Source: Nicotiana tabacum
Lineage: Eukaryota > Streptophyta > Magnoliopsida > Solanales > Solanaceae
NCBI RefSeq assembly: GCF_000715075.1
Contig: NC_134080.1
Location: 32,964,758 to 33,028,757, forward strand
Direction: 5' to 3'
DNA: 64,000 nt
Part shown: positions 1-64,000 of the stretch, piece after piece
Layout of the letters: the number at the start of each line of letters is the position of its first letter
Numbering within the stretch: the stretch's first letter is position 1
Made by a program: the position numbers and the translations under genes
Notes under the pieces: generated by a model
What the model was told of the DNA's origin: nothing
Seen by the model: only the letters and a program-made list of their open reading frames with translations
Databases searched by the model: none

Positions 1-309
1 AAGTGTTTTTCTCAAAAGTACTTTTGGTGATAAAACAATTTGTGTTTGGCCAATTAATTTCAAAAGTACTTCTAAGCAACAATTAGTGTTTGGTCAAACT
101 TTTAAAAAGTACTTCTAAATATATTTTTCTCAAAAGTACTTTTGGGGAGAAACTATTTTTTTTACTTCTCCAAAACTGCTTTTGCTTCTACTCAAAAACA
201 CTTCTTTTTCTTCTAAAAGTTTTGCCAAACACTTCAACTTTGAAATTTTTTTAAAAAAAAAATAAGAAGAAGTGCTTTTGGTCTTGGAGAAACTTGGCCA
301 AACAGGCTA
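1..309. mobile_element. Partial inverted-repeat element (MITE-like), left end outside window
   Basis: AT-rich sequence made of variants of AAAAGTACTTTTGG and AAGTGCTTTTGG, which are self-complementary. It ends with TTGGCCAAACAGGCT near 309, the kind of terminus seen in small Solanaceae inverted-repeat elements. The other terminus is outside the window, so length and target duplication cannot be checked. Non-coding. Confidence 0.45.
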
Positions 310-497
310 TTAGGCAAAAAGCTTGACTATTCCCTCAAGCTTGGTTGGGGATTTATTGCTATTACAAAGTGTACATATATGGTAAGTGTATAATACATAA
401 TAAAATCCTAATCAAATCATGATGATTCTATGTCAATCACATAATATCTCCTAATCAAATCATCATGGTTTTATGCAAATCACATAATATCTCAACA
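310..497 (-). repeat. Probable 3' LTR of a Ty1/copia element (minus strand)
   Basis: On the minus strand a purine-rich tract (complement of 498-510) is followed directly by TGTTGAGATATT at 497, the usual order of polypurine tract then LTR start. The LTR contains two adjacent copies of a 43-bp stretch (about 409-451 and 452-494). Its far end near 310 abuts the preceding inverted-repeat element, so the boundary is approximate. Confidence 0.5.
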
Positions 498-896
498 CTC
501 ACCCTCAAGCTGGAGCGTATATATCATACTCCAAGCTTGTTACAAATGTATTTAATTCGAGGACGTCTCAATGATTTAGCAAGAACATCTGCTAACTGAT
601 CATCCGAGCTAACAAAACTGGTGGTTATACATCGTGACTCAATCTTTTGTCTAATGAAATGACAATCCACTTTTATATGTTTTGTCCTCATGAAAAACAA
701 GATTTAAGGCAATGTGAAGAGCATCTTGATTATCGCATATTAAATTCATCTGGTTGACGTCTACACACATTAATACTTGAAGAAGTTGTTTCAACCATAT
801 AAGCTCACAAGTGGCAAGAGTCATAGTACTAGATCTAGTGACAACGTCTTGCTTTTTGCTCTTCCAAGAATTTAAGTTCCTTCCAAGCATGACACA
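498..896 (-). pseudogene. Ty1/copia RNase H fragment
   Basis: Minus-strand translation at 651-890 reads as the copia RNase H region: an N-terminal block with SWKSKKQDVV, then TLATCELIWLKQLLQ, then the CDNQDALHIA block. The DNA continues towards the LTR with further recognisable but frame-broken RNase H sequence (about 520-650). In the copia order the fragment belongs downstream of the reverse transcriptase at 897-2461. The ARSS-AEAEYRA stretch is shortened to RSSTM, so part of the active-site neighbourhood is lost. Non-functional remnant. Confidence 0.7.
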
Positions 897-1554
897 TTAT
901 TCAAAAGTAGAACGTCTGTCTGATGGAGAACTTGCCCAATATGCATCAGAATATCCAACAAGATCGAGGTGACCCTTAACTTCATATATCAATCCTTGTC
1001 CTGGAGCTCTTTTTATGTATCTGGGGATAGGGATGACTACATCCCAACCTTTACACGGGGCTTGGAGAAACTGGCTACCTACATTCGCTGCGAACGAAAT
1101 ATATGGTCGTTTAATCGTGAGATAATTCAATTTCCCAACTAGTCTTCGATATTTGCCCGGGTCATCTAGGAACCCCCCCCCCCCCCGGAACAAGTTTTAC
1201 ATTCGGATCTATAGAAGTATCAACAGGTTTACAATTTGTCATACATGTCTCCTCTAATATATCCAAAGCGTACTTCCTTTGTAAGATTGCAATGCATGTC
1301 TTGGATTGTGCTACCTCAATCCCCAAAAAGTACTTTAACTTTCCCAAATTTGTGGTTTGAAAGTTGTTGGATAGATGTTGCTTTAGCTGAAGAATTCCTT
1401 CCTGGTCATTACCTGCTATGACGATGTCATCCACATAGGCTAACAGGTAGATACATTCATCTGGACCATCATGCCGATAAAAAACAGAATGATCTGTTGC
1501 ACTTCCTAACCATGCTCTTGGAGATTGTTTTGAACCAATTCTTGAAAACCCCAA
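897..1554 (-). pseudogene. Ty1/copia reverse transcriptase fragment, copy 1
   Basis: Two minus-strand reading frames (897-1193 and 1162-1554) together give the C-terminal half of a copia reverse transcriptase. The YVDD active-site motif is in AYVDDIVIAGND, followed by LGKLKYFLGIEVAQS and YRRLVGKLNYL. The frame is broken at a run of 14 C at 1173-1186, where a short coding stretch has been replaced. The DNA is almost identical to 1805-2461. Normally this domain is part of a polyprotein of over 1,000 residues, so this is a fragment. Confidence 0.75.
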
Positions 1555-1560
1555 TTCCTT

Positions 1561-1737
1561 ACCATCTTTTCACCCACACTCCCACTCCATTCTCCAATTT
1601 AAGTTCCTTCCAAGCATGACACATTATTCAAAATTGGAGAATAGAGTGGGAGTGTGGGTGAAAAGATGGTAAGGAATTGAGGTTTTCAAGAATTTAAGTT
1701 CCATTCTTCAAATTGGGCAAGTTCTCCAATTTAGATG
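1561..1737. repeat. Inverted joint between the two copia copies
   Basis: The 40-base stretch at about 1561-1601 (ACCATCTTTTCACCCACAC...) returns as its reverse complement at about 1630-1675 (...GTGTGGGTGAAAAGATGGT). Pieces of the neighbouring copia sequence (AAGTTCCTTCCAAGCATGAC) are reused between the arms. The result is a mosaic hairpin joining the two direct copies, unlike a normal retrotransposon structure. Confidence 0.6.
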
Positions 1738-1804
1738 TAGATCTAGTGACAACGTCTTGCTTTTTGCTCTTCCAAGAATTTAAGTTCCTTCCAAGCATGA
1801 CACA

Positions 1805-2461
1805 TTATTCAAAAGTAGAACGTCTGTCTGATGGAGAACTTGCCCAATATGCATCAGAATATCCAACAAGATCGAGGTGACCCTTAACTTCATATATCAA
1901 TCCTTGTCCTGGAGCTCTTTTTATGTATCTGGGGATAGGGATGACTACATCCCAACCTTTACACGGGGCTTGGAGAAACTGGCTACCTACATTCGCTGCG
2001 AACGAAATATATGGTCGTTTAATCGTGAGATAATTCAATTTCCCAACTAGTCTTCGATATTTGCCCGGGTCATCTAGCCCCCCCCCCCCCCCCGGAACAA
2101 GTTTTACATTCGGATCTATAGAAGTATCAACAGGTTTACAATTTGTCATACATGTCTCCTCTAATATATCCAAAGCGTACTTCCTTTGTAAGATTGCAAT
2201 GCATGTCTTGGATTGTGCTACCTCAATCCCCAAAAAGTACTTTAACTTTCCCAAATTTGTGGTTTGAAAGTTGTTGGATAGATGTTGCTTTAGCTGAAGA
2301 ATTCCTTCCTGGTCATTACCTGCTATGACGATGTCATCCACATAGGCTAACAGGTAGATACATTCATCTGGACCATCATGCCGATAAAAAACAGAATGAT
2401 CTGTTGCACTTCCTAACCATGCTCTTGGAGATTGTTTTGAACCAATTCTTGAAAACCCCAA
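1805..2461 (-). pseudogene. Ty1/copia reverse transcriptase fragment, copy 2
   Basis: A single open minus-strand frame of 218 codons covers the C-terminal half of a copia reverse transcriptase. The YVDD motif lies about 40 residues in, followed by LGKLKYFLGIEV, a run of glycines encoded by 16 C in the plus strand (2078-2093), and YRRLVGKLNYL ... SDAYWASSPSDRRST. The frame is open only because the C run has a length that keeps phase. The sequence is truncated at both ends. It duplicates 897-1554 within a repeat of about 770 bp (830-1600 against 1738-2507). Confidence 0.75.
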
Positions 2462-2699
2462 TTCCTTACCATCTTTTCACCCACACTCCCACTCCATTCT
2501 CCAATTTCTAACTCAAAACCATCCAACATCAACCCTTATCGCTATCCTTATTATCAAAAACAAAAAAATTGAAAAATAAGTGTTTGAATTACCCCGGAAG
2601 GATGCAAGGGACGATTGCAATGGTGCCGAGGTAGGCTGATGGTACAGACTTTTTGGGTTGAACAGAGAGTTGGGGAGTGAAGAAAAATTGTTGCAGAAC

Positions 2700-3035
2700 A
2701 GGGCGTTTCTGCGGTCCATTATGCGACCGCAGAACTGATTTGCGGACCGCAGATCCACCGCAGAGTGAAGCAGAGAAATGGGCCAATTTTGGAGGTTGTT
2801 TTGCTGTCAATTATGCGACCGCATAATCGTTTCGTGGGCCGCACATCCGTAGCAGAACCAGCATGAGGAATTTCGGAGGGAGGTTCTGCGGTCCATTATG
2901 CAACCGCAGAATTGGTCTGCAGACCACAGACCTGTCGCATACCTGCACAGAAGTGCCCAGTTCCATAGGACCATTATGCGGTCCACTTTGCGGACCGCAG
3001 AAGTGTTATGTGGTCGCATATGCGACTACAGATCT
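2700..3035. repeat. Array of GCGGNCCGC-type palindromes
   Basis: Repeated short blocks such as TGCGGTCCATTATGCGACCGCA and TGCGGACCGCAG. At 2710-2733 CTGCGGTC and GACCGCAG form a perfect 8-bp stem around an 8-base loop, and later copies are degraded. The same motif family fills parts of 37430-37760, 44740-44965 and 45360-45690 in this window. Confidence 0.7.
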
Positions 3036-3875
3036 GCATCGGGCTTCATTTTTCTAATTTTATAACCCGATCCCATTTCGTTTTAATTAGCCATAGAGGT
3101 CATTTTTTAGGGGTTAGCTGATATTTTAGAGAGAGGAGAAAGCTATTTTAGAGAGAAAAAGGAGGATTCAAGGATTTCACTACTCAACTTGGATCAAGCC
3201 TTGGAATTTCATCAAAAGGAACTTGCTAGGGTTTCTAAAAGGTAAGAATTTCTTCCCCCAGTTCTCCAATTTCGAATTTTGGGTTGGTTATGAGTGATGA
3301 GAGTAGACACATCACATGCATGAGCTAATAGGGATTGTAGGGAAGTTGTTGGACAACCTTGGGTGGTTTTGTTGTTGAATTGGTTGAGGAAAGGTTGGGT
3401 TGTCATTGTAGCAGCTCTTGCCATACGAATTCCTCTAATCGTGCTTGTTATTCTCCTCTCTTCTATAGATTGGCATCGTTAGGAGTGTCGAGACGTTGTT
3501 GTTACACCATGGAAGGCTCTTTCGAGGTATGAATGCTTAACTCTTCTTCTAGTATCGGAATCCAGGAATTCTTACAAAACTCCATCGCGTGTAGTTCGAA
3601 CTTGAAACACTATTGAGGTGGGATATTCAAGCTAGTAAATTGACTCTCAAATAGCATAACGTGTCAGAAACCTCATGTGTTAATGATTCCCTCTTTGACT
3701 TAATTATGTTATACCCATTTGGGGAAGAAAGCTTTGTACGGAATCAATGTGATCAAATTCTTATTTCACATATAATGAAATCTTATGAACGTATACTTGT
3801 TAAGGCCAAAGGTGCCAAATGGTTGATTCAAAAAGAAATCTTTTGTACAAACTATTATCGTTTTGGGAATCCGAA

Positions 3876-4153
3876 GTGTGGCATTGTGAATACACCTCCA
3901 CCCGCACACATTGGGATGAGGTGGCGGGGCCGCTTTGTGTAGAGATTGTGATTGTGAATACATCCCCACCCGCACACATTGGGGTGAGGCGACGGGGCCG
4001 CTTTGTGTAGAGGTTGTGTTTGTGAATACACCCCTACCTGCACACATTGAGGTGAGCCGGCGGGGCCGCTTTGTGTAGAGATTATGATTGTGATTACACC
4101 TCCACCCGCACACATTGGGGTGAGGCGGCAGGGCCGCTTTGTGTAGAGATTGT
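3876..4153. repeat. 68-bp tandem repeat, four copies
   Basis: The core CCCGCACACATTGGGRTGAG recurs with its guanine at 3904, 3972, 4040 and 4108, an exact period of 68. Each unit carries a GGGGCCGCTTTGTGTAGAG block. Copies differ by point changes only. Both strands show open frames across it, but these come from the repeat and are not genes. Confidence 0.9.
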
Positions 4154-4754
4154 GGCATTGTCGTAGAGGTCATATAGAGTATTCCCAACTTGAAATTTAT
4201 AAATGTTATTGAGAGTTTTAAATTAAATTGGCTATGGTTTTTAATGGCTATTTAAGATCTTTTATTGCTTCCATGATTCGTCACATTCATGTTGCACTTC
4301 CAATCCTTGAAGGGGGTGTTTGGTTTTCATACTAGTACTATTCGACATGTACTAATGTCTCTTTTGCCGGGTGCGCTGCATCTTTAATGGATGCAGGTGG
4401 TTCCACAACAGGTGGCTAGATCAGTGATAGCAGCACACCCTCTTCCCAACTGTCTTGGTGAGCCCACTTCATTTTGGGACCGTATATCTTTTGCTCCTTA
4501 TACATTTAGTTTTGAGGTATAGCCGGAGCCTTGTTGCCGGCACTATCATTGTACTCCTTGGTATATATTAGAGGCTCCGTAGACATAGTATGGGTAGTAT
4601 GTTGGTGTTGGGAAGGTCAAACTAGTAATGTTATATTTGTACCACATGTACCACTTCGAACTATGAAAGTGTATGTGTTTTGAGACTTAAAATGATGTAA
4701 CTAATGATAATGAATTGATGTTGTTCACATGATCCTCCTCATTGTCTAACTAAT

Positions 4755-5217
4755 GAAATAGATCTTCTCCTTGATCATGAGGGAGTTCGGGTAGGAGGTA
4801 TTGTACATGCTTGCTCGGCCGGGTTACCTTGGTGGAGCGCCGGTCACGCTCCCCGAGGTTGGGGCGTGACAAGCTTGGTGCAGAGACTTTATGCCTCAAT
4901 GAAATAGCTTGGTGCAGAGACTTTATGCCTCAATGAAATAGATCATGAGAGAGTTCGGGTAGGAGGTACTGTACATGCTTGCTCGGCCGGGTTACCTTGG
5001 TAGAGCGCCGGTCACACTCCCCGAGGTTGGGACGTGACAAGCTTGGTGCAGAGACTTTATGCCTCAATGAAATAGATCTTCTCCTTGATCATGAGGAAGT
5101 TCGGGTAGGAGGTATTGTACATGCTTGCTCGGCCGGGTTACCTTGGTGGAGCGCCGGTCATGCTCCCCGAGGTTGGGGCGTGACAAGCTTGGTGCAGAGA
5201 CTTTATGCCTCCATGAG
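4755..5217. repeat. Triplicated LTR-end segment
   Basis: Three copies of a unit of about 146 bp, with the GAGTTCGGGTAGGAGG landmark at 4783, 4951 and 5097. Each ends in a GGGRCGTGACAAGCTTGGTGCAGAG block, and a 35-bp sub-duplication between copies 1 and 2 makes the first spacing 168. Within each unit GTCACGCTCCCC and GGGGCGTGAC form an inverted repeat. It looks like a multiplied LTR terminus with the start of the primer site. Confidence 0.75.
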
Positions 5218-5483
5218 TGATACAAAATATGTTCAACATTAAGAAGCGAAATATTCCTCGGACTAAGGAGAACCGCTTTGACATGGATCAACAAGCCACA
5301 TCGAAGAAGGAATAGATAGTGTGTCCTTAAATAAAGTCGGATAATAGCTAAAAACTCATTCCAAAGAGGCATTTATACTACTATCCTATTTGAGCGATAG
5401 CTGCAAATTCATACTAACATCTTGATTCTTGCATGCATGTCCAAATTAGATGTAATATGGTTCAAGATGTTATATCTACCCCT
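5218..5483. other. No feature recognised
   Basis: Short spacer between the triplicated LTR end and the 3' tail of the RTE LINE. I see no convincing coding frame, repeat or regulatory site. Confidence 0.4.
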
Positions 5484-5620
5484 TTCGAGTAACAACAACA
5501 AAAAAAAAAATCAGTGAGTTCCCACAAGTGGGATCTAGGGAGGGTAATTTGTATGCCGACTCTACCCCTACCCTAGTTTTCGATAGACCCTGGGCTAGAG
5601 AGTAGATGAAAAGAAGCATT
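5484..5620 (-). repeat. SINE-like 3' tail with TTG run
   Basis: The reverse complement reads GGGTCTATCGAAAAC, then GTAGGGGTAGAGTCGGC, then CCACTTGTGGGAACTCACTG, T-rich sequence and GTTGTTGTT. This is the tail I associate with Au-type plant SINEs and RTE LINEs. Here it directly continues an RTE LINE remnant. A second copy is at 17485-17660. Confidence 0.55.
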
Positions 5621-6545
5621 GGCCACAAATAGTAACAACAACAAAATATTAAGAGACCAAAGTGAAAGATATCAATAAAACAGTAGGTAAAGATATCAAT
5701 TTACGAGTAAAAGGAACACCAAACTAACACTAATGCTACCGATCTGAGAAAGAAACCAAAGCGAAAGGTACCTACTAACCTTCTAATCTAATTTTCGACC
5801 TCCACACCCTCATATCAAGGGACATGTCCTCGATAAGCTTCAGCAGCGCCATGTCCTATCTAATCACCTCTCCCCAATACTTCTTTGGCCTACCTCTACC
5901 CCTCTTACTACCCAATATGGCCAACCTCTCAAACCTCCTAACTAGGCATCAGTGCTTCTCCTCTTTAAATCTGAGTCTCGCCTCCCGTAGCTTATCCTCC
6001 ACGAGAGCCACCCCACCTTCTCGTGAAAAAAATCATTCCTAATCTTATCAAATAGTATGTCCGCACATCCATCTCAACATTTTCATTTCAACTACTTTTA
6101 TCTTCTGGACAGGAGAGTTCTTGACTGGCCAACACTCTGCCCCATACAACATAGTCGGTCTAACCACCACTTTATAGAACATATCTTTAAGTAGTGGCAC
6201 ATTCTTATCACACAAGACACTAGAAGCTAGCCTTCATTTCATCCATCCTACTCCGCTACAATGTGTGACATCCTCATCAGTCTCCTGAAACTTCCTCTCT
6301 TTGGAATGACTTGTGTTTGAAGCCTCACCTTCATGCCCACTTCTTGGGTAACGTCGTTGAACTTGCGCTCCAAGTATTCCATCTTGGTCCTGCTCAACTT
6401 GAAACCTTTAGACTCTAGGGTCTGCCTCCAATCCAGCCTCTCGTTAACACCACCCCGCATCTCATCAATCAGAACTATATCATCAACAAATAACATACAC
6501 CCAATGTTACACATATCTAAAAGAAATGGCAAGGCCAACTTGGAA
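5484..6545 (-). mobile_element. RTE-clade LINE, 3' fragment
   Basis: The minus-strand frame at 6248-6538 contains the reverse-transcriptase core [13 protein letters not shown] (ADD to VDD), followed by [15 protein letters not shown] and the QVIPKRGSF block typical of plant RTE-type LINEs. The DNA from 6247 down to about 5750 continues as frame-broken C-terminal sequence. The 3' end holds a SINE-like tail (GGTCTATCG ... CCACTTGTGGG) and a short TTG run at 5484-5492. It is 5'-truncated and has several frameshifts, so it is not functional. Confidence 0.75.
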
Positions 6546-7690
6546 GTGAAACCTTGGGGTCTTCATCAACACGTATTTCTCACATAACAAGACAAGAATG
6601 ACAAAGTGGGATGACTTCATAACGTAGGTATAATGGATGTATTAAGATGAACAGAATGGAAATATGTCTCATCTAGAAGGTATGACTTCCTAGGACAAAA
6701 GCTTACTAGCTTTACGTATAGAATAATGTTATTAATAGTAGTTACGTAGTCACTTAAAGCAATGAAGCGATACGAAACAAGAGGTTCACGGGTGAAGCCA
6801 TTCGCTTCAAGAGAAATGTGTGCTTAATATGTATTTGGTATTTTTCAAATTTAATAACTTGTACGCTTCATCACTTCAAAGAAAAATGCACTCACTTCTC
6901 ATTTTTCGCTTCAAGCGCATGGAACCTCTTATTTTTTTGCTTTTCACTTTTAAAAACACTGGCATAGAAACATTGTTTCAGCTAGCACTGTGCAATGTTC
7001 CACTACACCAGTCTGAGGTAAGGTGCTTGTTCCCAGCGAATCCGCTCCACTCTAGCAGAGGCCAAAGCTTGCCAATCAGGATATTGCACCACAATGGAAG
7101 GGTAAATTGACTTAAGAACAAGACTGAATGATCGAGTCATTACACCCTGCTGAATATACATTGATGAACCGGTTCATCGATCTCTTCTCATCCATTTCAG
7201 GTCAAGAGTTCCCGATGTTCAAACCGTTTATAATTGACATGCAAAGCATGGCAACACATCTTCCATGCTCCGTAAATACACACTAATTTTCTTCTGCAAA
7301 TGTTTTTGTATCTCTAATAACTTATTTTTGCACATGCTCGTCATGTAACAATACGTAGGATCACCTGTCATGACTATTTCTCAATACGATTTAGGAGATT
7401 GATGAACAAGCTACCTCTCTATAGCAATACATAACTCCACGAATTGTATATGGTCGAGGAACTTTTGGTACAAATATTTTTAGTGAAGATAGAAACTTTA
7501 TTGATAGACTGATAGAACCATCACATTACTAACTATACCACGACATTTGTCTTCTCCACCAAAAAGTTGTTCTTTCTATGGAGACTCCATGACATTTGTC
7601 TTCTCCACATTTTCAACACACCTTTATTCATTAGCTTATTGAATTAAATCTCTTTAGGAGTACCCTATTAGACCACAACACCTTTCCAAG
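6546..7690. other. Unassigned AT-rich sequence with possible MITE remnant
   Basis: No supported gene. About 6745-6955 is built of CGCTTCA/TGAAGCG variants and ends in CTTTTAAAAACACTGG, whose complement begins CCAGTGTTTTTAAAAG. That resembles the terminus of the hAT-like element at 18658-19818, so a decayed relative is possible. The open frame at 6820-7110 has no recognisable domain. Confidence 0.3.
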
Positions 7691-8113
7691 TTGTTTCCTC
7701 AGTGTAGTTCAATCTTTTTATGGTTAAAATAACCATCATTCCTCCGTGTCCTTAATCTCATGAAAAAAAATTCTATCAAAAAGCCAAATTCCTTATTAAA
7801 AAGACATAATAGGACCTCTTTAAAGAAACAACCGGTATCATCGTTCTTTATGTACTTGAGCTTGTGAAAGAAATGTCTAAAAGCCAAATTCCTTATTAAA
7901 AAGGTGCAACAGGACCTCTTTTGGAAGACTATATTAAGAAACAATTGTTATCATCTACTAAAACGTTGCAGAGGAGACAATAGATAGGACTGCAGGCGCA
8001 ACAACTACGCCCTCATAATAACAACAAATTCACCAAGAACAATTATATACTACCAACTACAACAAAAGCAAGAGCTTGACACCAACTTAAGAGATCAAAG
8101 AAAAAGAAAGTTT
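7691..8113. repeat. 100-bp imperfect tandem duplication and flank
   Basis: AAGCCAAATTCCTTATTAAA occurs at about 7780 and 7880, each followed by a CAACAGGACCTCTTT-like stretch, giving a period near 100 bp. I see no gene. The rest of the segment is simple A/C-rich sequence. Confidence 0.5.
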
Positions 8114-8333
8114 CCCTTGCACCAACTCAAGAAATCAAAGAAAAAGAAGTTCGATATCTTCTAGAAAACCATGCCCTACGAACACGAGTTATGCGATATG
8201 ATCAGAGAAGGCCAAGAATACGTTGCCCTTGCACCAACTCAAGAAATCAAAGAAAAAGAAGTTCGATATCTTCTAGAAAACCATGCCCTACGAACACGAG
8301 TTATGCGATATGATCAGAGAAGGCCAAGAATAC
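8114..8333. repeat. Recent 112-bp tandem duplication
   Basis: 8114-8221 and 8226-8333 are identical over 108 bases (start CCCTTGCACCAACTCAAG, end GGCCAAGAATAC), with a period of 112. A degraded third partial copy precedes them at about 8070-8113. Perfect identity implies a young duplication or an assembly effect. Confidence 0.85.
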
Positions 8334-8717
8334 AACCTTTACTTCGTTAGTGATTTCCTAAAGATGAAATCATGACAAAGATCCCCCATGGGGAAATATA
8401 ATGAAAGTACCAAGGCGTTAAAGCAACTAATGATGTGATTAAGGCTACCCGAAGCATGCACGGACCTTCACATGAGGTAAGTAAGATATAATTTATTTGT
8501 GCGGTATGAGTTAGAAGTGGTTTATAATGGGTAAAATAGTCCAAAGAGATCAAAATGAAATTGAAAATCAAGTTCTTACAAGGCAACCTCGAGCGATTGC
8601 CTAGGGTGTTCCAACCAAGAACGTGATGCAATAAACCCTTTCCATCGCAAGGTGCATCACAATAGCTCAAACATGGCAAGTCCAACCTTTTCTATTTGTG
8701 AGGTTACCGCAAGGTAA
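8334..8717. other. No feature recognised
   Basis: The minus-strand open frame of 112 codons at 8347-8685 has no domain I recognise. The stretch GGTTACCGCAAGGTAA at 8702-8717 borders the following element. Confidence 0.3.
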
Positions 8718-9091
8718 GTTGCTCGGACTCGGGTGCGGGTGTCCGATACGGGTGCGAATCTAGAGGTCGGATCCTTCATAATCTAAATTTTAAGATTCAG
8801 GAGTATTGATCCAAGTACGGGTACTTGTGTTGGGACTCGACTATAAATAATTCAAATATCTAAAAATAGAGTATAAAAATGTCTAAATTATGAGACATTA
8901 TGTGAAAAATTTACGAGGCAACAATTTCACTCTAACTTTTGTTTAGATTTCAGAATTCATAGTATCTGTCCTGAATTTTTTCTGTCGATTTTGATCAAAG
9001 TACCCAAAATCGGTTGACCAAATCTCCCCCCCCCCCCCCCACACGTCGTGTCGACACGGGTGCGGCACCGAAAGTAAAGAGTTCGAGCAAC
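8718..9091. mobile_element. Small inverted-repeat element (MITE-like)
   Basis: The left end GTTGCTCGGACTC and right end GAGTTCGAGCAAC are inverted copies with one mismatch. Subterminal ACGGGTGCG blocks occur near both ends. It is AT-rich inside, about 374 bp, and contains a run of C at 9026-9041. The flanks contain similar CCGCAAGGTAA and CCGCAAGTAAG strings, which may mark a target site, but an exact duplication is not clear. Confidence 0.65.
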
Positions 9092-9217
9092 CTAGGCCGC
9101 AAGTAAGGCACGAGGGACCAAAAGTTGGATCATAGCACTTTTTTTGATAAGGTAAATTGTATTAATCAAAAGGGAGAAAATTCCCATATACAAGAAGTAT
9201 ACCAAAAAGTAGAGAAT

Positions 9218-9799
9218 TTACATCAAAACATGATTCTCTACAAATGACACCCAATCTTCTATACAAGTAGGGGCTATATGAGTGCACCAAAAAGCGATCA
9301 AAGATAAAAGACTATTCTTAAGATGTGAAAAAGAAGACTCAATCCCCTCAAAAGCTCTGCTATTTCTCTCCCCCCAAACTATCCACATGAGAGCCAACGA
9401 GGCGAACTTCCACGCCTTTTGCTTTCTTTTTCTACGGCAACCGGCCCAGCTATATAACATATCCTTTACAGTGCTTGGCATCACCCATCGAATACCAAAA
9501 AGATTCAGGATTGCCCTCCACAAACCTGATGACACAAGGCAATGCAACAAAAGACGGTCAACTTCTTCCCCTGAGCTTTTACATATGTAGCACCAACTAA
9601 CAAGTGCAATTCCTCTCTTTCGCAGATTTTCAGTCAAGATCACTCCCCTTGCCGCTAGCCATGCAAAAAAGCACACCTTCGTGGGCGCCTTAGGAATCCA
9701 GATTAAGGAGTATGGAAAAGTGGTCTCCTCTCTCACTAACATACTCTGGTAAAAGGACTTTACGGTGAACAAACCATCGCCACACAACCCCATCTCCAA
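9218..9799 (-). pseudogene. L1 reverse-transcriptase zinc-binding (zf-RVT) region
   Basis: An open minus-strand frame of 193 codons. FTVKSFY, IWIPKAPTKVCFFAWLAARG, LTENLRKRG and the cysteine/histidine cluster CYICKSSGEEVDRLLLHC make up the reverse-transcriptase zinc-binding domain that closes plant L1 ORF2. The C-terminal half (SWAGCRRKRKQKAWKFASLALMWIVWGERN) is also typical. In a full element it follows the reverse transcriptase and endonuclease, both missing here. This is a fragment, although open. Confidence 0.85.
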
Positions 9800-10389
9800 G
9801 AATCACAAGATGGCTGGGCCTGTCTTGCCCATATAGCAGTGCCAACAAATCTTGGAGCTCCGCAATCTCCCAAGCTTGCATGTTCCTTCTAAATGAGAGG
9901 TCCCATACTACCTCTTCATGCTCCTTGTGAATCTGTTGAACCATCAATTCCTTTTGGTTTGAAACTCTGAAGACGTGGGGAAAAGAGACCCTCAGAGTAT
10001 CCTCTCCACACCACCTATGATTCCAAAAACTAATTCTCCTTCCTTCTACCCCACTTTAAGTGATGTTGTCATTGAAGGCTTCCCAATTCTTCATGATGCT
10101 CCTCCACATGCCACACCCAAAAGGTGTTGTGATCGCCTTGGTCCTCCAACCCCCTCCTGTGGAATCGTACTTTTCTACTATGACCTCCCTCCATAGAGCA
10201 AGCTCTTCTACCCCGAATCTCCATAGCCACTTCCCCAACAAAGCTCTGTTGAATACCCTAAGATCTTTTACTCCAAGTCCACCCCACTTCTTTGGGGAAG
10301 TGACTGTCTGCCAATTCACTAGATGAAACTTTCTAGTTCCATCAGCCGCATCCCAAGGAAAATTCCTTTGAAGTCGCTCCAGTTTTTCT
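9800..10389 (-). pseudogene. L1 ORF2 region upstream of zinc-binding domain, frame-broken
   Basis: The minus-strand frame 10056-10319 reads WQTVTSPKKWGGLGVKDLRVFNRALLGKWLWRF, a segment found after the reverse-transcriptase domain in plant L1 proteins. The frame at 9690-9947 (VWDLSFRRNMQAWEIAELQDLL) continues it. At least two frame breaks separate them from the 9218-9799 frame. The L1 copy ends at 10389, so no reverse-transcriptase catalytic motif is left. Confidence 0.75.
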
Positions 10390-10403
10390 TTGGATCATAG
10401 CAC

Positions 10404-11376
10404 ATTACGAAAAAATAAGTCCAATGAGAGGCTCAACGCGAGAAAGCTGGGGTTTGGGGAAATAAAGGGTCTTGCATCGCGAGGCTATCGCTCTAGGGCT
10501 CTCGTAAGCCAAAAAAGGATTGGGAATTTTAGAGAAATCATAGAGAGCTATTAAAGAGGGTGGTTTTGGAGTATATTTTACTAATGCTTGTAATTACATC
10601 CTGAAGTCGTGGATGCCACAAATTTTGAAGAAATCTTAAAGAGCACCAAAACTTTGGAAGCTAGGGTTTGAGGCAAAAAAAAAGGTAATTCTGCAATTGA
10701 TTATGATGTTTAGATAAGTTTGTTGAGTATGTTTGTGGGTAAAATTTCTTTTGAGCATGATATTGAAGTAACCCAAAAATGAGTCTTGTGAAGGAGATGA
10801 TGAATAATAAAATGGGGTTAAAGATTGAGCGGAATGATCACTCTAATAACTCTAATAGCTTAATATGGTATTGGATTTATGGCATGATTTATAGTATAAA
10901 TCAAAGGATGAGATTTGGATGGCTCGTCTCCAATGTACGAACCTTAAATGGGTGTTATTAGAATCATATGAACGAAATTTGATAGAGTGTGAATATTTAT
11001 GTAGATTGATTTGTTGTTGGATATATTGAGCGTGGTTTTTGACAATTTGGAAGACAAGGTCAAGGTAAGTTGAGATTTAGCTTCCCTTGAGGCACTTTCC
11101 TCAATATTCATGTCTAAATGCTTTAAAAAAATGTTAGAATATAAATGTGAGTTCGTACAAGCGAGCGAGCATACTCTCCCTACTTTATGAAACTTTACTT
11201 TGCGCTATCACATGAATTACATGTATGTGTTTTTTCTTTGTTTTGGAAAGATTTTTGCCTTGAGATTTAAAAATAGAACTATGAATGTATTAGACTTAAA
11301 TACATATTTGGCACCCTCCCCAAAGTTGTAACGAAATACCTTTTGACATTTCCAGAATATTTCCCCAATCGTGTTT
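10404..11376. other. Unassigned sequence
   Basis: No domain is recognisable in any frame. Short open frames (10779-10961 plus, 11217-11444 minus) lack supporting features. CATCGCGAGGC-like strings near 10485 resemble sequence at 11800-11820, so both may be pieces of one old repeat. Confidence 0.3.
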
Positions 11377-11688
11377 GAAAGACACCACCTTGGAGACGGG
11401 GAGTGCGTGAGAAGAAGAAGAATAAAGGAGAAGAAGAGAAACATACGTGATGAAGAAGCTTGAAGAAGAAAGAAGAATCGTTGATCTATTATGGCTGGGT
11501 CGACTTGAAGAAGAAAGAAGAAGAAATTGTTGAAAGCCCTAAGAAAGACACCACCTAGGAGACGTGGAGTGCGTGAGAGGAAGAAGAATAAAGGAGAAGA
11601 AGAGAAACATACCTGATGAAGAAGAAAGAAGAATCGTTGATCTATTATGGCTGGGTCGACTAGAAGAAGAAATTGCTGAAAGCCCTAA
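11377..11688. repeat. Tandem duplication, 166 and 146 bp
   Basis: 11377-11542 and 11543-11688 are two adjacent copies that begin GAAAGACACCACCT and end GAAAGCCCTAA. They are purine-rich (GAAGAAGAA) on the plus strand. The second copy has lost a GAAGAAGCTTGAAG-type block. The open frames crossing it are products of the GAA repeats. Confidence 0.8.
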
Positions 11689-12876
11689 TCGCTGGTCTTT
11701 TTCTTTTTTTCTTCCAAAAGCGACGCTACAGACGCCTCTCTCGACACAGGCAGAGGCGCTCGCCTTTTTGAAATCGCAACGCAATAGAGATAAATAGCAC
11801 TAGAGGCTCGCATCGCATCACACTATTAGCTTTAAGGGGAGCGCTATTTACATCCCTGATATATATTAAAGAATAATTCATGAGTCAATGAGTGCAAAAT
11901 TTCAAAATGGTCATAAGGACCAAAAAACATCACATATTTAAACTTAAATGTTTTGGGAGAACTTCAGTAACTGAGAGGATACTCGTTCCCAAGAGGAATT
12001 AACGCTTACCTAGAATCCACATATGCAGGTTAAGGATCATAGTCGTCCACTTTTGAATAAAAATGAGACACCCAAACTAGTCGAGACAAGTGTTTGAACG
12101 TCATGATGTACGCATGATAACTCTGATTTTATGTCGGTGAAACTCCTCAATAAAGTAAATTTATGTTATTACACGATAAAAGCCTATTGATGCAGTTTCA
12201 AATTATGAAATACTTATCAAAATAGTACATGGTTTTCGTTAATATTTATGTGAATTATTCTTGATGATTTGCTAATTATGCATGCATAGTTTTTCTAAAG
12301 TCTTGTCCCATGCATAATTTTTCTAGAGCCTTGACCCATCCTCATCGTATGGAGTCAATAACACTGAGTAAGTATAACAAGTTATAGTCACGTTGTTACA
12401 GGGCACTATGTTTCATACAAAGGTGGTGAGAATAGTTATATCGTGACTCTTCTCTAGTTTATTTTTTGTGAGAGCTACCACTATTATCAGCGGGTGCTAG
12501 CCGTGTTTGTCTATTCTTTTGCATACGTGAGTCATGTCTTGTGCAAATTGTATTTCATTCGTTCATTCATAGAAGTTCCATGATATACCCGCGGGATGTT
12601 TAGCTACATACATGAGTCCTTTATGATATTTTTTATAGTTTCATCATAATTTTCATACCATGTATGAGGCTTATATGTCATATTTATGATTAGGCCATTG
12701 AGTCTAATGTATTCTCATTTAAAAACATGCATAGTTATGTTTCATTATAATCAAAGTCCTAGGACCAATCTGAAAACATATTATTTCCTAAAAGCATAAC
12801 CGGTATGCAAGACCACTAAATATGAACTACAAATAACAAAATTTGGGTTGTAGCAACGTATTATAAGACAGCCTGT
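11689..12876. other. Unassigned, possibly old LTR sequence
   Basis: AT-rich, with no supported coding frame. The general texture between about 11880 and 12800 (short ATG/CAT-rich stretches, GCGGGTGCTAGCC) is reminiscent of gypsy LTRs, but no terminus or primer site is visible. Confidence 0.25.
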
Positions 12877-13045
12877 CCTATCAGATTAGCCGGTACAAAG
12901 AGGAAAAACGCTCGACTACCCCCCTACCCTACAACCCTAATGCTCGACCTTCACACCTTCATATCAAGAGCCATGTCCTCGAAAATCTGAAGTCGCGTCA
13001 TGTCCTGCCTGATCACCTCGCCCCAATACTTCTTGGGCCTCCCCA
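12877..13045 (-). mobile_element. RTE-clade LINE fragment
   Basis: The stretch TTCATATCAAGAGCCATGTCCTCG ... GCCCCAATACTTCTTGGGCC closely matches 5800-5893 in the RTE remnant at 5484-6545. On the minus strand it encodes the far C-terminal RPKKYWGEVIRQD-type region. It is short, with both ends truncated. Confidence 0.65.
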
Positions 13046-14840
13046 AAGAGGAAAAGACGAGAAAGAGAAAATGAAAAGGTAAGCCAGAGCAAGCAAATGA
13101 TCACTTACAAAGCTCAACAATACACAAACGCAATGAAAAAAATCCCCCCCCCCGGTTTATCGTACGAAGATAGCATAAACTAAAACATGATCCGTTGTCA
13201 TAGAAGCACTAAGCACTACGGGCTTTTTCAAAACATATCTTGTTCTTTAAATTATGTTTTTCTTTCCTTTCTTTGTTTATAATATCTTATATGATATTGC
13301 TCTTTTCTTTTGTTCTTTGTTTTGCTAGATACGAAGCAAAAACAAAGGAACCCTGTCCGGGGAAGCTCCAGCAATCTCACTGGGACGCCCAAACTTCTCA
13401 ATTGTGGACCAAAGCAAAATTATTTGTTAATAAACAAACGATTGACTTTGTATTTTGTATAAAACCCAAAAATTCTGATTAAATCATGATGTTGGAAATA
13501 CGTTATAGTACATATAACATGAGGCCCTCCAGAGAGAAAGAATTCTTTTTTCAAGGCTGCCAGTGGGTTGGGACCGAGCTCGTATGATTGTGACTAATCC
13601 AAAATATTGCGAAAAGCAATACTGAAATAGTGAATAAAGGCTGGAAAGGCACTGCTTTTGCCAGAAAACATTGTTTCGGTGACCGATGCCTCAAGAAATT
13701 TGTATGGGTCCGATCGGAAAAGATAGGCGACCAACACACAAGAAAAATCAAACTTGAAAGATGTCGAAAGAAGATCTCACGCGTGGCCGTTGATGTGTCA
13801 CTCTCGTCGAAACCGTAACCGCCAACGGCGCATGTTGGGTATTCTACCTAACACCTTGTTGGGGTTTGATTGCAGGTGATACGGGAACCTTGTGGTGATG
13901 TTGGATTTTGCGTCACAGAAACTGACTGGTAAATTGCACAATGAGGCTGTTTTATTCTCGGATGTCAGTAGAATAATGCACAACGGCCTTTTTCTCACTA
14001 CTACTCCGATATCATGTGAGAAATAGCACCAAAAAAATATATCATTGATATGTATTCACTACTATAATACATGAGCCCTAATTATCTATACTCTATACAA
14101 TGCATATACAACTACTTCAAAGTGGGACACAAAACATAAGCTATCTAACAATACATGCACTAAAGTGAACTTAAAAGATGCATTAGCATCGATATTTTCA
14201 TTTTAATTGAGTAAAGCCAATACTTTATCGTCTTTTTACCTGATAAAACTTTGACTTGCAGCTCGAGAACCAGTTAACTAACCACCTTAATCCGTGCTAT
14301 TATGCATGTTCCATACAACTATGAACTCATCTTTGTTGAAAAAGTATCGATGTTAAGACTTGACACCTTAATCCTAACCGCATCATTTTACAAGAGCATT
14401 ATACTCTATTTGCTTTATTTTTGTGACACTCTTTCCTTTTCAATCTATTCTAAAAAGAAGAATTTTTATATAAAGCAATTCAACTATAAAATTTCATTTT
14501 TCCTTTATGACATAATTGTATAGCTACAGAGATATTATGACATGTTTAAGATCACAAGTTTTAAAAGTATTCCTTTCTTTTTTTTGGAGAGCTATCAATA
14601 GAGTATTGCCAGATATTGTTAGATCGAAAGACCTTACACCATATTAGAGCTTAGATGTTGTTCAAGATATTTTAACTAGAGGTATTTTAAAATATTTTTT
14701 TAAGAAAAACTAGGAAATCTAATATGTTGTTCTACACATTTTACTAAGGCTATACTTGATATGATATCCCAAATTGTATATGTTATGCATTTTTTCATAA
14801 ATCTTGCCCTTTCTTCTTGAAGGGGGTCGCTTATTCTTAC
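13046..14840. other. Unassigned sequence, no gene supported
   Basis: There are several open frames of 60-80 codons (13240-13482, 13551-13751, 13630-13818, 13798-13998, 14302-14523), none with a recognisable domain or consistent codon character. A short C run lies at 13147-13155. 13560-13990 is less AT-rich than its surroundings and could be a remnant of host or element sequence, but I cannot identify it. Confidence 0.3.
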
Positions 14841-15362
14841 TAAGAACATTGTCATACTCACATTTCTCCGTTGTAAATTTTTCATTACTTACATATGCAA
14901 GTGCTATTTGTGACGGCGATGTGAGCTAGACTTCTCTCCACCCCACTTTGCTTTGGTGACCCCCACTACATCATTAGGTAGAAGCATTGATTTAATTGAT
15001 TCTTTTGCATAACTGGATTGCTTCCGGAGCATTTCTACTCTTTTGCACATCCTTAGAGGCTTTAAAGACAATATGTGAAGTGTATAAATAATATTTGGGC
15101 AGTAATATGATGTATATTCCTTGTTAGGCAACATTTTAATTTGCTTAATTTGAGGCGTGTGAGCCACTTTATGGTTTCATGATTTCATTTTTATGTATTT
15201 TGTTGTATGATAATATTGGGACGCCCGGTTCCCCATAATTCTTATAAAAGGAATATGTCAACATAATGGGTAGGGTTTCTCTATACGTACTTAGATTCCC
15301 CACTTAGAGTTCGGGCGTCGATCACGTGACTCTGCGGGATTGAGGCGTGACAAGCAATTAAC
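14841..15362. other. LTR-end-like sequence of a gypsy element
   Basis: The block ends with GATTGAGGCGTGACAAGC at about 15336-15353, matching the style of the LTR ends at 4860-5190 (GGCGTGACAAGC). The upstream stretch GACGCCCGGTTCCCC and an ATAAAAGGAA string would fit an LTR, but its left boundary is not visible. Confidence 0.35.
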
Positions 15363-17465
15363 ATAACAACAACAACAACAACAACTACGCCTCAGTCTCA
15401 AACAAGTTGGGGTCTACCATATAAATTCTCATTTTGCATTTAATCTCAACTTATGTAACAATCATTATACCAATTAAAATAAAAATGAAAACTAAGTTAA
15501 ATATATAAAAATAATGTGTAATAATAATAACAATAACAATAACAATAATAATGTTAGAACTTCTCTAACAAACTAAAACCAATTCTCAACAAGTAGATAT
15601 TACCAATATAGATCTTTTTCCTTTATTTTTAGTAAAGTTTGAATTAATGTCAAGAATTTGTAAATCTTTCGAGATGACTTTCTCTATGACATTTTAAGTC
15701 TATCCCATTCTCTTTTAGCACCTTCTCTCACCATAGGTTCACACATGTACCGGTGCATTCATAGGTCGACGCGGGATATGACCAAACCATCTAAAGTGAC
15801 CTTCTCTCGTTTTATTCTTAATGTGTGCTACATGCATCTTTTAGCGAATGTAATATTTTTAATCTTATATGTTACTCTTGTATGATCGCACATCCATCAC
15901 ATCATCTAATCTATGCAACACTCATCTTGTAGATATGCTGGACTTTAACGGCCTATCATTTACTACCATACAACATTGTCAGTGTTATAGTTGTTCTATA
16001 ATTTATCTTTCACTTCGAGTGGCATTCATCGATCACAAAACATCCTAATGGCACTTCTCCATTTCAACTATCCAATTTTAATGCTATGAGTAACATCTTC
16101 ATCCATCATTCCATTTATTTGTATTCAGTCTTCTATTTATTCTAAACCCCTTACTCTCTAGAGTGTTTCTCCATTGTTCAAGCTTTTGGTTAATACCCTT
16201 GGTTGGTTTGGTCGATTAACATAATATTATTCGCAAATAGCATACACCATGAAAGCTCATCTTGTATTGTTTTGGCGAGCTCATACATAACTAGGGTAAA
16301 CAAGTAGGGGGCTCAATGTCGATCCCTAGTGCAGACCCATTCTTGAAAATTCTTTTGTAGTTTTGTATCTCCTGCTACTATTCTCGTGCTAGTGATGACT
16401 CCTTCATACATGTCCTCTATGGCATTTATATATTTAATATGAATTTCTTTCTTCCCGTCACACATCAACAATCTTTCATGGTACTATATTATTTACTTTC
16501 TCTAAGTTAATAAACACCATGTATAGATCTTTCTCTCTTTTGAGATAAATTTGCATCAATTATCTTAGTAAGAATATAGCCTCTATAGCAAATCTACGGG
16601 GTAGAAATCCAAACATATTCTCTGTCACTCTTGCCGTGTTCCTAAATTTACGCTACATTACTTTTTCCCAGAGTTTTATCGTATGATTTATGAGTTTAAT
16701 GCCACAATAGTTCATACAACTTTGAATATCTTCTTTATTATTATAAATTAGAATCAGGGTTATCTTCCTCCACTCACAAGCTACCACTTTTTAGTATAGT
16801 ATTGAATAGCTTGGTGAGTCATTCTGCTTCAACCTCTCCAAAACACTTCCTAACGTCTATAGGGACATTAGCTAGACCTAAAGCTTTTCTGGTCTTCTTA
16901 ATTTTCATGGCATCATTTACTTGTGTTGGTCAAATTCAACGAGTGTAGCTAAGATTTCTATCATACACAAATATGTAGAGGTCAAAAAGGTTATTCTCTT
17001 GGTTCGAGTTGAAAACAACTTGAGCTAATAGTTTATCATCTCTTCTTGACCTCGTTGTCTCTATCAAAACTTGTTGAGAATCGTCTTTAATACACTTCAC
17101 CTGGTTTAAATCCTAACTCTTCTTCTCTCTTAGGAGTTCTAGTTTAAACATTTCTTCCTCCTTTTCTTGTGTCCCTAGATTTTGATACGTTCCATCTAGA
17201 GTTCTCCCTCGAGATTTACTAGTAGCCTTCTTAGCTCTCTTGTACTCTTCAAATGCTTCTCCATCTTTTGCTTTTGGCAACTTTCTATAACACTCTCTTT
17301 TAATTTAATAACTCTTTGTATCTTCTCATTCCCCTACCAGGATTTATGCCGTTGAGGTACTTGACCTAACACTTCAATTGCTACTTTTTCAACACAACCT
17401 GATATTTCCTTCCGCACTAATTATACTCAATTATTGTTATGCTAAGTAATAGCAGAAGCTCCTTC
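15363..17465 (-). mobile_element. RTE-type LINE, highly decayed, minus strand
   Basis: The 3' end is marked by CAACAACAACAACAAC at 15369-15387 (TTG tail on the minus strand), then CTACGCCTCAGTCTCAAACAAGTTGGGGT, the conserved RTE 3' end. Reading leftwards from 17465, scattered pieces of reverse transcriptase can be followed on the minus strand; for example the complement of 16310-16340 covers the GSALGPYLFAL-like region. Frameshifts and stops are everywhere. It is a second, older RTE copy, longer than the one at 5484-6545. Confidence 0.6.
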
Positions 17466-17484
17466 TTTGTCTGCTATTAATTCT

Positions 17485-17660
17485 TTAGTCGATACAACAA
17501 CAACAAAAAAAAAATCAAGAGTAATCACACAAGTGAGGTACGGGAGGGTAGTTTGTACACAACCTTACCCCCACCACCTTATGAAGGTAGAGATATTGTT
17601 TCTGATAGACCCGCGGCTCAGGAAAAGCATAGTCACAATATTGTTAAAAAGAAATATAAT
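17485..17660 (-). repeat. SINE or LINE tail with TTG/T run
   Basis: It begins with ACAACAACAACAAAAAAAA and CACACAAGTGAGGTACGGGAGGGTAG, then CCTTACCCCCACCACCTTATGAAGGTAGAG and GATAGACCCGCGGCTCA. This is the same tail as 5484-5620, again in minus orientation. The left side adjoins the decayed RTE LINE. Confidence 0.55.
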
Positions 17661-18657
17661 AATGGATAAACCACGAAAAGAAAACAGTAACACGAAGTGG
17701 TACCAACAAAAGCAAGAAACCTAACAATTCAACAACAACGCCATTCATATACTTTCTGGGTATCTTCGCAATGGAATTGACAGGTGCACGCACAAGTTAT
17801 GGAGCATGAAGTTATTGAAAAAACAAGTTATAAACTTATAATCCCCCCTACACAAGGAAATATGAACATGGGAAGGAACATATAAATGTACTAGTTGTAT
17901 AATCCACAATTGCTTGAATCTCGAGAAGTCCTTCACCTTTGATCATTTCAAGAGAAAAGATAAGTCTTCATATGTCAGTTATACTTTGTTAGGGGCTGTG
18001 TCCATCCATTTCCTTAGAAAAGAATAGAAGAGTTCTTGTGACTCGACTACATATCACATCCATGAAAGCACTTTAAGTGTAAGATATTTAATTATGTCAA
18101 ATATAGTTTGACTTTGACATTTATCTCTTTCAGTGGCTCTCTCATGATATTCTGGACCAACTCCTTTAACCTCGAGCGAAAATTCTCAATTGCCTCAATC
18201 CTTTTGAAATAGATTATATTGGTTTTAAATATCATGAATATCCTCTGCCTTCTAGAAAAGATCCTCATATGATACTCCCCGTTCGAGATCCCAGTTTATG
18301 AAAATTGGATCCTTAATCTTATCCTCGGCATCGGCATATTCAAGTTATTAGGTGATATCGACCAGGACAAGATCCAAAGATGCTTTCTTGAGGGTAAAAA
18401 GTATTAAGAAAAAATAACGACTTAAAGAAACTATTCATTTCCTAAAGAATACAAATGTTCGCAAATTAAGTAGGAGAGAAGCAAACTAAAGAATTATGAT
18501 TGCTTGTGCAACTAAAATTAATGTTGTCAAAGCGACTTTTGGAGTTTAGAAATCAATACATTGCCAAACTTTTGGAGTTAAATTAGAGCATCAACTTGTT
18601 GCTTCACTGTAAAATTGAAAATATCTAAACTATTTGAAAAATTAAGAGGTGAACAAC
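17661..18657. other. Unassigned sequence
   Basis: No supported gene, RNA or repeat structure. The short open frame at 17745-17936 shows no domain. Confidence 0.3.
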
Positions 18658-19818
18658 AGTGTTGTCAAAGACGCACTTAAAGCGCGCTTAAGCCTTGAAG
18701 CAAGACGCAAAACGTGTTGAACGCTTTGCCTCGCTTAGCGGGTGGTTCAACGTCATCAACAAGGCTCTAGGACATACTTTTCCTTGCTATGAGTGTCATC
18801 CTGAGGAGGCGATACTAAACAATTGAAATTTTACTTTATTGCAATTTTTCAATTTCTTTGTCCATATGTTGTTTATTCATGCTTACTAGTAATAGGGTAC
18901 GCGCATTGCGCGTGTAGTCATGTCAATGAATATAAAATTCTTAAAAATTACATAAATATTATATTAATGTGCCTTGAATTATAAAATAAAATTAAATGAA
19001 AGCCTTTAATATATATAGATAGATAGATAGATAGATAGATATTACAACATAAGCAAAATCTTATTCAATTTTAAATTTCTAATATTAGGAGTCCTACATA
19101 ATTCAAATAGAAAAATTTAATAAAAAATTTAGGTACTTAAAGAAATAAATAATTATTTTAATTTACTGTACATTATTAGATCTTTTTGGAATAAAACTTG
19201 GTCAACAAACAGCTTTGTGAAATTACATAATTATAATCTTTATAATTTGTTTGTTTTATCTGTCATTCACCTAATTATACATTATGCTTCTAGAAAATAA
19301 TATAGAATATCAAATACATTATTTATATATTCTATACATATTTATTAATACGTTATTACTATTATTACTTTTAGTAAAAGAAAACATAACGTTTACTCCT
19401 GTATCATATATACAAATACTATTTTAGGAGCTATTTCAATCCTAGTTTTATTATTATTAATATTTATGATTTTGAAGCCAATAAATTTCAAAATATTAGG
19501 AAAATAAATGAATAAATACTCCTACATATTAGGAAAATAATTAAATGACTATTTCTAAATATTAGTAAAATCTAATGACTATTTTGTCCATTATGAACTA
19601 TATTTTAAAAGGGTAAAAAAGGCGAACGACATTTCGCTAAGGGCCTTCGTGCTTTTAATATAGTATAGATAATTATTAATCTTGGACTACACATACATAA
19701 TCATATTTTTTCTCCTTTTGCGTCTTGCTTCATAAAAGCCCACGCTTTATTTGCGCTTTTTACTTAAAACCCCAATGGACCTTAGAGGTTTTATCCGCTT
19801 TTCGCCTTTGATAACACT
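18658..19818. mobile_element. hAT-like non-autonomous element interrupted by a Helitron
   Basis: The left end AGTGTTGTCAAAGACG and right end CGCCTTTGATAACACT are inverted copies with two differences. Inner GCGCTTAAGC and GCGCTTTTTACTT blocks are near-symmetric. The flanks GTGAACAA and GTGAAAAA could be a degraded 8-bp duplication, as hAT elements make. Without the Helitron the element is about 375 bp. It encodes nothing. Confidence 0.6.
18886..19669 (-). mobile_element. Non-autonomous Helitron, 784 bp
   Basis: On the minus strand it starts TCTATACTATATTAAAAG at 19669, the usual 5' form of plant Helitrons, and ends CTAG at 18886. A perfect 6-bp hairpin (ACGCGC at 18899-18904, ATT loop, GCGCGT at 18908-18913) lies just before that 3' end. 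It sits between A (18885) and T (19670), the expected AT target. There is no Rep/helicase coding. It contains a short GATA repeat at about 19016-19040. Confidence 0.85.
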
Positions 19819-19938
19819 AGTGAAAAACTAATACTGCAGAAAGATAACTTTAAAACTTTTAGTGGATACACAATGACATGAATTTTAGGTAAGTGAGAGT
19901 CAACTCCTTAGACCGAGCCGGAACCCGTCCCTTCTATT

Positions 19939-22900
19939 ATGAAAGAAGAAGACATTGTAGAGTTGAAAGTTAGGTGGGGGGTCCCTGGTTACGTTGACAT
20001 GCGACCGACGATAGGGAACGACATAGTTCATTTCGACCGTCCTGGGTACTGCGTGTTTTACGCCTACCCCTTTCTTATTGGATACACATTTCCTCTCCCT
20101 TTCCTGGTGGTAGATTTCTGCCGTTTTTACGAGGTATGCCCCGCCCAACTTTCGCCATACCTGTACAAGTTGTTCCTTATGTTGCTCAAGTTTGCGGAAC
20201 CTCCCCGGTCGTGAGATCACTTTGGATCACATGCTCAATATCTTCGCCCCTCAGCTTATCCGCGGCACGATGCTTCACATGCATCCTCGGGGGTCGAAGA
20301 GTCTGGTGGTGAAAATGGACGATAGGGCTAACCGTCGTTTCTACGAGAATTATTTCTATGTGCGGACTGAGCACATTGTGGCAGATCCAACGGGGTTCCC
20401 TGAGAAGTGGAACTTTGCACGTAAGTTTCTTATGTTTTTAGTCGGAGATATATCCGACCATTTTCTGTTACAGTACTAAACCCTGTTATGTCTCTGCAGC
20501 CGAGAAATTGCCTCCTCCATCTGTCGAAGGTATCCGCGAGTGGGTGAGCGCCATCCTTCCCCATACGGCGAGGGTTCGCACCTGGTCGGCCTTTTATGAA
20601 AAATTTGGACGCAGGCCCCTTACAGGTGAGATGTCGTTTCTGTTTGCTATTTTTTTTTTTCTCTTTTCACTTAGTTTCTTATATGATGTTTGTCGATGCC
20701 AGGGAGAGCGCGGAGAGCAAGGGCTCCTCCATTGGCTTTTCGTCAGCTGGCATTGTCAGCTCGCCCTATTGCAGCACCGGCCGCTCGGCCTTCGTCGAGG
20801 GTTGCTTCAGTCGAGTTGACAGCTGTGGTTATTCCTGCGGAGGCCACTTCTCAAACTGAGGTTTCGACTCGTGTTGCTCGTCCGACGGGTGAGTCTCCCC
20901 GTGCTGAGGAAGAAGAAGGGTCATCCAAAAGGCGGCGAGTGGAATTCGAGGCAGCCCCTCTGACTGTGATTCACCTGGACGACTCACCCTCGATAGGATC
21001 TGCGGCGGGGGTTGGCATTGCCTCGCCCGTAGAGATGGAGACAGCCGTCGTATCTGCCCCATCAACGGAGATTCCCAGTACTGTCGTTGATCAGCAACCT
21101 GCCACGACGGGGGGCCAGATTTTCGAGGCTGCCGTTGTGGTTTCGGATGTACCCTTCGTCCTTCGTACCTGGTCGTGCCTCCTCATCAGCTGCTGAAAGA
21201 GGAAATGGCGTTGTTGTCGATGACTATGAATCCGAGTCAGACCTCAATCCTAACGATGTTAGGATGTTTGAGGAGGGTATTACCCACTCGGTGGTTCGTG
21301 CGGGAGGACCGGCCCGTATTCTTGAGATTTCTTCGGATGGTAATCTCCTGGGGGACACGGAGGATCTGGTGCCACAGTTCGACATTTTGTGTTCTGTTGT
21401 CGAGAACGAGGCTCTCCGGAACGTTCCAAATATCGATTTGATGAATGAGGTGGCCGCTATGGGCTTGAGAGTATGTTGCACTTTTCTTTTATACTTCTCT
21501 CATTTTTTCTTGTTGATATGGCTTTAACTCGTCTTCTCGTCTTTCAGACGTACATGGTGGAAGTGGAGAGTATGCGCAGGACCGACATTCGGGCCAAGAT
21601 TTTCATGAAGACGTTGGAAAAGTATCGACGCTATCGCAACAAGTGCAGTGAGATGCACGAGCGACTGAGGGAGAATCCTAGTGCTCAATCCCTTGGCGAG
21701 GAATTGGAGAAAAGAGATCAGCAGTTGATGGAGGCCAGTGTTCATGGTTCAGTTTGGATCGGTTTTTCCCTAAAAAGAAACCAAACCAAGTAAGTCGGTT
21801 TTTCAAATATTAGAACCAAACCAATTAAGTCAGTTTTCTCAATTCGGTTTATGTCGATTTTTCAGTTTTTTCGGTTATTTGTCGGTTTTTTCTTAAATAT
21901 AAGACATACACTACCAAACACATGTTCTGGCGACCACATTTCAATGTAACACTATCAAATCAATTGCCCTTTGAGAAATCTATTATTTAACAAGATATAT
22001 TGATGATAATTGAATCAAATAGTGATGGATAATTTAAGGACTCAATTAAAAATATATTATTTTTAACACAAAATAGATTGTTACACTAAACAAAAGAAAA
22101 CTACAAATCAAACTAGAATGTAAAGGTAAAGAACTATATTAAAAGTGCAAACTATTAATATTTACCATAAATTTTTTGAAACTTTGTATAAAAATATGCA
22201 TATATGTAGGTGTAATAATAAATTTGAAATAGCTACTCCTATAGTCGGTTCGGTTCAATTTTTTTTTATTAAAACCAAAACCAAACCAAATTTGGACGGT
22301 TTTTAAAATTCAAAACCAAAACCAAACCAAACCAAAAAGTATCGATTTTTTTGGTCGGTTTGGTTCGGTTTTTCGGGTTTTAATGAACACCCCTACGCAG
22401 GAACAGTGTGCTCGAAGAGCAACTTCGCGCGAAGGATGAAGAGCTCGAGGTGGGAAAAGGGAGTGTGACTATCTGCAGGGGAGACTGAGGTCAATGCTGG
22501 CCAAGATGGATCAGAATCTCATCAAGGTCGAGGCGATGAGTGCAGAGTGGATGGGAAAGATGGCAGAGTTGGAGAGAAAGGTCGCCGGGTTGGAGAGAAT
22601 CGAGAGTGCCTGGTCTGCGACTTCAGCAAGGGCGGCGGCCTTAGAGAACACTATATGCGTCCTCCAGTCCGAGCAGGAGTCGGAGAGAGCGACGGCAACG
22701 CTAATGGAGGCGAGGCTTGAGGAGCGCATTGATGAGATCGACCGGGAAGCTTCGACCTTAGGTGATCGGGTCACGACTCTTGAGGCTGAAAAGGAACGAC
22801 TGTTGGCTCAGATTGAGTCTTCCTCTGCCACTGTTCCCCGCCGCTTACACGAGCTTTGGGTTCATGCTGAAGCTCAGCGAGATATATACAAGAGTTTGGG

Positions 22901-23075
22901 GGAGGCGGGCAATGTTACTGAGGCCGCATATGAAGAAGCACGAGCAAAGGTGCGAGAGGCTCGTGTCAACTGTGGTTATGACTCTGCGATTCCGGAGGCC
23001 GAGGAGGGCGCGGATGATGAGGGTGGGCTTCCTGGATATGATGGCGATGATGGTGGCGGTGATGACGCCGAGTGA
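19939..23075 (+). pseudogene. Spliced 'putative gypsy-type transposon' gene (Transposase_28-like), broken
   Basis: This is a plus-strand gene in at least four exons: 19939-20420, 20500-20625, 20703-21470 and 21548-23075. Each junction has GT/AG ends, and the first two keep frame (FA|PEK; LT|GRAR). Exon 1 (VFYAYPFLIGYTFPLPFLVVDFCRFYEVCPAQLSP) resembles the plant Transposase_28 family (PF04195). Exon 3 is Ala/Ser/Pro-rich. The end is coiled-coil followed by an acidic tail (EEGADDEGG ... DDAE). It is damaged by frameshifts near 20200, 21165 and 22460 and by a small element inserted at 21738-22394. It runs antisense to the surrounding minus-strand Tat-like fragment, as some additional ORFs in Tat elements do. 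Function unknown. Confidence 0.65.
21738..22394. mobile_element. Small inverted-repeat element, copy 1, inside exon 4
   Basis: The left end GTGTTCATGGTTCAGTTTGG and right end AATGAACACCCCT are complementary. Subterminal AACCAAACC and GGTTTGGTT blocks make long AT/GT-rich arms. About 657 bp, closely similar over its full length to 24871-25553. It splits the coding sequence between QLMEA and NSVLEEQLRAKD, so it landed in an exon. Confidence 0.8.
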
Positions 23076-23412
23076 AATAATGCTGTCTTAGTTTGTTTTC
23101 TGTTTGCTTTTTTTTTATTCATCATAGGTTGTCGTTGTTCCTTTCTTTTTTTTTTTTTCTTTTTTTAAATTGTTGGCTTGGGTTGTATGTAATCTGCGAC
23201 CGTTAGCGCGGTGACTTTGTATAAAGAAGAAATTTTTCGTTGCTATCTACCTTGTACTTTATCTTTGCTTTCGCTTTTCGTGATTTTGGTACGGGATAGA
23301 TTCCTGTATGGCGAGTCCCGGTCTTTCCTTCCCTTTTTGTTTTCTGACGGCGCTTGGCCTTAGATGTATTTCGAACTTTTCTATTTGGCGATGGCTCGCG
23401 GCCCTAAAGAGT
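23076..23412. other. 3' flank of the antisense gene
   Basis: T-rich sequence after the stop codon at 23073-23075, running into the first tandem unit. No other gene. A possible 3' UTR. Confidence 0.4.
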
Positions 23413-24010
23413 GTTATTTCGAACTTATCGAAATAGTAACCTGTCGTCGTTCGATCAAGGTCGAACTCTCTCTTCTTCTTTTTTTGGCGAAGGCCCTTGG
23501 CCTTAAAGGGTGTTATTTCGAACTTATCGAAATAGTAGCCCGTCGTCGTTACATCGAGGTCGAACTCTTTTCTTTTTGGCGAAGGCCCTTGGCCTTAAAG
23601 GGTGTTATTTCGAACTTATCGAAATAGTAGCCCGTCGTCGTTTGATCGAGGTCGAACTCTTCTTTTTGGCGAAGGCCCTTGGCCTTAAAGAGTGTTATTT
23701 CGAACTTATCGAAATAGTAACCCGTCGTCGTTCGATCGAGGTCGAACTCTTCTTCTTTTTGGCGAAGGCCCTTGGCCTTAAAGGGTGTTATTTCGAACTT
23801 ATCGAAATAGTAACCCGTCGTCGTTCGATCGAGGTCGAACTCTTCTTTTTGGCGAAGGCCTTTGGCCTTAAAGGGTGTTATTTCGAACTTATCGAAATAG
23901 TAACCCGTCGTCGTTCGATCGAGGTCGAACTCTTCTTTTTGGCGAAGGCCCTTGGCCTTAAAGGGTGTTATTTCGAACTTATCGAAATAGTAACCCGTCG
24001 TCAGTCCTAG
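23413..24010. repeat. 90-bp tandem array, seven copies
   Basis: GTTATTTCGAACTTATCG starts at 23413, 23512, 23604, 23694, 23787, 23877 and 23967, so spacing is 90 to 99 bases. Units contain the near-palindromes TATTTCGA...TCGAAATA and TTCGATCGAGGTCGAA. Because 90 is divisible by three, a chance frame (23510-24010) repeats about 30 residues per unit. It lies between the antisense gene and the primer site. Confidence 0.92.
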
Positions 24011-24544
24011 TTTTTGGAGAATCAGACATCCTCCGAGGGAGTCCCGGTTTGCTTGATATTGTTTGTATCAGAGGGATTAATGTCGGCGAGTATGAAACGT
24101 TGTTGTTTCGCTTTTATTTTGTGCCCATACAGGAGTTCCTTTGCCTGATTCCGGCCTGAAGATGTTATCGGCGGGCGATATTTCGGTTGTCTTGTAGTAG
24201 TTTCTCATTCTTTGATTGAGATGTTTCTTTGCTCGTTCGCCCGCGCGGCATTTGTGTTCCTGCTTGAGCAAAGAGAAGAAGGTGAGTTAAAATGATATTT
24301 TCCTTACCCCCATCCGATGGAACGATGAATGAGAGCAGGTTTGTAACGTTGCTCGTTTTGTTTGGTATTTCGACGGTTGATGGGGCGAGGATTTCTAAAT
24401 TCGGTGACTCTATTCAACTCTCTTTCCCCTTCCATGCTGCGACTTTGTCCTGCGTGGGTTGGGTTTTGCCTTAGCGCTCTTTCTGGCGGGTAATCGTGTT
24501 TCTTGTCTTTGATCTGGAAGAGACTAGGAAACTTCACTAAGAAA
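24011..24544. other. Leader-like region of the minus-strand Tat-like fragment
   Basis: Non-coding stretch between the tandem array and the minus-strand primer site. Open frames of about 60-77 codons on both strands have no recognisable domain. Confidence 0.35.
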
Positions 24545-24562
24545 TCCCCACAGACGGCGCCA
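24545..24562 (-). promoter_or_regulatory. Primer binding site-like sequence (minus strand)
   Basis: The reverse complement is TGGCGCCGTCTGTGGGGA, a form seen next to LTRs of Tat-type elements. It follows a CA end three bases away (LTR boundary at 24566). It places the LTR at higher coordinates and the internal region at lower ones. Confidence 0.6.
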
Positions 24563-24565
24563 AAT

Positions 24566-25756
24566 TGTTTGACTCAAAAGATATTGTGACCTTCTTGAAC
24601 AAATCAATTAGAGAAAATGAAGGGATAAATCTTAGTTAGACATAATAAATTCCAGATCAATGAGCTAATTGGAAAAATAGTATATAAAATAAAATAGAGA
24701 TAATCGATCTTATTGAAACCCTTCATTGTGGCTCCCATTAATTAATAGGAGAGGCAATTTTACACGTTTTCCTAGAGATTAATTCTTTCTTACGAAGATT
24801 ACAAGGAGAGAATTTAGGAGAGAGGATGGAAAGGAGCCCCCCTCATCGAAGGTTTTCCCCTGCTATATATAGGGGTGTTCATAGTTCAGTTTGGATCGGT
24901 TTTTCTCTAAAAAGAAACCAAACCAAGTAAGTCAGTTTTTCAAATATTAGAACCAAATTAAACCAATTAAGTCGGTTTTTTCTCGATTCGGTTTATGTTG
25001 GTTTTTCGGTTTTTTCGGTTATTTGTCAGTTTTTTCTTAAATATAAGACATACACTACCAAACACACATTTCGGCGACCACATTTTCAACGTAACACTAT
25101 CAAATCAATTGCCCTTTGAGAAATCTATTATTTACCAAGATATATTGATGATAATTGAATCAAATAGTGATGAATAATTTAAGGACTCAATTAAAAATAT
25201 ATTATTTTTAACATGAAATAGATTCTTACACTTAACAAAAGAAAACTACCAATTAAACTAGAATGTAAAGGTAAAGAACTGTACTAAAAGTGCAAACGAT
25301 TAATATTTAATATAAAATTTATAAAACTTTGTATAAAAGTATACATATATATAGGTTTAATAATAAATTTAAAATAGTTACTCCTATATTCGGTTTGGTT
25401 CGGTTTTTTTTAATTAAAACCAAAACCAAACCAAATTTGATCGGTTTTTAAATTTCAAAACCAAAACCAAACCAAACCAAAAAGTATCGGTTTTTTGGTC
25501 GGTTTGGTCTGGTTTTCGGTTTGGTTCGGGTTTTCGGATTTTTATACACCCCTAGTCAAGGCACCCTTGCAATTTACTTGGTATGACGCTCTCTCACACC
25601 AAGTATGCCTTGGTCGTCCTCTGGACATTGTTCCTTTTGACTCGACGGGTATCGAGAGTGTCGGATGTAGAGTAGGCCATGTCGTCTTTTGATGCCTTGT
25701 CGTTTGGGCGGGACGTTGGTCAGCTTGGCCGTGACGGTCGGATTTTTACCAATACA
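24566..25756 (-). repeat. LTR of a minus-strand Tat-like fragment, split by a small element
   Basis: Minus-strand LTR end ...GAGTCAAACA at 24566 is adjacent to the primer site. The start could be TGTATTGGTAAAAATCC at 25756, but no second LTR was found in the window to confirm it. Removing the inserted 683-bp element leaves about 500 bp. A TATATATAGG string at about 24864-24872 adjoins the insertion. Confidence 0.4.
24871..25553. mobile_element. Small inverted-repeat element, copy 2
   Basis: Ends AGGGGTGTTCATAG and ATACACCCCT. The body matches 21738-22394 almost throughout, including CTTAAATATAAGACATACAC and the AACCAAAACCAAACC arm. The left terminus is complete here (AGGGG), whereas copy 1 lacks its first bases. 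A TA flank is possible. Non-coding. Confidence 0.8.
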
Positions 25757-26274
25757 TAATTCTTATGATTCTTTATACAGAAGAATAATACTATCAGAAT
25801 ATCCTCAACATGAGAAATATTAAAGATAGCTAAGATCCTCAAATATTCGGCAGGCTTATGAATGTTCAAGAAGGCGGTTACTGATATTCATGTCATAATT
25901 ATAATTATTTGAACTAGCAAAAAGAAAGGCCTCGTGATAGGCGCAAACTGCTTACCGCCGCTATAATCACAAGCAAAAAAAACACTCAGATACTAACAGC
26001 CAAAGACTGACCGTAAGTCCGTAACCCTGAGTAAATTAATGCAAAGCGTGTCTGTGTCAGCATTTATCGCTAGGTGTCATCCTAGAGATTTAGCACGTAT
26101 CACGGTAATGCTTCTCGAATTTCTAGGGTTGCAGAGTTAATATATGATCTAATAATCGAGTGCAGCTTCAGGATAAGTACAAACAAACAGAAAATACAGA
26201 AAGAGTAGCGAAAATAGGAACGACTGTTAATTAAGAAGGAAGATCTAATGATATGAAGAGTTTTAAGGAAGAAC
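25757..26274 (-). other. Proximal part of intron 1 of the MADS-box gene
   Basis: Follows the exon's splice donor. It is AT-rich and I see no K-box exon. Downstream exons, if they exist, would be at lower coordinates beyond the repeat fragments or absent. The minus-strand open frame from exon 1 runs on to 26100 through intron sequence. Confidence 0.45.
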
Positions 26275-26459
26275 CTGTTAGTGCTGGAGAAGTCGTAGAG
26301 TCTGCGACGGTTGGAGAAGACGACAACAGCAACATCGACGTCGCAAAGAATGGAGAGATGTTTGGCTTTCTTTAGAAGCCCTTTCCTCCGTTTTGAAAAC
26401 GTCACTTGTCTGCTGTTCTTGTCTTTGATTGGCTTTATTTCCACCTTCTTCCGCCCCAT
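26275..26459 (-). CDS. MADS-box transcription factor, first exon only (FLC-clade-like)
   Basis: From the ATG at 26459 the minus strand encodes a full MADS domain: MGRKKVEIK, then [17 protein letters not shown], then [16 protein letters not shown] and LYDFSST. It ends at a CAG|GT donor (GT at 26274-26273), making an exon of 185 nt, the usual size of MIKC-type exon 1. The MGRKKVEIK start and the SSTN end suggest the FLC-like group. These proteins bind CArG boxes as dimers. No I, K or C-domain exon is visible. Unusual residues are P for R at position 10, H for E in AKHLS, and R for G in SNRRRLY, so this may be a decaying copy or a partial duplicate. Confidence 0.75.
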
Positions 26460-26586
26460 TCTTATTTAATTCCCCTCAAAATCTGAACTACTCTACCAAC
26501 CAAGCCAAGCCCCAAATTGGAAATTTTTTTTGTGGAGATTTCCGTTTCTATGTATTGCTTCGTATCACTATCATCATATCTTGGGG

Positions 26587-26593
26587 TTTTATA
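26587..26593 (-). promoter_or_regulatory. Possible TATA box of the MADS-box gene
   Basis: TTTTATA on the plus strand reads TATAAAA on the minus strand, 128 bases upstream of the MADS ATG. Distance and sequence are suitable, but the surroundings are AT-rich and chance occurrence is likely. Confidence 0.3.
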
Positions 26594-27746
26594 ACGTTGA
26601 CAACTTCTTTTTCCTCTTAATCTTTCACTATTCACAGAAAAAAGATGTTTCACTGTTCTCCCCCGCCCAACCACTCTCTCCAGTATTCACTTCCACCATC
26701 TTTTTCTGCTTACGTTTTAACCTGCTAGAGCAGTAAATGGCAAATTTATTAAACTGTCGAGATGTATTCACACTTTCGACTTAATAGGAAGGCACCAAAA
26801 ACCCGCCCAATTATGCGAATTTCGTGGCTGCAGGACTGACTGACACTGCTGCGTTGGCCGCGTAGTCCCGTATTTTCAGCTGATTGGCTGGAAATGGAAA
26901 ATTGGAAGAAGTAGAAATACTTCCCTATTTTACAATTGAACTTTGGAATCATTAAATTACCGGGTGATAGCTCCTTTGACTCGCTTCTTTTACTTTCTAT
27001 TGAAAATCGTTTAAGTATACAACTCAACTTTGCTTTAAAATTTTTAAAAAATTAGACCCCCTACAATTTTGTACAATAGATATTTCCCTATTTTTTAAAA
27101 TATTTTATTTATCCTGTATATTATCAGTTTTTTATTTTTATTTTTTAATATTATGATTTTTTAAATCTATATTAGGAACCTATCTATAGAATAAATAAAT
27201 ACCTACTTTTGGAATAAAAAAGAGCAAAAAATAAAAATGAAATATATAAGTTAAGATATTTAATAATGAAATAAATGTAAAAATAATTTATTCATATCAA
27301 TAATTAATTTATTAATAGCAATTAAAATTCAAAAATCTATTTGCCCAACTTAGAATAAAAAAGAGAGAAATTTTGTAAGTGTATATTCAATGCTCTTAAT
27401 ACAAAAAAATAATTGCCACTTTAAATAAATTTTAAATTTTAATTCACAAAACATTTCATTAGTGATAAGTTATTAGGTAAGGATCTATCTTTTTAAATAT
27501 GTGTTAGATATACACTAAATTATAAACGTCTAAAACATCTTCCCCATCGCTCCTGGTATCATATATGTTTTGATATGAAATTTTAATTTGTTGGAATATA
27601 GGTATCCACCGTATATATGATCGTTAAAAATTGCGATAAATCCAACAGGCAGCAGAAGTATTATCATTCCGTAGTTTTTTATTTGCATCATTTTTACTCT
27701 ACTTGTAGAGAATGAAACTATTTTATCCGTTTTAGTCTGTATCTAG
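26594..27746. other. AT-rich upstream region, no gene supported
   Basis: Upstream (5') flank of the MADS exon. 27030-27500 is over three-quarters A+T by eye. The minus frame at 26749-27027 has no recognisable domain. Confidence 0.4.
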
Positions 27747-29704
27747 GGGTGGGCATTCGGTCGGTTCGATTCGGTTTGAAGAAATTCGGTTCGATTTTCG
27801 GTTTTGTAAAGGTAGTAACCGAAACCGAACTAAAATAACTTCGGTTCAGTTCGATTTTTCTAATTTCGGTTCGATTTCCTATTTGAACATTATCATATTG
27901 GACTCCTTCTATATAATAATACGACCGGTGAATTAGTTGATTTTTCCCAAAACTTCGAAATTGTTGGAAATATTGTGTTTATAGAAGAAAAAAAATAGAC
28001 TAAACTTTGCATACTATTATGGATCATAAAATTCAAACATAGTATAAATTACAACTCTGTGTAAAATTCTCCCGGTATCTATCATATATGCTATGGAAGT
28101 TTTAATAAACTGAAAGTCTTTAAGATTGGAAAGTTGATGGACTTACTCAATTGGGTTGAGTCTTTGATAGATTGGACCTAATAGTATTAATTTAGAGAAA
28201 TTTTCATAAAGCACTATCTTTTAGTAGTAATTAGTCATCTATAGATACCATTTGCTATATTACGGATTATAGATACCTTTTATGTGGTTATAAGATGTAT
28301 TTAAGCTATTGTATTCATGAATACAGTAGCAAAAATAGGCGTGAATCAGGGAAGTCCAGCTAATCAGTTGTTGTATTCGACTGTATTCATGGAGTGAAAC
28401 ATGTGATTATAGCTGGACAAATTATTGTATTCGACTGTATTCACGGCGTGAAATAGGGGATTACACTGTTTTTAAAACGGAAAATGAATCAATTAACACA
28501 ATAGACTCCTAATATAACTCAACAAACTCAATTATAACACACAAATTTTGTATTTTCAGTTATAAAAAAGATTTACAACCGAAAAATACCCCAGAAACAT
28601 AGCAATCTTCAGAGAAATTATATAATACATCTGAATACATAAATTATATTAATTAAAAAAAACTTATGAATACATTCATGGCATATAGAGAGACAGTGAA
28701 TACAATGAAATACATAGAATACGTCGGGATACATTGAAATACAATGAGAAAAAAAGACAGTGAATAAAATAAAATACATGGAATACAATGAGATACATTG
28801 AATTACAATGAAAAAAAAGACAATGAAATACATGAAAATACATTGAAATATATTAACAGAAAATCAAGTTGCTCAGCCCCAAACTCTATCGTCTTTGTTC
28901 AAGAACAAACCCTAATTTCCGGCGAATCTGCCGTTCACCGGAAGCCGGTAGTGAAAACGCGCCGCCTTCGTGGAAATTTCACTCTGAGTTGTTTGGCAAT
29001 AAAAACTATATTCACATCTTTCCAGTCACAAAAACAATCTTCGGTAGCATTGCATCTAGCACTCTTGTTTCGTCAAGTAAGCAAGGGAGGTCCATTCTCA
29101 GCAGCAGTTCGAGTATGTTCGTGACTATGGCTTCTTGACATTTGTAAATCTCGATTGAAACTGGTCCTTGACTTCGCATAAGGAGCGTCTCTCCCTGGAT
29201 AAATTGGAAAAGCCATTTTAATGCAGAAACACATCCGGTGGAAGGAGGAGGAGATCGAAAATTTTAATGAGATGGGGGAAGAGAATGAGATATATCAAAG
29301 TAGAGAGAGAAAGAAAATAGTGTAACTGATTAGCGTATTTAGTGGCTTAGGGCTAGGAGGTAACCAAAATTAAATATTTTGCTATAAACCTTAAAAAGTA
29401 TCTATAGAATATAACTTTTTTAAATGGTATTTATTTAAAATAAATAAGGTGTTAACCTTTGCTATAGGAGGTAAAAATTCCATTAATTTATTACATATGG
29501 GCTTAGCCTATATATAACTTAAAGAACATATATGCTAATAATTTGGTTTCGGTTAACTGAACTAAAAAAACTTAATAACCGAAAAACCGAAATTTTAAAA
29601 TTTTAAACCAAAACCGACCGAACAAACCGAATAACCGAAACCGAAATTAAAAAAAATCGGTTCGGTCGGTTTATTCGGTTCCGACCGAAATATGCCCACC
29701 CCTA
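27747..29704. mobile_element. Large foldback element with CGGTT-rich termini
   Basis: The left end GGGGTGGGCATTCGGTCGG and right end CCGACCGAAATATGCCCACCCC are inverted copies. Both arms (27747-27905 and 29560-29704) consist of TTCGGTTCGATTTTCGG / CCGAAACCGAA variants. Total about 1.96 kb. The interior contains a second element-like section (about 28200-29470). Confidence 0.7.
28200..29470. mobile_element. Possible Mutator-like inner element with a GC-richer insert
   Basis: TCTATAGATACCATTTGCTATA near 28247 and its degraded inverted copy TTGCTATAAACC...GTATCTATAGA near 29380-29409 suggest divergent terminal repeats. Inside are a 60-bp duplication (TTGTATTCGACTGTATTCA at about 28373 and 28433), a GAATACATTGAAATACA-rich stretch (28660-28860), and a GC-richer block at 28869-29190 with open frames on the plus strand (28798-29124, 28869-29138). 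The block is unlike its surroundings and could be a captured gene piece, but I do not recognise it. Confidence 0.35.
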
Positions 29705-29775
29705 TTCAAAGGAGTTAACTATGATACATAACAATTAGGCGGGTAAACTATATATATGTCTCAACAAACAGACAC

Positions 29776-31072
29776 GGATTATTAGTTACAACCTTAAACT
29801 ATTTGTGGTCTTAATTACCCCTTCCCCCCCCCCCCAACTACGCCTTTTGAGAGATATTACCCCATTGGACGCTGATATGGCAAATTGTTTGGGTGCACTC
29901 GCCTGCCACTTTGATTTTTCTATATATGTGGAATTTTTTTGAAAAAATAAAATATGTTTTTACCTTTTTAAGTATGTTATCTTTTTATATAATTTTTTTC
30001 GAATACAATTTATAATAAAACTTGGATAGAACTATATTATTTAGGCTAAAAAAATTTATTTGGCTAAAAATAATAAAATTTTAGTTAATCTTTTTTTGAA
30101 TTTGACCTGAAAATAAAGATTTATACAATTAAAATAAATAGTCAAGGCATTTAAATAGTTGTAAAAATACATAGTTTGAAATTAATTATTTTGGCTATAA
30201 TTTTTTATATAGCTCCAAATTATGGTGCTCTAAAAATATACTTTTTACATATTTTAACTGAAAAAGTAAAAATACACAGTTGAAATAAATAGTCATTGCA
30301 TCAAAAGAAGAAATAAAGAGAGTGAACAATTGCAAGAAATAACTTATTATTTCTAACATACTTATTGCTCTAAAAAAACTGATTGCAGAAATGCAGGGTA
30401 AGGCTGCGTACGATAGACCCTTGTGGTCCGGCCCTTCTCCGGACCCCGCGCATAGCAGGAGTTTAGTGCACCGAGCTGCCCCTTTTTATTGCTCTAAAGA
30501 TGTATCCATAGAGTAAATTATTTTTTTTGCAATTGTACACTGTTTGTTTCTTCTTTTGATACAATGACTATTTATTTTAACTGTGTATTTTTACTTTTTC
30601 AGGTAAAATCTATAAAAAAAAAAAATTAGAGCACCATAATTTAGAGCTATATAAAAAATTATAACCAAAATAATTAATTTCAAACTATGTATTTTTATAA
30701 ATTTTTAAATGAATTGACTATTTATTTCAATTGTATAAATCTTTATTTTCAGGTCAAATTCAAAAAAAGATTAACTAAAACTTTATTATTTTTAGCCAAA
30801 TAAAAAAAATCAGCCTAAATAATGTAGTTTTATCCATGTTTTATTATAAATTGTATTCGAAAAAAAATATCTAAAAAAGTAACATACTTAAAAAGGTAAA
30901 AATATATTTTATTTTTCAAAAAATGCCACATATACAGAAAAATCCATGTGGCAGGCGAGTGCACCCACACAATTTCCCACATCAGCGTCCAGGGGGGGTA
31001 ATGGCTCTCAAAAGGCCTAGTTGAGGGGGGTAATTAAGACCACGAATAATTTAAGGCTGTAACTAATAATCC
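29776..31072. mobile_element. Long foldback element (arms about 600 bp)
   Basis: Nearly the whole element is an inverted repeat. The left end GGATTATTAGTTACAACC matches the complement of GGCTGTAACTAATAATCC at the right end. The arms then pair through GTGGTCTTAATTACCCC, TGGGTGCACTCGCCTGCCAC, GGTGCTCTAAAAA and CAATGACTATTTATTT-type blocks up to the centre near 30350-30500. It encodes nothing but would transcribe into a very long hairpin RNA. The centre carries a SINE insertion. Confidence 0.85.
30375..30485 (+). mobile_element. SINE 3' fragment with 13-bp target duplication
   Basis: TTATTGCTCTAAA occurs at 30362-30374 and 30486-30498, exactly flanking 111 bases. The insert has the tRNA-SINE-like Solanaceae 3' sequence GGTAAGGCTGCGTACGATAG, TTGTGGTCCGGCCC, GACCCCGCGCATAG, GTGCACCGAGCTGCCC and a short T tail. 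It is 5'-truncated and sits in the loop of the foldback element. Confidence 0.85.
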
Positions 31073-31508
31073 ATGACAACTGAACATAAAACTTTGTCTC
31101 TGATTCGAAATGTGTATCCAGTGTATGAAGCTGTGGTTTCAACTGAACACATAGCTTTCGCTTATACTTTGTATTTTGGCCAAAAAAATTATTAAATATG
31201 TACAAATAATAAAATTTGAACTTATTAAATTAGATGAGATGGAATAGAATTGCGAATTTGAACCCATAAAATTCTGGATCCGCCTCTGTCTGAGACTCTG
31301 TATTGCTCCATGTCAATTAAGAAACTAGATTGCTCGTATGGTGAAAATGTGCTTAGATCCTCGCAACATCAAGCTTTGGTATACTAAGTTGCCATGTATA
31401 TAGTTTGGTAGAAGGTAGTTAAGGACACATGATATAGTGGATGTGCACAAAAGCTGAACAACATTGTTATTAAAAAAAATTGCGACATCAAATTGTAGAG
31501 ATATAAAT
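31073..31508. other. Unassigned, with a repeat fragment
   Basis: About 31215-31300 (TTGAACCCATAAAATTCTGGATCCGCCTCTG) resembles the end of a widespread Solanaceae repeat. The rest has no recognisable feature. Confidence 0.3.
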
Positions 31509-31763
31509 TGTAGTTGAGGCATCTTGTACATGGTGTGTATTTAATGTGTATACTTCTAGATATATCTATTAGTTAGTTATCTAGTTAGCATAATAATGAC
31601 TTTGTATATATTAGTTACACATTGTATTTTGGAAACATAATTGAAGAAATACAGATTACACTTTTCTCTCTTTACGATTTATCATTTTCCACTATGTGTT
31701 CTCTCTCTTTCTCTCACTAGACCTTGCCTCCATTTCCATGGCAGATCTAGGTTAGTTTTGACA
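31509..31763 (+). repeat. 5' LTR (partial or short) of copia element E
   Basis: The LTR ends ...GTTTTGACA directly before the tRNA-Met primer site. Its start is uncertain; TGTAGTTGAGGC at 31509 is one option. TTGTATATATTAG near 31601 could serve as a TATA region. Confidence 0.4.
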
Positions 31764-31775
31764 TGGTATCAGAGC
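31764..31775 (+). promoter_or_regulatory. Primer binding site, initiator tRNA-Met
   Basis: TGGTATCAGAGC is the classic plant Ty1/copia primer site, complementary to the 3' end of initiator tRNA-Met. It defines the 5' side of element E on the plus strand. Confidence 0.9.
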
Positions 31776-31875
31776 AGGTCCACTTCGATGGGAATCTGAA
31801 GCTTCTAGCTACTCTCGATTTCTCTAAATTCAGTCTCTTTCTTCGATTTTCATCATTTCCCTAAATTTCTGACCA

Positions 31876-32135
31876 ATGACGAATTCAACTAGGATGACGA
31901 GTGATTCTCCCCAAAATTGGAGTTGGAACGTCACATGCAAGCACTCAATTGCTTGATTGCGATGAGCCGTTGTTTGTTCATCCTTCAGACATGCCGAGAG
32001 TTGCATTGGTTCCTCAATTGTTGATCAGAACAGTAGAGTCACTCTATGAAAATGTCACTTTTGGTGAAGAACAAAATAGGTTTCATCGATGAAACTTTTA
32101 CTAGAGAGAGATATGGAGCAGATGCATTCAGATTA
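31876..32135 (+). pseudogene. Ty1/copia gag N-terminus, cut by insertion of element B
   Basis: The reading frame around 31901-32092 includes CDEPLFVHPSDMPRVALVPQLL, the start of the copia GAG family (Retrotran_gag_3, PF14244). The first ATG after the primer site is at 31876. The frame shifts near 31935 and 32090, and the sequence stops at 32135 where the LTR of element B begins. The remainder of this copia element should lie to the right of the outer elements, outside the window. Confidence 0.65.
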
Positions 32136-34250
32136 TGTAAGCACGTAATTTTTGACCAGCGCAACTTTTAAAAGTAATATTTTTAAAATGTTTACTTATT
32201 TTTTTTTATTTTTGATAGGATTTAGCCTATTTTTCACTTTTAATCTAATAGTAGAACAGAGAATTCGAAAACACAAAATATAGTTTCACTTTATTTTTTT
32301 ACCTCATTACATATCTTTTTCGAAGGATATTAGTATTTTTGGTAGTAATATTATTTTAATTACTGCGATGATTTAATCTAATCCTATTTTTATTTTTAGT
32401 ATGATATTTGAAAAATACCAAAAATAGTTTTGTTTTAAGGTTAGTTTTATTTTAATATTTATATCTACTTAAGTAGGGCTAATTAATATTTTGATAGTAT
32501 TTTATCTTTATTTTTTATTTAATAATCAAGAGTTGATGTAGAGTGGATAAATTTTTGGTTAATTAAGCCCATTTTAAGCACAAATATGGCCATAAAGGCC
32601 CAAAGTGGACGACCCATTTCCTTAGCCTATAACTCCATCAGACCTAATTAAACCCTAAAAAGGAACCCCTAATTCCTCAACCTCTTTAACCCTAGGAACC
32701 GTAAGACAAGAGAGGGGTTCCCTAACCCTAAAAAACCCTTGCTCTTCACCCCTAACCAAGCAGCAGCCGCCGCCACCAGCCTAAAACCAGCCGGAAAATC
32801 GCCGGCCACCACCTCCCTTCACCAAAAATCAGCCATCCAACCCTAACCCTAAAAGAAGAAAGAGCAGCCACCTCAAATCTTCTGCCGCCACCCCCCCAAC
32901 TGATCTCTTCTTGAAACCAAATGCCGCCACCACCCTTATCCACGATCAACCATCAAAAGTCGTCACCCACTACCTCCCTTGCCGGAATTGATCACCGACG
33001 AGTGACACTGCCGCCAGCAGTAGATCCAAAGGACCAACGACCCCTTCTAGTTCCCTCATCTCTCTCATTAACAGACACACACATACAAGAACAAAAAAAT
33101 GAACAGACAAAAAATAGAGTGTGGAGATAAATTCCGGACAAATTTGGATAGAAGAGAAAAGGGGTTCTTCAATTACTGATTCGGTTTTTGCTTCTTAAAA
33201 TACCAAAAAATCCAACAAAAAATAGGCTTCAATCGTCTTCTTTCTGATTTCAATTTCCATTTTGTTATGGAACTTGTTTGAGTTTCGTTGGTCCGAGTTC
33301 ACTGAGGTGAGGTTGTTCGAAGTCAGTTCATTGTTCTTGTTCGAGCTTTCCGGGGCCGATTCAGGTTTCCGTCCGCGGTCCATTGCATTTTCGAGTTCAA
33401 AATAGTGCAACAATCAATTTTCAGCTATATAAAGGTCCATTTCTTATGCCTATTTTATTTCATCTCATTATACTAGTTGATGAATTGTGTTAATTGTTTA
33501 TGGTTTTTCCACCCTTTGTTTAGTTGATTTAGTTGCTGGATCAGTTCATTACTTTGAGTTCATGATAAAATTGGATGAATATTTTAAGTCATTAGGTAGA
33601 TAATTGAAATGAAAAAAATGGATATTGTTCACTGTTGAAAGATTCAGTGGGTCGCTGGGGTGAAAATTTTGAATTAAATGAAATGAATCAAATTAACTGA
33701 AAGACAAGAACAATTGATGGCCTCGTTGTTGTTGTTTCACTGCCATTAAATTTATTTTATTTAATTAAGAATCGCTAGTAGCATGTTTAAGCCGACCACA
33801 CTTGGGTAGGTAGTCTTAGAATTTCTCCTATTTGTTTGCTTTTGGTTTCGAGGTGAGAGGTCGCCCCTTTAGTTAACTTATTCAGGGGAATGCCCCGTAG
33901 ACTTTGTGTATATTTTTATCCGAGGAATGCCCCGCAGTACATGTAAATGAAGGCCAGAGATTGGATGATGTTAAGAAGCGTAGAACAGAACTTTAATATT
34001 TTATTTTTATTTTTATCTCTTTTTTAGGTGGGGACGACCTCGAGCCTCTTTTGTGTTCATTTTCCTTTTCTGTGATTTTTCCTTAATTTGAATATTTCTA
34101 AAAGCTAATTTGATCAAGTGTGCAACCGTACTAGTTACGGGACTCGGGGAATGCCTAACACTTTCTCCCCGAGTCAAATGAACCCCCTTATCTAGAATCT
34201 CTGGTGCAATCAGTTTTAGAGTCAAATGTTTTTGAAGGAAAATTCTTATT
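32136..34250 (+). repeat. 5' LTR of Tat/Ogre element B
   Basis: Starts TGTAAGCACGTAATTTTTGACC, closely matching the start of the element C LTR (TGTGAGCACGTGATTTTTG), and ends just before the tRNA-Arg primer site. About 2.1 kb. It includes a CCGCCACC-rich section (32760-33030) and a near-3' block (CCGTACTAGTTACGGGACTCGGGGAATGCC) that also occurs in diverged form near the end of the C LTR (52389-52440). No coding. Confidence 0.75.
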
Positions 34251-34252
34251 TT

Positions 34253-34270
34253 TGGCGACTCCGCTGGGGA
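34253..34270 (+). promoter_or_regulatory. Primer binding site of element B, tRNA-Arg
   Basis: TGGCGACTCCGCTGGGGA is fully complementary to the 3' end of plant tRNA-Arg(ACG) as I know it. tRNA-Arg priming is characteristic of Ogre/Tat elements. Confidence 0.85.
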
Positions 34271-35050
34271 GTTATAGGTTCAAGCTTAGACTTGATTTTG
34301 TTGGCTTTTAGGATATTTAGTTGAGGTGTTTGTTTTCTTTATTTGCTTTGTTTATTTGATTTGTTTGTCTTATTTCTTGTTTTGTTGGTTATTTGTTTAT
34401 CGTTTTTCTTTATGTGTTTACCGCTTTATAACTGTCATCATTTGCGTAACCATGGGTCTTCTTTCTGTGACAAGTCTTTCGGAGTACGTTTGAGCGTACA
34501 CGACCTTTTTGTGAGTCACCCGTGTCTTTAGGGGGTGGCGTGGGAGCGTGGAGTGGGCGGACAGCTAGAGCAGCCGCCATCGACCACGTGCCGCCCCAAA
34601 TTGCCTTGTCTAGTGAACCCCTAACTTAGGTCAGCCTTTAGGTCATGCTTATCTGCATCATATCATTTAAACCTAGCAGGGCTCGGTCCTAGGCACTGTG
34701 TCCCTTTGTAGGAGGCCTATCCAAATTACGTCAAAGTGGGCTCGTGGCCAAAAAAGACATTTAATTATCCCTATGTGTTACATGTTGCATTCTTTAAGGG
34801 TAAATGAGTCATTTGACGAACCAATGTTAGTTGGGTACGAATGAGAAGAAAAGAGGGTGAAGTACAAAAATGAAGCAAGTAGGGCCCACTCACATTTTTC
34901 TTTCATAGTTTTTCCCAAAAAAATTTAAAAAAGAGAAAAAGAAAATCCAAAAAGAATTTACATTTTTCATCACTTTTCAAAAAGACAAAAATATAATTTT
35001 TCCAAATTAGTTGCATTTTTTTCAAAGCTTTCTCCATGTCCAATCCTCCC
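34271..35050 (+). other. Leader of element B, first part
   Basis: Untranslated region after the primer site. It contains a 62-codon plus frame (34343-34531) that I take as chance, and an A-rich stretch with AAAAAGAGAAAAAGAAAA (34915-34985) just before the first structured motif. Confidence 0.6.
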
Positions 35051-35120
35051 GAACTACGCATACCTGATTCTCGTCTTTTGGGGCGGGATACGTAGGCAGC
35101 CCATATAGGGTCCGGTCTTC
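35051..35120 (+). ncRNA. Putative structured RNA motif, copy a
   Basis: Constant parts GAACTACG and ATACGTAGGCAGCC. CTACG (35054-35058) can pair with CGTAG (35091-35095). The inner hairpin is CTCGTC/GGGCGG including G-T pairs around a T-rich loop, and the downstream hairpin is CCC/GGG around ATATA. Sense to element B. This is a predicted cis element, not a demonstrated RNA gene. Confidence 0.5.
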
Positions 35121-35139
35121 ATCCTCTTCCTAGTGAATT

Positions 35140-35610
35140 TTAAGTTCTTGGCTTTGGGGGTCGTAGCCAAATCTTGCGTGCCTAGCCACTTTTGGTCACA
35201 TCGACAGTTTTGCAAAATAGGGCTATTTTCACAAACTGGCTTGTTTAATTGTGTCTGGAGTGTCTTGAATCCACAATTAGGTGTCTCTTTACTTTAAGGC
35301 CCGTCCTGGTCGAATTTGCATGTCTAGCCGCTTTTGGTCACATCGGTCGTTCTTGCAAAATGGGATCATTTTCGCAAAAGTAGTTCAGTGACCCATGTAT
35401 TAGAGTCCTAAGTCCACAACAAGGCGTCCTCTCTGTTTAAGGTCCATTTTGTTGAGTTTGCACTTCTAGCCATTTTTTGGCCGCATAGGCCATTTCTACA
35501 AAATAGGTCATTTCTGCAAAGTAATTTTTTCATGTCTTAGGTCACCTTTGTTGAGTTTGCACTTCTAGCCACCTTTTGGGAATGTAGGTCATTTTGTAAA
35601 AATATCCTTA
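35140..35610 (+). repeat. Leader repeats of element B
   Basis: The block CTAGCCNCTTTTGGTCACAT recurs with CTAGCC at about 35182, 35324, 35466 and 35565 (periods 142, 142 and 99). Each is followed by a TGCAAAATNGGNCATTTT-like block. The later copies are more diverged. Confidence 0.7.
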
Positions 35611-36008
35611 ATAATGTCTTGCATGTGTCCAATAGGAAGTGTTATTGTCTCACATAGTGTTCTAAGTTTTTAACTCTATTTGGTCTTATTTTTCTCATAC
35701 AGGTATGGATCCATTTGCCAGAGCTTGAGCATGACAGACGCCCCAGGACCATCTAGTCAGGACCATTGCATTCATGAGTTGCTTGAGGATACTTTTATGT
35801 TTTGAGTCTGTCATTCATGTTGTCTTTTATTTTCTAGTCTTGTACAGTAGTATCGAGTCTTTTAGATGGTGCCAGAGTCTGTCATAGTCTAGTTGAGTTC
35901 GTCGAGTCTTTCGTTATCGTATTTCCTATTTTGTATGTGAAAACCAAAAAAAAAAATGAAAAATCCAAAAAGATTTTTGTTTTAGTTTTTTTTTCCATAA
36001 CTCTTCCG

Positions 36009-36070
36009 GAACTACGCTTGGTCTGATCATGTGGAACATGATACGTAGGCAACCTACATAGGGTTCAACC
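36009..36070 (+). ncRNA. Putative structured RNA motif, copy b
   Basis: GAACTACG ... ATACGTAGGCAACC with CTACG/CGTAG pairing. The inner hairpin ATCATGT/ACATGAT is perfect with a GGA loop, and the downstream hairpin is CCTA/TAGG with a CA loop, followed by GGTTCAACC. It lies 374 bases before the gag ATG of element B. Confidence 0.55.
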
Positions 36071-36443
36071 AAATCATTTTTAAAATTAAAAGAAAAAATA
36101 AAGATGATGAAGTTGTGGGATGTGAAAAATGAGAGAAAACTGCGGGACGAAAGAAAATAGTGATTATTAGAAAGAAAAGAGAGGAAGAAAAATGAGCAAG
36201 CCAAGAAGTGCTAGAAAAGAAAAAAGAAGAAGAAGTTTGAAATGAACAAAATTGAGATGATGCCAAATGACCTTGTGACCCTCGAAGTCATTCTAGAACC
36301 GTTAATTGTTGCTAGGTGCGGTGCACTTAATGTGGTATTTCCATCTGATAAATGCCCTAACGCTAACATGTTGGCTTTGTGTTGCTCCTCTTTGATACTT
36401 TCATTGTTATCATAACAGAAGGTGGTTAGTTTGTGGCATTCTG

Positions 36444-37219
36444 GTGAGTCATCCGTACAACATAAGGTCAAAGACCAAGGTAGTCATGGCTAGCAAAGAC
36501 TTGGACACAGGTGTTGTTGATCCGTCTAAGGAGATTGTTGAATCAGAATCTGAGTTGAAAGAAGAGGTCCTAAGGTTGAAAAGACATATGGCCGAAATAT
36601 ACCAAGCCTGGATTAGTGGGTGTCCTCCGCCATTATTTTCACTTACTACTCTGAAAGCCTCGTTATCATTCCACCACTGTCACAAATCCAGATTCTCACT
36701 GCTGCTGATATCTCCCCACAACCTTTTCACACTTCACCCCCAAAACCACCTCATATCCCGCTCCTTTGACCACTCATATTTTTGTAGCTCCTTCACCAGC
36801 TACTCTTCCTCGTTCCTCTAGCGAGACTGTGTTCAAAGTCCCCGATGCCCAACACTATGCTCCAGAATCAATTTTCAAGGTCTCGGATCCATACTTTTAC
36901 GCTCCTCATTTTGAGCCTCCCGGTGAAACTGCAAAGCCTGCTAAGAAAGAAAAGTGATATGAGATATCAAGAAAGCTGAAAGGTATAGAACAATCCTTAA
37001 AGAACATGCAAGGGATGGGAAATAACATGTCTCACAACGACTTGTGTATGTTTCAGGATATTCATCTGCCTACCGGGTTTAAAATGCCAAAGTTTAACTT
37101 ATATGATGGGCGTGGAGATCCAGTAGCCCATCTGAGGGGTTATTGCAGTGAAATGAGAAGAGTTTGCGGGAAAGATGAATTGTTGATGACGTATTTTAGT
37201 GAGAGATTGAGTGGGAAAG
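36444..37219 (+). pseudogene. Element B gag, N-terminal part, frame-broken and truncated
   Basis: Starts at the ATG at 36444 (SHPYNIRSKTKVVM) and includes a short coiled-coil stretch (ELKEEVLRLKRHMAEIYQAW). The frame shifts between about 36620 and 36766 and continues as FVAPSPATLPRSS ... FEPPGETAKPAKK, with a TGA stop at 36955-36957. It then reads NMQGMGNNMSHNDLCMF and HLPTGFKMPKFNLYDG, the same region as residues 263-295 of the element C gag. It is cut after SERLSGK by element D. Capsid function is lost. Confidence 0.8.
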
Positions 37220-37429
37220 TGATAAGTAGGGATTTTAACGAGTTTCATGCTCCTTCTTGCCTATGCTTTGATTATAAATTGTTACAAAATAACCTAAAAG
37301 GCTCATAAGTTGTGCTTGATTGCAGGTTTGATCGACAAAGTGACGAAATGTCAAAGATCGGCTCAAAGGAGTGAAACATGCTCAAATATCAAAGACAAAG
37401 TAAACTGAGGGCAAACAAGTCTAGTGCGA

Positions 37430-37760
37430 ACCGCACAAAGTCGAATGCGACCGCACTAGGTGATTCAGAGAGATGGAAAAACCAGGCTTCAGGCAACGCG
37501 GCTGCAGTTCACATTGCGTAGATCGCGGTGAAGGTTCCGCGACAGCACTATCTTTTTGTGCGGTCCGCGGAAGAGGGATTTAGAGAGATGGAAAATGCCA
37601 AAGTTCAAGCCATGCGGTCCGCGGTTATGATTGTGCGGACCGCACCAGCTGCCTCTGCGGCCGCAGTCCATTCTACGCAGTCCGCGAAGCCCAAGTTCAG
37701 AGAGCCCAGAATTGAAGTCCAAGAGCCTAACGCGGCTGCAGTCCATTTTATGCGGCCTGC
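37430..37760. repeat. GCGGNCCGC array in the LTR of element D
   Basis: Contains GCGGTCCGCGG...GTGCGGACCGC (around 37615-37647), where GCGGTCCGC and GCGGACCGC pair perfectly, plus GCGGCCGCAGTCC variants. It lies in U3 just upstream of the TATA box. Confidence 0.75.
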
Positions 37761-37803
37761 ACTGATCCCGCAGGGGTATTTTTGTCCAGTTTTTCCAACC
37801 TAG

Positions 37804-37811
37804 TATAAATA
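37804..37811 (+). promoter_or_regulatory. TATA box in the LTR of element D
   Basis: TATAAATA within AACCTAGTATAAATAGAAC, directly 3' of the GC-rich array and about 585 bases into the LTR. A standard plant core promoter sequence at the expected U3 end. Confidence 0.65.
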
Positions 37812-38735
37812 GAACATTTTGCCATTTTTAGGTCATCTGTTATATCCAGAACTTAGCTGCGCTCGTGGGAACCTCATTAGTAGCCATTTTTGGCATCTTA
37901 GCTTCAAAGTAACGATAGATTCTTGTATTTTAATTTAGCATTTAATTAATATGCCTTGTTCTTCATCTATTTCTTTATTTTCTTCTTCTTCAAGCATGAG
38001 TAGCTAAACCCATTAGCTAGGGTTGTGGCTCAACCCTAGTGTGGGTAATTGATGGGTGTTGCCATCTAGGGTTAGATTGTGTTTGCTATTTGGGTTAATT
38101 TTATGTTTTAATCTACGAATTGGTGGTTGCAAACACTGATTTGAGCTTTGTGGACTTGACTCTTCTTGAAAAAAAAAGCCTAAGTCTTCAAAATTGACCT
38201 AACAAGGAATTGGGATGGACTCATGAGAAATGTAAATCCCAATTAACGGGTTAAACCTCGAGAGAGTAATCACCCTACTTGAACCCTAGTTGCTTGATCT
38301 AATTTGCCTACCCATTTAGTCTCGAGAGAGTCAATCGGGCAAAATCACTCTCTACCGAGAGGTGTGAGAGTGGATAAAATTGTGCAACGGTTATAGCATA
38401 AGCCCCAATTATGTCAATCGAACCTTAGTAACATCTACCCGTCAATTAGCCACCTAGGTAATGTCACGACCCTAATGCCCTTCTTCCCATTAGATACAAC
38501 TTAGCAATTATCTCGTAGCATAATCTAGTTTCAATTAATAGTAGTTTATAATCGAAAGCCCAAAAATGTATGGAAGTGACATTTGGAGTAAATACACGAT
38601 GCTAAGCTAGATAGATACATCGACTCCACTACTAGCTCCCTGAGGAATTCAATCCCGACCCTCATATCGGGTAAAAGCTATTGTGACATGCTCTTCCTAA
38701 TTTGAGGTAGCGTTGAGTTGGCAGCGATTACCTTT

Positions 38736-38753
38736 TGGCGCCGTTGCCGGGGA
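38736..38753 (+). promoter_or_regulatory. Primer binding site of element D, tRNA-Asp
   Basis: TGGCGCCGTTGCCGGGGA is complementary to the 3' end of plant tRNA-Asp(GUC), the primer used by Athila elements. Confidence 0.88.
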
Positions 38754-38850
38754 ACTTACGGTGTTGACTATCTGTTTAGTTAGTTTTGTGTTTTGCTTCT
38801 CTTTCCTTCTTGTTTACTAATTTTGTTTGTGTCAATCATGTCAGGTACAA

Positions 38851-39410
38851 ATGGCTCTCAATGCTAATGACCCTCTTGGAAATGTGATTGCGGAGGAGGT
38901 AGATGATGTTGAACAAGATGAGGTACCTCTTGTACCTCAATGACACCGTAGAGGCCGCAATGCCAATGTTAATCCAAATGACAATATTCTAGACCCTCCT
39001 CCGCCACCTCCAAGAGTGGCTCCTAGAGTATTACTGAACCAAGGCTATGCAAGTGCTATTGTCCCATCCCGAATCCGGGCCGGCAATTTTCATATAACTA
39101 ATGTGATGTTGACCTTACTTGAACAACGTGGGTACTTCACTAGCGCTGCAAATCAAAATGCCTACAAACATCTCAAGGGGTTCGTAGATACATGTTAGGG
39201 GAGCAAGCAGACGAATGTGTCTGAGGATGCGCTGAGATTGAGACTTTTCCCGTTCTTACTTCGGGGGAAGGCATTAGACTAGCTCGAGAGACTCCCCAAC
39301 CATTCCATAACAACTTGGGATGAGTTGGCGGATAAGTTTATTGCCAAATTCTTCTCTCATAGTCATATAGCGGCACTTCGAATAAAATATTAGCCTTCAA
39401 GAAAGAACCC
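38851..39410 (+). pseudogene. Athila gag, N-terminal half, with stops
   Basis: Starts ATGGCTCTCAATGC after the leader. Recognisable gag blocks are GNFHITNVMLTLL, DALRLRLFPFLLRGKALD and LERLPNHSITTWDELADKFIAKFF, which together belong to the Retrotrans_gag domain. There are stops in frame at 38941 (TGA, expected CGA), 39196 (TAG) and 39277 (TAG, expected TGG). A one-base shift near 39385 moves reading into the frame that continues at 39411. It is the capsid part of the polyprotein and non-functional. Confidence 0.85.
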
Positions 39411-41375
39411 ATGGAACCTTTGCATGAGATTTGGGAGCGTTATAGAACAATAGTGCAAGAATGCCCCAACAATGATATGACCGAGGCTATGATCCAACAA
39501 ACTTTCTATCGGGGCATTAACACCACAAACCAATGCATAGTGAACCAAATTGCCGGGGGCAATTTTATGAAGCTGTCATATAATGAGGCATGTGATGTAC
39601 TTGATGAGATGACAGACACTTCTTCGGCATGGCAAAGTAGAGCGAATGTGCCCGAAGGTGACCCCACGGTCATCCATTTGCACAAGGAAATGCATGATCA
39701 CGGTCAAGATATTGCCGAGCTTACTACTACTATGAACCAATTGGCGAAGGCGCAATTGCAACAAGTCCAAAATCCTCGCCAAATCAATGCCATGGAAGGT
39801 GTTAATATGCTTAAGAGAAGGCAAAGAGGGCAACAATCTCAAGGGAATTTTGAACAATATGACGACAATGATGGTGGTTGTTCAAATGAGTGTTATGATG
39901 ACCAAAGTGAAGAGGTACAATATATTAACAACTATCAAGGGAATAGAGGCAACTTTTCAAATCAACAATGACGACCCCAAGGAAATTGGGGCAATCAACA
40001 ACAAGGCGGAGGTAATTGGAACAACAACAACCAACAACAAGGTGATGGCAATTGGAACAACAACAATCAAAACAACAATTGGGGTAATCAAGGTAACAAC
40101 CAAGGAAATTGGAATGGGAACAACAATAATTGGAGAAACAACAACAATCAATGCGGGTGGAACAACAATCAAGGCGGGAACCAAGGCAACCGGGGGCAAG
40201 GCTTTCAAAGGCCCCCCATGTACCAACAACCGAACAATCCACCCCCTTTTCCTTCTCAAGGTCCGAGTTCTTCCGGGAGTGATATGGGGATAATTGAAAG
40301 TATGTTCGAACAAATGATGAAAAAGAACCAAGATTCCGATGCGCAATTGGCTTCTCATAATACATCTATCCGGAACTTGGAGGTGCAACTAGGTCAAATT
40401 TCTCAAGCTTTGAATACTCGCCCCAAGGGTTCTCTACCAAGTGATATGGTAGTGAACCCGAAGGGTGGGAATAACAACCATGTGATGGCGGTTACAACTA
40501 GAAGCGGGAGAGGCGGTGATATTAATGCATCGAGAGAAAAGCAAGTTGTGGAGGATGATGTTGAGTTGCGTGATGATGATGTACCTTTGATTGTTGAATA
40601 TGTGGTTGAAAAGAATGTGAACAATGATGTGCGGATTGATATTGATGAGGCTGAGGTAGAGACTCAAGATGCTGTGAACCCGTCTAGGGAACACGTGATT
40701 GACATGCCCGAGCCGGTTGTGCCAAAAGCAAAGGCCCTCTTGCCTAGGCCACCTCCTCCCTATCCTCAAAGGCTATCAAAGCAACGGAATGATAATCAAT
40801 TCAAGAAGTTTATTGATATGATGAAGAGTTTGTCTATAAATGTGCCTTTGGTGGAGGCTCTTGAACAAATGCCGGGATATGCCAAGTTCATGAAGGATCT
40901 AGTTACAAAGAAGAGGTCAATGGATTGTGAGACGATAAAGATGACTCATCAAGTGAGTGCTATAGTGCATTCGATGGCACCAAAGCTTGAAGACCCCGGA
41001 GCCTTTACTATACCTTGTACGATTAGAAGTGCGGATTTTGCCAAAGCTTTATGTGACTTGGGAGCTAGTATCAATTTAATGTTGTACTCGGTTTTCAAGA
41101 CTTTAGGGATTGGGAAACCTAGACCAACTTCAATGAGACTTCAAATGGCGGACCAATCAATGAAGCGACCCTTGGGAATTATTGATGATGTACTTGTCCG
41201 GGTGGACAAATTCAAATTGCCGGCCGACTTTGTCATTTTGGATTGTGAGGTAGACTATGAGGTTCCGATTATATTGGGTAGACCTTTCCTTGCTACAGGG
41301 AAGGCATTGGTTGATGTTGAAGCGGGTGAGCTCACTTTTCGAGTGGGTGATGAGAAAGTCGTCTTCCATGTTTGA
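39411..41375 (+). pseudogene. Athila gag C-terminal half and protease
   Basis: One frame with a single stop at 39969 (TGA, expected CGA). First comes MEPLHEIWERYR ... YRGINTTNQCIVNQ, the end of the gag domain. Then comes a very Asn/Gln/Gly-rich stretch (39970-40200). Next is MFEQMMKKNQDS ... LEVQLGQISQALNTRP, and finally the pepsin-like protease with LCDLGASINLMLYSVF (D-L-G in place of the active-site D-T/S-G) and DYEVPIILGRPFLATG. It ends with TGA at 41373, after which the same frame continues into the RT region. Confidence 0.88.
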
Positions 41376-42618
41376 AAATCCATGAAGCAACCCAATAGCA
41401 CCGAGGTGTGTTCATTTGTGGACCTTGTCACAGCTGTGATTAAAGATGATACAAGTGCTATGATCAACGTGGAGGACCCTCTTGAGGCCGTGCATTTGAA
41501 CATGGATGTCAATGATGATGCTAGTAGGGTGGAATGTGTCAATGCCCTACATGGGATGGGTTCTTATTCTTATGAGCCGAGGAAGCTATCTTTGGATCTT
41601 GAAAGCCGGAAAACTCCACCAACAAAGCCATCAATTGAGGAGCCACCGGTATTGGAGTTGGTGCCACTTCCTCCACACCTCAGGTATGAATTCTTGGGTT
41701 CAAATTCTACTTTACCAGTTATTCTTTCTTCTTGCCTTACTAACATGCAGGTTGATGCCACTTTGGCGGTGCTTCAAAAGCGAAAAAGGGCAATTGGATG
41801 GACTCTAGCTGACATTCTGGGAATAAGCCCCGCATCTTGCATGCACAAAATCATCCTGGAGGAGGATGCAAAGCCTTCATTGGAGCATCAAAGAAGATTA
41901 AATGAGGCGATGCAAGAAGTGGTGAAGAAAGAGGTTATCAAGTGGTTAGACGCCGGTGTGGTTTATCCTATTTTTGACAGTTCTTGAACTTCTCCGGTGC
42001 AATGTGTGCCGAAGAAAGGTGGTATGACTGTGGTGACCAATGATAACAATGAACTCATTCCTACTCACACGGTCACCGGGTGGAGAGTATGTATGGATTA
42101 CCGGAAGCTAAACAAGGTGACCCGAAAAGATTATTTCCCATTGCCATTCCTTGACCAAATGCTAGATCGTTTTGCGGGGCGTGCTTTCTATTGCTTTTTG
42201 GATGGTTACTCGGGGTACAATCAAATTTTAATTGCCCCGGAGGACCAAGAGAAGACAACTTTTGCATGTCCTTATGGCACATTCGCTTTCTCTCGAATGC
42301 CGTTCGAATTGTGTAATGCTCCGGCGACCTTCCAACGTTGCATGATGGCTATTTTCACCGAAATGGTGGAATATATCTTGGAGGTTTTCATGGATAATTT
42401 TAGCGTGGTTGGGGATTCTTTTGATGAGTGTCTGAAAAATTTGGATAGAGTATTGGCGTGGTGTGAAGACACAAACCTTGTTCTCAATTGGGAAAAATAC
42501 CATTTCATGGTAGAAGAGGGTATAGTGTTGGGTCACAAATCTCGAAGCGAGGAATTGAGGTGGATAAAGCCAAGATAGAGGTGATTTTGAGGCTTCCTCC
42601 CCTACTTCTGTCAAAGGG
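41376..42618 (+). pseudogene. Athila reverse transcriptase with disrupted active site
   Basis: The frame 41382-42578 has one stop at 41985 (TGA, expected TGG). It contains a linker, then RKRAIGWTLADILGISP, VQCVPKKGGMTVV, VCMDYRKLNKVTRKDYFPLP, FCFLDGYSGYNQI-type blocks and the catalytic box as FMDN (Asn codon 42396-42398) where FMDD is expected. A one-base deletion near 42537 shifts the frame in GHKS. With one of the paired catalytic aspartates gone, the enzyme would be inactive even without the stops. Confidence 0.9.
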
Positions 42619-43580
42619 GTGAGGAGTTTCTTTGGGCACGCAGGTTTTTACCGGAGGTTCATAAAGGATTTTTCTAAAGTGGTACACCCTTTGTGCAAGT
42701 TGTTAGAGAAAGATGCGAAGTTCTTGTTCGATGAGAGTTGTATGCAAGCATTCGAGCTTCTTAAGCTCAAGTTGACTTCTGCCCGCATCGTTACCGCACC
42801 AAATTGGAGCTTGCCTTTCGAGCTCATGTGCGATGCTAGTGACGTTGCGATTTGGGCTGTTTGGGCCAAAGGATCAACAAGATGTTTCATCCGGTGTACT
42901 ACGCAAGCAAGACCATGAATGAGGCTCAAAGTAACTACACAGTCATCGAGAAAGAGTTGTTGGCTATTGTATTTGCTATGGAAAAATTCCGACCTTACCT
43001 TATGGGGGCCAAAGTTATAGTGCACACCGATCATGCCGCCCTTAGGTATTTGATGACCAAGAAAGACTCCAAGGCGAGATTGATGAGATGGGTGTTACTT
43101 CTTTAAGAGTTTGATCTAGAAATTGTTGACCGGAAAGGTAGTGAGAATCAAGTGGCAGACCACTTGTTCCATTTGGAGAAGGAGGGGAGGCCTTGTGACG
43201 ACCTTGAGATAAATGATTCATTTCCCGACGAGCAACTCCTTGCGGTGTCAATGAATGGAATGCCATGGTTTGTCGATGTTGCCAATTTTCTCATTACCCA
43301 AATAATCCCGTGTGAGCTCTCTTCTAACCAAAGGAAGAAGCTCAAGCGGGATAGCTTGGATTTTTATTGGTACGAGCCATATTTGTTCAAGATTTGCATA
43401 GATGGTGTGATTCGTCGATGTGTCCCGGAGGAGGAACAATTGAGTATTTTGGAGGCTTGCCATTCCTCTCCATATGGTGTCCATCATGGCGGGGCGAGGA
43501 CGACTTCTAAAGTGCTTAGTTGTGGATTCTATTGGCCGACCTTGTTCAAAAGATGCATGCGATTTTGTCAAGAGATGTGA
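42619..43580 (+). pseudogene. Athila RT thumb, RNase H and integrase start
   Basis: 42619-42918 encodes RSFFGHAGFYRRFIKDF and [14 protein letters not shown] (RNase H first Asp present). A frameshift near 42860 leads to 42852-43580 with [13 protein letters not shown], the [14 protein letters not shown] block, [11 protein letters not shown] and a stop at 43104 (TAA, expected CAA). It continues to the integrase zinc-binding region ([17 protein letters not shown]). Frame is lost again near 43545. Confidence 0.88.
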
Positions 43581-44543
43581 CGAATGCCAAAGAGCGGGCG
43601 GAATTTCAAAAAGGGATGAGATGCCTCTCAATACGATTCTAGAAGTGGATATCTTTGATGTTTGAGGCATTGATTTCATGGGTCCATTTGTTAGCTCTTG
43701 TGGGAACACTTACATTCTCATGGCGGTTGATTATGTCTCGAAATGGGTTGAAGTCGTGGCTTTGCCTAATAATGAAGCCCGGAGTGTTGTGGCATTTCTT
43801 AAAAAGAGCATCTTCACAAGGTTTGGCACTCATCGTGTGATTATCAGTGATGGGGGGTCTCACTTTTGCAACAATGCTTTCGACACGTTGCTTTCCAAGT
43901 ACGATGTCAATCATAAGGTCTCTACCCCAATCATCCTCAAGTTAGTGGTCAAGTGGAAGTCTCCAACAGAGAAATTAAGAGCATCTTGTCAAAAACTGTC
44001 AATGCTAATAGGACAGATTGGTCGAAAAAGTTGGATGACGCTCTATGGGCTTATCGAACGGCTTACAAAACTCCAATTGGTATGTCTCCGTATCGGTTGG
44101 TGTTTGGGAAAGCTTTCCATCTTCTGGTTGAGTTAGAGCACAAGGCCATATGGGCTTTGAGGAAGTTGAATTTGGAATGGGATGTCGCGGCAAATCTTCG
44201 AGTTGAACAACTTAATGAGCTCGATGAGTTTAGATTCCATGCCTACTCCAGTTCTTCCTTGTACAAGGACAAAATGAAGTACCTTCATGACAAATATACT
44301 CGGGGTAAGGAATTCAAAGTTGGAGATTTGGTTCTCTTGTTCAATTCCCGGTTATGTCTATTTCCGGGTAAGCTCAAGCCAAAGTGGAATGGGCCATTTG
44401 AAGTTGTGTTCGGGACCCCATTTGGTGCTCTTGATCTAAGGAACAAAAACAATGAAGTTTTCAGAGTTAATGGGCACCGGGTCAAGCATTATCTTGGGAA
44501 ATTTGATAACAGTCACGTGGTAGCACTTCTTCATCTAAAGTAA
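43474..44543 (+). pseudogene. Athila integrase, frame-broken
   Basis: 43550-43665 gives [21 protein letters not shown] (zinc-binding CXXC). A stop at 43663 (TGA, expected TGG) precedes GIDFMGPFVSS with the first catalytic Asp. IISDGGSHFCN holds the second. A frameshift near 43925 separates these from [13 protein letters not shown], the third catalytic region. The C-terminal part 43953-44543 is open and ends with [23 protein letters not shown], the normal Athila polyprotein end. Non-functional. Confidence 0.88.
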
Positions 44544-44739
44544 TGTGATGGTAACATGCATCGTGCCGCGACGTTAAATCAGACGCTTCTTGGGAGGCAA
44601 CCCATGTCTTTTTTTTTTCTTGTCTTCTTTGATTTTCTTTGTAGTGAAGGATTGATTTTTGAGCTAATTGGTTGTGAGATGTTGTAGGGATTGTGTTGAT
44701 ACAGTGCAAAACATTTTGGAAAAATTGAACAGTCTCTGA

Positions 44740-44965
44740 AGTTTCCAGTGCGGCTGCATTGCACTTTGTGCGGTCCGCACTGGTGAAGGCTAAATGGGAT
44801 ACTCTCTGAAGTTTGCCACCGTGGCCGCATAACATTTTGTGAGGACCGCGGTGGACCTCCACGGCTGCGGTCTGTTTTGTGCGGACCGCGGAGGTTGCCT
44901 TCTCAGACTTATTCTGAACAAACCCAGCGTGGTCCGCTGTCCGTTTTGTGCGACCGCACTGGTAG
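44740..44965. repeat. GCGGNCCGC array upstream of the internal TATA box
   Basis: Units such as GTGCGGTCCGCACTGG, GAGGACCGCGGTGG and GTGCGGACCGCGGAGG, alternating with GCGGCTGC. Same family and same position relative to a TATA box as in the LTR of this element. Confidence 0.75.
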
Positions 44966-44991
44966 GTGAGGCTGGGTCCCACGTGTTTGTC

Positions 44992-44999
44992 TATAAATA
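44992..44999 (+). promoter_or_regulatory. Candidate internal TATA box for ORF3
   Basis: TATAAATA in TTTGTCTATAAATAGACC, 27 bases after the end of the array and about 820 bases before the ORF3 ATG. It mirrors the array-TATA order of the LTR (37430-37811). Confidence 0.5.
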
Positions 45000-45359
45000 G
45001 ACCTCAGGAGTCACCGGTTACATTGACTCTCAGAGACTTAAAATCAACTGTTCATCATCTCTTTTCACGTAAATCCTTGCTTAGATTGATTACCTGCATT
45101 CCATTGTCACATCTGGTAACATTTCATCCATTTTTCTTTGTTTAATTTTATAATTTCATGTTATTTTCATGTTCATTAGCATGTAGATTCTTCTTCTTCC
45201 CGTATTTCTTCAGTTTTTAGGTGAGTTAGTTTAACTGTTAATTTCTGTGTGCTTTGTGAGTGTAATGAAATGGGTAATTGAGTAGGGACATTAATTAGAT
45301 AAAAACTTGAACTAATTGCAAGATTTGAGAACCCTAACTCAGTGCTTTGACTTGGCACC

Positions 45360-45690
45360 CTCCGCGGACCGCGATTATCTTTGTGCAGTCCGCGGTGCTG
45401 TGATGCAGACCGCAGTCATCTTTGTGCGGTCTGCGGTGCTGTAATGCGGTCTGCAGTAACACTTTGTGCGGACTATGGTGAGGATCTTTCAGGAAATTGA
45501 CCTCTTTCTTAGCGCGACCGCGGTTCATTTATGCAGTCCGCGTTGGCCCACCGCGGCCGCAACACCACTTTATGTGGTCCGCGGTGGTCAGATTCAGAGG
45601 GTGGGTATTCTGAACCCCACCCCTGTGCGGACCGCAGTTGCTTTTGTGTGGTCCACGGTGGCCCTAGTGCGGCCGCACTACTTTTTGTTT
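45360..45690. repeat. GCGGNCCGC array downstream of the internal TATA box
   Basis: Unit about 40-50 bases: GCGGACCGCGATTATCTTTGTGCAGTCCGCGGTGCTG and variants, so each unit is an imperfect hairpin. It lies in the putative leader of ORF3. Confidence 0.75.
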
Positions 45691-45815
45691 GGTCCGCACT
45701 GGACTACACTGTAACTGTGTCTGCAACTATCTACTTCTGTTCTGCAATTCATTTTCCACATCTGTTTCACTATCTGTGTTGTTACTAACAAAGCTAGATT
45801 TTGTGCTTGCAGACA

Positions 45816-47847
45816 ATGGTCAAACAAAGAGGCAAAGGCTCGAAACAACCTGGCTGAGGTGTTTCCTTCCAGGGAGGGAAGCAAAGGATGGTAAAACTCA
45901 CTCCCCAGGCTAGAAAAAACATCAAGGACAAGAGGAAGGCCATAAAAGCGGCTGACAGAGCCATTGACAACTCGGGGAGTGAGTACGAGCCCTCCTGGGA
46001 AATCTCTTCAGACTCAGTCCCACTATACATCCCGTATCCGGAGAGGGCCATACATAAAGACACTCCTCCCTCTTCCCCCGATGCCCAAGCTCCAAAGCAT
46101 ATACCTTCTGAGTCGTCTGAGGGCTCAGCAGCCGGCAGTGGCGAGTACTCCACCTCCCCCACAGCTTCAGTATCCGGGGAGAGTACAGGCGGAGGTGATG
46201 AGGGAGATGAGGAGGTACCTGGGGGTGGTGTGCCTTAGGTTGGGGGTGTTGACCGAACTAGAAATCCCGCTATTTGGGAAGATAGATTCGTCAGCCAGGT
46301 GGCGTTCCACAAGTTTAGAGAATGTTGGCCGTCACAAAAGTTGATTCTTGTTAGGAGTTTTACTAACAGAGACCTGCTACCCCTAAACCCCAATGTTCAT
46401 AGACAGTTTCGAGATCGAATGGGTTGGGAGCATTTTCGGGATGATTGTGTGAAGGATAATGAGCACATGGTCAAGGAGTTCTATAGCAATGTGGCCCACA
46501 TCTTGAAGGGCACTAAAGTGACCAAAGTGCGAAACAAAAATGTGTATTAACCGGGAAGGCACTAAATGAATACCTGGGGTTCAATGAAGAATATGAGTCC
46601 CTTTACAATGAAACGTTGGCAATGGGCGAGGAGGTTCGTCCGTGGTTAGCTTCATACCTGGCAATACCGAGTACTGTTCCAGAGTGGGTGCAAGCAGGGG
46701 CCAAAATACTTCGGATAGGGGGTGATTGACTTTTGTGTGCAGTCGGCTTGACCCCACTACCCATGATCAGACTATTCCACTTGCCCGGGCTGTTCTTGTT
46801 GCATCTATTATGGTGGGATACCCTATCAACATGGGCAATGTGATGTCCCGCATCATTTCTGCAGTGGAGGTTGATCATGACCGGAACTACCCTTTTCCAA
46901 ACACCCTCACTATGTATTTTCGGGACCTGGCGGTGGAGAAGAGACCTTTTGACATCAAGGTCAAACCTGTGGCTCAGTTTTTGTGGTACAGTTTAAAGGG
47001 CCAGACAAACCCAAGGACAAGAATTACAAGCCGCCTGCCTCTGCCCCAACTGGCCAGTCTGAAGAGCCGGTTGCGGTAGAGCCCTCCACTGAGCCTATCT
47101 CTACTGAGCCTGCCTCCATAGTTGCTGACATGCCTCCCGGACCTTCCACTACTGCTGGTCCCTCTACTTCAGCTAGCCCAGGGATTCCATCTTCCCGGGC
47201 CCATCCTATCACTGCCTACCAGCTGAGCCAGGCACTTCATAGCTTGAACAACTGGATGTCAATTGCGTCATCCAAGTTGTCCACCTTGACTTCTACCATT
47301 GCGGCTCAGTCGACACCGCAACCAGCAGAGATTCCACAGTCCATTGAGGATACATTGAAGAAGATCATGGAGAACCAGGAAAAGATAATCAGTACTCAGG
47401 GTGCCTTGGCTAAGGCAGTGGATTCACATGGCAAGGGCCTGAAGGAGCTTGCTAGGGAGCACAAGAAGATGCGCAAAACACGAGCGTCCAAGGAGTCTGT
47501 GAAGGAGCTTAGAGAGGATGTGGACAAACTGAAGGCAGATCCGACTGCCTTTAGATTTGCTATTTGAGGATCTAGCACCAGCAATAGAGCCACATCAGGA
47601 GCAGACACAGAGGCTTGCAAAGAAGAAGAGGAAGCTCCCTAGTGCAGATGAGGCGATCATCCAGTTGGCGGACACACCAGAGGCTTTCTCCAGTCAGTCA
47701 CAGGATGTCCCTGATATTCAGCTTGTCCAGGTCCAGGCCCTAGTCCCAGCAGCTGAGCAGCAGGAGACCGGGAACCAGTCTGAGGTTCCCGCGCATATAG
47801 AGGACCCGGGGACCACTGATGATCCCATGCAGACGGACACGACTTAG
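45816..47847 (+). pseudogene. Athila third ORF (env-position, putative plant transposon protein), broken
   Basis: From the ATG at 45816 a basic start (VKQRGKGSK) is followed by a stop at 45855, then RKNIKDKRKAIKAADR, an acidic/Ser-rich stretch, and a stop at 46236 (TAG, expected CAG). The core domain follows: WEDRFVSQVAFHKFRECWP, MGWEHFRDDCV, MVKEFYSN, and after further breaks LDPTTHDQTIPLARAVLVASIMVGYPINMGNVM. This resembles the 'putative plant transposon protein' domain found downstream of integrase in Athila-type elements. The end is Pro/Ser-rich with a coiled coil (SIEDTLKKIMENQEKI) and a Lys-rich KKKRKLPS near 47620. Frame breaks lie near 46550, 46720, 46990 and 47560. No signal peptide or membrane segment is evident. 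Confidence 0.7.
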
Positions 47848-48752
47848 GGAGTTCCCATATCCTTTCCTTATACTTTTTGGTGCTTATTTGTTTAGTTGGC
47901 CCGCTTTTATTTGAGGGGGTGCGTCCTACATTTTATTTTTGGATGATTATATATATATACTGATTTAGTTTATGCTTTTTTATTTTCTATTGGTCTGAAT
48001 ATAACTTTACATTTAGCTACTTTTATCGCATTTTTTATCTTTCCTTTGGTCTGTATATAAAGTTACATTATTGTATATATTCATCCTCCGTTGTATATTC
48101 AAATCCCCTATTGTACATATTCATTCTATTTTCTATTTTCGTAAAAAATTTTCATTTTTAGCTTCTTAGATAGGCTCGTAGCTTTTTGTTTCGTTGTTGG
48201 CGCGTTCAATAAGCCTTTGGTTTTCTTAATGCCACGGATCTTTTCAAAGGTGGAGTATTGTGTGAACCGGGTGGCTCTTCCCGATGATGGATGATGTGAC
48301 AACCTTCTTAAGGGTTTGAGTCCGTTTTTGTTTTTATTTTTGGTAGCTTGTAGTTAAGGGTACCTCAAGCAAATCTTCACTTGGGCCTAACACATTTGCC
48401 TTTGATCCCATGGTCAAAGACAAGTTGTTGTGTTTAGGATGGTGAAAGTCGTGACCTTGAGACTCTTGTGTTGACCAAACAATCATCATGTGGTCTTTCG
48501 GGACTATTGTGTGCTCAATCGTGTCTAAGGTTGTTGTGGGCCCCCGACTCTATGTCTTTAGCAATCCTTGAGCTTATGTGGTGAGAAATCGAATTGTGAG
48601 TCCAAGTCCCGAGCCAATGGTCTAGAACTTGCCCAGAATGTCTGTTGAGGCGAAATCTTGAGTGAAATTTGGCTTGAGAAGTGATTATAGGCTCTCCTTA
48701 ATCCAAATGATAGTTGAACAATTCCATAGCCCACCAATGATATAATCCCTAG
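47848..48752 (+). other. 3' untranslated part of Athila element D
   Basis: After the ORF3 stop at 47845-47847. It contains TTTATTTGAGGGGGTGCGTCC (47908-47928), a purine tract that could be PPT-like, and a microsatellite (ATATATATATATA, about 47948). AAAGGTGGAGTATTGTG is at 48246. No LTR start like TGATAAGTAGG is found before element C begins. Confidence 0.5.
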
Positions 48753-51700
48753 TGTGAGCACGTGATTTTTGCTTCACGCGACAATCGGTCCAAAAGAAAT
48801 AAAAAATAATAACAATTGATCCTGTTGTACAATTTTTGGATTTTTACATGGCACTTTGTTAATTGTTTATGATTTTTTGCCCATTTTATTTTTGTTAAAA
48901 CAAGATACAAAAAATGTATGTGCCATGCATAATTTGAACCGTAATCCGGTTGTTAAACAGAAAATCATAAATAGGCATCTTTGTCCGTGATCTTGTTTTG
49001 TTTGATTTTACCTGTTTTAAAATATTTTAATGTGTGTGCAAATAATTGTATTAAGTGTTTATTTAATTTTAATTTGATTTACTTAGGTTTTGTTTTTAAA
49101 ATAAAGAAGAAAATAAAATAATAATTAAAAAAAAATCTTTTTCGGACTTGGGCCAATTTTAAACAAATTGGCCCAAACAAACTCAGCCCAAAAACCAGGC
49201 TTGCCCGGTCCGTGACCTGCCTACCCCTAGCTATCCAAACGACACCGTTTAATCCAGTATGATCTGGGCCGTTGATCTCAGATTGATCAACGGCCAAGAT
49301 CTCACACCCCATAACCCACTAATGAACCCGACCCGTTCCACCCGAACCAACCTTGACCCCTACTAAGCCAAACGACACCGTTCCACTTAAGCCCTCAGAT
49401 CCAGACCGTAGATCTAGATTGATCTAACAGTTGAGATCAAGCCATCCACCCCGTATATAAACCCTTCCCCCTTCACCCCGCGCCCTAATCCAAACCCCCT
49501 GCCTTAGTTCGTCTTCACCAGACCCCAACCCTCCAAACCCTAGCCGCCCCTGCATACCTTCGCCATGAAAGCCGGCGGCATGGACGCCGGTGACCCTACC
49601 CTTAACACCATAGATGCTCCTCACCGTCCTGAACCCAAATCCACCAACCACACACCTCGAATCCCATCCCACCTTCTCGAATCTTCATTTGAAGATTCGA
49701 TTCAAAACTCGATCTACCCCGATCTACCCTAAATTCATACCAGGCAGTCCCCGGACCCCCCTCGTGACCAAACCATGCTTGGTTTGGTCCGAATCTGACC
49801 AGGGAAGCACGAATCCCGGATCTAATTTTTGGAACTTTAAAGGTCCTCGTCGATGGTCCGTGTCTTGTTCAAACCAAAAGATTAAGGTCTAATGGACCTT
49901 AATCGAAGTGTTTCTCATCTGAGAAACACTTCGATTAAAGCCCGTTCAACCTTAAGAATGGTCTGTCCGAATCCGAGTTAAGGCTTTTGATTTTTCGAGA
50001 TTTGAGGTGAGTTTTGCTTTTCTTTGCTTATTTCTGTTAGTCCATGTTCGTTTAAAAGGTCTGTTCAGGTTTTGTTTTAATCTGTGTTTTGAGTTTTATC
50101 AACTGTTCCTGTCCACCTCGCCCGAACCTCTGTTGTTTGATTGAGTCCTTCTTCTAATTGTTCTGATAATTTGTATGTATGTATTTGTTGTGCAATTAAT
50201 TGAATTTCAAATGTGAACTGACCAACTGATTCCTCCCATGTAATTTTGCTTAGTCAGTACAATTCGAATCATGTGTTCGATACTGTTAAATGTCTGATTT
50301 TGGTCTCGATTGTATGAGTTATAACTAGTATAGTCGAGTCGACATATGTCGTCAATTAGTTTCAGATGTTTGAACAATATACAAATTGATCTGCTTCTGT
50401 TAAGCATTGTATGAATCAGTTAGGAATTGAATTTAGCTACTTATAGTTGTTAATCTGAATCAGAAGTATAAAAGGATTGGTTTTGTTTAGTTGCAGTCAG
50501 AATTGGAGGGCATGTGCACTTGTGCACAACATGTGCATAAAGTCATTTGTTACATTTAAAATAGTTTGACAGCATATGATGTCAGATATATTCTACTGCC
50601 CATTACCATGCTTTAGTTTAAGAAGTATTAAACCTTTTTTTTTTAAAAAAAAGAGTAAGTCTGCCAGGGAATGTTGATAGGGGGTTAATACTTAAATGGC
50701 TAAGTGGAACTGAAAAAAGGAGCACATGGGAGGTATCTGATTGTCTAACAGTCTGTAAAAGGGTGGAATTTAAGCTATAAAGGGAGGAAGAATACACACA
50801 GGACAGACACAAGAGGGAGACAAAGAAAAATTGTTAAGAAAAAAGATAGAGGAGATCAGGAGATAGGTCCGAGAAGAGAAAGCAAAATACATACACATAC
50901 ATACATAGACAGGCACACAGACCTTAAGGGGATTTTTGGATAGACACACACAGAGACAGACATTGATAAGAACAGAGTGAATTGAGAGGGAACACTTTTA
51001 GAAGAGTGAAGTTCTGAAAACAGAAAACTGGAAAAGAACTTTGTTTGATAACTCAGACAGACAAAACTAGAAATTGCATTCTTCCCTGCTGTCTTGATTT
51101 CACTAGTCTTGACCTGTTTGTCCAATACTGATTTCTTCTAAATCCAATTGAGTTTGCTGGTTGTCTGTTGGTTTACTCTGGAACTTGGTCTAGTTGGTTT
51201 CTTAATTCTACTTGCCTCGCTTGTTGCTGCTGCTGCTATTCTGCTTTCTGCTGCTGCTGACCCTTTGCTTCCACTTCTTCTTTGCATTTCAGTATTCAGT
51301 ATTCAGGTACACATTTCGAGTCCCATGTTGGTGTTAACTGTAACAGTTCGAAAGCATGAAATGAAAGGAGTTTGAAGAAGTTTAAATGTCTGTTTGTAAT
51401 GCTCATGGTCTATTGATTTCTTTTGTATAAATTGATTAGTGTGTAATAAAAAAATTAGTTAGTTAATACTTAACTGAGTTTTAGCCTCTTGCATCTTAGC
51501 TTATAGTTGTTTGTTGATATGAGTTGAGTAATGGTACAGTACGTAGAATGTACGGATATTTGACATAGCGACTGACCGGATTCCTGTTTAGCTATAATGA
51601 TATGCATTGGATAGAATACTTCCACCTTACACAATGATGTTCTGTTTTATTTTAGTTTCTTTCATCAGGACCCGCTAGGCAGTATATAGGAGCACGTTTG

Positions 51701-52675
51701 AACCCCCATTGGTAATAATGCCTAGTGGGTTAATTCCCTTAATCTAGCCTAAATGAGTCTAGTTTAAATTCAATTCAAGAGATGTTTTGGATATAAGCAT
51801 AGCATTTTGTCATGTAATTTCTTTGTCAAATTAGAACATTTCTCATAAAGTATGGCGTTTTTTTACTTTACAAATAATTGATTAGAAATTGATAAGAGTT
51901 AGGCCCAAAGCATATGCTTACATGTATCTTTCTTCTTCTATTTTAGACTGAACATAATAAAGATGTAGTCACTGTAGGTTTATCCTTTTAAATAAAAATG
52001 AGACGAACCTCGACAAAATGCACAAGCTGCGGGGCCCTCTAAATGTATATATTAAAATACTTAGAATTCGGGACAGGCCGTGTAGCGAATTTTACGGCCT
52101 TCCCAAAATAATAATACGCTAGTTGCTTCAGGCGTACCTTTAATAATTCAACCTTCTTAAACACGGGTGCACATTGATGTGACCCAAATCCAAATCTCAA
52201 CAGAGTCAAAATGTGTCGACGACCACGAGTGAATTGATTGTGACGTGGTTCGAGATGCATTTTCACGACGTTGCAATTCTATAAAAATAAATGATAATAA
52301 TAAAAGCGGTTTAAAACTTAATAAAAGCACATAAGTCACAACATGTATTTAAATCAGATATTTAGCCATTATAACAATTTAAGCGACCGTGCTAGAACCA
52401 CGGGATTCGAGGGTGCCTAACACCTTCCCTCGGGTCAACAGAATTCCTTACTTAGAATTTCTGGTTCGCAGACTTCATTTGGAAAAGTCAAAAATTTCCT
52501 CGATTTGGGATTCAAGATAAACTGGTGACTTGGGACACCAAAAACCAAACCTTTCCCAAGTGGCGACTCTGAATTAAATAAATAATCCCATTTCGAATAT
52601 TGTCACTTAAATTGGAAAAACTCCCTCGCACATTCTACCCTTCGGGGCCGGGGCGCGCAAAAAGGAGGCGTGACA
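48753..52675 (+). repeat. 5' LTR of Tat/Ogre element C, 3.9 kb
   Basis: Starts TGTGAGCACGTGATTTTTG and ends GGAGGCGTGACA, four bases before the tRNA-Arg primer site. The length of 3,923 bp is large but within the range of Ogre-like LTRs. It contains repeated AACGACACCGTT and GTTGATCTCAGATTGATC-type blocks, a TATA box at 49454, a CT-rich leader, and near the end a block shared with the LTR of element B (ACGGGATTCGAGGGTGCCTAAC). Short open frames inside have no domains. Candidate target duplication CCTAG at 48748-48752. Confidence 0.8.
49454..49461 (+). promoter_or_regulatory. TATA box in the LTR of element C
   Basis: TATATAAA in ACCCCGTATATAAACCCTTCCCCC, about 700 bases into the LTR, followed by pyrimidine-rich sequence suitable for transcription start around 49485-49495. 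Confidence 0.65.
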
Positions 52676-52679
52676 GCTC

Positions 52680-52697
52680 TAGCGACTCTGCTGGGGA
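52680..52697 (+). promoter_or_regulatory. Primer binding site of element C, tRNA-Arg
   Basis: TAGCGACTCTGCTGGGGA matches TGGCGACTCCGCTGGGGA (the perfect site of element B) at 16 of 18 positions. Both differences are of the G-to-A or C-to-T kind. Confidence 0.8.
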
Positions 52698-53865
52698 TTA
52701 TTAATACCCAGAACCTCCCGTTCAGGGTTCAAGAATTCGAGCTTAGAATAATTGTTATATTTGGCTTTATTATCTGATATTTATTACATGTTTTGACATA
52801 ACGTGCTGCAATGTTTGCTTTTTACTGCTTTGATATTATCTGAACTGTATATAAACTATGTCGAACCTTTCTCTCTTCACCTCCGGGGAGAAGCTCGCTG
52901 GTCGAGGCTCCCTATTCTGTTAGTGTCGATACTTGAAATAAGAAAGAGGATGGATAAGTTACGAAGCCAGACGGCCTTTTGGTTCCCGGTAAGTTGCCCC
53001 TCCTCGACTCGAGTTGTCCGCTCGGGTACACGGTCTAGAACATCTACCCAGGTTATAAACCTAGTATAACGAAACCTCATGCCGGATCCCTAGTAGGAAC
53101 GCTTATCTGCATCATGTTGCATTTGACATAGGGGACTCAACACAGGGGTTGGGTCCGTCTAGGACAAGCAACCTGGAATGAAAAGACCATCCTGCTGCAT
53201 CCCGTTTGTTGTGCGCATCTAATTTGCTTCAGATCTGCATGTTGACTGGTTTCCGAAAAATTTTCAAAAAAAAAAAAAAAAGAGAATAGCCGGATAGGGA
53301 GATAATTACTTATTCTTTTGAAAAAAAAACCCATGTCCGAGTGATGTCAAACCTAACCGGAATTTTCTAAGATAAAAAAAAAAAAGCTCGCCTTTCGGTT
53401 TGACTATTCCTTTTAATCACTTTCAAAATCCAAAAAATATATAAATAAAAAAAAAATCAAAAATTTTATTGTTTCATTTGTAACACCGATTTAAAAGATT
53501 TTCAAAATTTCATTAAAAAAAAGGAAGTTTAAAATGTGTAAATATTTCCCTGGTCTCTTTTCAAAAATAAATAATAAAATGAAAAACAAAACATATAACA
53601 AAATTTCAAAAAAAGGGTTATTCTTCTTTTCTTTAAAGGATTTTTATTTTTGTTTCCCTTATTTTGATCTGACCGAACTACGCCGGTTTGATTCTCGCAC
53701 GGGGTGAGATACGTAGGCAACCCTCGGCGGGTCCAACCTCCCGTTTTGCAAAAAAATTTTAAAAAAAAAAAAATCTAGATAATTTTAATTTTTGAGTCTA
53801 ATAAAGTTTATCACCCTAAATAAATGTGCAGGATGAGCACAATATAAAATGAATCATTTTCAATA
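52698..53865 (+). other. Leader of element C
   Basis: Untranslated, with A-rich tracts (53265-53280, 53430-53460 and 53755-53775), a pyrimidine-rich stretch, and structured motif c. An 88-codon plus frame (52803-53069) has no recognisable domain and no counterpart seen in element B, so I do not call it a gene. Confidence 0.6.
53675..53737 (+). ncRNA. Putative structured RNA motif, copy c
   Basis: GAACTACG ... ATACGTAGGCAACC, CTACG (53678-53682) pairs with CGTAG (53712-53716). The inner hairpin TCTCGC/GTGAGA has one G-T pair, and the downstream hairpin is ACCC/GGGT around TCGGC. It ends 128 bases before the ORF1 ATG. Confidence 0.55.
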
Positions 53866-55881
53866 ATGACCAAGATCCCTTTTGAGTTGCGATTATGGTG
53901 GAACGACTTAGGCAAAGAGGGGCAAGGCAAAGTGAGGAAATATCTGAAAAATCTCCCGGATTTACTAGACATTCAGCCTCGGGGTGATATTATCAGATCA
54001 TTGGTCACTTACTGGGATTCGGCGCACAATGTATTCCATTTTTCAGACTTCGAACTCACCCCGACGTTGGAGGAAATAGCGGGATACATTGGGGGTGATG
54101 AAGCTCCGTTAAGGTTCAAGTACTTGATTGCACCTAGGGCCGTCACGGTACACCGATTTTTGGATTTTTTGAAAATACCCCGAACATTTCACCATCCAGA
54201 TCTTGCCAAAGGTTTCTGCAGTCTCCATCTCATGTATGCTAGATACGGTCATGAAGGCGGGTTCAATAAGCCGGATTTCAAACTATGTAGTAAAGGCAAC
54301 CGACAAAAGTGGGACGAACACAGGCAGTTGGCTTTCATGACGGCCTTCTTAGGTCTTATAGTGTTCCCGAGGAAGGACGACAACATCGATCTAAAAATAA
54401 CTGGGTTTGTCAGTACTTTGCTCACCCAAGATAAGAGTACTCTAGCGCCTATGATTATGGCTGACATTTTCCGGGCTCTCACTGCTTGTCGAGCCAGGGG
54501 CAACTTTTTCGAAGGATGTAACCTACTGTTGCAAATATGGATGACCGATCACTTATGCCGCCGCTCTCCGCTCTTGGGTTACGGTTCGCCTGAGAAGACT
54601 TGCATTGAAGAATTCTACACTAGAGTCAAAGGTTTCAATCTACCTGAGGGCGTCACATCATGGACCTCATTTTTCCGAACTCTCACTGCTAGCCAAATCC
54701 AATGGACGTTCGGATGGTCGTCTGTTGAGGAAATCATATACATGCCAGCAACCAGGCCCCACTTTCTGTTGATGGGACTTAAAAGCATCCAACCCTACGC
54801 CCCATATCGGGTTCTGAGGCAACTGGGGAGGTATCAAGTGGTGCCGAAAGATGAAGATCTGAGTACCCAAGTGATTGAGATCAGTCCAGATGGTCGTTTC
54901 CCCGAAGAAGAAGTTCGCCAAATCTGGAGTGAGTGCCAACATCTGACGGCAAGAACTTGTGTGATGGATATAGCAAAAGGGGAAGTTGCCCCAGGGTATC
55001 ACGCTTGGTTCAGAGGCGACCTGTCTTGCGAAAGACCAGCTAAGAGACCGCATCTCAAAGACTTTGTAGAATCATCCCAAGAGCAATGGAATTGGTTAGC
55101 AAAAGAAAAAGAGTATCGGGCAGAGATCAGTGATTTGAAGCTACAAATTGACAGTCTGAAGTTCAATAACAGTATACAAATCGCGGCAGATCAAAGTGAA
55201 AAGAATAACTTGGTCCAAAAGAATGAAGAACTCAAGGCCCAAATCCAAAAATTGAAATTGTCTCTTGATGAACAACCCAGAAGTCGATCAGACCAGCAGT
55301 TGATTAAGGGTTTAAAAAGAGAAATCGCGAAGTGGCGAGATGGTTTAGAAGAATTGGGAGAGATTATGGCAAAGCTCAAGGCACAGTGGGGGATAAGAAT
55401 AGAGAAGCATCACCGGTATTTGAACCAATCGAAACGCGACCACGAGAAAACTGTTGCCAAAATGAAGAAAGAGATGGCTATACTTGAGATCAAAGCAGCT
55501 GATCAGGCCAAGAATTTCCAAATTGAGAGCAGATACTGGTATGACTCATTAGCCCAGATGAAGTTAGAAGTACGGCGACTGAAGAATCAGCATATGCAGG
55601 ATGCTCAGGTATTCAAGATATGTAGTGATCAGATAAAACGCCTACTCATCGAGAAGAAGCAAACCAGGGATAGGATCAAGGCCATTGCCCATGCCATCAC
55701 CAGACGATGTTTACGATGTGAGAACATGTCCAGCGTTACCATCCTCTCGGCAGTGATGGGTTATGTCAAGGAGACTATGCACGAGCTGGAGCAACTTGAG
55801 AGGGATCTCACGCCTAGGACCGCGGCGAGGCCGAACGATGCCCCGCAGACACCAATTTTCAAAACCATAATGCACTCATAA
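53866..55881 (+). CDS. Element C ORF1 protein, 671 aa, PMD-like/DUF7745-type
   Basis: An intact frame. Residues 1 to about 390 form a globular region with FELRLWWNDLGKEG, GDIIRSLVTYWDSAHNVFHF and FELTPTLEEIAGYIG, which I associate with the extra 5' ORF of Ogre/Tat elements (plant-mobile-domain-like; DUF7745 in Pfam terms, by recollection). Residues from about 410 to 650 are heptad-rich coiled coil (YRAEISDLKLQIDSLK, NNLVQKNEELKAQIQKLKLSL, RRLKNQHMQD). The tail has RPNDAPQTPIF. Function unknown; self-association through the coiled coil is an inference. The ATG follows structured motif c and a short AT-rich spacer. No lesion was found. Element B lacks this gene. Confidence 0.85.
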   Translation: MTKIPFELRLWWNDLGKEGQGKVRKYLKNLPDLLDIQPRGDIIRSLVTYWDSAHNVFHFSDFELTPTLEEIAGYIGGDEAPLRFKYLIAPRAVTVHRFLDFLKIPRTFHHPDLAKGFCSLHLMYARYGHEGGFNKPDFKLCSKGNRQKWDEHRQLAFMTAFLGLIVFPRKDDNIDLKITGFVSTLLTQDKSTLAPMIMADIFRALTACRARGNFFEGCNLLLQIWMTDHLCRRSPLLGYGSPEKTCIEEFYTRVKGFNLPEGVTSWTSFFRTLTASQIQWTFGWSSVEEIIYMPATRPHFLLMGLKSIQPYAPYRVLRQLGRYQVVPKDEDLSTQVIEISPDGRFPEEEVRQIWSECQHLTARTCVMDIAKGEVAPGYHAWFRGDLSCERPAKRPHLKDFVESSQEQWNWLAKEKEYRAEISDLKLQIDSLKFNNSIQIAADQSEKNNLVQKNEELKAQIQKLKLSLDEQPRSRSDQQLIKGLKREIAKWRDGLEELGEIMAKLKAQWGIRIEKHHRYLNQSKRDHEKTVAKMKKEMAILEIKAADQAKNFQIESRYWYDSLAQMKLEVRRLKNQHMQDAQVFKICSDQIKRLLIEKKQTRDRIKAIAHAITRRCLRCENMSSVTILSAVMGYVKETMHELEQLERDLTPRTAARPNDAPQTPIFKTIMHS

Positions 55882-56268
55882 GTCAAGCCTGCATCTTAGC
55901 ATCTTCTGCCTGTTTTTCCCATCACGGTGGTTTTTAGTCTATTTTGAGTCTAGGTTTATTTTCAAAGTTTGCTCTTTCTTTTGCAAAATGTAGTTTGTAA
56001 TAGACCATTTCAACAATAAAGAGGTTGCTTCTTTACGCTCATTTGTGTTTTTCGAACTAAGTAATGATCTGATTCACGTAGGCATCGTGATACGTAGGCA
56101 GTCCTCATCGGATCCAGTCGCATTTCTTTTACTGCAAAATAAAAAAAATAATAATAAAAGAAAAACAAAAACAAAAAAAAGGGAAAAAATAATAAGAGGA
56201 AAAATGCCGGAATGACGCATGCTCTCGTAGCAAACATGTAGTAATCCACTCAACTGTATAGGTGCATC
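55882..56268 (+). other. Intercistronic region between ORF1 and gag
   Basis: 387 bases, with no coding sequence on the plus strand. It holds structured motif d and a purine-rich stretch (56150-56200, AAAATAATAATAAAAG to GGAAAAATG). The downstream frame begins at 56269. Confidence 0.7.
56054..56119 (+). ncRNA. Putative structured RNA motif, copy d
   Basis: GAACTAAG ... ATACGTAGGCAGTCC. The outer pairing is weaker (CTAAG against CGTAG). The inner hairpin is CACG/CGTG around TAGGCAT, and the downstream hairpin GTCC/GGAT includes one G-T pair. It lies between ORF1 and gag. Confidence 0.5.
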
Positions 56269-59200
56269 ATGCCCAACGTGAGATTGACTATCTGTTATTT
56301 GCTACAAATTAACCGTGCGTTTGTCGTTGAGTACCTCCAGGGTTTTTGGAAAGACGGTTGGTTTGGTGAAAGTCTGGCCTCGCACTCATACTTCACGAGG
56401 TCAAAGAGAAGTGTTCAACTACCTGTTGTTAGGACCAGAAGCAGTACTCACACTTACTTCACCAGGTCAAAAGGAAGTGTGGAAATGTCTTCAGAAATTC
56501 CATTGCAAACAATCCCTGTTTCTGAGGAGAGCTCAATCTCAGCCGTCCTCACACCTGAATCCGCAACCGCGGAGGAAAATAGAATCCTACGGCTCCGCAT
56601 GTTGGAAATGTTGGACGACTGGAATAATGGGAAAGAACCGCCAAGTGTCGTCCCCGGATTCCCTGAATTATTCTCCAGGTCGAGTGGGACTTCTAATGTC
56701 CCCATAAATTATCCTGCTACCCCATTCGGGTACCCAGCCACCTCAGCCTTCTCTGTTGGATCGCCTTCTGAGCCTCATCCCCGAATGTCATCCACTGATG
56801 CAAGCATGAACATCTTTACTGCATCGCCTTGCCCGATTACGGCACAGCCTACCACGTACAAGCCAAGCTTTGACTCATCCTCTTTTACATTCCAAGCACC
56901 CTCGTTCTCAATGGAACCAACTAGGTTCGCTACCAGCACTAATCTTCTACCGCCTCAGTGTGAGCTTGCACCCGGGCAAGATCAGAACCCCAGAATTGCA
57001 GAACAAAATGAGATTGCAAAGAGAATGAGAAGCCTTGAACAAAGTTTGAAGAATATGCAAGGATTGAGCGGACAGAAGAGCGTCTCTTACGCCGACCTAT
57101 GCATGTTCCCTCACGTGCATCTTCCAACGGGTTTCAAGACCCCAAAGTTCGAGAAATACGATGGGCACAGTGACCCCATTGCACATCTTAAGAAATACTG
57201 CAACCAATTGCGGGGAGACGGCGGAAAAGAAGAACTGCTAATGGCATATTTTGGGGAAAGTCTAGTAGGGATAGCCTCGGAATGGTACATGGACCAGGAA
57301 ATGTCCCGATGGCATATATGGGATGATCTCGCCAGAGATTTTGTGAAACAATTCCAGTATAACATCGACATTGCGCCTGACCGAAATTCTCTGTCGAATT
57401 TGAAGAAGAAACCTTTAGAAAGCTTCAGAGAATATGCTATTAAGTGGCGTGAGCAGGCGTCAAGGGTGAAGCCTCCCATGGATGAAGTGGAAATGGTCAC
57501 TACCTTTCTCCAGGCTCAAGAGTCTGACTATTTCCAAAACATGATGTCAGCCATGGGAAAGCCATTCGCGGAAGCGATTAAGATTGGAGAGATGGTGGAA
57601 AATGGTCTGAAAACAGGTAGGATTCTGAGTCAAGCAGCCATAAGGGCGACCTCCCAAGCCGTCCAAAGCGGGTCCGGAGGAATGACAAGAGGGAAGAAGA
57701 AGGAAGAAACGACCATGGCAGCCTCGGAAGCAAGGGAGTATCGTCATCCCAGGCCCCGTTTTCCGGAAAGAGCCCCACAACACTACTACCCCCACTCAAA
57801 TTTGGCATATGCTCATCAACCTTATATGGTCATGAATGCCCAGCCTTATGCCCATCCACCACAACAAGCCAACCGTGGCCCAGCTCCACCTCCCAGAAAT
57901 CAGCCTCCTTACCGCAACCACTATAACCCACAACCCCCGCAGAATAACTTCCGCCCTCAAGAGCCACCTCGACGGCGAACTTTCACGCCCATCGGTGAAC
58001 AATACTCTACTTTGTTCCCGAAGCTAGTCCAATTGGGTTTCTTGCAACCAATCCCTCAAACAAGGCAAAACCCGACGTCACCTTCTTACAAAACTGGAGT
58101 CAGATGCGCCTATCATTCAGGGGCCGAGGGACATGATACAAATGACTGCTGGTCGTTGAAAAGAGTGGTCGAGAATTTGATAGAGCAAGGGAAAATAGTG
58201 CTAAGGGACGAAGAGATCCCAAATGTGACTAACAATCCATTGCCTGCTCACAATAATGGGCCGCTAATCGGAATGATTTGTGAAGACAAAGAGTTTGACC
58301 CCGCTCTGAAAGCCATAATTGCCATTGTCGACACGGGGAAGAGGCCCGAAGTAGACCAGAAACTAGAAAAGGGGGAGGAGGCCAAGGCTATAAAGAAAGA
58401 ACTTGAAAAGAAGGTGGAGAAGAAAGTGGTACCGGTAAAGGGTGGAGTTCTTTACATACCACGAGGTCGAGCTGAGAAGACGCAGAACTTTGGAATCAAA
58501 AAGACAAAACCTATGTACGTGCCGAAAGGGGACTATGTGGTCCGGGGGACGATTCAACCACCTCGGCTGAATGAGCCAGTGGTTATCGGACGCGTGCCAC
58601 AAAAGCCAATGACCAACCCGTCCACAGTGCCGTGGAATTATCAAAAGACTTTGTTAATGTACAAAGGTAAAGAGGTCATGGGAGAACTTCCTGAAAATAC
58701 TTTCATTGGAAGGTATTCAAATACCCAAGAGCTGAACAACGCCACACAAAGGCGCTTCCCACCAAAGAAGCCTGTAAGCGTTGAAGAAGCGGAAGTGTTC
58801 TTCCAACAAATGAAAATGCCGGATTACGAAGTGATAGATCAACTGCGCAAGTACCCCGAGCAAGTGTCTATGCTATCATTGTTGATGAGGTCGGCCGAGC
58901 ATCAAAAGATCTTACTGAAGACCCTGAATGAAGCACATGTGCCAGTTGAAACCTCGGTTGAACAACTAGAGCGGATGACGGAAAGATTCTTCGCCGTCAA
59001 CCAAATCTCTTTCAGCAAAAACGATTTACCCCCAGAAGGAGCGGCACACAACAAGGCCTTGCATCTAACAGTTAAATGCGAGGACTACTATGTCAAGCGG
59101 GTAATGTTGGATGGGGGATCAGGTGTTGACATTTGCCCGCTCTCCACGCTACAAAGAATGGAAATTGGGACCGGAAGAATCCGACCCAACAATGTCTGCG

Positions 59201-59640
59201 TAAGGGCTTTCGACGGCATCAAGAGAGATACCATGGGGGAAATAGACCTGTTGTTGGTCATAGGACCAGTCGAGTTTGAAGTAACCTTTCAGGTGCTCGA
59301 CATGGATACATCCTACAATTTCCTCCTCGGCAGACCTTGGATCCATGCGGCAGGAGCTGTGCCTTCCACTCTTCACCAGATGGTGAAGTTCGAGTACGAA
59401 GACCGAGAGATCGTGGTCCATGGAGAAGATGAGCATGCTATCTATCGGGACCCATCCATCCCATATCTTGAACCGAGAGAAGGGAGCGAACATACAGTCT
59501 ATCAAGCTTTCGAGATTGTACTGACAGAGCAGCACGAAGAGGGAATACCCTGCCCCCAGCCTTTCTTGTCTAACGCCTCGGTTATGGTGGCGAAAGAGAT
59601 GATCCGGCACAGATTTAAGTCAGGGAAGGGGCTTGGATGA
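56269..59640 (+). CDS. Element C gag-protease polyprotein, up to a premature stop
   Basis: 1,123 codons. An N-terminal region with twin SYFTRSKRSV / TYFTRSKGSV repeats is followed by a short coiled coil (NRILRLRMLEMLDDW) and a Pro/Ser-rich linker. The Retrotrans_gag domain spans about residues 285-455 (HLPTGFKTPKF to NGLKTGRI). A zinc-knuckle variant CAYHSGAEGHDTNDC is at about 613-627. The aspartic protease has LDGGSGVDICP near 947 and NFLLGRPWIH near 1018. It ends in MIRHRFKSGKGLG, the first half of a G-patch-like motif. The stop TGA (59638) replaces an expected CGA, and the same frame continues to 60011. The true start could be this ATG or a later one (56485, MSSEIP). Confidence 0.88.
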   Translation: MPNVRLTICYLLQINRAFVVEYLQGFWKDGWFGESLASHSYFTRSKRSVQLPVVRTRSSTHTYFTRSKGSVEMSSEIPLQTIPVSEESSISAVLTPESATAEENRILRLRMLEMLDDWNNGKEPPSVVPGFPELFSRSSGTSNVPINYPATPFGYPATSAFSVGSPSEPHPRMSSTDASMNIFTASPCPITAQPTTYKPSFDSSSFTFQAPSFSMEPTRFATSTNLLPPQCELAPGQDQNPRIAEQNEIAKRMRSLEQSLKNMQGLSGQKSVSYADLCMFPHVHLPTGFKTPKFEKYDGHSDPIAHLKKYCNQLRGDGGKEELLMAYFGESLVGIASEWYMDQEMSRWHIWDDLARDFVKQFQYNIDIAPDRNSLSNLKKKPLESFREYAIKWREQASRVKPPMDEVEMVTTFLQAQESDYFQNMMSAMGKPFAEAIKIGEMVENGLKTGRILSQAAIRATSQAVQSGSGGMTRGKKKEETTMAASEAREYRHPRPRFPERAPQHYYPHSNLAYAHQPYMVMNAQPYAHPPQQANRGPAPPPRNQPPYRNHYNPQPPQNNFRPQEPPRRRTFTPIGEQYSTLFPKLVQLGFLQPIPQTRQNPTSPSYKTGVRCAYHSGAEGHDTNDCWSLKRVVENLIEQGKIVLRDEEIPNVTNNPLPAHNNGPLIGMICEDKEFDPALKAIIAIVDTGKRPEVDQKLEKGEEAKAIKKELEKKVEKKVVPVKGGVLYIPRGRAEKTQNFGIKKTKPMYVPKGDYVVRGTIQPPRLNEPVVIGRVPQKPMTNPSTVPWNYQKTLLMYKGKEVMGELPENTFIGRYSNTQELNNATQRRFPPKKPVSVEEAEVFFQQMKMPDYEVIDQLRKYPEQVSMLSLLMRSAEHQKILLKTLNEAHVPVETSVEQLERMTERFFAVNQISFSKNDLPPEGAAHNKALHLTVKCEDYYVKRVMLDGGSGVDICPLSTLQRMEIGTGRIRPNNVCVRAFDGIKRDTMGEIDLLLVIGPVEFEVTFQVLDMDTSYNFLLGRPWIHAAGAVPSTLHQMVKFEYEDREIVVHGEDEHAIYRDPSIPYLEPREGSEHTVYQAFEIVLTEQHEEGIPCPQPFLSNASVMVAKEMIRHRFKSGKGLG

Positions 59641-60011
59641 ACCCTTCAGGGAATAACAAAACCCATTACCTTGCCAGTCACCAAGAAACCTTTTGGACTA
59701 GGTTTCAAACCTACTCCAGCAGACGAAGAGTGGGCAAAGAAAAGGAAAAATGAGGGTTGGAAGTTACCTCGACCACTGCCGGATTTATATGCAACTTTCA
59801 TCAGGCCAAGGTACGCTGAAGAAGAAGATGATGAGGTCTTCACAGCTGAGGAAATCGAGGAGATATGTGGGGCGATGAGAAAGATGCTCTACGAGGTCCA
59901 CATGGTTCAACCAGGTGAAGGCACAAGCATTGCTGAGATGATGTACATGGGACCGAACGCTAAACTTCAAAACTGGGAGGCTACGCCATTCCCGACTAGA
60001 CGGAAGTCCGG
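59641..60011 (+). CDS. Rest of gag-protease exon after the stop
   Basis: Same frame as the upstream gag-protease. It begins TLQGITKPITLP, completing the G-patch-like motif (GKGLG-x-TLQGITKPI), then an acidic stretch (YAEEEDDEVFTAEEIEEI) up to EATPFPTRRKSG. Without splicing it stops at TAG 60013. The G-patch after protease is known in Tat/Ogre elements. It would be translated only by read-through or in a copy without the stop. Confidence 0.75.
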
Positions 60012-60208
60012 GTAGACCTGTCCTGCCACCTTTACTGTGTCACAAGTTATCTCCAGGACATAACTTGAACGTTTTTTTTCTTTTCAATTGTTGTTTTAAG
60101 TTGTATTGTTGTCTTCCAAATTTCCAAAGAAAAAAAAAATCATCATTGCTTTCCCATTCTTTCTTTTGTTCTGATTTTTGTTATTTTTCCTTTTATTTTT
60201 CTTTTCAG
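60012..60208 (+). other. Predicted spliced intron between protease and reverse transcriptase
   Basis: 197 bases starting GTAGAC and ending TTTTCTTTTCAG, with a long pyrimidine tract before the acceptor. Removing it joins codon ggt (60010, 60011, 60209) and keeps a single open frame through HNNAALNMTCLR into RT. Without splicing the TAG at 60013 stops translation. An intron at this place is established for Ogre elements. Confidence 0.85.
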
Positions 60209-62210
60209 TCATAATAATGCGGCTTTAAATATGACATGCTTGCGGACTTCACGCCCAGATCACAATGAGTCATTTAACTGCGAATTAATGAACCCAGAAC
60301 CAGAATATGATGCGGAAGGGGCTTTTAGGGAGATAAACCGAGAGTTGGAATATTTTGAGAATAAACCTAAGCCAAATCTGAATGACACCGAACCGGTTAA
60401 TTTAGGAACTCTTGAAGAAATCCGGGAGACCAAGATAAGCATTCACACGGACAAGAAAACGCGAGAGGCGATAATTCAACTTCTTTTTGAATTTAAAGAT
60501 GTGTTCGCTTGGTCATATGATGACATGCCGGGACTAGGTGTTGATCTAGTGGTTCATAAATTGCCGATTCATCCTGATTGTCCTCCAGTTCAACAAAAGC
60601 AACGAAAGTTCAAAACTGAGGTCAGTGACAAGATTAAAGAGGAAATCACCAAACAACTGAAAACGGGAGTGATTCGGGTAGTCCAATATACAACATGGTT
60701 GGCGAATGTGGTTCCAGTACCAAAAAAGGACGGGAAAACTCGGGTATGTGTAGATTACCGAGATCTGAACAGAGCAAGTCCTAAAGATAATTTCCCGCTG
60801 CCCAACATCCACATCCTCGTTGATAATTGTGCCAAACACGAGATACAGTCTTTTGTAGATTGTTACGCTGGGTATCATCAGGTATTGATGGATGAAGAGG
60901 ACGCCGAGAAAACTGCCTTCACCACGCCTTGGGGCACCTACTGTTACCGGGTCATGCCATTTGGTTTGAAGAATGCTGGGGCTACTTACATGAGGGCCAT
61001 GACTGCCATTTTCCATGACATGATGCATCAGGAAATAGAGGTGTACGTGGACGACGTGATAGTCAAGTCCAGGACGCAGGATAATCACATCCAAGACTTG
61101 AGGAAATTCTTCGAGAGATTAAGGAAGTATGACTTGAAGCTGAACCCAGCCAAATGCGCTTTCGGAGTTCCGTCGGGCAAACTTTTGGGCTTCATCGTAA
61201 GCAGGAGAGGTATCGAGCTAGATCCAACTAAGATAAAATCCATCAGAGATCTACCTCCCCCAAGAACAAAGAAAGACGTGATGAGTCTGTTGGGCAGGTT
61301 GAACTACATCAGTCGGTTTATTGCCCAGCTGACAAGCACGTGTGAGCCCATATTCAAGCTGTTAAGGAAAGATGCGGCGATTGAATGGACAACCGAGTGT
61401 CAAGAAGCCTTTGATAAAGTCAAAGAATACCTTTCGAATCCCCCGGTCTTGGTCCCTCCAGAACCAGGGAGGCCACTCTTCTTGTATCTGACAGTCTTGG
61501 AGAACTCTTTCGGTTGCGTCCTCGGGCAACACGACGTAACCGGAAAGAAGGAGCAAGCAATCTACTACTTGAGCAAGAAATTCACCGACTACGAGGCCAA
61601 ATACACTCTGCTGGAAAGGACATGCTGCGCTCTCACGTGGGTTGCTCAAAAGCTGAGACATTATCTCCAAGCCCACACTACGTTCCTCATAAGCAGGTTG
61701 GATCCTTTGAAGTATATATTTCAGAAACCAATGCCTACTGGGAGACTGGCTAAATGGCAAATCTTGCTTACGGAATTCGACATAGTCTATGTCACTCGCA
61801 CAACAATGAAAGCCCAGGCACTAGCAGATCATTTGGCCGAGAATCCGGTTGATGAGGAATACCAGCCATTGGATACCTACTTCCCAGATGAAGAGGTAAA
61901 TACTGTAGAAGTAGTCTCAGAGGACGCTCATGTTTGGAAGATGTTCTTTGATGGAGCCGTAAACGCCAATGGTGTAGGGATTGGGGCAATTTTAATCTCG
62001 CCTTCTGGTCAGCATTATCCCGCCACAGCTAGACTTCGTTTATTTTGCATGAATAATACAGCTGAGTATGAAGCCTGCATCATGGGCATGCATATGGCAA
62101 TCGATCAGGATGTCAAAGACTTACTGATTATGGGAGATTCTGACCTGATTATCCGGCAAACCCAAGGCGAATGGGAAACTCGGGATGTCAAACTTATCCC
62201 GTACCGATAG
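60209..62210 (+). CDS. Element C reverse transcriptase, first RNase H and start of second RNase H
   Basis: Counting from the ATG at 60231, VCVDYRDLNRASPKDNFPLP lies near residue 171, FVDCYAGYHQV follows, and the catalytic YVDD is at 272-275. Thumb sequence (LGFIVSRRGIELDP, LLGRLNYISRFIAQL) is complete. The first RNase H spans about 410-530 (LFLYLTVLENSFGCVLGQ), with E where an acidic D is usual. The second, archaeal-type RNase H starts at about 570 (MFFDGAVNANGVGIGAI), with AEYEA and MGDSDLI. A dual RNase H is characteristic of the Tat lineage. The frame stops at TAG 62208 (expected CAG), inside the second RNase H. Confidence 0.9.
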
Positions 62211-63662
62211 CATGTAGAGGACCTCAGCAAGCGCTTTACATCAATAGAGTTCAGGTATATCCCGAGGTGTCACAATGAACTGGCAGATGCACTTGCTACT
62301 TTGGCTTCAATGCTGCCCTACCCGGGCAACGCCCACGTCAATCCTTTGGAAATCCAAATCAAGGAAAGACACGGTTACTGCAATGTAATCGAGGCGGGAT
62401 CAAATACGCAGCCTTGGTACCATGACATCAAGAGGTTCCTAAAGACACAAGAATACCCCGAGCACGCTACTGGAGATCAAAAGAGGACCATTAGGCGACA
62501 TGCAAGTGGTTTCTTTCTGAGCGGTGAATTGTTATATAAGAGGACCCCGGACCTCAATCTCCTAAGATGTGTCGATATCGAGGAAGCGAGAAAGATCATG
62601 CACGAAGTACACGCAGGTGTGTGCGGACCTCACATGAACGGGTATGTTTTAGCGAAGAAAATCCTTCGAGCAGGTTATTACTGGATGACCATGGAAAAGG
62701 ATTGCTTTAGCTTCGTTCGGAAGTGTCATCAGTGTCAGGTGCACGGTGACTTGATTCATGCACCTCCCACGGAGCTGCATCCCATGTCTGTACCTTGGCC
62801 ATTTGTCGCCTGGGGCATGGACGTCATTGGACCAATCGAACCAAAGGCTTCGAATGGACACAGGTTTATACTGGTTGCCATCGATTACTTCACAAAATGG
62901 GTAGAAGCTGTCACTCTCAAGTCGGTCACTAAAAAAGCTGTAGTTGATTTTGTACACTCAAATCTTATCTGTCGTTTCGGTATTCCTGCGACTATCATTA
63001 CAGATAACGCAGCAAACTTGAACAGTCACTTAATGGGAGATGTATGCGAGCAATTCAAGATAACGCATAGGAATTCTACTCCTTATCGGCCGAAAGCCAA
63101 TGGTGCTGTGGAAGCGGCGAACAAAAACATCAAGAAGATTTTGAGGAAAACTATCCAAAGTTCCCGACAGTGGCATGAGCAGTTACCATTTGCATTGTTG
63201 GGGTATCGCACTACGGTACACACATCAGTAGGAGCGACTCCTTATCTTTTGGTTTATGGGACCGAGGCTGTAATACCAGCAGAGGTAGAAATTCCTTCGC
63301 TTCAAACCATTGTCGAAGCGGAAATCGAAGACAGCGAGTGGGTCAAGACTCGGTTAGAGCAATTGACTTTGATTGATGAAAAGCGAATGGCCGCAGTTTG
63401 TCACGGACAGTTATACCAACGAAGGATGGCCCGTGCTTACAACAAGAAAGTCCGACCCAGGAATTTCGAAGTAGGTCAGCTGGTACTGAGGCGTATTCTG
63501 CCACATCATGAGGAAGCAAAAGGGAAGTTTGCCCCAAATTGGAAAGGCCCATACATCATAAGGAAGATATTGCCGAGAGGAGCATTGTATTTAGGTGATA
63601 TCGAAGGAAATGACCCCGACACAGTAGTAAATGCGGATGCAGTCAAGAGATACTACGTCTGA
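62211..63662 (+). CDS. Element C second RNase H end and integrase
   Basis: Same frame as the RT exon. It begins HVEDLSKRF and CHNELADALATLAS, the end of the second RNase H. Counting from the ATG at 62301, the zinc-binding residues are H101, H105, C141 and C144 (CHQC). The catalytic core has D174 (GMDVIGP), D235 (TDNAANL) and E271 (GAVEAAN), an exact D,D(35)E spacing. The C-terminal part PNWKGPYIIRKILPRGALYL is typical, and the polyprotein ends AVKRYYV. No other lesion was seen. It could only be expressed by read-through of TAG 62208. Confidence 0.88.
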   Translation, partial: HVEDLSKRFTSIEFRYIPRCHNELADALATLASMLPYPGNAHVNPLEIQIKERHGYCNVIEAGSNTQPWYHDIKRFLKTQEYPEHATGDQKRTIRRHASGFFLSGELLYKRTPDLNLLRCVDIEEARKIMHEVHAGVCGPHMNGYVLAKKILRAGYYWMTMEKDCFSFVRKCHQCQVHGDLIHAPPTELHPMSVPWPFVAWGMDVIGPIEPKASNGHRFILVAIDYFTKWVEAVTLKSVTKKAVVDFVHSNLICRFGIPATIITDNAANLNSHLMGDVCEQFKITHRNSTPYRPKANGAVEAANKNIKKILRKTIQSSRQWHEQLPFALLGYRTTVHTSVGATPYLLVYGTEAVIPAEVEIPSLQTIVEAEIEDSEWVKTRLEQLTLIDEKRMAAVCHGQLYQRRMARAYNKKVRPRNFEVGQLVLRRILPHHEEAKGKFAPNWKGPYIIRKILPRGALYLGDIEGNDPDTVVNADAVKRYYV

Positions 63663-64000
63663 ATTATACTCCAGTAGTCTTGACACATTCGAAATGATGA
63701 AGGTTTTATTCCCACTACTCCCCAAACACTACCCAATTCTCTCTACAAACCTTTGAGCCGCTTACAAAAAAAAAAACAAAAAAAAAACAAAAGAAAACAA
63801 AACAAAAACATTGATTGAGGCCTGAACTACGTTTGACTTGATTCCGAAAGGATACGTAGGCAGCCTCTCCCTGAGGTTCAGTCACACCAACAATACAATC
63901 CCATTCGCCCTGAAATTGAAACCGGGGCACGTCGAGCAGTTGAGAAGTTAGTATCATCTACCTCTCTTTACCAAGCACAAGCCTCCAGATCAATTACCAA
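63663..64000 (+). other. 3' region of element C, incomplete
   Basis: Non-coding, with an A/C-rich tract (63766-63810) followed by structured motif e. No polypurine tract or LTR start is reached before the window ends. Confidence 0.6.
63824..63883 (+). ncRNA. Putative structured RNA motif, copy e
   Basis: GAACTACG ... ATACGTAGGCAGCC, CTACG pairs with CGTAG. The inner hairpin is TCC-GAAA-GGA, a GNRA-type tetraloop, and the downstream hairpin is CCTC/GAGG, followed by GGTTCAGTC. It lies 162 bases after the integrase stop. Confidence 0.55.

Follow-up and report, generated by a model that had tools for sequence, protein, structure and literature searches.

A conserved sequence of about 60–67 nt on the sense strand of Ogre-type LTR retrotransposons carries a pseudoknotted fold that is supported by covariation in the genome of Nicotiana tabacum, and it appears to be kept by natural selection. 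The motif is located at four non-coding places of the element: before ORF1 (M1), in the gap between ORF1 and gag (M2), after the integrase (M3), and before the polypurine tract and 3' LTR (M4). The window, which is the whole 64,000-nt stretch analyzed, holds three of these copies and two more in an older element (Table 1).

Table 1. Coordinates of motif copies and host-element features, numbered from the first letter of the window.
Feature	Position	Strand	Helices	Basis
M1-type copy, older element without detected ORF1	35051..35117	+	Pseudoknot TACC 35061-35064 / GGTC 35114-35117, 3/4	CM E 1.7e-15
M2-type copy, same older element	36009..36070	+	Pseudoknot GGTC 36020-36023 / AACC 36067-36070, 3/4	CM E 2.9e-18
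gag fragment of older element, downstream of 36009 copy	36919-37296			
5' LTR of host element	48753..52678	+		Self-BLAST, 97.4% identity to 3' LTR
M1, 5' leader upstream of ORF1	53675..53738	+	P1 53678-53682/53712-53716; P2 53694-53698/53704-53708; P3 53720-53723/53729-53732; pseudoknot GGTT 53685-53688 / AACC 53735-53738, 4/4 Watson-Crick	Letters checked; CM E 8.9e-18
ORF1, plant mobile domain PF10536 (PMD) and DUF7745 (PF24924)	53866..55881	+		
M2, between ORF1 and gag	56054..56119	+	Pseudoknot GATC 56066-56069 / AGTC 56116-56119, 3/4 including one G-U	CM E 1.4e-16
gag ORF (Retrotrans_gag)	56269..59640	+		
RT-RNase H ORF, second RNase H-like domain (RVT_3) at end	60231..62210	+		
Integrase ORF, same frame as RT ORF	62301..63662	+		
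M3, after integrase	63824..63883	+	Pseudoknot GACT 63835-63838 / AGTC 63880-63883, 4/4	CM E 3.9e-21
M4, fourth copy of host element, beyond window	67642-67728			Covariance model, then read
3' LTR of host element, beyond window	67827-71774			

The original prediction had placed five sense-strand copies in the window, and all five were found there on the + strand; the list was incomplete, as the covariance model added the fourth copy of the host element. With at most one mismatch, the core ATACGTAGGCA yielded five matches in the window, all on the + strand, against 0.6 expected, and none of 100 shuffles reached five. The inner and downstream hairpin pairings that had been listed were present in the five copies, and the CTACG/CGTAG helix, claimed for four of five, was intact in four, with the 56054 copy reading CTAAG. 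The pseudoknot helix was complete in the 53675 and 63824 copies, while three of its four pairs were formed in the other three.

In the fold, helix P1 (CTACG/CGTAG) encloses the variable hairpin P2 and is followed by the variable hairpin P3. The four bases before TGATTC, just inside P1, pair with the last four bases after P3, forming the pseudoknot. Hardly any variation is seen in the single-stranded joints GAA, TGATT and ATA, in part of GCA, or in the base that precedes the last strand. The P2 loop was a GAAA tetraloop in 25 of the 31 copies of the GACT/AGTC pseudoknot class (25 of 100 copies overall); elsewhere, judged by eye, the P2 loops vary. A closing helix between GAA (5-7) and TYC (95-97) was considered and rejected: A-C oppositions occurred at 6-96 in 12 of 100 copies and at 7-95 in 7 of 100, and position 95 formed a standard pair with position 71 in all 100 copies, 71 of them as G-U.

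For the covariation analysis, 146 copies were aligned, all from one genome. Of these, 107 had been chosen by exact core match (67 of the 100 in alignment A3 and 40 added later), so that the invariance of columns 60-70 is partly a product of this choice; the pseudoknot strands lie outside the core pattern used. In the first alignment, L026 (a chance match) and L052 were left out and five identical rows were merged, L052 being restored later. A noise match (window 47-111, E 3.3) was contained in A3 and in one control, and was absent from another control, from the tree-based helix tests and from the counts of pairing combinations.

At the level of whole helices, the pseudoknot was the best of 1,971 four-pair stacks among 133 distinct copies, and its score was reached in none of 500 tree-based simulations; the same zero of 500 was obtained for P2. 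Seven different fully Watson-Crick combinations were observed in the pseudoknot, two of them in one copy each. It was fully paired in 119 of the 146 copies when G-U was counted and in 105 by Watson-Crick pairs alone; for the 46 copies outside model-building, the corresponding values were 42 and 32. In P1, the G-C of 121 copies is replaced by A-U in 12, all of them M4-class copies. P3 did not appear among the stacks listed in the four-pair tree-based test (133 distinct copies), probably owing to gaps at its fourth pair in many rows; its support came from an earlier tree-based helix test and from shuffle and re-dealing controls, which ignore the relatedness of copies. Both variable hairpins of the original prediction are supported by covariation; the pseudoknot, the best-supported helix, had been missed there. 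The prediction's argument that pairing kept under sequence change points to structural selection holds on up to 146 copies at the helix level.

Single base pairs gave a different result. Against the tree-based null, none was significant among 75 distinct sequences (best E 0.1); the pseudoknot pairs 20-82 and 18-84 were obtained at 1.55 and 6.9, respectively, and 41-58, one of the top six, is not a pair of the model. Of the covarying pairs whose lack was to count against the prediction, the signal is present for helices and below significance for single pairs. The helix-level tests were devised after this single-pair result had been seen, and their null was a purpose-made script, not R-scape, with a tree built from the motif itself. 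Off-register pairings of the same 5' strand also scored well, with 18-21 and 92-95 reached in 12 of 500 simulations and 17-20 and 93-96 in 20 of 500, so an alternative pseudoknot partner may be used in part of the copies. RNAalifold recovered only four pairs of P1 (-0.75 kcal/mol), and the single-sequence folding energies of six copies were unremarkable (z from -1.37 to +0.16). As regards strand, G-U pairs outnumbered A-C mismatches 130 to 41, the excess lying entirely in P3 (33 to 34 outside it).

The motif is abundant and strongly oriented. Two exact core patterns gave 13,582 and 38,125 matches in the 4.0-Gb genome, while reversing the patterns left 4 and 3. Of the 26 motif copies in twenty 10-kb loci, the reference copy not counted, 25 had the same sense, so the random orientation named as a possible refutation was not seen, and protein matches lay in the motif's sense at all 20 loci. 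Among 15 late copies, 12 were of the M4 type, with a polypurine tract following after 77–105 nt. Copies were also retained in partly deleted elements, and the occurrence of M1/M2 pairs at short spacing suggests that loss of ORF1 leaves the copies on either side of it in place. The core remained recognizable in elements whose ORF1 and gag were 32–45% and 30–43% identical, respectively, to those of the window. In L080, a divergent element that has both ORF1 and gag, no M1 or M2 could be recognized.

The domain content and layout of the host element support its assignment to the Ogre lineage (Tat, Ty3/gypsy), as had been proposed. Its LTRs are 3.9 kb long, and the Ogre hallmarks found were an extra ORF with a plant mobile domain upstream of gag, a non-coding stretch between the gag ORF (end at 59640) and the RT ORF (start at 60231), and a second RNase H domain that follows the first and precedes INT (RVT_3, RT ORF 573-650). 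RT and INT form two ORFs in one frame with a stop between them, and the domain search of the gag ORF at E 0.001 listed no protease. Among LTR retrotransposons, Ogre elements belong to the largest, and some plant genomes hold them in abundance. To our knowledge, how their gag is expressed behind ORF1 and how so long a transcript is handled is unclear. The plant mobile domain is present in 57% of Ogre elements according to PMC6317226.

No named RNA family had been known to the original prediction, and at the Rfam gathering threshold no match to the motif was obtained in the whole window, the sole match being a microRNA. At E up to 10, seven sub-threshold matches were found in the M1 region and none in the M3 region, with no ribozyme among them. 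There was likewise no match to a known-family model for exoribonuclease-resistant RNA (xrRNA) in Rfam, which may not cover every xrRNA class, and no description of the motif was found in the literature searched. Eight IMG/VR stretches with GATACGTAGGCAGCC were rejected as relatives, having no GAACTA ahead of the core, and a search of IMG/VR for related Ogre loci by RT and INT protein confirmed none.

The closest structural likeness is to HDV-like ribozymes. The strands follow one another as P1 5' strand, pseudoknot strand, hairpin, P1 3' strand, hairpin and pseudoknot strand, a nested double-pseudoknot order that is a hallmark of the HDV ribozyme. In contrast to these ribozymes, the motif has a P1 of 5 bp, a pseudoknot of 4 bp, only 2 nt before the last strand, a TGATT joint between pseudoknot strand and hairpin, and a conserved GAA upstream of P1. 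Pairing between the hairpin loop and the joint after P1 (P1.1) is a further HDV hallmark; here the loops vary and have no constant partner, and the GAAA loop in most GACT/AGTC-class copies leaves no P1.1 partner there. Apart from helix order, those HDV hallmarks that could be checked are missing from the motif.

A second likeness is to the xrRNAD of dianthoviruses, poleroviruses and relatives, which PMC6299227 describes as short pseudoknotted RNAs with constant joints and conserved bases just before the 3' pseudoknot strand. The pseudoknot, an xrRNA hallmark, is required here by covariation, and the protective ring is putative. The motif differs from xrRNAD in strand order and sequence, its host is an LTR retrotransposon, and its resistance is a proposal.

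The core stays recognizable despite the divergence of ORF1 and gag, as would suit a fold that stands by itself or one bound by a host factor. We infer that the motif is a cis-acting RNA that acts by its tertiary structure or with a conserved partner from the host, and not through a family-specific protein. Tentatively, and with low confidence, we favor a block to 5'-to-3' decay of the element transcript. The compact pseudoknot would stop a 5'-to-3' exoribonuclease, which in plants is XRN4, and decay of the long transcript would then leave protected ORF1, gag-pol and 3' RNAs, analogous to the protection by xrRNAs in plant RNA viruses. The layout of the motif (before ORF1, before gag, and twice in the 3' part) resembles the distribution of those xrRNAs in intergenic regions and 3' UTRs (PMC6299227). 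If this reading is true, 5'-monophosphate ends are expected at or just before GAACTACG of element transcripts. Against it, the same positions are predicted for elements acting in packaging, export or stability, no sense ORF of at least 150 aa follows M3 or M4, and L080 does without a recognizable M1 or M2.

Somewhat doubtful is a packaging or dimerization signal, in which Gag or the ORF1 protein would bind the fold to select element RNA, several copies would raise specificity, and elements without their own ORF1 or pol would keep the motif for packaging in trans. The place of M1, after the 5' LTR and ahead of the first ORF, is that of packaging signals in known retroelements, and the retention suggested by the short-spacing pairs and seen in partly deleted elements agrees with it. 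A pseudoknot forms part of the packaging sequences of Ty1. These sequences are located at the 5' end of Ty1 RNA (PMC5454406), whose leader, with signals for packaging, translation and RT, is likewise a structured cis-acting RNA in an LTR retrotransposon (PMC5454406 and PMC8396678). Ty1 has, as far as is known, a single 5' domain, whereas the motif occurs in four copies at module boundaries; four copies over about 14 kb exceed the need of known signals, and the core is nearly constant while gag falls to 30–43% identity. That the motif is bound by a host factor and serves to export or stabilize the long transcript, part of which stays unspliced, is unlikely. Its models, the retroviral transport elements and Rous sarcoma virus direct repeats, are structured cis-acting RNAs that sometimes occur in more than one copy around accessory genes, which the several motif copies, two of them in the 3' part, resemble; the constant core also suits a host partner, but at Rfam thresholds the motif showed no kinship with such elements in sequence or fold.

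A role in translation, by internal entry or restart ahead of ORF1 and gag, is quite unlikely; translation start had been among the original suggestions. From the end of M1 it is 127 nt to the ATG of ORF1, and from that of M2 149 nt to the ATG of gag. Plain scanning of unspliced RNA is improbable because 15 ATGs occur in the leader that separates the LTR from ORF1; splicing could, however, give a short leader, as an apparent 3' splice site was present downstream of M1 in 6 of 11 M1 copies inspected. The suggestion fits these two positions and fails for M3 and M4, so that the ORF directly downstream each time, typical of an IRES, is lacking: no sense ORF of at least 150 aa follows M3/M4 in L017 and none of at least 200 aa in the rest of the window, and in the next 9.9 kb the sole ORF of at least 150 aa is antisense. 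A new class of self-cleaving ribozyme cutting the transcript at module boundaries is very unlikely; the HDV strand order and the constant joints with variable helices, common in ribozyme cores, speak for it, but efficient cleavage at four sites would destroy the genomic RNA, GAA upstream of P1 is conserved although HDV needs no conserved bases there, and no Rfam ribozyme matched. Least probable is a conserved DNA sequence with pairings inherited by chance: the copies are related, their energies ordinary and their single pairs non-significant, whereas the helix-level simulations and the copies outside model-building argue against it. Splicing as a common function was rejected, there being no motif in the window's gag–RT stretch, which is where pea and Medicago Ogre elements have their intron (PMC6317226).

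The motif may, with due reserve, represent a new class of self-standing pseudoknotted RNA with HDV-like order and a different core, four per transcript and kept by ORF1-less elements. It would divide the transcript into modules that are stable, or are cut, independently of one another, and might be the first intercistronic system of this kind known from an LTR retrotransposon. A structured RNA that marks module boundaries and whose core is matched tens of thousands of times in one genome is a concrete target, and its covariance model is an annotation tool for these boundaries, including in elements that have lost coding parts. Should the motif act in blocking decay, in RNA cleavage or in packaging, short transcripts would suffice to test how Ogre elements live as RNA.

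All five motif copies of the original prediction, beginning at 35051, 36009, 53675, 56054 and 63824, were present on the plus strand. The ATACGTAGGCA core with at most one mismatch gave five matches in the 64-kb window, all on this strand, and none of 100 shuffles reached five. Across the whole genome (3,996,098,646 bases), at least 6,898 and 6,684 matches to ATACGTAGGCAGYC were obtained on the two strands versus 2 and 2 for the reversed pattern, and at least 19,398 and 18,727 to GATACGTAGGCAAYC versus 2 and 1, the core counts being lower bounds, as for any repeat. Near-equal strand counts are expected because the elements insert both ways.

Orientation within the elements was not random. Of 46 copies in twenty 10-kb loci, 45 had the sense of the reference copy (25 of 26 without references), and protein matches ran in the motif's sense in all 20 loci. 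A covariance model made from an alignment of 57 distinct copies, with the pseudoknot omitted, was applied to the window, its flanks and the twenty loci; over all loci scanned up to then, matches ran to E 1e-7, and the next stood at E 3.3.

The layout of the host element fits Ogre elements as described in passages of PMC6317226. A fourth copy, M4, was found by the covariance model in the flank directly after the window (window coordinates 67642-67728, L017:3642-3728), and about 115 nt separate its last pseudoknot base from the 3' LTR downstream.

Helices of the motif and parts of the host element
Feature	Position	Remark
P1	A3 columns 8-12/63-67	
Pseudoknot	A3 columns 17-20/98-101	
P2	A3 columns 26-30/55-59	
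P3	A3 columns 71-74/92-95	
LTR pair of host element	48753-52678 and 67827-71774	second beyond the window; 97.4% identical in self-comparison of window and neighbours
ORF1, plant mobile domain and DUF7745	53866-55881	between LTRs
gag	56269-59640	between LTRs
RT-RNase H with second RNase H-like domain	60231-62210	between LTRs
Integrase	62301-63662	between LTRs

In 12 of 15 late copies examined, the last pseudoknot base was followed 77-105 nt later by a AAAGAGNGGNAG-type purine tract (97-105 nt in 10 of these 12), and none was found in the other three (L020, L021, L024) within 260 nt or to the locus end. That the LTR starts there is demonstrated by a repeat pair for the window's element only. Together, model matches and tract positions place M1 before ORF1, M2 between ORF1 and gag, M3 downstream of integrase and M4 before the polypurine tract. 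By eye, this tract apparently lies within a hairpin (CTTTG...CAAAG, L017:3780-3830), and the divergent element of L022 has arms like CTTTACCC/GGGTAAAG, which looks like kept pairing. Locus L036 carries two M3-type copies 1.2 kb apart (3799-3878 and 4969-5048), perhaps through duplication or nesting.

Spacing was surveyed among the first 100 matches listed for GATACGTAGGCAAYC. Of 36 neighbouring core pairs at most 4 kb apart, 35 were on the same strand: 30 with the ACC type (M1) followed by the ATC type (M2), one in reverse order and four ACC-ACC. The 30 M1-M2 spacings formed two groups, 539-1721 (16 pairs) and 2384-2889 (14 pairs), differing by approximately the size of ORF1, so that copies apparently without ORF1 retain both boundary motifs. 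For the short group, absence of ORF1 was read from the spacing, the window's older pair and four loci (L020, L021, L036, L038), not from the sequence of all 16; in these loci no ORF1 match was found between the two copies, and in L024 only the last 39 residues of ORF1 were matched. That older pair of the window, at 35051 and 36009, is part of an older element, in which a gag fragment follows (36919-37296) and an ORF1 match was looked for and not found.

A prediction was made for five elements whose known sequence ran only from late gag to past M3: the place of M1 and M2 was computed from the RT position, and 4.8 kb was taken for each. In three (L081, L082, L083), both copies were found as predicted at E 7e-16 or better, one before ORF1 and the other between ORF1 and gag, at 32-45% (ORF1) and 30-43% (gag) identity to the window's element. 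L080 contained ORF1 (28%) and gag (39%), yet no motif even with filters off (best E 2.6); the stretch fetched for L079 gave neither protein matches nor motif.

Several observations concern the surroundings. A second repeat pair (37220-38430/72724-73943, 93.6% identical in self-comparison) encloses the host Ogre; it is an LTR-like pair of another element, into which the 23-kb Ogre seems to have inserted. The enclosing element showed a weak protease match below cut-off (40218-41375), RT and INT matches (41754-44492; 30-34% to Ogre RT and INT) and no motif in the covariance-model scan. Between M3 and M4 lies a tandem array of ~132-bp repeats (window coordinates 65435-67106); according to the abstract of PMC11963269, about half of the related Retand elements have tandem repeats in the pol-3' LTR stretch. 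The sole ORF of at least 150 aa in the 9.9 kb past the window is antisense (L017:547-1056, minus strand, 169 aa). A microRNA precursor of family MIR6152 (RF03625) was matched at 28414-28510 with 112.5 bits.

In alignment A3 (101 matches, one of them noise), 92.5% of cells were paired under the proposed helices, and 189 cells were changed on both sides, compared with 52.9 in shuffles. When the partners were shifted by one to three columns, pairing fell to 15-46%. The alignment was fitted to P1, P2 and P3; the pseudoknot, in which the strand just inside P1 pairs with the last four bases, was not used in fitting. Its fully Watson-Crick combinations were GACC/GGTC, GACT/AGTC, GGTT/AACC, GGTC/GACC and GATC/GATC, plus AACC/GGTT and AGTT/AACT in one copy each.

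Four Watson-Crick pseudoknot pairs were formed in 105 of the 146 copies of the merged set, and four pairs with G-U counted in 119. When 3' strands were re-dealt among the 24 distinct A3 combinations, the observed 72 of 96 pairs (mean of the trials 53.5) were equalled in 3 of 100,000 trials, a control that ignores relatedness. Among 46 copies outside the model, mostly M1 and M2 types and kin of copies in it, the pseudoknot was fully paired in 42 with G-U counted (32 by Watson-Crick only), and cells changed on both sides numbered 118 versus 47.9 in shuffles. Mean best 30-nt identity was 0.57 and 0.61 in two motif parts versus 0.43-0.47 on either side (20 copies with distinct flanks, out of 64 with enough flank).

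Because the copies are related, tree-based simulation was used: observed changes per column were placed randomly on the branches of a tree from the motif itself, and the best four-pair stacks anywhere were compared. With distinct A3 rows, P2, P3 and the pseudoknot headed the list of non-overlapping stacks; of 200 simulations, 1, 1 and 2, respectively, reached them. In the merged set (133 distinct), the pseudoknot ranked first among 1,971 stacks, followed by P2, each reached in 0 of 500, and two off-register stacks of the pseudoknot 5' strand were reached by 12 and 20. At helix level, the retention of pairing under sequence change was borne out, although single base pairs did not attain significance in the first covariation test. 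Thermodynamic prediction alone did not recover the fold.

By parsimony, double changes keeping a pair fell on five branches for the pseudoknot, eight for P2, five for P3 and two for P1; pair-breaking branches numbered 24, 25, 12 and 15, respectively, as would be expected where decaying copies abound in the genome. P1 was nearly invariant, partly because copies were chosen by its 3' strand; it is supported by pair 12-63, which is A-U in 12 M4-class copies versus 121 G-C and 9 A-C.

By sequence, the motif matched no Rfam family at its threshold, in agreement with the lack of a named family first noted, and the M1 and M3 regions gave only sub-threshold matches or none. Searching the literature for ATACGTAGGCA gave a single paper, about a chicken gene. 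Full-text searches, with few subscription papers covered, yielded no description of the motif in titles and abstract starts among the papers listed, so absence from print is not established. The paper on the pol-3' LTR stretch of related Retand elements (PMC11963269) contains neither 'secondary structure' nor 'hairpin', and its abstract and passages mention no such motif.

In the host-element leader, M1 is located between a good 5' splice site (CCCG/GTAAGT, window 52988) and a 3' splice site (ATGTGCAG/GATGA, 53831), so that M1 may lie in a predicted leader intron. Acceptor sites past M1 were observed in six of 11 M1 copies in all, with similar ones in L033, L024 and L082 and CAG/GTATGG in two others.

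Very probably, the motif forms a conserved RNA structure that acts in cis within the sense transcript. Its nearly constant joints and freely changing helices point to the tertiary fold itself as the functional object. Self-cleavage appears improbable. The strand order equals that of the HDV ribozyme, but the other hallmarks of that ribozyme that could be looked at are absent. A role in translation would be unlikely, one in RNA export or stability slightly less so, and packaging is a more plausible candidate than these, with some probability left for other roles. Blocking of RNA decay is tentatively ranked first, since the motif occurs ahead of coding modules and in the 3' part, places similar to those of the exoribonuclease-resistant RNAs of plant viruses (passages of PMC6299227). 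As the core stays recognisable while the element proteins diverge, either a partner from the host or some intrinsic property is favoured.
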